This document shows positions 1-32,847 of a stretch of DNA of 32,847 nucleotides, piece by piece (position 1 is the stretch's first letter; each line of letters starts with the position of its first letter). Origin of the DNA: Candidatus Poribacteria bacterium (GTDB taxonomy: Bacteria > Poribacteria > WGA-4E > PCPOR2b); the NCBI GenBank assembly GCA_027296925.1, contig JAPUIP010000675.1:1-32847 (forward strand). The letters are read 5' to 3'. Both the position numbers and the translations under genes were made by a program. The notes under the pieces were generated by a model. It did no database searches and was not told the DNA's origin. It saw only the letters and a program-made list of their open reading frames with translations.

Positions 1-160
1 TGCCACCGAACGAATTCGGCGGTTGGAGGCAGTTGCTCATGAGGCTCCCCGATCCTTCGCTGCGCTCGAGGACAGGTTCTGAAGATCGGGGTATCTACTG
101 AGGCATTTCGTACCACAAAAGCCTTAACTTGATCCCTATGGGGGCTCAGGACAAGTACCC

Positions 161-184
161 TAACGGGCATTCCATTGCCCGTTA
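161..184. repeat. Short perfect inverted repeat (taacgggca-ttccat-tgcccgtta)
   Basis: Direct reading: 9-bp arms, 6-nt loop, in a region without a convincing CDS. Confidence 0.6.
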
Positions 185-301
185 TGGAAACTTGTGCCGA
201 GCTTCGAGGTATCCCGAGCCCCTCAAAGTTCGGGACAGACGGCACAGGCGGGACAGGCGGGGCAAGCTTTTGAGGGGGCAACCGACCTGGCTCAGAATGA
301 C

Positions 302-320
302 GGATAATGCTGCATTATCC
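302..320. repeat. Short palindrome (ggataatgc-t-gcattatcc)
   Basis: Direct reading: 9-bp arms around one central base, in the same noncoding region. Confidence 0.55.
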
Positions 321-416
321 ATTATAAATGGTATTATATCACCGTTCCGGGGCAAAATCAACTCGCTCCCGCAGCCGATGATAGCCGCCGGTTTCAGCCG
401 CGTCATTGATGCTTCA

Positions 417-456
417 AAATAAAAAAGGTCATCAACGCCATTGACGTTGATGACCT
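417..456 (-). terminator. Intrinsic terminator of the giant minus-strand gene
   Basis: On the minus strand: aggtcatcaacg-tcaatgg-cgttgatgacct (12-bp stem, 7-nt loop) followed by TTTTTTATTTT, about 40 nt after the stop codon at 498. Confidence 0.85.
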
Positions 457-497
457 GAAGGAGTTTTCATTGACAATTGATGATTGCCAATTGTTGG

Positions 498-3400
498 TTA
501 CTTGAGAATGACCATCTTCCGAGTTGCGCTGAAATCTCCAGCTTCAATCCGGTAGAAGTATACACTACTTGCAATCCGCTCACCCATCTGGTTTCGACCA
601 TCCCAGTAGGCGGCTTTGTCGCGAGTGATGTACTCCGCAGATTTCTGGAATCCGAGATCCAGCGTACGGACCTTCTGTCCTTTGACGTTGTAGATGTGAA
701 TCTTCACGTGAGACTCATCTTTCAGCGCGAAAGGAATCCATGTCTCGGGATTGAAGGGGTTCGGGTAATTTTGCAGCAAGACGGATTTGGTGACAACCTT
801 CTTGGGAATTACGCGAACCAGATACCGTCCGGAAACGCCATCGAGTTTGATGCTGCCATCACGCTGGTGAAGTTGTGGATTACCAATCGTGAGAACGGCA
901 TCGCCGAGTGCAACCGGTTTGAGTGTGAAGGTCAAGACGCTACCTTTGCCGGAAACCGGGGTTTGCGCGGCGTTGGCAATCGTCAGCTTTTTACCTTCTT
1001 TTTCGGTTGAAATCTGCTTGGAGATGAAGAAGGTCTGCGATTGATTGCTCAGGAATTTGCCTTCAGCCGCATCGCTAGCGATGACGTGCTTCGGATCAAA
1101 TGCGAGATCAAATCCGTAGCCGGTCACGTTCGTACCATTCTTGAGGTGGACTTCGACCTCAATCTCTTCACCCAGTTCGATTTCGGAGGGAAGTCCAACG
1201 AGCTCGAAGGGGCTGTAGATCGCTTTTCCTGTCGGTGCGGCATTGGCTACACCTGCGTCTCCGGTTGGCGGAATTGCCGTCTTACCGAAGTTTTTCGCCA
1301 GGAGTTGGAAGTCATCGACATCGACCGCTCCGTCGCCATTGACATCGGCTGCATCGAGTGCTTCTGCCGATGTGAGTCCGAAATTGTTGGCGAACGCTGT
1401 CACATCGGTGACGGTGATCTGATTATCTTCCGTCCCTGATTCACCAGCGAGCAGGAAGTCAAACTCCTCACCGGAGTCCGCAAAATCGCCGTCGGCGTTG
1501 GCATCATCGTAGCCCTGAATCAGCACGCCGGTGATGTTTTTGCCGGGGACGATTTCAAGCGGTGTGGTGTGATGATTTTGTCCACGGAGATACGTCGCTG
1601 CTTTCGCCGTGAGGAAGTATTTCCCACTCGGCACGTTGGTCAGTTTGAAGCCACCATCGGTTCCAGTTTGCAACTGGATGCCGGGCGCTGTCGCATCTGT
1701 ATCTTCCGGGGACGTGTAACCAGAGTAGTGTCCAAGGCTACCCGGCTGCCGGAGTTCAAAGGTAATGTCCTCTTGATGGTTTGTACGACCTTCTAGCAGG
1801 ACGTTACCTGAGATCGCCGAGGCTGGATTCGCGATTGTCCGAACGTGAACCGAATTCCCATCATGCGGTATATGCACGCCACCCGCATCATCAATCAGGC
1901 GGGTTTGTCGGCTATCGTCATAAGAGAAGGTCACGTCGGTATTACCCGCAGCTTTTGTCTTGAACGTAACGGTGATGAACGTATCTGTTGCTGCAAAAGC
2001 TGTGGCATTCGGTTGTGTCGAAACGGCGATGAAGTCTGCTTGACCGTTCGTGTTACTGCCGCTGTTTTGGACAATGGTAACGCCCCAGGAGTTCGGTCCA
2101 ATATTGGCCGAACCTGTCAACGCCTGGTCGATACGGAAATTCACACCCGACAGAATCTGTGTACTGAAAGGTGGATCGACGGAGATGGTTTTGGTGCTGC
2201 CGTTATAATCGGCAATCGTTGCACGTTCACCCTTCGCCGTACCACTGGTGACGACGACCTGATAGGTGTTGTAGGCGTCGTCTGTTGCTGACGATAGCCC
2301 AGAGGCAATTAGTGTCGTTCCAGAAGTCGAACCCGCGGAGGTCGTGACTGTGTTTGTAATGGGTTCAGCGAGTTTGCTCAGGGGCTGCGTTTCAGACGCT
2401 AGCTCCAACGTCGTGGTGTTGAAGTTGAGATGGAGACTCGCGTTTTGAACCGCCTGGGCGTTCGTGTCGATTTGAATATCGATATCAAAGTAATCGCCTA
2501 CTTCGTGGAAGCTTCCCGGCGAAACAAGCGAAATGGTGTAGTTCGTAATCGTAACCGTTCCCAGGCTGACGCTGAAGGTTTCAGGAACATCGATGCGATA
2601 GGTGGCTGCTGAGCCGGTTGCGTTGGAAAATGCTGGGGATACGGTCAACTGCTTCGTTCCGTCGTAAGCCGTAATGGTGCGACTGACTCCCCTGTTTGTA
2701 CCACTTGTGATGACCAACCGCGCCCCAACGTATAGATTGGCTGTATCGGTCAGGTTGGAATCTGTAATTTGTGTGGTAGAACCAGAGGTTGTCGTGCCAC
2801 TGAGGACGGGGCTATTCGCCGCAGCAATTCCGGTATTGTAAGCGTCGTTCGTTGTACCGGTGCTCGTATCCAGCACAGCGTAAACATAGTAGGTGCCATC
2901 AGGAATGACAACCTTGTAGGACGTAACTGTCGTTGCACTTACCGCTGAGCTCGCCGCAGGACTGAAGGTGATTGTCTGCGTTGAAGCGACATAGTCGGTA
3001 ATGGTGTGAGCAGATGACAGCGTGCCTGCCGTGAAGAGTAACCGACGACCAATATAGTAGTCGTTCCCAACGCTGGCTGACAACGGCGAATCCGCGCTGG
3101 TGTCAATCAGGGTGGTTGTGCTACCACCGGTCGGCGCTGTTGTTGAGGTCAGGACGATGTCGTCCCAGATGACGGAGTTTGTACCGGTTTGCGCCCCGGT
3201 GCTATCCGTGTTGAGCGCGATATCTCTCTCGATGATCCCTGCCGGCGCGTTCGCGGTTCCGAGCGTGTCGTCGAGATCTCCGAGCGTCTTTGTATTGGTC
3301 GTATCGAAGTAGACATCCACATTGATGGGGACGTTGCTGTTATCATCCCACTCTTCGATCCAGTTGATGGTATAGCTGATCGTGGTTAGATCTGATCCAG

Positions 3401-6400
3401 CGGGAGTGGTCACCACAAGTGATGAACCTCTCTCTGGAACGAGTCCGCCTGACTGATAACCGGCTTCGTAATTACCATCGCTATCGGCGTCAATGAGCGC
3501 GTAGACGTAGTAGGTTTGGTTGTCAAACAGGGGATCGCTGAGGTCGCCGGCGAGATCGAACAGGAATCGATCCGATGGACCATCGGCGTCTTCCTGAACC
3601 GCCGTCGCGGTGAACTTCGTATAACCCTTTGCCGTTGCAACTTGGTCGGTCGTCAATGTGCCGCCGACGCCGGATTGGTTGCGCAGGTCTGTCGTGCTAT
3701 AGAAGAGATTGACTATTGCCGATTGATCATAATCCACATCGGTCCACTCAACGGTGTAGAATTTGTTGGTTGCCGTTGTGGACGTGGTGGAAGCGGGGCT
3801 ATCAACCTGAATGTTGCTGCTGTGAGAAATCGTGACGTTAGTCGCCGCTTTCTTAAACGCCTTATCGGTACTTGCGTCGGTCAGAATCACCCAGGCCGCA
3901 TAATCACCCGCAGCCGTTGTGGAAATGACAGTGGAGTCGTAGTAATTCCAGCCGGAGTAACCACTTGTTTGCACTTCGGGAAGCGCATCATTTCCAGTCA
4001 GCTGGCTCGTCAAGACCAGTGCGCCGGAGGAATCAAGGGCTTTCACCTCGGTCGCGTTCGTTTCGATTTCTGCGGCGGAGTCATAGTCCGATGGATTCGC
4101 GGACACCGTACTGTCTAGTGCGTAGAAGATGCTGACGACTGCCGCATCATCCCAATCGGTAGAGTTCCACGTAATGGTGATCGGGTCCGGCGTCGTCGCT
4201 GTCTGACCAGAGTCTGCAGTTGCTGTGACCGTGATATCGTTAGTGTAGAAGAAGGGACTATGCACAACCGTCACTTTGCCGGGGGCTGTGGCGACTTCGT
4301 CATATATGGCGCCGTTTGGATCATCGGCAACGGCATAGATGAAGTATGCAGCTTCCGGTACTGGATTTGCACCCGATGTACCGAAGCCTGTCGTCAGATC
4401 CCAACCCAGGCTAGCGACTGCCGAAGCATCCAGATCTGTACCGACCTGCACAGCTCTTGTCGCCGAATCTGTCAGGGATACAGCCAAAACGACTGCTGCC
4501 GGCGTCGTAAACTGGGTTTGCGAGACGTAGACATCGATATTTCCTGTCGTCGTTGCCCCGTCCCAATCGGTCCATGCCAGCGTGTAGGTTGTGTGACTGG
4601 TGATCACGGCGGGGTCGGTGCTTGCTGTATCTGCCGTTGCACCCGTGTCTGCAGGCGCGGTAAAATTGATCCCTTTCAATACAACCGCTGCGCTGACATC
4701 AAAAGAGGTCGTTGGCCCGTTATGGTTGAGCGCATAGACATAGTAGGTCGCTCCCGCATCGGTTGCGAGCGCGGAGGTATCCCAGACAAAAGTACCATTG
4801 TTTGAATCTGTGCTCGCAGGCACTGTGGTAATCCGGGTTGTCTTGTTACCATCCAACACATCAGAGACCGAAGTGTAAGTGCCATTCGTTGAGTACCGCA
4901 ACTCAACCGTTGCGCTCGAGTCGGCATCATCCGTCCAGTCGATGTTAAAGGAGGTGAAGACTTTATCGCTTCCCGACGTGGGTGCATCGCTATTTGACGC
5001 TATGAAGACAACCTTGCTGACATTGATGGTGTAGTCCGACACAATCACGTACTCATTGATGTCGGGCTGAGCCGCCGCGGGGGCCAAATAGATATAGTAT
5101 TTGCCTGTCGGAGAATTCCCCAGCGCTGGACTATCCGTACCATTCCATACCGCGGTTGTACTACCCGCCTGAGCTGCTGCTGTAAAGTTCACATGCGCAG
5201 AAGCGGTCGTACCATCCAGATTGTCCTCGTCCGAAATGGTTCCGGAGGTATCCGCGTAGAAGTCATAGGTCTGATTATCTGGCGTGGTTGACGAAATGGC
5301 ATTCGTTGTGAAGGTGGTAATGCCCCGTGCGCCCTGTGGGACCGGCGACGCAAATATCGTCGTATCAAACCAGTCTCCGGAGTTGCCGGTGGCGTTGACC
5401 ACGCTGTCTGCCAGCGTGATGTCCACGGTGCCGCTGTTGGTCAAGTTACAGTCGCGAACCGCAACCCATTCGAAGTCGAGCGTACCTGTACTGGTGTTGA
5501 CCAGGTTGAAAGACGAGCCCGTTGTTCCACTGGCAAGCAGCAGGCGTTCACCCGTCAAATTGACACCGGAGAGGGTTAACTGATCCGCGTTGGTCACTGT
5601 GGTGCCGGCGCCAACGAGAATGGTAATATCTCCGCCGTTGGTACCGCTGATGATCTCTGAATTGATATTCATACCACCATTGAGTGTCAAAGTCGCCGCG
5701 GTTGCAGCAAAGTTATCTATTGTCAGGATGACCCCTTGAACAGTGAGCAATCCGCCGATACTAAAGGTCTGACCGTTGTCAATCGTGAATGTGACAGCCG
5801 TATCAACGGTTACCGGACCGTTAAAGATAACGTTCTGGTTTTGTGCGCTCACATTTGCTTGCGTCACGACCGTCACACCTGAATTTGCTGTGAGTACGGT
5901 GTTGGCAAGCGCAACAGCGGCTCTTAAGGTGACATTTCCTGTGCCGTTGAGGGTCAGCGCCATCGAGGCGGCATCGTCGATGATACCCAGCGCAGAGCCG
6001 CCGGAACCAGTCGTAATGGTCATCGGAGCGGCATCAATGTCTAACGTTGCGGTTGCATCTAAGTCAATCACACCGCCGGAGCTGTTGTCGATGCTGTTGG
6101 CGGTTGCGTTGTCAAACAGGATTGTGGCGGCGCCGGTTGCTTCCAGTTCGCCGTTGAGGCCAATAACCACATTCCCCGTGAAGGTCTGGGCCACAGCAAC
6201 CGTCGTCAATTTACCGTTCAATGTCGTGAGACCGACTTGAACGTCAAGGGCGGCCGTTGTTGCCGCGCTACCGCCGGTGTTGACTGTGAAGGTTCCTGTA
6301 TTGAGTGTCACCGCCGTTGTCGCGAAGGTGCAGACTGCGCCAGAGTTAGCGACGACAATCGAGTCTGCGGTTAAGGTAACATTTGCCACATTGATGGTTT

Positions 6401-9260
6401 GAGCTGCGGTGCCGTCAAATGTTAGTGTCGCAGCACCACCACCGTTCGGAGAAAAGACAGAACTCGCATCGGCGACAGTGAGGTTACCGCCAATATTGAT
6501 TGCCCCTGTCGTTGTGGTGAGGGTGCCAATGCCACCACTACTGTCGATGCTTAACGCGCCGCTGAGGTCCAGTGGAACTCCCGTGACATCAACGGTCGCA
6601 TTGCCAGCAGCACCGGTTGCATTTATTGTGAGCGAGGCAGCACTAATACCGCCCCCCACTGCAGAGGCTGTTAGCGCTGCATCCGTACCAGCATTAACAC
6701 CGCTCGTCAATGTAATTGCACCAGAAGCGTTGATAGTTCCCGTCGCCGCTACATCTTGTGCAATGCTTGGAGGGGCCGCATTAGCGCCACCACCACCAGT
6801 CATTGTGATGGTCCCGGCTGTAATTGCGCCTGCCTCTGTAATTGAACAAGCAACTGCGGCAGCGGCGCTTGTGACAACAGAGATATTTCCACCGCCCAGG
6901 ATGTCGTTACCATTCATATCCAGTGAACAGGCGGTCGCAGCAGGACCGCTATCCATGTCGAGGAGCGTCGTGACGGTTAAATCGCCGGTCATTGAAATCG
7001 TTTGCGCGCCGGTGACGTCGGAGAGATCAACTGTCACAGCGGTCAAAGCCGGAAACGAGAGGGTCAAATCTTGGCCAGCGGCGGCGATTAGATCAAGGAT
7101 ACCCAGGCTAATCGTTCCTGTGCCGCCAGTAAACACGGGGTCTCCACCATTGTCCGTGAAGGTCAGTGTATCCGTGCTTCTCATGGTTAAATTGTTGTTA
7201 GTGATAATCAGTGACGGTACGCCGGTCGTCGCTGCGGTGGAGGTAATATTCATATCCGCATTGACCACGAAATGACTGACCGCAGTCAGTGTTGCGGCGC
7301 CATCTGCAGCGGTAACCGTTACCTGTCCACTTGCGGTGATGCCGTTGTTGGTATTTGGGTTGGGTACACTTGAACCGCTCCCTGATGTCAACGAGGCCAC
7401 ACCTGTGGTAGCCGTATCACCGGTGAGTGTGATTTGGTCAACAACCATGCCACCGCCACCACTCTGTGTGATCGTGGCATTTCCACCCGCGCCATCGGCA
7501 TCGACTGTTATGTCCGCGCCGCCTAAAAGATTATAGGTGCCCAGGGCGAGTGTCGCACTCCCGGTCGCATCGGCTTCAACATTGACGGTGCCGGTGCTGG
7601 ATACGGTCAGATCCCCACCCATTGTGAGCAGATGAGGGCTGCCGCCTGCATTCGTAATATCCAAAGTTCCCACGATTGCCGGACTTGTGGTGGTCACCCC
7701 CGAAGCATGGGTATTTGTCACCAGTACCGTTGCCGCGGTGAGGTTAATGCCTTTCGACGGATCAACGTCGACCGTTTGCGCCACGGTGCCCCCGAAGGTA
7801 ACATTGCCGGTTGGTGCAAAAATCGACAGAGAGCCTGTTACGGTCATATCGCCGTTAATCGTGACAGCATTCGCTGCCGCGGTAAACGTTGGCGAGCTGT
7901 TTGTACCGCCATCTGTGAAGGTGAGATCGACACAGGTGAGGGCAGCGGCGAGAATCAGTTGGGGGACGCCTGAAGCCGAACCCGTTGTCTCAATCACCAC
8001 ATCTCCGGGCGTGACGCCACCAAATACACCGCTGGTGGTTATGGTTGCATTTCCGGTGCTCGCCCCCGCTCGGATGAGAGAGTCAACCGCATCGAGCGTC
8101 GCGGCGCCTGCACTCATATCCAGATGAGCGTTGGTCGCGTTCGAGCTTTCAACGGTGAGCGTACTCGTAATATTGAGATTATCACCCGCACCCTGCGTCG
8201 TAAGTGTGCTATTCACGGTCAGATTCTGCATGGTAACCGCACCACCATCGAATTGGACAGTGCCGCTCGCTCCCGTGTTATTCACAACAATTGACGCCGA
8301 TGCGAGATTCACGCCGGGCGCCGCCTCAAGGTCGATAAGCTGGGTGCCGGTGCCGTCGAAGGTGATGGTGCCTGTTGGGGCAAAGGTAATACTAGCGGCG
8401 CCCGCCGGTATCACAAAATCATCGCCGATGAAAATCGGACCGCTTGAGGTGAGTGCGGGGTTGCCACCGGCATCGGCAAACGTCAGGGTTCCTGACAGAT
8501 CCAGTGTGTTGGAAAGCATTTCAAGTGTCGGAATGCCAGTACCGGCGGTCGATGAGATGGTTAAAGCCGTGCCCACGAAATCGCTGTTGCAAGTAAGCTT
8601 CGCAGCGCCTGCGTTCGCCGTCACATCGATTGTCGATGCGCCGGTGGCCGTCAGCGTCCCGGAGGCCGTCGCTGTCGCGCTTCCCGTTACTGTACCGTTT
8701 GCATCAATCGTGAGGGTGCTCACGCTCACAATGCCAACATTGCTGAGGGTGGCGGATCCGACGGCGGCCGCAAGTGTTTGAACTGTCAGCGGGGATCCAC
8801 CGAGCAAGGAGTTTCCGCTAAGGCTGACAGTGACATTGCCGGTGGCGCCACCACCGGCGGTCTGTATCGTCGTGCCGGTTGTGCCCGAAAGCGTGACGTC
8901 ACCGGAGAAGGTGAGGTTGACGTTTGCTGTCGCATGACCGGTGACTGTGAGGTTTTTGATATTCATCGATGGCAGTTGCACGGTTGCCGTTGCACCCGCG
9001 CTCGTGACCGTCACGTTCGCGTCAGTGGGGATATTGGTCAACGGGTAACCGTTACCCGACGTTTCGTTGAATGTTGCGGTTTCGCCAGCGACCGGCGGCG
9101 CTGTATCGCCAACCCAGTTCACTGCGTCGCTCCAGTCTCCTGACGAACCGCCACCGTCCCAGGTGCCATCAGCCGCGAAACTCGATATGGTAAAAGCTGT
9201 CATCATGCCGAAGGCAAGAACAGCTACTAGAAATCCTCTGAAAAAGCTTGATGTATTCAT
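498..9260 (-). CDS. Giant exported surface/adhesin-like protein (~2,920 aa): signal peptide, long beta-strand-repeat region, YVYA-type repeats, cohesin-like domains, dockerin-like repeat, FlgD/T9SS-type C-terminal domain
   Basis: Single long ORF. Start MNTSSFFRGFLVAVLAFGMMTAFTISSFAADGTW at 9260 follows SD gaggagg, so the ORF-track start at 9353 is probably too long. Dockerin-like ADVNGDGAVDVDDFQLLAKNFG. C-terminal YPNPFNPETWIPFALKDESHVKIHIYNVKGQKVRTL...SSVYFYRIEAGDFSATRKMVILK. Confidence 0.9.
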   Translation of the reverse strand: MNTSSFFRGFLVAVLAFGMMTAFTISSFAADGTWDGGGSSGDWSDAVNWVGDTAPPVAGETATFNETSGNGYPLTNIPTDANVTVTSAGATATVQLPSMNIKNLTVTGHATANVNLTFSGDVTLSGTTGTTIQTAGGGATGNVTVSLSGNSLLGGSPLTVQTLAAAVGSATLSNVGIVSVSTLTIDANGTVTGSATATASGTLTATGASTIDVTANAGAAKLTCNSDFVGTALTISSTAGTGIPTLEMLSNTLDLSGTLTFADAGGNPALTSSGPIFIGDDFVIPAGAASITFAPTGTITFDGTGTQLIDLEAAPGVNLASASIVVNNTGASGTVQFDGGAVTMQNLTVNSTLTTQGAGDNLNITSTLTVESSNATNAHLDMSAGAATLDAVDSLIRAGASTGNATITTSGVFGGVTPGDVVIETTGSASGVPQLILAAALTCVDLTFTDGGTNSSPTFTAAANAVTINGDMTVTGSLSIFAPTGNVTFGGTVAQTVDVDPSKGINLTAATVLVTNTHASGVTTTSPAIVGTLDITNAGGSPHLLTMGGDLTVSSTGTVNVEADATGSATLALGTYNLLGGADITVDADGAGGNATITQSGGGGMVVDQITLTGDTATTGVASLTSGSGSSVPNPNTNNGITASGQVTVTAADGAATLTAVSHFVVNADMNITSTAATTGVPSLIITNNNLTMRSTDTLTFTDNGGDPVFTGGTGTISLGILDLIAAAGQDLTLSFPALTAVTVDLSDVTGAQTISMTGDLTVTTLLDMDSGPAATACSLDMNGNDILGGGNISVVTSAAAAVACSITEAGAITAGTITMTGGGGANAAPPSIAQDVAATGTINASGAITLTSGVNAGTDAALTASAVGGGISAASLTINATGAAGNATVDVTGVPLDLSGALSIDSSGGIGTLTTTTGAINIGGNLTVADASSVFSPNGGGAATLTFDGTAAQTINVANVTLTADSIVVANSGAVCTFATTAVTLNTGTFTVNTGGSAATTAALDVQVGLTTLNGKLTTVAVAQTFTGNVVIGLNGELEATGAATILFDNATANSIDNSSGGVIDLDATATLDIDAAPMTITTGSGGSALGIIDDAASMALTLNGTGNVTLRAAVALANTVLTANSGVTVVTQANVSAQNQNVIFNGPVTVDTAVTFTIDNGQTFSIGGLLTVQGVILTIDNFAATAATLTLNGGMNINSEIISGTNGGDITILVGAGTTVTNADQLTLSGVNLTGERLLLASGTTGSSFNLVNTSTGTLDFEWVAVRDCNLTNSGTVDITLADSVVNATGNSGDWFDTTIFASPVPQGARGITTFTTNAISSTTPDNQTYDFYADTSGTISDEDNLDGTTASAHVNFTAAAQAGSTTAVWNGTDSPALGNSPTGKYYIYLAPAAAQPDINEYVIVSDYTINVSKVVFIASNSDAPTSGSDKVFTSFNIDWTDDADSSATVELRYSTNGTYTSVSDVLDGNKTTRITTVPASTDSNNGTFVWDTSALATDAGATYYVYALNHNGPTTSFDVSAAVVLKGINFTAPADTGATADTASTDPAVITSHTTYTLAWTDWDGATTTGNIDVYVSQTQFTTPAAVVLAVSLTDSATRAVQVGTDLDASAVASLGWDLTTGFGTSGANPVPEAAYFIYAVADDPNGAIYDEVATAPGKVTVVHSPFFYTNDITVTATADSGQTATTPDPITITWNSTDWDDAAVVSIFYALDSTVSANPSDYDSAAEIETNATEVKALDSSGALVLTSQLTGNDALPEVQTSGYSGWNYYDSTVISTTAAGDYAAWVILTDASTDKAFKKAATNVTISHSSNIQVDSPASTTSTTATNKFYTVEWTDVDYDQSAIVNLFYSTTDLRNQSGVGGTLTTDQVATAKGYTKFTATAVQEDADGPSDRFLFDLAGDLSDPLFDNQTYYVYALIDADSDGNYEAGYQSGGLVPERGSSLVVTTPAGSDLTTISYTINWIEEWDDNSNVPINVDVYFDTTNTKTLGDLDDTLGTANAPAGIIERDIALNTDSTGAQTGTNSVIWDDIVLTSTTAPTGGSTTTLIDTSADSPLSASVGNDYYIGRRLLFTAGTLSSAHTITDYVASTQTITFSPAASSAVSATTVTSYKVVIPDGTYYVYAVLDTSTGTTNDAYNTGIAAANSPVLSGTTTSGSTTQITDSNLTDTANLYVGARLVITSGTNRGVSRTITAYDGTKQLTVSPAFSNATGSAATYRIDVPETFSVSLGTVTITNYTISLVSPGSFHEVGDYFDIDIQIDTNAQAVQNASLHLNFNTTTLELASETQPLSKLAEPITNTVTTSAGSTSGTTLIASGLSSATDDAYNTYQVVVTSGTAKGERATIADYNGSTKTISVDPPFSTQILSGVNFRIDQALTGSANIGPNSWGVTIVQNSGSNTNGQADFIAVSTQPNATAFAATDTFITVTFKTKAAGNTDVTFSYDDSRQTRLIDDAGGVHIPHDGNSVHVRTIANPASAISGNVLLEGRTNHQEDITFELRQPGSLGHYSGYTSPEDTDATAPGIQLQTGTDGGFKLTNVPSGKYFLTAKAATYLRGQNHHTTPLEIVPGKNITGVLIQGYDDANADGDFADSGEEFDFLLAGESGTEDNQITVTDVTAFANNFGLTSAEALDAADVNGDGAVDVDDFQLLAKNFGKTAIPPTGDAGVANAAPTGKAIYSPFELVGLPSEIELGEEIEVEVHLKNGTNVTGYGFDLAFDPKHVIASDAAEGKFLSNQSQTFFISKQISTEKEGKKLTIANAAQTPVSGKGSVLTFTLKPVALGDAVLTIGNPQLHQRDGSIKLDGVSGRYLVRVIPKKVVTKSVLLQNYPNPFNPETWIPFALKDESHVKIHIYNVKGQKVRTLDLGFQKSAEYITRDKAAYWDGRNQMGERIASSVYFYRIEAGDFSATRKMVILK
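2130..3132 (-). repeat. Three diverged copies of a ~70-aa module inside the giant protein
   Basis: Copies near 2130-2346, 2590-2802 and 2902-3132: GTTLIASGLSSATDDAYNTYQVVVTSGTAKGERATIADYNGSTKTISVDPPFS...FRI; STTQITDSNLTDTANLYVGARLVITSGTNRGVSRTITAYDGTKQLTVSPAFS...YRI; STTTLIDTSADSPLSASVGNDYYIGRRLLFTAGTLSSAHTITDYVASTQTITFSPAAS...YKV. Confidence 0.75.
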
Positions 9261-9677
9261 TTTTTCCTCCTCTGTTTGTTTTCGTCTGTTTTGAAGTTTA
9301 CCCCGTCGGGTTTGTATATTGTTTGAGTCTGTTTTGTGTTTGGATGCGTCCATTTGAATCTCCTATAATTTGTTAGTCTATGTGTCATTCTCACGGTGCC
9401 GGGGGGAGATGGGGGACTTGTTGGCTAGGTATCTATCGGAAGCCGTTTCGGGAAACTTTAGGACTTTTTTGAATCAGATTGTCTCGTCCCTGGGATTTCG
9501 CAAACACACGCTGATGCAACGCCCTGTCCGGGATTGACTCGGAGGCCCGTCAGTATCCAGGCAGGTCAGGCATCAAAGCAATATGTATGCCAAGACCCCT
9601 AGCACCTAGGGTGAAGGCCTGATCTTCTGCTTTAGCGAGGCCTGAGCTTCGTCTTCAGGCATAGCCTGCATTGTATA

Positions 9678-9698
9678 GGGGCAAGGATGTATTGCCCC
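9678..9698. repeat. Stem-loop ggggcaa-ggatgta-ttgcccc between the two large genes
   Basis: Direct reading: 7-bp arms, 7-nt loop. Confidence 0.5.
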
Positions 9699-9706
9699 CT
9701 CAGGTC

Positions 9707-9770
9707 GGAAGAGTGCTGATATGTCACACTGTTATGTTGGAAGAGTGCTGATATGTCACATTATTATGAC
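9707..9770. repeat. Two-copy tandem direct repeat, 32-bp period (ggaagagtgctgatatgtcaca...)
   Basis: ggaagagtgctgatatgtcacactgttatgtt at 9707 and ggaagagtgctgatatgtcacattattatgac at 9739; the first 22 nt are identical. Confidence 0.85.
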
Positions 9771-9866
9771 AAATCCGTGTTGGAGAAACCAAGGCAGCGA
9801 AAAAAGTTCGTAGAGGAGGGAGTTCAAAAATCCGGTGTCAAGTATGGCCAATCCACACACTGCGGG

Positions 9867-12800
9867 CTACCGGCGAATACCCATCTTCCAGAAGTGGGTT
9901 TTCGTCACAGTGTTACGCCGTGCGGTTGTGTAGCAGAAGTACACTCCGTTGGCGAGAGGAGTCTGCAAATCGTCCGCGAGATTCCAGCGATAGATGCGAG
10001 CCAATCGATCGGAAATTGCCTGAAATTCGTCATCGTTTATCGTTTTAACAAGCTCGCCTCTGACATTGTAAACCCGCACGGTTAAGATGGCAGGGCTATC
10101 GATTTGACATTCGAGTGTAATTTCGCCAACGGTCGCGGGGTTGGGATAGGTATGCAGGCGCAGGAAGGTCAGTGGTTTGATAGGCGCAGCCAGGAGTTGA
10201 TCAAAACGGAGCGTTTTTACACGCTGTCCCGAATTGCCAGCGAGATCAGTTCCGCGCGCGATGATAACAACTGTATTGCCGATGGGCTTGGGCAAGATGT
10301 GGGTGCCCGTCCATTTCATGACATCGGTCGACTCCAGGCCAACCGGCTGCTGGCTGACAAGTAAAGTTGGATCTGTGCGCAGCTTTTCCGATGCGGTGAT
10401 GGTAATGGTGAGGAAGTCCGGCTGAATCGGATTCGGCAGGGCAAAGACCTGAAAGGTTGGGGGAGTTCGATCCGGCGGCTTCCTGACGATCACTTCAAGT
10501 GAGCCAGTATCGCTATTTCCATTTGGATCGGTTGCCGTCAAGGCAATTAATTCCGAGCCGAGAAAATTTTTCGTCTGGGGTTTGAGGCTCAGCCGGACAA
10601 CCCGCGTGACGAGACCGATTTTGATTAAAATTTTGTCGCTGGCTTTCGCCGTCCAGGCGATCTCTGCATCGGGTGTATCTTCGTCTGTCACAAATTCATC
10701 CAGATGCATCCCCAGTACCTCACCATCCGACAAATAAACCGGCTGGAACGAGACTACCGGGCGTTTCGTCGTAGAAAATGGCGTGCGAACTTCAACGACG
10801 GTTGTGCCTTCTGCCCGGTTTTGCTGCGGGTCCGTGACAGTGAAGGTGATGGTTTCACTGCCGACGAAGTTATCATGCGGGAGAATGTCCACAATATGGG
10901 AAGCCGCATTGATCTCAACCGTCAGATTCAACGTCTCCGATACCGTCCAGGTCAATTGATTCAGCGGCGTGTCCGGATCGGCTACAAATTCATCGAGATC
11001 TAGCTCTCGATCCGGAACGCCATCAATAAAGATCACGTGGGGGAGTTCGGCGATTACCGGCGGTTCGCCGTTCGGATTTGTGGTTTTGACGGTGACACGG
11101 ATGGTTTGACTTCCGCTGAGTCCATCTGCATCTGTCGCTGTAAAGGTGATTTCTTCCGTGCCAACGAAATCGGGGACGGCGGTGAAGGTGACCTGCCGGG
11201 TGTCTGGGGCAATTGACACCTGAATCTGCGCGTTACCGATGAACGCCCACCGAATTTGGTTGATAGGGGTGTCTTCATCGGTGACGTGGTCATCGAGGTC
11301 AATCGAGTTATCGCGTCCCCCTTGCACAAAGCCCACATCCGGAATCCCAGCGACAACGGGTGGTTTTTTGCCCGGCGGTCTCTCGGTCACGGTGACACGA
11401 ATGGTTTGGCTGTCGCTGAGTCCGTCCATATCGGTGGCGGTGAAGGTCGTCTCTTCCGTGCCAACGAAGTCGGTGGCGGTGAACGTGACTCGCCGGGTAT
11501 TGGAATCAATGACTACCTGGATCTGGCTGTTTCCGGCGACTGTCCACTGGATCTGGTCGATGGGCGTATCGGCATCGGTGACGTGGTCATCGAGGTCAAT
11601 TGTGTTATCGCGCTCGCCTTGCACAAAGCTCACAGCCGGGATTCCTGCGACAACCGGAGGGGTTTTGCCCGGCGGTCTTTCGATTACGGTGACGCGGATA
11701 GTTTGGCTATCGCTAAGCCCATCGGTATCGGTCGCGGTAAAAGTGATCTCCTCAGTGCCGAGGAAATCGGCGGTGGCAAACGTGACCCGCCGGGTGGCGG
11801 ACTTAATATTCACATCGATATTGGTATTGCCGGTGGCCTGCCACTGAATCTGATCGATAGGGGTGTCTTCATCGGACACATAGTCATCGAGAAGGATCGA
11901 GCGATCCACCTCGCCTTTCACAAAGTCCACGTTCGGAATGCCAGCGACGACCGGCGGTTTTGGCGGTGGCCTAATCTCTCCGATGACATTGACAGTGTAC
12001 GTCCCGCTTCCAGTATTTCCCTCGGGGTCGGTGGCGGTAAAAGTAAGACGGTGTGTGCCAGCCGACCCGGCTGGCGCGTCAATCGTTACAACGCGCGTCT
12101 CCGGATCTATGACCACACCGAGTGGCGCGACTTCGCCCACACTCCACGTGATTTCTTCGTCTGGCGTATCGCCATCCTCGACATGCTCATCCAGATCTAG
12201 GGCCCCATCCTGGTCCCCTTCATCGAGGGTCAGTTCTCCAGCGAGGGACACCACGGGGCGGAAGACGGCTGTTACGGCTGTATCTGCGCTCGCAGACAGT
12301 CCCGCTTTATTGGTGGCTGTGAACGTCACAGTCTCTATCCCACCCGGCCAATTCGGTTGAGGCGCAAACAGCACGCGGCGATCCGCTTCGATGGTTACCT
12401 GCAAGTGCGTCTCATCAAAGCCGGAAGCTGTCCATTCGATAGCTGAATCCGGCGTTGTCGCGTCCGTTACGAAGTCATCGAGATCGAAGCCTTCGGTGAC
12501 TTCACCGTGACGCACCTGAATCTCCGATGGAAAATCGCGAAGCTCCGGTGGGCTGGGAGCAAGCACGCTGATGTGAACCTGCGTACTCGTACGATTCGAC
12601 TGCGGATCAATTGCCGTGAAGGTGACTTCCTCGGAAACAATCGCCTCGGCAAAGAACGTTGCAATCCGGTCGCTATCGATCGTGATCTGAACCACTTCAT
12701 TACCGCTGAACTCCCATTCAATCTGATCCGGGGTGCTATCGAAATCGAATACATATTCTTTCAGATCTCTTGTTTCTGGTAGTCCAAAATTCAGAACGAT

Positions 12801-14351
12801 CGGCGGAATATCGGCAATCACGGGTGGAGCGCTAGGGTCAATCAAGATTACCTGAATTTTATCTGCGCTCGCCTGGCGGTCCGGGTTCGTCGCCATGAAG
12901 GTAACCGATTCCCTCCCTGTCCAACCGCCCTCGCTACGGAAGGTAACCTGATGCGTTTCTGGATCGATGCCGACCTGTACCTCAACATTGCCTTTCGTCG
13001 TCCAGGTCAGATCCGCCGGCTCGAAGTTAAAATCGAACACGAAGTCATCCAGATCAAACACCGGTGGCCGCATCAGCACGCCGTCGTTCGTGGCGATGAC
13101 ATTGGCAAAAGGGAAAAGGATTGTGAGCGTGGAGAAGTCAATCATCGGCCCATCAAAAGTGGGCGCGATGTCGATCGCCAGTTCAGACACATCGCTGTTA
13201 CCATCGGCATCCGTCGCTCTCAGTTCAACGGTCGTTCGTGCCGGCGTTTGTGCTGCCGCAATGAATAGTATGGTCTGGTCTTCGCGGCGGATGACTTCGA
13301 CGCCGGCGAATGGCGTGCCCCGAGTGATTACCCACTGAATCTCAGAAGCGGGTGAATCCAAGTCCGAAACAAATCCGTTCAGATTGACCTCGCGGGTTTC
13401 ATTAACCCGCAAAAATATCGGACCCTCGGATCGGATAATCGGTGGCGAAACCACTTGAACTTCGAGTCTCCGACTTGTTGCGTTGCCCTCCGGATCGCGA
13501 GCGGTAAATGTAATGGTCTCTTTGCCGATCCAGTCCTCCACAGCACGAAAGGCGACGATATGGGTCGTCGGGTTGATGTTCACAATGACATTTGCATTTC
13601 CCGAGGCCTCCCAACTGAGTTGTTCCGGTGTATTGTTTGTATCTTGAACATGGAGATCCAGATCCAGCGACTCATGAACTTTTCCCACCGGAAATCGAAT
13701 AATCCTGGGAAAAGTATCGAGAATAACCGGGCCGCCAACGACTGAAATCGTCGCCGGAGTCATGTTGACGAACGGCCGGGGTGGGAGCGACCCAATTTTT
13801 ACTTCAGTGACGCGAGATTGAGACTTGTCATTGTCAAATGTGATCTGTGTGAAACCGGTCGTTTTAATCGCGCGAAAACGCATCAGCCCAACCACGCCAG
13901 GTGCCTTCAGCCCCGGCTCGACACCTTGAATGAGCCCTTGCGCGAAATCAATCTGGAATTTTCGGAAGAAGCGATTGCCGGGGTCTCCGTGTGTATCACT
14001 TTCAAAGATGTTCCACCCATCCGGCACCGCATCCCCCCTACCAACCGGCTGAACGCCACGGAGACTAAAATTTGCGTCAACCAGTTCGAGGAATTGCGAT
14101 TGTTGGTTTTGAAATGGAACGTTTTCGGTTGTGTCCACACCATCGAATGACAGGTAGATCGACACTGCGGTGACATTCTGGCCTTGCGGATCGACGAAGA
14201 TTTCCACCTCAAATTCATCGTTCAGGCTGACCGAAAATTTACTGGCTTTCGTTGCCGCGCTTCGCAGCACAACCGTAGCTGCGTCAGCTTGATTCAGCCA
14301 GATGATAACGAAAAGACATGCAAACGCAATGTACCGGGGCACTCTCGACAT
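9867..14351 (-). CDS. Large exported cadherin-like/Ig-like tandem-repeat protein with N-terminal cohesin-like domain and FlgD/T9SS-type C-terminal domain (1,494 aa)
   Basis: Signal peptide MSRVPRYIAFACLFVIIWLNQADAA after SD aaggag. About a dozen ~100-aa repeats of the type DLDDHVTDEDTPINQIRW...VTFTA..DFVGTEEITFTATDADGLSGSQTIRVTV. C-terminus TYPNPATVGEITLECQIDSPAILTVRVYNVRGELVKTI...GVYFCYTTARR. Confidence 0.9.
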   Translation of the reverse strand: MSRVPRYIAFACLFVIIWLNQADAATVVLRSAATKASKFSVSLNDEFEVEIFVDPQGQNVTAVSIYLSFDGVDTTENVPFQNQQSQFLELVDANFSLRGVQPVGRGDAVPDGWNIFESDTHGDPGNRFFRKFQIDFAQGLIQGVEPGLKAPGVVGLMRFRAIKTTGFTQITFDNDKSQSRVTEVKIGSLPPRPFVNMTPATISVVGGPVILDTFPRIIRFPVGKVHESLDLDLHVQDTNNTPEQLSWEASGNANVIVNINPTTHIVAFRAVEDWIGKETITFTARDPEGNATSRRLEVQVVSPPIIRSEGPIFLRVNETREVNLNGFVSDLDSPASEIQWVITRGTPFAGVEVIRREDQTILFIAAAQTPARTTVELRATDADGNSDVSELAIDIAPTFDGPMIDFSTLTILFPFANVIATNDGVLMRPPVFDLDDFVFDFNFEPADLTWTTKGNVEVQVGIDPETHQVTFRSEGGWTGRESVTFMATNPDRQASADKIQVILIDPSAPPVIADIPPIVLNFGLPETRDLKEYVFDFDSTPDQIEWEFSGNEVVQITIDSDRIATFFAEAIVSEEVTFTAIDPQSNRTSTQVHISVLAPSPPELRDFPSEIQVRHGEVTEGFDLDDFVTDATTPDSAIEWTASGFDETHLQVTIEADRRVLFAPQPNWPGGIETVTFTATNKAGLSASADTAVTAVFRPVVSLAGELTLDEGDQDGALDLDEHVEDGDTPDEEITWSVGEVAPLGVVIDPETRVVTIDAPAGSAGTHRLTFTATDPEGNTGSGTYTVNVIGEIRPPPKPPVVAGIPNVDFVKGEVDRSILLDDYVSDEDTPIDQIQWQATGNTNIDVNIKSATRRVTFATADFLGTEEITFTATDTDGLSDSQTIRVTVIERPPGKTPPVVAGIPAVSFVQGERDNTIDLDDHVTDADTPIDQIQWTVAGNSQIQVVIDSNTRRVTFTATDFVGTEETTFTATDMDGLSDSQTIRVTVTERPPGKKPPVVAGIPDVGFVQGGRDNSIDLDDHVTDEDTPINQIRWAFIGNAQIQVSIAPDTRQVTFTAVPDFVGTEEITFTATDADGLSGSQTIRVTVKTTNPNGEPPVIAELPHVIFIDGVPDRELDLDEFVADPDTPLNQLTWTVSETLNLTVEINAASHIVDILPHDNFVGSETITFTVTDPQQNRAEGTTVVEVRTPFSTTKRPVVSFQPVYLSDGEVLGMHLDEFVTDEDTPDAEIAWTAKASDKILIKIGLVTRVVRLSLKPQTKNFLGSELIALTATDPNGNSDTGSLEVIVRKPPDRTPPTFQVFALPNPIQPDFLTITITASEKLRTDPTLLVSQQPVGLESTDVMKWTGTHILPKPIGNTVVIIARGTDLAGNSGQRVKTLRFDQLLAAPIKPLTFLRLHTYPNPATVGEITLECQIDSPAILTVRVYNVRGELVKTINDDEFQAISDRLARIYRWNLADDLQTPLANGVYFCYTTARRNTVTKTHFWKMGIRR
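11045..11940 (-). repeat. Three nearly identical ~297-bp tandem repeat units within the 1,494-aa gene
   Basis: Repeat landmarks PPVVAGIP...GTEE(I/T)TFTATD.DGLS.SQTIRVTV recur at about 11045, 11349, 11646 and 11940 with near-constant spacing and high nucleotide similarity. Confidence 0.8.
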
Positions 14352-14619
14352 TCTCCTTCATGCTGACCCAATTTTGCAGGACCCTTGAAAAATCAGAAAG
14401 ATGATTTACACGCGGCTCCCCCGTGCTTTGCCAAGTATCATGTTGGCAAATTAGAAACTTGAGAAACCTTTCCCACATGTGCCTATGCCGGAAACTCTTT
14501 CTCTTCGTCAGGCAGAATTGCACAACAACGGCTCAACTGCTGTTGAAAGCCTCCGCGAGATGTGCTATACTAACCGCGTATCTGACGAATCGGGTGCGAT
14601 CGAAAAGCGAGGAAAGCCT

Positions 14620-15348
14620 GTGCTAGATTGGCTCCAGGAACAGAAAAGGAAGTATCTACATGGATGGGATCGGCGCCCCACAATCATTTTGCTCGGTTCG
14701 TCTGTGCTGCTGACGGTGCATCGGTTTGGCAGCCGAAGAAAATTCTTCCATACATATTTGGCGAAATACTTCGTCAATTACCCACTCCGGAAGATCTTTC
14801 CATATTACTACTGGTTCTGGACAAGTGCAATCACACTCATCCTGTTGCCGGCCCTTGTTGTGAAATTTGGTGTCAGGGATCAGATTCGTGATTACGGCTT
14901 CCGCTTGACGCATGGAAAGCTGGGATGGGGATTTGTCCTTGGGGGGTGGATACTCATGAGCCCTCTGATGCTTCTGGCGTTACAGCTTTTTCCCGCGTTC
15001 CAGCATAAATATCCACTTAGCAAAGTTGCTGCCACCAGTTGGCAGGTTTTTATTCTGTATCAGATTTCTTATGGAATCTATATGTTGTCCTGGGAGTTCT
15101 TCTTTCGGGGCTTTATGCTTTTCGGACTGGAGAAGCCGTTTGGCAACTATAGCATCCTCATTCAAACCATTCCGTTCGCTCTGATGCACTACAGCAAACC
15201 ATTTGTGGAAGCGACGGGGTCGATCGCCGGCGGGATACTGCTGGGCATTGTCGCCCTTGAGACACGGTCCTTTATCTATGGCGCAGTGATTCACTGGCTG
15301 GTCGCCCTGACGATGGATGTTTTGGCAATCATGTGGCGCTCTGGATAA
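14620..15348 (+). CDS. CPBP family intramembrane metalloprotease (CAAX protease-like)
   Basis: Multi-TM ORF with WEFFFRGFMLFG, FALMHYSKP and a later ALETRSFIYGAVIHWLVAL. The ORF track starts at 14479; GTG at 14620 with upstream aggaaa is a more plausible start (VLDWLQEQKRK...). Confidence 0.8.
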   Translation: MLDWLQEQKRKYLHGWDRRPTIILLGSSVLLTVHRFGSRRKFFHTYLAKYFVNYPLRKIFPYYYWFWTSAITLILLPALVVKFGVRDQIRDYGFRLTHGKLGWGFVLGGWILMSPLMLLALQLFPAFQHKYPLSKVAATSWQVFILYQISYGIYMLSWEFFFRGFMLFGLEKPFGNYSILIQTIPFALMHYSKPFVEATGSIAGGILLGIVALETRSFIYGAVIHWLVALTMDVLAIMWRSG

Positions 15349-15369
15349 GCACCGAATTTGGGGGGAATG

Positions 15370-16932
15370 ATGAAAGTTGTTACAGCACAACAGATGCGTC
15401 AAATCGATCAACACACCATCGAGGACATCGGCATCGCCGGCGTCGTACTGATGGAGAACGCGGGAAGTGCGGTCGTCCGAGCCATCCGCAGGCGTTTTCC
15501 TGACTGTCAACACGTTGGCGTTGTTGTCGGCAAGGGAAACAATGGCGGCGATGGATTGGTCATTGCTAGACAACTTGCGCTCACGGGACAGTCTGTTCAG
15601 GTCTTCCTCGTTTCTCCGCCGGATCGTTTTACTGGCGACGCTTTAACCAATCTGCAAATTGCGCAAAACCTCAATCTCCCCATCGTGCAGATCTTGTCAG
15701 AATCCGATCTCGAGCGGTTGAAAAGCCAGATTGTGTCATGTGATCTGATTATCGATGCAATCTTTGGCACCGGTTTGCGTGGCGCGGTGCGCGGGTACAT
15801 TGGTGACGTCATTGAATGCCTCAACGACACCACGTGTCCGATTGTAGCGGTCGATCTCCCCTCTGGGCTGGAAGCTGACACCGGTATGGCAGAAGGAGCG
15901 TGTATTCAATCCACCTACACCGTCACCATGGGGCTTCCCAAGCGAGGGTTGCTCATCCATCCGGGGGCGGCACTGACAGGACAACTCGAAGTTGCCGAGA
16001 TCGGTTTTCCACCGAGCGTCATCGATGCCCAAGATATCCAGGTAAACTGGACACAGCCGGCGGATGCAGCGCGATGGCTGCCACCGCGTTATACGTACTC
16101 CCATAAAGGCACGTATGGGCGCGTTTTTGTCGTGGCGGGGTCAACCGGAATGACGGGAGCAGCGGCTTTAGCCAGCGAAGCCGCCCTGCGTGTAGGGGCG
16201 GGGCTGGTCACGCTTGGTACCCCGAAAAGCCTCAATGCCATCCTGGAGATTAAGCTGACCGAGGTGACGACATTGCCCTTACCCGAAACGGCGGAAGGCT
16301 CATTGGCGTTGGACGCAAAATCGGGGATTCTTGAATTTATCGAGCGAACGTCGTCCATCCTCGCGATTGGTCCCGGACTTTCACAGCATCCGGAGACGGT
16401 CGAACTCATCCACAGCTTTCTCCGCGAAAATGACTGTCCAATGGTGATTGATGCGGATGGGTTGAACGCGCTCTCACAATCGAAAGAGCTCCTTCCGTCG
16501 CTGCCGCCCCAAACCGTGCTCACGCCCCATCCGGGTGAAATGACGCGACTCATCGGCGGGACGACCGCCGAAGTGGAACGCGATCGGATCGGGGTTGCCC
16601 AGCGGTTCGCCCAGGAATATGGCGTCATGCTTGTCCTCAAAGGTGCGCCGACCGTGATTGCGGGTGGGAATGGAGAGGTATGGATTAACTCAACCGGAAA
16701 CCCTGGCATGGCAACCGGCGGCATGGGCGACGTACTGACGGGCATGATTGCGGGTCTGATGGCGCAGGAGATGCCGAGTTATGAAGCCGCCGTTCTAGGT
16801 GTATACCTTCACGGACTTGCCGGGGACATCGCCGCTGAATCCGTCGGGCAGCATGGGCTGATGGCGGGAGATGTGCTGGATGCCGTCCCGGAAGCAATTG
16901 AAACGTGCGGTCGGAAACGGGATACGAGATAG
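15370..16932 (+). CDS. nnrE-nnrD: Bifunctional NAD(P)H-hydrate epimerase / ADP-dependent NAD(P)H-hydrate dehydratase
   Basis: NnrE motifs VVVGKGNNGGDGLVIARQL, DAIFGTGLRG; NnrD motifs VFVVAGSTGMTGAAALASEAALRVGAGLVTLGTP, LTPHPGEMTRL, GNPGMATGGMGDVLTGMIAGL. Start at 15367 or 15370 after ggggga. Confidence 0.95.
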   Translation: MKVVTAQQMRQIDQHTIEDIGIAGVVLMENAGSAVVRAIRRRFPDCQHVGVVVGKGNNGGDGLVIARQLALTGQSVQVFLVSPPDRFTGDALTNLQIAQNLNLPIVQILSESDLERLKSQIVSCDLIIDAIFGTGLRGAVRGYIGDVIECLNDTTCPIVAVDLPSGLEADTGMAEGACIQSTYTVTMGLPKRGLLIHPGAALTGQLEVAEIGFPPSVIDAQDIQVNWTQPADAARWLPPRYTYSHKGTYGRVFVVAGSTGMTGAAALASEAALRVGAGLVTLGTPKSLNAILEIKLTEVTTLPLPETAEGSLALDAKSGILEFIERTSSILAIGPGLSQHPETVELIHSFLRENDCPMVIDADGLNALSQSKELLPSLPPQTVLTPHPGEMTRLIGGTTAEVERDRIGVAQRFAQEYGVMLVLKGAPTVIAGGNGEVWINSTGNPGMATGGMGDVLTGMIAGLMAQEMPSYEAAVLGVYLHGLAGDIAAESVGQHGLMAGDVLDAVPEAIETCGRKRDTR

Positions 16933-17010
16933 AACATACTCTGAATGGCACTTTTTCGATTTCACAACAGCCTGGCACATGATGATTACCCAATGAGGGG
17001 GATTCGCCCG

Positions 17011-17247
17011 ATGTCAATCAAACAACAGATCACTCAAGAACTGGACGGTTTAAAAGAAGCAGAGCTCATAAAGGTCGCCAAATACGTGGCGTTTCTAAAA
17101 CTTCGGCATCGAGCCAAGACTATGCCATCGGTTGACGAAAAACAGTTAGCTACCCTCTACGCTGAATTTGCTGAAGAAGATGTTGCCCTTGCTGAAGGAG
17201 GAATGGTGCATTACGCTGAAGCGCTGGCTAAAGAGGATACGCAATGA
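17011..17247 (+). CDS. Small antitoxin-like protein (78 aa)
   Basis: MSIKQQITQELDGLKEAELIKVAKYVAFLKLRHRAK...LYAEFAEEDVALAEGGMVHYAEALAKEDTQ resembles DUF2281-like antitoxins. Its stop overlaps the next start (ATGA). The ORF-track start at 16945 is likely too long. Confidence 0.6.
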   Translation: MSIKQQITQELDGLKEAELIKVAKYVAFLKLRHRAKTMPSVDEKQLATLYAEFAEEDVALAEGGMVHYAEALAKEDTQ

Positions 17248-17285
17248 CTGTCAAACGAGGCGAAATTGGGTTGCGCAAAATGTGA
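17244..17285 (+). pseudogene. Remnant of a MazF/PemK-like toxin start (MTVKRGEIGLRKM*)
   Basis: ATGA overlap with the antitoxin stop; VKRGEI- matches the usual MazF/PemK N-terminus (KRGEIW), then a stop after 13 codons and a new gene about 50 nt later. Confidence 0.5.
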
Positions 17286-17338
17286 ACCTATGAATCCCAT
17301 GTATTGCAGTTTACCCCCTCTCAAGAAAGGACAAACTT

Positions 17339-18286
17339 ATGAAAATCTTGACCTCGCGTTTGAGCGAGGAACAACTGGATGTCGTCCGCGAAATCGCTCC
17401 AAATGCCAATCTCGTTTCCGTAACAACACCTGAGGATGTGCTACGAGAAATCGAAGACACGGATGTCCTTTTTGGTACCAGAACGACGCCTGAAATGATT
17501 GGGCGTGCCAAAAGCCTCCGTTGGATTCAGGTCGGCGGTGTTGGTGTTGAGGGGATGATGTTCCCCGAATTGGTCAACAGCGATATTATATTGACAAACG
17601 GGCGCGGCACAACCGCAATCAACATCGCTGAGCATGTGATAGGGCTGATCCTCACCTTTACGCGAACAATTAATATCAACATCAAACGTCAGATGGAGAA
17701 GGTGTGGGAAAGCCGCGCGAATCTCCCGGTCATCGAAATTGCCGGGGAAACGATTGGCATCCTCGGTTTGGGAAGTATCGGTCTACAGGTCGCCAAACGC
17801 GCGAATGCTTTCGATATGCGCATCCTCTCTGTCGATCCGACACAGACAGAGAAACCGGATTACGTCGAATCGCTCTGGAAAGTGGATCGCCTCCACGATA
17901 TGTTACGACAATCCGATTTTGTCGCTATCTGTTGCCCGCTGACGCTGCAGACTGAGGGCATCATGGGTGCCGATGAATTCCGCGTGATGAAGTCAACGGC
18001 ATTCGTGATCAACATCGCCAGAGGTCGGATCGTCGATCAAGCCGCATTGGTTGAAGCCTTGCGCGCGAAAGAGATCGCCGGCGCTGGGCTGGATGCCACG
18101 CATCCGGAACCGCTTCCACAGGATAACCCGCTGTGGGAGATGGATAACGTGATCATCACGCCACATCACGCCGGTCAATCCCCAAAAGCACCGAGACGTG
18201 TCTTTGAGCTTTTCTGTGAGAATCTCAAGCGTTTTGTGGCGGGCGAGCCGCTGATTAACCTGGTGGATAAAACAAGAGGGTACTAA
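17339..18286 (+). CDS. D-2-hydroxyacid dehydrogenase family protein
   Basis: GETIGILGLGSIGLQVAKRA nucleotide-binding motif; INIARGRIVDQAALVEAL; GAGLDATHPEPLPQDNPLW; NVIITPHHAG. SD aagaaagga upstream. Confidence 0.93.
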   Translation: MKILTSRLSEEQLDVVREIAPNANLVSVTTPEDVLREIEDTDVLFGTRTTPEMIGRAKSLRWIQVGGVGVEGMMFPELVNSDIILTNGRGTTAINIAEHVIGLILTFTRTININIKRQMEKVWESRANLPVIEIAGETIGILGLGSIGLQVAKRANAFDMRILSVDPTQTEKPDYVESLWKVDRLHDMLRQSDFVAICCPLTLQTEGIMGADEFRVMKSTAFVINIARGRIVDQAALVEALRAKEIAGAGLDATHPEPLPQDNPLWEMDNVIITPHHAGQSPKAPRRVFELFCENLKRFVAGEPLINLVDKTRGY

Positions 18287-18360
18287 AATACATCCTGTAT
18301 CATACCCGACCTACGTTAATTCAGAACAATTCTAGAAAAACCAATGATCAGGAGGATCTT

Positions 18361-19143
18361 ATGGACCTTGCATTAACAGGAAAGGTCGCCGTCATCACCG
18401 GCGGCAGTGAAGGTATTGGTAAGGGAATCGCCCTGCGGCTATCCGAAGAAGGGGTAAAGGTCGCCATCTGTGCGCGACGCGATGACGTATTGCAGCAGGC
18501 GGCACAGGAAATTCGTGACAAGACCGGCAACGATGTGCTTGCCGTCTCCGCTGATGTGACGAAAGCGGAAACGCTCGAAAACTTCATCAACCAAACCGCT
18601 GAACGCTTCGGCCGGATCGATATTCTGATCAACAACGCGGGACGTTCCGCGGGTGGGAATTTTGAATCGCTAACGGATGAGGCGTGGTATGAAGACCTCG
18701 ACCTCAAGCTGATGGGAGCGGTGCGCTGTTCGCGGTTAGCAATCCCACACATGCGCGCCGGCGGCGGTGGCCGTATCATCAATATCACCCACCCGGGTGG
18801 CAAACAGCCGGGCGCAGGCTCCTGTCCAACCTCCGTCAGCCGAGCGGCGGGAATCGCTATGACCAAAGCCCTTTCCAAAGAACTACTCCCCGACAAGATT
18901 CTTGTCAACACGGTTTGCCTGACCTCAATCAAGAGCGCGCAAGGTGAACGTGCCTGGAAAGCGGAAGGTTCTCCCGGCACGCTTGAGGAGTATTGGGAGG
19001 CGCGTGGAGGCGAGCACCCACTTGGGCGTTTGGGTGAACCCACCGAAGTCGGAGATCTCGTTGCATTCCTCGTTTCGGATCGCGCGTCGTACATTACGGG
19101 GACTGCGATCAACATCGATGGGGGATTGTCGGCGGTTGTCTAA
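18361..19143 (+). CDS. SDR family oxidoreductase, divergent active site
   Basis: VAVITGGSEGIGKGIALRL (TGxxxGIG), ILINNAGRSAGG, C-terminal YITGTAINIDGGLSAVV; SD aggagg. Canonical YxxxK not found at the expected position (CPTSVSRAAG). Confidence 0.9.
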   Translation: MDLALTGKVAVITGGSEGIGKGIALRLSEEGVKVAICARRDDVLQQAAQEIRDKTGNDVLAVSADVTKAETLENFINQTAERFGRIDILINNAGRSAGGNFESLTDEAWYEDLDLKLMGAVRCSRLAIPHMRAGGGGRIINITHPGGKQPGAGSCPTSVSRAAGIAMTKALSKELLPDKILVNTVCLTSIKSAQGERAWKAEGSPGTLEEYWEARGGEHPLGRLGEPTEVGDLVAFLVSDRASYITGTAINIDGGLSAVV

Positions 19144-19180
19144 ACCTGAAATGCAGTTTTGAAATTACAGCAATAGAAAA

Positions 19181-19215
19181 GGGATGGTTCAAAATGGGCC
19201 ATCCCAATTTTTTTT
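19181..19215 (+). terminator. Intrinsic terminator after the SDR gene
   Basis: gggatgg ... ccatccc stem (7 bp) followed by aattttttttg, 38 nt after the SDR stop. Confidence 0.75.
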
Positions 19216-19243
19216 GACACAACATCTTCCACATCATTGCTGT

Positions 19244-21205
19244 TCACTTATCAACGACATATTTCAACATAATCCCGAGATCTCCAACAATCAAGCCGTT
19301 CCCGGCGTCTGTCATATAAATCGAATTCAGATTGTAGTGGGTTCCGCTCCTTTGCGGACGCCAGTTCTCTCCACCATCGACAGTGCGAAGCACCGTGCCT
19401 CCGCTACCCACAACCCACCCTTCGTTCGAGTTGAGGAAGAACACGTCATTCAGGGAACTGTCTACATAACTTTTTTGAAGTATCCATGTTTTCCCTCCAT
19501 CAGTGGTCTGGGCGATAAGACCTGCAATCCCAACGAGCCAGCCGTTGTCGCGGTCTGTAAAGTATACATCTAACAGCCATATCTCGCCCAGATGCGCTTG
19601 CGTTTCCCACGTATTTCCACCATCCTTTGTATGCAGGACGATTCCGCCGTCGCCGGCGATCCAGCCGGTTTGGGCATCGATAAAGTGGAGCCCGAAAAGG
19701 TCCCTATTCACGCCGCTCTGTTGGCGTTTCCACGTTTTGCCACCATCGGTGGTGTGCAGAATCTCCCCGCTGTTGCCGATGACCCACCCCCGCTGTTCAT
19801 CGATAAAGAAGATACCGAGTAGGTCCTTCTTCGTATCTGATCTTTGCTGTGACCATGTTCTGCCGCCGTTAATGGTATGAACAATTGTTCCCCATTCCGC
19901 AACCGCCCAGCCGACCCTGTCGTTGATGAAATATGTTGAACCGAAACACTCCATCGTTCCGCTGTCCTGCGACTGCCAGTGTCGTCCGCCATCGCTCGTA
20001 TTGAGAATCGCCCCGCGATCGCCAACCGCATATCCAACCTGATCGTTAATAAAATGGAGGTCCGAAAGTAAATAGCTCGGCGTCGATTGGAGCGCCCATC
20101 TCCGCCCGCCGTCTGTTGTATGCCAGATTGCCCCAAACTCACCGACCGCCCAGCCCTGCCGATCATCGACAAAGTGAACCCCGAGTAGGACGGGATCACC
20201 GCCAGGGAGTCGCGTCGGCCCCCCACGTTGATGCTGCCACGTCTTCCCACCATCTCGGGTGTGCAAGATGGCGCCCATGTCGCCAACGATCCAGCCGGTT
20301 CTGACATCGGTGAAATGGAGATCGGACAGGAGGAAGGTGTGCAACGGTTCATCTCCGGTCTTGACCTGTTGCCCATAGATCCGTTCGTGTCGCCTGTTTG
20401 AGCCCTGAGTCACATATTTCCAGGTTTTTCCGCCGTTGCTTGTCGTAAGGATGGTGCGTCTATTGCCCACGATCCATCCATGTTTCTCATCCACAAGATA
20501 GACATCGGACAACTCGTAGCGGATGTTCGTCTTCTGACGTTCCCAAGTCTCCCCGCTGTCGCTCGTGTGATAAGCGTTGCCCTCATAGCTGACCGCCCAA
20601 CCTTTCTGGGAATTGAGGAAATAGACGCCTCGCAGTGAATTCTTGCCGAGCCCTTCGGCGCGATTGACCCACGTTTTCCCACCATCGTGCGTGTGCAACG
20701 CGGTGCCGTAATCGCCAACCACCCATCCCTCTTGCGCGGATACAAAGTGGAGATCGAACAGGTCATCGGGCGTATCAGTGATTTGTCGTTCCCATGTCTC
20801 CCCGCCGTTTTCCGTGTGCAAAATCACGCCATTGTCGCCGGCAATCCAGCCCATCTGCCGGTCAACAAACTGAACGCCCCGCAGCGGGTAATGCGTGCCA
20901 CTCTTTTGGGGATGCCATGTTGCGCCGCCATCGGTTGTGTGGGCAATCACGCTGTCGAACTCCTCTCCTAATGAACTTCCCTCATTATTTCCGACCGCCC
21001 AGCCTGTTTTCTCATCGATGAAGAATACATCATAAAACCGCGTTTCCCAGTCCGCACGCCGAACAACTTCCCAATGGCCGAACTTCGGCTTCTGCTCTGT
21101 TGTGCATCCAACCACTACACCAATGAGCAGAAACATGAGGTGGATTGCGCACTGCAGATTGCGGAAAAAACTCGTCGATTCGTTGATCTGCTGCTTCATT
21201 TTCAC
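19244..21205 (-). CDS. Ycf48/BNR-type beta-propeller repeat lipoprotein (653 aa)
   Basis: Lipobox-like LLIGVVVGCTTEQ; many repeats of the form VGD.G.ILHT.DGGKTW..Q..G....L.....D...GW. Start could be GTG 21205 or ATG 21199. Confidence 0.88.
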   Translation of the reverse strand: MKMKQQINESTSFFRNLQCAIHLMFLLIGVVVGCTTEQKPKFGHWEVVRRADWETRFYDVFFIDEKTGWAVGNNEGSSLGEEFDSVIAHTTDGGATWHPQKSGTHYPLRGVQFVDRQMGWIAGDNGVILHTENGGETWERQITDTPDDLFDLHFVSAQEGWVVGDYGTALHTHDGGKTWVNRAEGLGKNSLRGVYFLNSQKGWAVSYEGNAYHTSDSGETWERQKTNIRYELSDVYLVDEKHGWIVGNRRTILTTSNGGKTWKYVTQGSNRRHERIYGQQVKTGDEPLHTFLLSDLHFTDVRTGWIVGDMGAILHTRDGGKTWQHQRGGPTRLPGGDPVLLGVHFVDDRQGWAVGEFGAIWHTTDGGRRWALQSTPSYLLSDLHFINDQVGYAVGDRGAILNTSDGGRHWQSQDSGTMECFGSTYFINDRVGWAVAEWGTIVHTINGGRTWSQQRSDTKKDLLGIFFIDEQRGWVIGNSGEILHTTDGGKTWKRQQSGVNRDLFGLHFIDAQTGWIAGDGGIVLHTKDGGNTWETQAHLGEIWLLDVYFTDRDNGWLVGIAGLIAQTTDGGKTWILQKSYVDSSLNDVFFLNSNEGWVVGSGGTVLRTVDGGENWRPQRSGTHYNLNSIYMTDAGNGLIVGDLGIMLKYVVDK

Positions 21206-21456
21206 CTGAACACATCCTTTGCAAAGTATTCTACGCTTTTACACTCCTGCGACGCCATACACGTATCATAGGTTTACTGGTGGCGAGTGGTTTTCGATCT
21301 CATGAAATGGCATCTATTCCGCTGCTGTCGCCTACGATGTTTGCCGGGAGTGCCTTGAAACTCACTACGGATTTTTTTGAGGTTGAAATCGGAGATTTCA
21401 TCTGTTACACTGAATGAAGGATTTATCATTGACTCTCCGGTGCCGTTGTTCCATGA

Positions 21457-22461
21457 ATGATGAGATTTTCAGACAGATACCTATCTACATATTTGCAGGA
21501 AAGAAGGCAGAGGCGCAGACAAAAGCTTAAACGCCAAAGGCAGATGGCGGTTGGTATCTCCACCGACACTGTACTTTTGAAATCCGTTCGGCTAAATGCC
21601 GAACAGCAAGGCGCGATTTCTGCGGTTCAGGCGAGATCTCACCCGGAACAGGGATTCCAGATCGTTACGCCAAAACGCCTTTCACTGTTGATTTCCCTTG
21701 GACTCCATTTGATCATGGGGTTAATTGCAACGCTATATATCGTTCAACTCACAAGCGTTGATGATGATGCGGTGATTGTCAATCTCCTCGATTCGAAAAA
21801 GCTTCGAGATCCGAAACGCCGGATTTCATCCCGAAAGGTCAAGCGGGTTAAGCGACCGCAATCCTCGCAGGTGCAACCGCCGCGATTGCAAAAACCGATC
21901 ACAACCGCCGTTAAAATTCCAACTGGAGATGCCAGGTATACGCTTCCCGCAAGTGACACCTCTGTTCCTATTCTTTCTACTCTTTCTGAGGATGGGGCGG
22001 GGATTGACGCAGCAAGGCTTGAAAGAAGGTTGCTTACAGGCGGACGTCGCGCCGAGATTCCTTCTGCCATTCCTAAGATCCAGCCATACCGATCTACATC
22101 AATCATTGACAAAATTGAGTCGGCGCCTTTGCCTCAGGAAGATTTCAAGCCAGAGCCGATTGAGCCTTTAACTGTGGAACTGAGCGATGTGACGCAGCCG
22201 CCTCGTTTCCTCCATAAGGTTGCACCCAAATACCCCGATCTCGCCCGTCGTGCCCAGAAAGAGGGCGTTGTATGGCTCGAAGCCTCAATTGGTGTTGATG
22301 GTCTCGTCAAAGATACGAAAGTGATTCAGGGAGTCGGATTCGGCTGTGATGAGGCCGCAATTCGAGCGTTGAAGGCTTCACGTTTTTCCCCAGCCAAGCA
22401 GGGAGAGCAGGCGGTGATTGTGCGGATACAGATTCCGTATCGTTTCAAATTGGAGGATTAG
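21457..22461 (+). CDS. TonB-like energy transducer with C-terminal TonB domain
   Basis: Single TM (LLISLGLHLIMGLIATLYIVQL) after a basic ~85-aa N-terminus; C-terminal APKYPDLARRAQKEGVVWLEASIGVDGLVKDTKVIQGVGFGCDEAAIRALKASRFSPAKQGEQAVIVRIQIPYRFKL. Confidence 0.88.
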   Translation: MMRFSDRYLSTYLQERRQRRRQKLKRQRQMAVGISTDTVLLKSVRLNAEQQGAISAVQARSHPEQGFQIVTPKRLSLLISLGLHLIMGLIATLYIVQLTSVDDDAVIVNLLDSKKLRDPKRRISSRKVKRVKRPQSSQVQPPRLQKPITTAVKIPTGDARYTLPASDTSVPILSTLSEDGAGIDAARLERRLLTGGRRAEIPSAIPKIQPYRSTSIIDKIESAPLPQEDFKPEPIEPLTVELSDVTQPPRFLHKVAPKYPDLARRAQKEGVVWLEASIGVDGLVKDTKVIQGVGFGCDEAAIRALKASRFSPAKQGEQAVIVRIQIPYRFKLED

Positions 22462-22495
22462 GGGCAGACTTGCATTTGCCGATAAGGAGGAAGGG

Positions 22496-23950
22496 ATGCC
22501 AAACGCAATACAAGATCAACCCCAACGGGTAATTCAAAATCGATTATCTGCGATCCAGCGTCGCATGCAAATCAATTGCTTTTTCCAGAATTTGGCGCGT
22601 TACAGTTTCTGGGGGCTCTGCATCGGTGCGATAGTCCTCATCGCTAACCGATTTTTTCCCTTCCCGATGCCGATCGGTTTTGCATTTTCCCTGCCGCTTG
22701 TGATTGCAATTGCTATAGCGGCGAGCTTGAGCTTGTTTCGAAAAACTGACCTCCTTGCCATCGCACGTCTCGTGGACCAGCGCTTGCATCTGAAGGAACG
22801 CTTGAGCACCGCTCTTGAAGCAATTTACCGAGAATTATCGAGCGATTTCGCCATTTTGCAGATTCGCGATGCCGCAAAAGTCGCCGAAAAAATCACCCCG
22901 TCCACTGCCATCTCTTACACTCGGCCATCGATGCTAAAATGGCTTCCCATCCCCGTTTTGCTGGTTGGGCTTTCGTTTTTTGCCCCGCGTATGTATGAGG
23001 TTCCCCCGCCGCCAACAGCGGCTGAACGCGCAGCCATTAATGATGCCGCAGCAAGGCTTGAAGGAGACCTCCGCAATATCGACGATGCTAAACTTACTGA
23101 GCAGATTCAGGATACCGTTAAAGCGCTACGAGACAAACGTATTGATGTGCAAGCGGCACAGAGTCGGCTTCGTGATCTACGCGACGAAATTCGTGCGAAA
23201 GAAAGCCAGATCGCCGGTGACGACGTGGATCGAGCCGTCGAAGCCATTTCTAAAATGGGTGAAACCTCCAAATTTCTCATTGGCACGGATGCCGGGGAGA
23301 TCGCCTCGGAGCTCGAGAAAATCGCTGATCAGATGGATGGACTCACCGCAGCACAGCAGGCAGAATTGGATGCTTTGCTCCGTAAGCTTGCCGAACAGCT
23401 TGCCGGCAATCCGGCGGCTAAGAGCCTTACAAACCAACTGAAGGGAATCGAGACGCAAGCACTGAGTCCTGAAATGCTGAAGAAAATCGTGGATTCACTC
23501 CGAACCGTCAATCAGCAAAAGAAAGAGATTGCCCAGTTGGAACAGATTTTGGAGGAAATTCAAGCGAGTCGAAAGAACATCGGCTTAGCTGGGCTCGAAA
23601 TGCCCCGTAAGACGGGAGGGGTGGCAAGTCGTGACGGCGGGCCAGGTGAAGAATCTGAGACGGGAGAAGCACAAGGAACGCAGGTTGGAGATGAAACTTC
23701 TGAGAATTTTGACACGCAAACCGAAGATCTGCGGTTGACGGGCGTGGCATCTGATTCGTCAGAGTTTTCCTCAGTCGCTACACAAGATAACCCAAGTGGT
23801 GAAAACGAACCCACTTATCTGCAATATCGAGAAGTTTACCTCAGCGCAAAACAGGCTTATACGGAAGCCATCGAAAGGGATCAGATTCCCGTGCGGTATC
23901 AGCAGCAGGTGAAGGCGTATTTGGAGGCAATCGCCAACCCTACACCATGA
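22496..23950 (+). CDS. Membrane protein with N-terminal TM helices and coiled-coil region, DUF4175-like
   Basis: SD aaggaggaaggg before MPNAIQDQPQRVIQNRLSAIQRRM...; two hydrophobic helices, LVDQRLHLKERLSTALEAI, long coiled coil. ORF-track start 22418 overlaps the upstream gene and is probably too long. Confidence 0.65.
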   Translation: MPNAIQDQPQRVIQNRLSAIQRRMQINCFFQNLARYSFWGLCIGAIVLIANRFFPFPMPIGFAFSLPLVIAIAIAASLSLFRKTDLLAIARLVDQRLHLKERLSTALEAIYRELSSDFAILQIRDAAKVAEKITPSTAISYTRPSMLKWLPIPVLLVGLSFFAPRMYEVPPPPTAAERAAINDAAARLEGDLRNIDDAKLTEQIQDTVKALRDKRIDVQAAQSRLRDLRDEIRAKESQIAGDDVDRAVEAISKMGETSKFLIGTDAGEIASELEKIADQMDGLTAAQQAELDALLRKLAEQLAGNPAAKSLTNQLKGIETQALSPEMLKKIVDSLRTVNQQKKEIAQLEQILEEIQASRKNIGLAGLEMPRKTGGVASRDGGPGEESETGEAQGTQVGDETSENFDTQTEDLRLTGVASDSSEFSSVATQDNPSGENEPTYLQYREVYLSAKQAYTEAIERDQIPVRYQQQVKAYLEAIANPTP

Positions 23951-23992
23951 AATTCAGTCGGACGGATTTCTGAAGCTGAAAGGGTTGAATGC

Positions 23993-24031
23993 AAAAAGCC
24001 GGGAACGCAAAAGGTGCGTTCCCGGCTTTTT
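23993..24031. terminator. Bidirectional intrinsic terminator
   Basis: aaaaagccgggaacgc-aaaaggt-gcgttcccggcttttt: perfect 16-bp stem (17 counting A-T closure) flanked by A and T runs, between convergent genes. Confidence 0.92.
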
Positions 24032-24069
24032 GACTAAATCGGACGACAGTAGCGTCAGCATCGCCAAAG

Positions 24070-24243
24070 TCATGCTCGGAGCTTTCGATAAAGATAGATG
24101 ACTGCAAACCCAATCGCACCGAGCAAGAGAAGTGTCATGGCAAGCTGAAATGCCCAGGCGAAAACTGGAACGACAATCTTCAGCGCGAGCAACACCAGCC
24201 CGAGTATCAGTGCTAAGATGACCAGACTTCGAAGTAGTCTCAA
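24070..24243 (-). CDS. 57-aa two-TM membrane protein, TTG start, not in the supplied ORF track
   Basis: Translation MRLLRSLVILALILGLVLLALKIVVPVFAWAFQLAMTLLLLGAIGFAVIYLYRKLRA*; SD aggag 9 nt before TTG; immediately preceding in-frame codon is TAA. Confidence 0.75.
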   Translation of the reverse strand: MRLLRSLVILALILGLVLLALKIVVPVFAWAFQLAMTLLLLGAIGFAVIYLYRKLRA

Positions 24244-24286
24244 TTAGGTTGACTCCTATGAATTCAGTATTCACAAATTCTCAGCC

Positions 24287-24946
24287 CTAATCTTTTAATC
24301 GGGCTTTGAGCTTGGCGAGTTCTTCCTCGAGTTCGTCGTTGCGATTCAGTTCGTCGAACTCCTGATCCAAACCGAGTTGACGCATTTCGCTCAGCGCTGC
24401 GGCATTCGCCTCGGCATCAAGGACACGGTCTTCAATACGATTAAAAGCACTTACTGCGCTAGAATCAGAAATTCCTGACACTGTTTGATGAATTGCTCGT
24501 TCCGCCTCTGCCCTCTTTTGACGAGCAATGAGCAAGGCACGCTTGTTTCTGGCTTCTTCGATCTTTGCCTCTAAAGTTGACAGCCCATCTTTGAGTACAG
24601 AGACACTCTCTTTCTGAGCCTCGAACTGTTCGCGGAATCTTTCCGCCAGATCAGCAAAGGACCGCTTCCGGCGAAGAGCTTCCTTTGCGCGCACATCGTC
24701 GCCATTCTGGATAAACACGATGGCACGCTTTTCCCACTTCTCAGCACTTTCCAAGTTTTCCCGGGACTGCGCTTCAAATTTATTCTGGTCTCGAATCGCC
24801 GCAGCAACCTGAATTTTTGCCTCCTTGAGTTCGTGCTGCATGTCCTCCAAGAGTTGATTCAGGATTCTCTCCGGATCCTCAACCCGATCGAGCAAGTCGT
24901 TGATATTCGATTTGAGGATTCGTCTGATTTTCTCAAAGATCGGCAT
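24287..24946 (-). CDS. pspA: PspA/IM30 family protein (paralog 1)
   Basis: MPIFEKIRRILKSNINDLLDRVEDPERILNQLLEDMQHELKEAKIQVAAAIRDQNKFE... coiled coil typical of PspA/IM30. Confidence 0.92.
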   Translation of the reverse strand: MPIFEKIRRILKSNINDLLDRVEDPERILNQLLEDMQHELKEAKIQVAAAIRDQNKFEAQSRENLESAEKWEKRAIVFIQNGDDVRAKEALRRKRSFADLAERFREQFEAQKESVSVLKDGLSTLEAKIEEARNKRALLIARQKRAEAERAIHQTVSGISDSSAVSAFNRIEDRVLDAEANAAALSEMRQLGLDQEFDELNRNDELEEELAKLKARLKD

Positions 24947-24977
24947 TGGTGATCACTCCCTTATAATTTCCAGCGGT

Positions 24978-25538
24978 TTATACAGTATACCTTCCGAGGG
25001 TCTCCTCATCGAGATCCTCTAACCCGCCTTTAGAGGGCTGTTTTTCTGCATTCTTTAGCTCGGTTTCAGGAAACCCAGTTTCTTGAATTATCTGCTCTGC
25101 GACATAAATCGGTGCCTCAAATCTCAATGCAAGGGCAATTGCGTCGCTGGAGCGGGCATCAATCTCTAGCGTTTTGCCATTCGCTTGTAAATTGATTTGT
25201 CCAAGATAGGTTGAATCGGTCAGGGAATGCACAAAGACTGTCTCAACTGTGGCACCAAGATTTTCGATGATATTTTTCATCAGATCATGCGTCATTGGAC
25301 GCGGTGGCGGCGGTTCGCCCTTGAGTTTCCACTGAATCGCGGTAGCCTCTCCAGGTCCAATCCATATTGGTACAATATATTTCGGATCACCAGCTTTCTC
25401 TTTCAAAAAGAGAATCGGTGTGCCAGTACTGGCATCAACAGAGATAAACGCCACGTCAACCTCGATCATGTTCTGTTCTCTGGTCTGATGGCGGTCATCG
25501 GCTTCAGCGGCCTTTTTGATCTTCTTTGGATCTTTCAT
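24978..25538 (-). CDS. Bifunctional nuclease domain (DUF151/BFN) protein
   Basis: ILFLKEKAGDPKYIVPIWIGPGEATAIQWKLKGEPPPPRPMTHDLMKNIIENLGATVETVFVHSLTDSTYLGQINL...IDARSSDAIALALRFEAPIYVAEQI. Likely start MKDPKK at 25538 with SD aaggag; the ORF track starts at 25628. Confidence 0.9.
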   Translation of the reverse strand: MKDPKKIKKAAEADDRHQTREQNMIEVDVAFISVDASTGTPILFLKEKAGDPKYIVPIWIGPGEATAIQWKLKGEPPPPRPMTHDLMKNIIENLGATVETVFVHSLTDSTYLGQINLQANGKTLEIDARSSDAIALALRFEAPIYVAEQIIQETGFPETELKNAEKQPSKGGLEDLDEETLGRYTV

Positions 25539-25721
25539 CTGAGGACTCCTTATTGACTCACTTGGGATTTGAGTGTCAATTGGGTTCGCCGATGACACGA
25601 TGAATGCTACAAGAATGTTGCCAATCATCTTGCTATCGACAAACCCAAATTGCTTCGGAAGTTTCCGTTAATAAATAACAAGCACCGACGTGCCACGGCT
25701 CCTGGACTTTACTAGGCCCAT

Positions 25722-26194
25722 CTATGATGCCTCGGTGCCAGTGGTTTCCGGGGACTTCGTTTCGGCAGTCAGATCTAAGCCATGAACGAGGTCACTCACA
25801 GTCTTGACGAGTTTCTGCGGCTCGACATCCGCAAAATTCAGAATCTCTTTCAACACTGGTACGGCTGCACCGGCACCCAGGATCGAGCGAAGGATCTTGC
25901 CGACTCCGCCGCCTGACGCGCCATTCCCCCCACCATTTCCACCGAGGTCAAGGACCCGTATACTTTCGATGCGTTCCGCAGGCTTCATCAATTGACCTGT
26001 GACTTCGGGGAGTGCCTGAATGAGTGACAATATCGCTTCATTGGTCAGGACTTTCTGATCGGCTGAGTTCTTCGCTTCGATCAGCGCCTCTTCACCCTCG
26101 GCCTTCGCTAGGCTTTATAAGTCACAATCAGGATGACCACCATCGCAGCAATTGCGCCGATGATCATTCCGAAAAGGTTTGTACTGGCACCCAT
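25722..26194 (-). pseudogene. Flotillin remnant: N-terminal TM segment joined out of frame to the C-terminal tail
   Basis: Minus strand 26194-26108 encodes MGASTNLFGMIIGAIAAMVVILIVTYKA* after SD aaggag. In another frame from ~26110: LAKAEGEEALIEAKNSADQKVLTNEAILSLIQALPEVTGQLMKPAERIESIRVLDLGGNGGGNGASGGG..., a flotillin C-terminus. The SPFH domain and most of the coiled coil are absent. Confidence 0.75.
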
Positions 26195-26329
26195 TTCACA
26201 TCTCCTTCGTAAAAAGGATACGCGGATTAATAACCAATGGTACAATAGACTTGCCAACACAGGGTTTAATGGATTGGCATCCCTCCTTATTTCGGCCAGT
26301 TCTGGACAAAACGTGACTGACAGTCAGCC

Positions 26330-27031
26330 TCATGCATCGAAGGAACTATCCGCTTTTGTCACATCAAAGATTCGTGTCGTCGGATCGTAATCGATAAGGA
26401 TCACCGTGTCCCCTTTTAAGGGAATCTCCTCGCCCTCACGGATACGGCAACTGACGGTCAACTCGGGTCCATCGGGAACCTGGACACGCGCTGTCCCAAA
26501 GGTTGTTGTGACCCTGCCGCTAATTACCCGACCCGTTAGCCCGATCAGATCATAATTGGTGGTGGCACGTTCACTTTCGGGAAATAGCTTTGAAATTCCC
26601 AGGGCAAGGTAACGTGTTCCAAAAATACTACATAGAAACGCGGCAGCGAAAGGGATCCAGAGTACGGCTCGCGGGGAGTTAGGATCGATATTCAAAAAGT
26701 CATTAACAATCAAGCCCGAAATTCCCCAGATTGAAAAGAGAGCCATCAGGATAATCGTAAATGGAACTTTGCCAACGTTCAAAATTCCTAACACGCTGGA
26801 AACAAAGCCACCTCCCCCGGAACTGCTCTCCGCATCAACCTCAGCATCCGCGTCCACATCAACGTCAGCATCAACGTCCATATCGACATCAGTGTCCACA
26901 TCGACATCCCCACTCCCAAAATCTAAGCCGCCCATAACGAGTTGAAGAATGGCAAAGAGAAAAACGAAGGCAATCGGCGCTGTAAACCAAACATTGTACC
27001 AGGCAAAGATGTAATCAAAAAAACCGCCCAT
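26330..27031 (-). CDS. NfeD/YqiJ-like membrane protein with C-terminal OB-fold
   Basis: Several TM helices, then DLIGLTGRVISGRVTTTFGTARVQVPDGPELTVSCRIREGEEIPLKGDTVILIDYDPTTRIFDVTKAD (NfeD-type OB domain); next to a flotillin remnant as in known NfeD-flotillin pairs. Confidence 0.8.
   Translation of the reverse strand: MGGFFDYIFAWYNVWFTAPIAFVFLFAILQLVMGGLDFGSGDVDVDTDVDMDVDADVDVDADAEVDAESSSGGGGFVSSVLGILNVGKVPFTIILMALFSIWGISGLIVNDFLNIDPNSPRAVLWIPFAAAFLCSIFGTRYLALGISKLFPESERATTNYDLIGLTGRVISGRVTTTFGTARVQVPDGPELTVSCRIREGEEIPLKGDTVILIDYDPTTRIFDVTKADSSFDA
26831..26909 (-). repeat. Low-complexity Asp-Val/Ala-encoding hexamer tract
   Basis: Encodes DVDVDTDVDMDVDADVDVDADAEVDAES in the NfeD-like protein. 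Confidence 0.9.
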
Positions 27032-27048
27032 ATCGACTTCCCTCCAGC

Positions 27049-27285
27049 CTAGTCAAGCCGTTGCACTTTGTACAGATGGGTTTGGGGTTCATAATCCCAA
27101 AGGACCACCCTTTCCCCCTGCTTTACACTTCCGCCCTCCACGTCAACACTGCAATATATCGTCCTGCGGAAAGGGCGGCCTTCAATCTGTGCGATGCCAA
27201 AATCGGTGTTGACTTCACGACTTGTGATCTTTGCAACGGCGCCGACGAGATCTGAACGGCGCAATTTGCGAAAAAATCAACTCAA
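27049..27285 (-). pseudogene. OB-fold end of a second NfeD-like protein, N-terminal membrane part missing
   Basis: FFRKLRRSDLVGAVAKITSREVNTDFGIAQIEGRPFRRTIYCSVDVEGGSVKQGERVVLWDYEPQTHLYKVQRLD parallels the OB domain at 26330-27031. No ATG; in-frame TGA just upstream of FFRK. Could instead be a real 71-aa OB protein from TTG 27264. Confidence 0.5.
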
Positions 27286-27556
27286 GCGCGCGTTGAGCTT
27301 CGCGGCGGTTGATATTGTTGATTAGATACTTATCGCCATTGACTTGAATCTCAAGGTAAGCTTGCCCAAATACACGGTGTTTGAAACTTCGGTCAAGTTT
27401 GGCGGACTTGATCTGAGAAAATGGGAGATTACACCGAATGTTGATGTAGGAAGCACTGAGGCTACCCATCTGGCGCTCATCCAACACCAACACCCGGTCG
27501 GAAGTGATAATGATGAAGTCGGGACTCAGGAGTTCGGATCTCCCAAGCATGCACAA
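27215..27556 (-). CDS. Small PH-like domain protein, C-terminus possibly altered by fusion to downstream sequence
   Basis: LLSPDFIIITSDRVLVLDERQMGSLSASYINIRCNLPFSQIKSAKLDRSFKHRVFGQAYLEIQVNGDKYLINNINRREAQRALELIFSQI resembles bacterial PH-like domains. The tail APFRSRRRRCKDHKS is the OB ORF read in another frame. Confidence 0.45.
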   Translation of the reverse strand: MCMLGRSELLSPDFIIITSDRVLVLDERQMGSLSASYINIRCNLPFSQIKSAKLDRSFKHRVFGQAYLEIQVNGDKYLINNINRREAQRALELIFSQIAPFRSRRRRCKDHKS

Positions 27557-27640
27557 TTGAACTTGCTCATTCGCAGTCAGTTGGGCTTGAACTGTTTCTT
27601 GAACTCAAGATGGCAGGCGATGAAACTCAGCCACCTTACA

Positions 27641-28339
27641 TCACCCCGTTGAAGTTGAGCTTTCTGAATCCTCAGCCGCGACTTTTGCTTTCAACGCCGC
27701 AAGATCTGCCTCAACCGTCTCTTTACGCTCAAGCTCGTGAAATTTCTGCTCAAGGTCATCGCCTTGCGTCAACTCAGCTAACGCCTCCGCATGAGCTTCC
27801 AGATCACGGACACGCTCTATCATCCGGTCGTAGGCATCGAATGTACTTGTATCAATCACCACATCCGCCGGTGGCGATGAGCTCACAGCCGGCCGAGACG
27901 ATTCCACACTTTCAGTCACAACGAATTTTGCGGTGCGATAGCGCATCGAATCTAGCTGAGTTTCCAACGTCTTCAAACTTGACTTGAGCGAATCGATTGT
28001 TTCCTGCTGTGTTGCAGTCTGCTCTCGATATTGGTCAGCTCTCTTGATATGCTCACATTTGCGGGCGAGCGCCCGGCGAGCGAGCTCTTCTTCCCCTTTT
28101 TTCAGGGCGAAAACCGCTTTTTCTTCCCACCTTTGCGCTTCCCTGCCATGTTCGTCAATCTCGCGCTCTAGCAGCTTGAGGTCGGTGATTGCACCCGCGA
28201 TGAGAGATTTGACATTACGGATGTTCTGGCGCATCTCTTCGAGCATCAGGCCGCGCGTTTTGCGCGTATCTTCCGCCTTTGTGAGAAGGTCGCTCACATG
28301 CGATCTGATAATGAGCTTGGCTCGGTTTAGTGTTTGCAT
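27641..28339 (-). CDS. PspA/IM30 family protein (paralog 2)
   Basis: MQTLNRAKLIIRSHVSDLLTKAEDTRKTRGLMLEEMRQNIRNVKSLIAGAITDLKLLEREIDEHGREAQRWEEKAVFALKKGEEELARRAL...; SD aaggag. The ORF-track start at 28546 is probably too long. Confidence 0.85.
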   Translation of the reverse strand: MQTLNRAKLIIRSHVSDLLTKAEDTRKTRGLMLEEMRQNIRNVKSLIAGAITDLKLLEREIDEHGREAQRWEEKAVFALKKGEEELARRALARKCEHIKRADQYREQTATQQETIDSLKSSLKTLETQLDSMRYRTAKFVVTESVESSRPAVSSSPPADVVIDTSTFDAYDRMIERVRDLEAHAEALAELTQGDDLEQKFHELERKETVEADLAALKAKVAAEDSESSTSTG

Positions 28340-28501
28340 TGTTCTGTCTCTCCTTGTAACTTTGATCTGAATCAAATGGGTAATAGGCCCAAACGAACAT
28401 GTGAAAAAGTTACAAGGATTTTGCCATTTGGGAAGGTTGAGCCAGAGGGAGCGTATGTAATGTGCAGCGGCCGGGGGGAGAAATACAAATTGTAAAAATA
28501 A

Positions 28502-28855
28502 TGGAGGTGGCGGGAATTGAACCCGCGTCCAAGAGCATTTCAACAAAGGCTACTACATGCTTGTCACAAGTTTTAAGTTTCGCCCACAAGACTCCCTTAT
28601 GCCAGATTCGCTGTGGACTATCTCAAGTGAAGTCTCGCGGCCTGTCCCTTGAGAACAAACAGACCACATAGCCCGTTTTTTGTCGCCCGACTAATCCGAC
28701 GGGCCGCAAATTAGTCAGACGAGCTGCTCTTAAGCAGCTAGTGCTAATTCTTCGTAATCAGCAATTATGATTTTTCCGCCTGTTTAACGAGGCCTGCGGA
28801 GACCTCGGCATGCAACCTTTATCTCATCTACTCCTGTCGAAACCTTTTCACCCCC
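28502..28855 (-). ncRNA. ssrA: tmRNA, 3' CCA not encoded
   Basis: Minus strand begins GGGGGTGAAAAGGTTTCGACAGG and ends GGACGCGGGTTCAATTCCCGCCACCTCCA; GGGGGUG pairs with CACCUCC. Tag ORF GGC GGA AAA ATC ATA ATT GCT GAT TAC GAA GAA TTA GCA CTA GCT GCT TAA (predicted GGKIIIADYEELALAA). Confidence 0.96.
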
Positions 28856-28961
28856 AAATGTAAGGACGAAAAATCTATACAGAAGATTCTTGCTTTCTCA
28901 GGTATTGACGTTTCCATTCTACAGATCAGAAAGATGCGTAGCAACCGCCTCACTATTGCTG

Positions 28962-29426
28962 CTACCTCAGATATGATCGAATCGCGCGTTGATCTGCCGC
29001 TTTCCTGAGATCGTCGCGCTTATCATACGCCTGTTTGCCGCGTGCGACGGCGATTTCGACTTTTACTTTGCCGTCGCTGAAGTAGGCTTTCGTTGGGACA
29101 ATTGTCATGCCATCAGAGCGGGTTGTCGCTTCGATTTTCCGAATTTCCCTACGATTCAGCAGCAACTTCCGTTTTCGCTTTGGCTCATGGTTCTCGCGAT
29201 TCCCGTGCTCGTACGGACCAATATGCGCATCGATCAAAAAAACTTCGCCATTCTCGACACGCGCGTAGCTATCTGTCAGATTGAGTCTGCCAGTGCGGAT
29301 CGCCTTGACTTCTGTCCCTTGAAGAACAAGCCCAGCTTCGTAACGATCCAGCAGGTGATAATCATATCGCGCTTTCTTATTGATGGCAGCCGTTTTGGTC
29401 TGTGCAGCAGGCTTGGCACCTTTCAT
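28962..29426 (-). CDS. smpB: SsrA-binding protein SmpB
   Basis: NKKARYDYHLLDRYEAGLVLQGTEVKAIRTGRLNLTDSYARVENGEVFLIDAHIGPYEHGNRENHEPKRKRKLLLNRREI...YFSDGKVKVEIAVARGKQAYDKRDDLRKAADQRAI. Confidence 0.97.
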   Translation of the reverse strand: MKGAKPAAQTKTAAINKKARYDYHLLDRYEAGLVLQGTEVKAIRTGRLNLTDSYARVENGEVFLIDAHIGPYEHGNRENHEPKRKRKLLLNRREIRKIEATTRSDGMTIVPTKAYFSDGKVKVEIAVARGKQAYDKRDDLRKAADQRAIRSYLR

Positions 29427-29519
29427 AGCGGATGAATTATAGCACAAACGCGAAAGTGACGCAAGAGCAAAAACCGGTCAATCCTAAATCGGTATTAGAG
29501 GGGTACCCGGGGAACCGAC

Positions 29520-30500
29520 TCATTCCAAACGCCCCGTCACATGGGCCAAGCCGTCACCCACGTGAACAGGGTGAACGCGCCGCAGCATGATGACTACGCC
29601 GGCTCGCTCGGTCGTGATTTCCGCCACGACTTCACCGAAGGGATCGACAACGGTGCCCAAGCGTTGGCCGGCGTTAACTTCATCCAGCAAGGCCACATCG
29701 GCTCGGAAGTAGCCGGCGGCCGGTGTCGAAATGACGGTGTCCATATTGCCGTCCCCGATCAGGTAATGCGTCATGAGCCGTGGCTGGGGCTCACCATCGA
29801 GCATATTGAGGTGCTTCATCACGTTGAGTACACCGGTAGTAAAGCAACTCACATCGTCCAGGCGGGCATAGCCGCCGCCGCGAGCTTCAGTGTAAAGTGA
29901 TGGTACACTCAGGTCTGTGGCGGCACTCAGACTCCGGCCGGGTGGCACCGGCGGTGGATGCGCCCATAACACCGGCGCACCAAACGCTTTGGCCGCGGCC
30001 TGCGAACGTTTCCCCAACTCATCATCGCTGTGAATGTAGCCAATGAGCGTCGGAATCTTGGCGGTCATCCCACCACTGTGCAGATCGATGAAAAAATCAG
30101 CCGGTTTCAGCAGCTTTTCGGTGATAAAGTAAGCGATACGTTGGGTGATTGTGCCATGAGCGTCACCCGGAAAGACACGAGCTAGATTCAACCCGTCGAT
30201 GGGGCTGTTGCGAGTGGCAGCTTCATAGGCCGGCACGTTACAGACCGGCACCATCACCAAGGTACCCTGCAACCTCTCAGGCTCTATCTGCTGAAACACC
30301 CGAGGAATCGTTTCGACGCCTTCATACTCATTGCCGTGCACAGCGGCGGTGACAACCAGCGTCGGGCCAGCCGTTCTGCCGGTCACATAGAGAAAAGGCA
30401 AATGGCAAACGCCCCCATCCAGTTGAGTGGCAACCTCTAGCCAGCCCGTCTCTTTGCGCTGGCGCGGCAGTTGCCCAATGTCTAAATGACGAAAATGCAT
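29520..30500 (-). CDS. Succinylglutamate desuccinylase/aspartoacylase family protein (M14-like)
   Basis: VTAAVHGNEYEGVETIPRVFQ (HxxE zinc motif), PIDGLNLARVFPGD, FFIDLHSGG (third zinc ligand His). Confidence 0.92.
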   Translation of the reverse strand: MHFRHLDIGQLPRQRKETGWLEVATQLDGGVCHLPFLYVTGRTAGPTLVVTAAVHGNEYEGVETIPRVFQQIEPERLQGTLVMVPVCNVPAYEAATRNSPIDGLNLARVFPGDAHGTITQRIAYFITEKLLKPADFFIDLHSGGMTAKIPTLIGYIHSDDELGKRSQAAAKAFGAPVLWAHPPPVPPGRSLSAATDLSVPSLYTEARGGGYARLDDVSCFTTGVLNVMKHLNMLDGEPQPRLMTHYLIGDGNMDTVISTPAAGYFRADVALLDEVNAGQRLGTVVDPFGEVVAEITTERAGVVIMLRRVHPVHVGDGLAHVTGRLE

Positions 30501-30513
30501 GTTCCTTTCCTCT

Positions 30514-32205
30514 CTAATCGAACTGTATCATCTCCACTGAAAACCACAGGGCCAAACTCCCCGTTCGATCATCATAGCCACTCATCGCTTCTCGAATGAT
30601 GTACTCATGTTCAGTTTCGAGTGCGCCCGTCCCCGTACATCCATCAACCACATCGCCCGTTTCAGTAATCTTAGCTTTAGCCGCATTCCATAAAGACTCT
30701 AGGAATGGGATATACGATTGATCCAACAAGCCCAATTTAATACCTCTGGCAACCCCATAACCGATCATACAAGTGCTCGTGAGTTCTTGATAACTACCCG
30801 GCAATGTGATGATCTGGTTGTAACACCCCGATAGATTCTGGTAATGTAACAACCCACTCAGCAATTTCTCATACATCAGAAATATATCAGAATATAAAGG
30901 ATAAGATTGTGGCAGATAAGTCAATGTTTCTGCAAGGCCTAAAACAGCGAATCCATTTCCTCTGCCCCAATAAAACGGCGTTTCTCTGTCATGCCAATAT
31001 AATCCGGACGTCTGCTGTGTATTCATGTTCACGATGAAATGGGTCAGGATGTCCAGATAGCGCCGCTCTTCCGTCAACGCATAACTCCGCCCCATCATTG
31101 ATCCGAGCATGAACATATCCTCCGTTCTCCATTTCGGATCAGCAGGCGCGGGAGGATTTGAGAAGTCTGAATCAAACCGATCTGTGAGATCTAAGAGATA
31201 CTTTTTGTATCGCTGATCTTGAGTCACTCGAAACAGATCGTCCGCCCATACCGCTCCGGCAAGCGAAGCAGAACCGGGCCTGTCGCCAAAACTGGTCGAG
31301 GGATTATCAACATACGAATCGACAAGCTGATAAATATCATCAGGCACCGGCCGAGAGAGATATTCCGCCAATCGAATTCTGCCACTCACACCGACACCTT
31401 GAACGTAATTAATCGGAGAATCTAGCCGATAACCAAATTGCGATGCTAGCGCCTCACTCACCTCAACAGCGGTTCGATCCGTCCGTTTATGGATTGCCGC
31501 TACGGCGTGACTCGATGGGAAACCATCCGTGCCTCTCAAATTTTGGACTTTACGCAATAACGCAACTGTTTCTGATATAACTTGACTGCTTGCTCCCGTT
31601 ATTCTGACTCCGGGTATTGCGCCAAGATTGGAAATATGCTTCCGACCTAATGCGCCGATTAAGCTATCATCGGAAACACGACTCACTGTATCGACATCAT
31701 TTATGAAAGAAGGAGAAGCCTCATTCGATTCAATCTCCAATGATTCTCCAAGAGATAACTCAATCACGAAGTCAGGGGCTTGGTAGGATATCCACCTCCA
31801 GATGTATCTGCTCTCAGGGATTTCATCATCAAAAAAGTAGTTTCCAGCAGGAGGAAATCCATGCGTCAATTTCTGCTGAAGTTGAGGCGGCTTCTGATCG
31901 CCTACATATGAGTCATAGTTCAAACAAGGAATATAACTCATTGATAAGGCATTGACATCGTTGAAGTTACCAGCAATCGTTTCAATCGCATCCAGCATTA
32001 ATTGAACGTCACCATCAGTACCGTGAATTCCTCCGATAATCAATATTCGAGTACAGTCGCCAGAAAAATCATAAGCGTTCCTATTAAGGATGACGGGGAT
32101 CTGGTATCCCGCTTTCGTTATCCCACAATAACTCATATCTGACGAATCTAAGCTAAGCCTGATCAGGTTCAGTATTTTTGATTCCAATAATTTACTCAAA
32201 GACAT
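30514..32205 (-). CDS. Fusion protein: N-terminal degenerate M14/AstE-like domain plus C-terminal GH105/GH88-like unsaturated uronyl hydrolase domain
   Basis: N-terminus RILIIGGIHGTDGDVQLMLDAIE and FVIELSLGES match the M14 core without full zinc ligands. C-terminus AVWADDLFRVTQDQRYKKYLL, KWRTEDMFMLGSMMGRSYALT, FYWGRGNGFAVLGLAETL matches a GH105/GH88 (alpha/alpha)6 barrel. Confidence 0.7.
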   Translation of the reverse strand: MSLSKLLESKILNLIRLSLDSSDMSYCGITKAGYQIPVILNRNAYDFSGDCTRILIIGGIHGTDGDVQLMLDAIETIAGNFNDVNALSMSYIPCLNYDSYVGDQKPPQLQQKLTHGFPPAGNYFFDDEIPESRYIWRWISYQAPDFVIELSLGESLEIESNEASPSFINDVDTVSRVSDDSLIGALGRKHISNLGAIPGVRITGASSQVISETVALLRKVQNLRGTDGFPSSHAVAAIHKRTDRTAVEVSEALASQFGYRLDSPINYVQGVGVSGRIRLAEYLSRPVPDDIYQLVDSYVDNPSTSFGDRPGSASLAGAVWADDLFRVTQDQRYKKYLLDLTDRFDSDFSNPPAPADPKWRTEDMFMLGSMMGRSYALTEERRYLDILTHFIVNMNTQQTSGLYWHDRETPFYWGRGNGFAVLGLAETLTYLPQSYPLYSDIFLMYEKLLSGLLHYQNLSGCYNQIITLPGSYQELTSTCMIGYGVARGIKLGLLDQSYIPFLESLWNAAKAKITETGDVVDGCTGTGALETEHEYIIREAMSGYDDRTGSLALWFSVEMIQFD

Positions 32206-32311
32206 ACAAACTCCTCAGTCAAAGTTCGAGCGACTCCCTACTGCTTCGGCCATGCTCACATCGGGACTGACCGATCTGTCTGGGCGACCCGGTCCAATAC
32301 CTGCCGTTCGC

Positions 32312-32744
32312 TTAATGGTGCAGGTGCAAGGTCTTCTCCACACTTTCCGCGAGTCCTTTCATGTAACCATCGCAAATATCTTGGCGAGTTTCCAGCCGGC
32401 GTCATCTTCCAAATTGACGCCGTGGTCGGGCCGCATGGGACCTTCAAAGCCGACCTCATAATACGTCTTCATGGCTTCAAACATGTCGGTTGGGCCATCA
32501 TCGTGCATGACTTCCTGGAACTTGGGGACGGCTCCCTCGACATCCCTGAAGTGGGCGAAGAAGATCTTTCCCCTCTTGCCAAAGTGACGAATCGCCGTCG
32601 GTATATCCTCACCCATTCGGCAAAGCATCCTTGACAGAAATTGAGCCCAATCTTGTCAGTTGTCGGTACGAGGTTAATCAGGCGGTCGAATGCTTCGACA
32701 CTTCTTAGTAGGAATAAAGCCCCAGAGCTTTCGTTCTCCCGGGT
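32312..32744 (-). pseudogene. uxuA: 3' fragment of a mannonate dehydratase-like gene with two frameshifts
   Basis: Composite reading: SVEAFDRLINLVPTTDKIGLNFCQGCFAE / MGEDIPTAIRHFGKRGKIFFAHFRDVEGAVPKFQEVMHDDGPTDMFEAMKTYYEVGFEGPMRPDHGVNLEDDAGWKLAKIFAM / GYMKGLAESVEKTLHLHH*. Frame changes at gccGAATGGgt and gcgATGGTtac; no start or N-terminal half in the window. Confidence 0.75.
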
Positions 32745-32847
32745 CTAACGCGGCTCGTCACTCACCGGCCCTGCCGCCGTGCGCTCCCATATCTCGGCGA
32801 ACCGCTCGGAACCATCATCGTCCCAGTCGTATAAGTCAACCGGCTGA
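32745..32847 (-). CDS. C-terminal end of an unidentified gene running off the window
   Basis: Open frame from the window end: QPVDLYDWDDDGSERFAEIWERTAAGPVSDEPR*. Confidence 0.4.
   Translation of the reverse strand, partial: QPVDLYDWDDDGSERFAEIWERTAAGPVSDEPR

Follow-up and report, generated by a model that had tools for sequence, protein, structure and literature searches.

A conserved gene row in Poribacteria and its probable role as a PspA/NfeD-flotillin membrane module around a DUF151 protein

The association of PspA with NfeD and flotillin is already known. In Bacillus subtilis, PspA is brought to the membrane by YdjI, an SPFH protein (PMC8581546). NfeD proteins pair with flotillins (PMC2636767), and expression of pspA in E. 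coli depends on sigma54 and PspF (PMC6003685, PMC3709507). The locus described here combines such genes with a DUF151 (BFN) protein, a PH-domain protein and a 57-aa protein with two transmembrane (TM) segments (TM57). On balance we favour reading it as the Poribacterial form of a PspA/NfeD-flotillin module for inner-membrane maintenance, built around BFN.

The window, i.e., the whole stretch of DNA analysed, covers 32,847 nucleotides of a Candidatus Poribacteria metagenome-assembled genome (MAG) of 907 contigs. Its features are listed in Table 1. The minus-strand genes are found in the order and at about the coordinates given by an initial annotation made from the sequence alone, and carry the Pfam domains PspA_IM30, bPH, YqiJ_N, Flot, BFN_dom, and PspA_IM30. 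The terminator placed there at 23993-24031 is likewise real. That gene list left out smpB and ssrA, which lie directly upstream; in most relatives these two genes border the unit on the left.

Table 1. Features of the gene row, with positions in the window
Feature	Position	Strand	Evidence and remarks
smpB	28962..29426	-	Left border of unit; Pfam SmpB E 6e-57
ssrA (tmRNA), tag ADYEELALAA	28502..28855	-	ARAGORN; same position in relatives
P1, sigma54-like promoter, TGGCAAAATCCTTGTA	28411..28426	-	~72 nt upstream of pspA1 start codon; block conserved in 10 relatives
pspA1, 232 aa	27641..28339	-	Pfam PspA_IM30 E 1e-33
PH-domain gene, probable pseudogene	27215..27634 (ORF 27215-27556)	-	GTG start; bPH_3 E 4.8e-5
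OB-fold stump of NfeD1	27049..27264	-	54% identity to the OB region of the complete G003 NfeD1
NfeD2 / YqiJ-like membrane protein, 233 aa	26330..27031	-	YqiJ_N E 1.9e-12; frame open, full length
Flotillin N-terminal stump, 28 codons, TM	26111..26194	-	Matches the beginning of the full-length G003 flotillin
Flotillin C-terminal stump	25722..26111	-	Pfam Flot E 5e-16, no Band_7; out of frame with its start
P2, sigma54-like promoter, TGGCAACATTCTTGTA	25608..25623	-	~70 nt upstream of BFN start codon
BFN / DUF151 protein, 186 aa	24978..25538	-	BFN_dom E 4e-37
pspA2, 219 aa	24287..24946	-	PspA_IM30 E about 1e-48 to 1.2e-47
TM57, 57 aa, two TM	24070..24243	-	Conservation in relatives; no Pfam family
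Intrinsic terminator hairpin	~23992..24032	-	dG -32.5 kcal/mol, z -7.1

Both PspA copies score far above the Pfam PspA_IM30 cut-off, with the domain spanning the whole protein, and below the NCBIfam equivalog cut-offs for E. coli PspA and LiaH. PspA1 is 67-74% identical to the copies at the same position in family f1, and PspA2 is 68-84% identical to the copies in relatives. NfeD2 has the architecture of the NfeD / YqiJ-YuaF proteins, an N-terminal membrane domain followed by a C-terminal OB fold; it is 74-76% identical to full-length orthologs, and the OB columns are conserved in the alignment. BFN belongs to the BFN / DUF151 family (BFN_dom, 126.8 bits against a cut-off of 27) and matches the TM0160 structure (1sj5/1vjl) at 2e-30. 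Anti-phage defence as a reading of the gene row finds no match in PADLOC.

The row was compared across 85 Poribacteria genomes, nearly all of them draft MAGs. Its order, smpB-ssrA-[pspA1]-PH-(NfeD)-NfeD-flotillin-BFN(DUF151)-[pspA2-TM57], is found whole or in part in most of them. Synteny in relatives, the check that had been suggested for the operon, thus rules out a chance row: the genes are not scattered, and since their order is conserved phylum-wide, the comparison supports them well as a functional unit. Conserved order is evidence of association and does not by itself establish function. BFN is the constant member. It is encoded in 79 of the 85 genomes, in 76 of these beside at least one other member, and smpB is nearby at 58 of the 79 BFN loci. 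PspA and TM57 are dropped in some families; PH, NfeD, and flotillin are dropped in others. Family f2 retains only pspA1-BFN-pspA2-TM57, family f3 only PH-NfeD-flotillin-BFN, and two genomes outside the class (G058 and G059) retain PspA-PH-(PspA)-BFN-PspA-TM57. Because whole families dispense with either half, PspA or flotillin, the two may not act as one machine. TM57 is conserved in 15 genomes, never more than one gene from BFN, and still adjoins it in four genomes where pspA2 is absent (G002, G011, G014, and G060). Outside Poribacteria, BFN was not seen beside PspA in the flanks of 28 PspA loci, which were picked by similarity to PspA2 and many of which have short flanks.

Both pspA1 and BFN are preceded by a sigma54-like -24/-12 motif, TGGCAAnATyCTTGTA (P1 and P2 in Table 1). 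These are its only exact matches in 6.4 Mb of sequence. In each of eight family f1 genomes both copies are confined to this unit, and P2 recurs in each of the eight f1 genomes that carry pspA1. P1 and P2 read GG-N10-GT as against the GG-N10-GC expected for sigma54, in a block that is conserved; another pspA of this family carries the canonical form, TGGCA-N7-TTGCA (GG-N10-GC). Inside the region, scans for sigma70 promoters (5 against 4.9 expected) and for terminators (7 against 5.1 expected) give numbers near background. The initial annotation had proposed a single envelope operon. The functional unit is upheld by the conserved order; the single operon is weakened by the second motif before BFN, which makes two co-regulated transcription units, as predicted from these motifs, the probable arrangement in this family. 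Two other candidate elements before pspA1 were rejected. An FNR-like box, TTGATTCAGATCAA (~28377-28364), is not conserved in relatives. An inverted repeat around the pspA1 leader, CCTTGTAAC/GTTACAAGG, considered as a hairpin that would mask the ribosome-binding site, is absent from family f2; since the -12 element is overlapped by its 5' arm, it would fall outside the predicted transcript.

RpoN is present in 80 of the 85 genomes, and pspA1 co-occurs with a degenerate RpoN paralog that lacks region I, the part that responds to activators. A full RpoN has region I, a core-binding region, and a DNA-binding region with the RpoN box; the paralog shows only Sigma54_DBD in Pfam. It scores 94.7 bits with TIGR02395 (cut-off 277) over residues 197-425, and its RpoN box reads ARRTVTYYRN against ARRTVAKYRE. 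Its AlphaFold model (pLDDT 43.7) is too low in confidence for use. A Sigma54_DBD match in G062 is a different protein and was left out of the count. A sigma54-dependent promoter requires an enhancer-binding activator of the AAA+ type, and the only possible one seen is an NtrC-type regulator divergent to the paralog in G069. We suggest, tentatively and with more doubt than belief, that this paralog is dedicated to the unit and reads the TTGTA -12 element at P1 and P2, ordinary RpoN reading TTGCA; these Poribacteria would then have a membrane-stress switch of their own, with a DUF151 protein recruited to the membrane as its constant output.

The genes could also be neighbours for historical reasons, as unrelated housekeeping genes that stayed unscattered behind a stable smpB-ssrA anchor. 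Most loci do have smpB-ssrA as their left border, and PspA, PH, NfeD, or flotillin may individually be absent, which would agree with this. We nevertheless think it unlikely, as BFN-TM57 (G014) and BFN-PspA (G066 and G068) stay together at loci with no smpB seen close by, losses occur as functional blocks, and P1 and P2 share one rare motif.

As assembled, three genes of the row that had been taken for working members look like pseudogenes or stumps. For the PH-like ORF, the bPH match holds (bPH_3, 24.2 bits against a cut-off of 23) but the gene is not intact: an in-frame TGA at codon 10 (27607-27605), where relatives have Arg, breaks the frame, and a deletion runs the 3' end into the NfeD1 stump. 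Intact orthologs in relatives are 126-128 aa long, and a sequence search of the PH protein against solved structures gave no match. The ORF described as OB/NfeD has the OB part only. It is the C-terminal remnant of a first NfeD whose membrane part, according to the alignment, has been deleted, and the remaining 71 aa lack the NfeD / YqiJ-YuaF architecture. The ORF described as a flotillin consists of a 28-codon TM start followed, in another frame, by the C-terminal ~129 codons. The SPFH domain and coiled coil are lost, and with them the flotillin (SPFH2) architecture; intact flotillins of relatives are ~610-650 aa long, and the one tested (G003) has Band_7 and Flot. No clear microhomology is found at the deletion junction.

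It is rather improbable that the stop, the PH-NfeD1 fusion, and the flotillin deletion are assembly or binning artefacts hiding an intact operon. The genome is a MAG in 907 contigs, flotillin coiled coils are repetitive, and a similarly gutted flotillin occurs in G042, all of which would suit such an error. Against it, the three lesions differ in kind and cluster in a single block with intact neighbours, and the genome has no second flotillin of the same type elsewhere. Flotillin loss also recurs among relatives: the gene is missing outright in several, including the single-contig G048, and G001 and G007 have lost flotillin and the NfeD membrane part by in-frame deletion. Still less probable is that the stumps work as reduced proteins, namely an OB protein in soluble form, a small TM peptide, and an isolated PH domain begun at an internal ATG. 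G001 and G007 do keep an OB-only NfeD, and the OB and Flot stumps are still 54-68% identical to G003, but in this genome each of these two stumps has a frame shift at its junction, and codon 10 of the PH gene is a stop.

For the favoured module around BFN, we infer an envelope function. Membrane stress would switch on P1 (pspA1-PH-NfeD1-NfeD2-flotillin) and P2 (BFN-pspA2-TM57). PspA1 and PspA2 would polymerise on the damaged inner membrane in an ESCRT-III-like manner, while an NfeD/flotillin scaffold would confine or stabilise the damaged patch. The PH protein may bind lipid or protein at the membrane face, and TM57 may anchor BFN and/or PspA2 to the membrane, where BFN, a putative nuclease of RNA or DNA, would be a soluble effector or adaptor. 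In this genome, the scaffold half appears to have decayed, leaving the PspA-BFN-TM57 half and NfeD2. DUF151 proteins are widespread in bacteria, and the name bifunctional nuclease comes from plant enzymes; we know of no settled role for them in bacteria. The place of BFN in membrane repair is accordingly a guess.

The phylum-wide and nearly never-lost link of DUF151 to PspA, NfeD, flotillin, and the very small membrane protein TM57 provides a concrete, testable membrane role. Reciprocal loss of the PspA half or the flotillin half around a fixed BFN amounts to natural knock-outs, which show which PspA and flotillin parts need each other. The pair of sigma54-like promoters would give an uncultured phylum a parallel to E. 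coli psp.

Among described systems, operons of PspA, band-7/flotillin, and YqiJ/YuaF are similar in that PspA adjoins a TM-SPFH-coiled coil-Flot protein and a YqiJ/YuaF-type membrane partner (PMC11237479, PMC9239133). No CesT/Tir chaperone or AAA+ ATPase is recognised among the Poribacterial genes read, and the Poribacterial unit adds two PspA, bPH, DUF151/BFN, and the 57-aa two-TM protein. The combination of DUF151, PH, and the 57-aa ORF, noted at the outset as unfamiliar, does recur with the unit. Text searches of these two PSP surveys found no nuclease partner, and in PMC11237479 no PH domain either; a partnership of BFN, PH, and TM57 with a PspA unit was not found in the literature searched. 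B. subtilis pspA-ydjGHI (PMC8581546) also joins PspA to an SPFH protein and membrane anchors in a stress-regulated operon, but it uses sigmaW where Poribacteria have the sigma54-like motif, has no NfeD, BFN, or PH, and its SPFH partner YdjI is soluble. As in YuaF-YuaG and YqiJ-YqiK (SPFH2, PMC2636767), flotillin directly follows NfeD2/YqiJ_N in intact relatives, whereas the Poribacterial pair sits between PspA/PH and BFN and is repeatedly lost. The E. coli psp operon (PMC6003685, PMC3709507) has pspA under a sigma54-type promoter, to which a sequence motif corresponds in Poribacteria. The Poribacterial unit differs from it in showing no pspB, pspC, or adjacent pspF, in its TTGTA -12 element, and in a second predicted promoter at BFN. 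Planctomycetota pspA-pspA-nfeD-flotillin clusters (L077, L079, and L080) similarly have two pspA beside NfeD and flotillin, with no BFN or TM57 in the flanks examined. Finally, members of the DUF151 / bifunctional nuclease family (TM0160, 1sj5, 1vjl; plant BBD1/2, PMC7249048) share with the Poribacterial protein a BFN domain over most of their length; in Poribacteria nuclease activity is putative, and what sets BFN apart is its genomic link to a membrane module.

The BFN (DUF151) gene is present in 79 of the 85 Poribacteria genomes compared (numbered G; contigs, C; fetched loci, L; families, f1 to f8). The neighbourhoods of these 79 loci were fetched and each was scored with profiles built for this analysis; several loci end at contig ends, so the neighbour counts are minima. 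PH is found near BFN in 67/79 loci, NfeD in 64/79, smpB in 58/79 and flotillin in at least 51/79 (47 full length), while PspA and the 57-aa two-TM protein TM57 are each found in at least 17/79. BFN is alone in three loci (G051, G064, and G067). TM57, detected in 15 genomes by its first profile, is never more than one gene from BFN and directly adjoins it wherever pspA2 is missing. In many f3 genomes only a few tens of bases separate ssrA from the PH start. The simplest reading of these gene orders (see table) is that an ancestral unit was centred on BFN, with two separable membrane halves: a scaffold half (PH, NfeD, and flotillin) and a PspA/TM57 half.

Gene orders and coordinates of the features discussed
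Feature	Location	Gene order or remark
Window row	29.4 to 24.0 kb, minus strand	smpB, ssrA, pspA1, bPH-like ORF, OB stump, NfeD/YqiJ-like gene, flotillin pieces, BFN/DUF151, pspA2, TM57
f1		full set of unit members
f2		smpB-ssrA-pspA1-BFN-pspA2-TM57
f3 (large family)		smpB-ssrA-PH-NfeD-flotillin-BFN
f4		NfeD-BFN-TM57 or BFN-PH
f7		BFN-PspA
f8		smpB-PspA-PH-NfeD-BFN-PspA
G058 and G059 (outside the class)		PspA-PH-(PspA)-BFN-PspA-TM57
RpoN paralog	L237:1619-2962 (G000:C297)	others on L238, L239, L240, L241, L245
Flotillin stump, G042	L164, about 5863-6303
ORF at flotillin place, G001	L036:4862-5740	292 aa
Very large ORF	window 501-9353, minus strand	2951 aa
Second very large ORF	window 9870-14351, minus strand	1494 aa

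Family f3 has no PspA in the unit, but its genomes carry distant PspA-like genes arranged in tandem, frequently as frames of 350-450 aa (e.g., G028:C177, G039:C1, and G027:C34). Some f3 genomes carry a tandem BFN pair (G019, G020, G022, G023, and G044; L147, L183, L187, L188, and L189), one G023 copy being a fragment. In G060:C480 (L101), BFN-TM57 is followed by a gene of about 490 aa resembling a ClpP-fold, NfeD-type membrane protease.

Contig C640, one of 907 in a 6.39-Mb genome, makes up the window; the named relatives closest to it are Ca. Poribacteria MAGs without exception. Re-reading its minus-strand row, which a strong terminator ends after TM57, bears out most coordinates and domain guesses of the initial annotation as well as the genes and their order. 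PH, OB/NfeD, and flotillin had been taken as ordinary members, but all three appear to be remnants. The PH gene has TGA at codon 10 (intact orthologs in relatives have 126-128 aa), and past it the ORF continues into the C-terminal OB part of the first NfeD, which is still whole in G003. Of flotillin, about 610-650 aa in intact relatives (G003, G004, G005, G006, and G008), the first 28 and last ~129 codons are left with an out-of-frame junction; Band_7 and Flot domains both score in the G003 protein, the sole one tested. A search of the whole window genome with full-length flotillin matched only this stump. Set against the open, well-conserved frames of pspA1, NfeD2, BFN, pspA2, and TM57, these remnants indicate that the scaffold half is probably decaying in this genome, unless the MAG is misassembled. 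Elsewhere in the window, two very large ORFs together carry secretion-tail/dockerin and Ig-like (Big_9, HYR) domains, by which they are probably surface or secreted proteins.

Flotillin is also missing or broken in G001, G002, G007, G021, G023, G024, G029, G033, G042, G044, G048, G053, and G072, among others. The G042 stump, from a different family, resembles that of the window in keeping the start and a C-terminal piece out of frame. In G001 and G007 the membrane part of NfeD2 is also gone via an in-frame deletion that retains the OB fold. Flotillin frames are split in G074 and G079, the latter containing runs of N. PH and BFN are retained in all listed genomes with absent, broken, or split flotillin. 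At the expected flotillin place G001 has an unrelated ORF with a signal-like N terminus.

A 16-base block, TGGCAAnATyCTTGTA, lies about 60-80 bases upstream of the pspA1 (P1) and BFN (P2) start codons in all eight f1 genomes with pspA1 (CGGCAA replaces TGGCAA at G003 pspA1), and a near form precedes pspA1 in f2, G069, and G058. Its spacing is of the sigma54 type, GG-N10-GT. The exact block occurs in the window genome only before pspA1 and BFN, and GGCAAnATyCTTGTA only at the same two sites in the other seven f1 genomes; as the motif was derived from those very sites, its rarity serves as a description, not as a test. The sigma54 reading is supported by a canonical site, TGGCA-N7-TTGCA, 76-96 bases upstream of another pspA in G000 (C63), G003 (C347), G005, and G008 (C10) (L250, L252, L253, and L254). 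With the same block before both genes, two transcription units appear more likely than one.

A degenerate RpoN paralog of ~450 aa exists beside the usual RpoN in eleven genomes, and only in Poribacteria whose unit includes pspA1. Its DNA-binding domain is the only sigma54 part recognised by Pfam; it lacks region I and has an altered RpoN box. AlphaFold gave no usable model. The paralog is found in every f1 and f2 genome with pspA1 and in G069, and is absent from G002 (f1, pspA lost), f3, f4, and f7; in G058 a C-terminal portion lies at the end of a contig. For the joint presence of the paralog and a PspA gene of the unit, Fisher p = 1e-9, a value that overstates the evidence because the genomes are related. 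Since the promoters of RpoN paralogs in R. sphaeroides and B. japonicum reportedly diverge at -11 and -12 (PMC3162934), it is plausible that this paralog reads TTGTA. In G069 it is divergent to an NtrC-type regulator and upstream of a TPR protein, the same TPR neighbour as in G058.

From gene order and motifs, we infer an envelope role for the unit, a two-promoter model, and BFN as its hub. The single envelope-maintenance operon proposed initially survives as a gene set whose order is kept in Poribacteria, but more likely as two units. Text searches of PMC11237479 and PMC9239133 turned up no nuclease, and none of the open-access papers searched mentions PspA together with DUF151 or 'bifunctional nuclease'; the combination may have been described elsewhere. 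PspA adjoining band-7/flotillin and YqiJ/YuaF partners is already described (PMC11237479, PMC9239133), and in B. subtilis an SPFH protein was shown to recruit PspA (PMC8581546).
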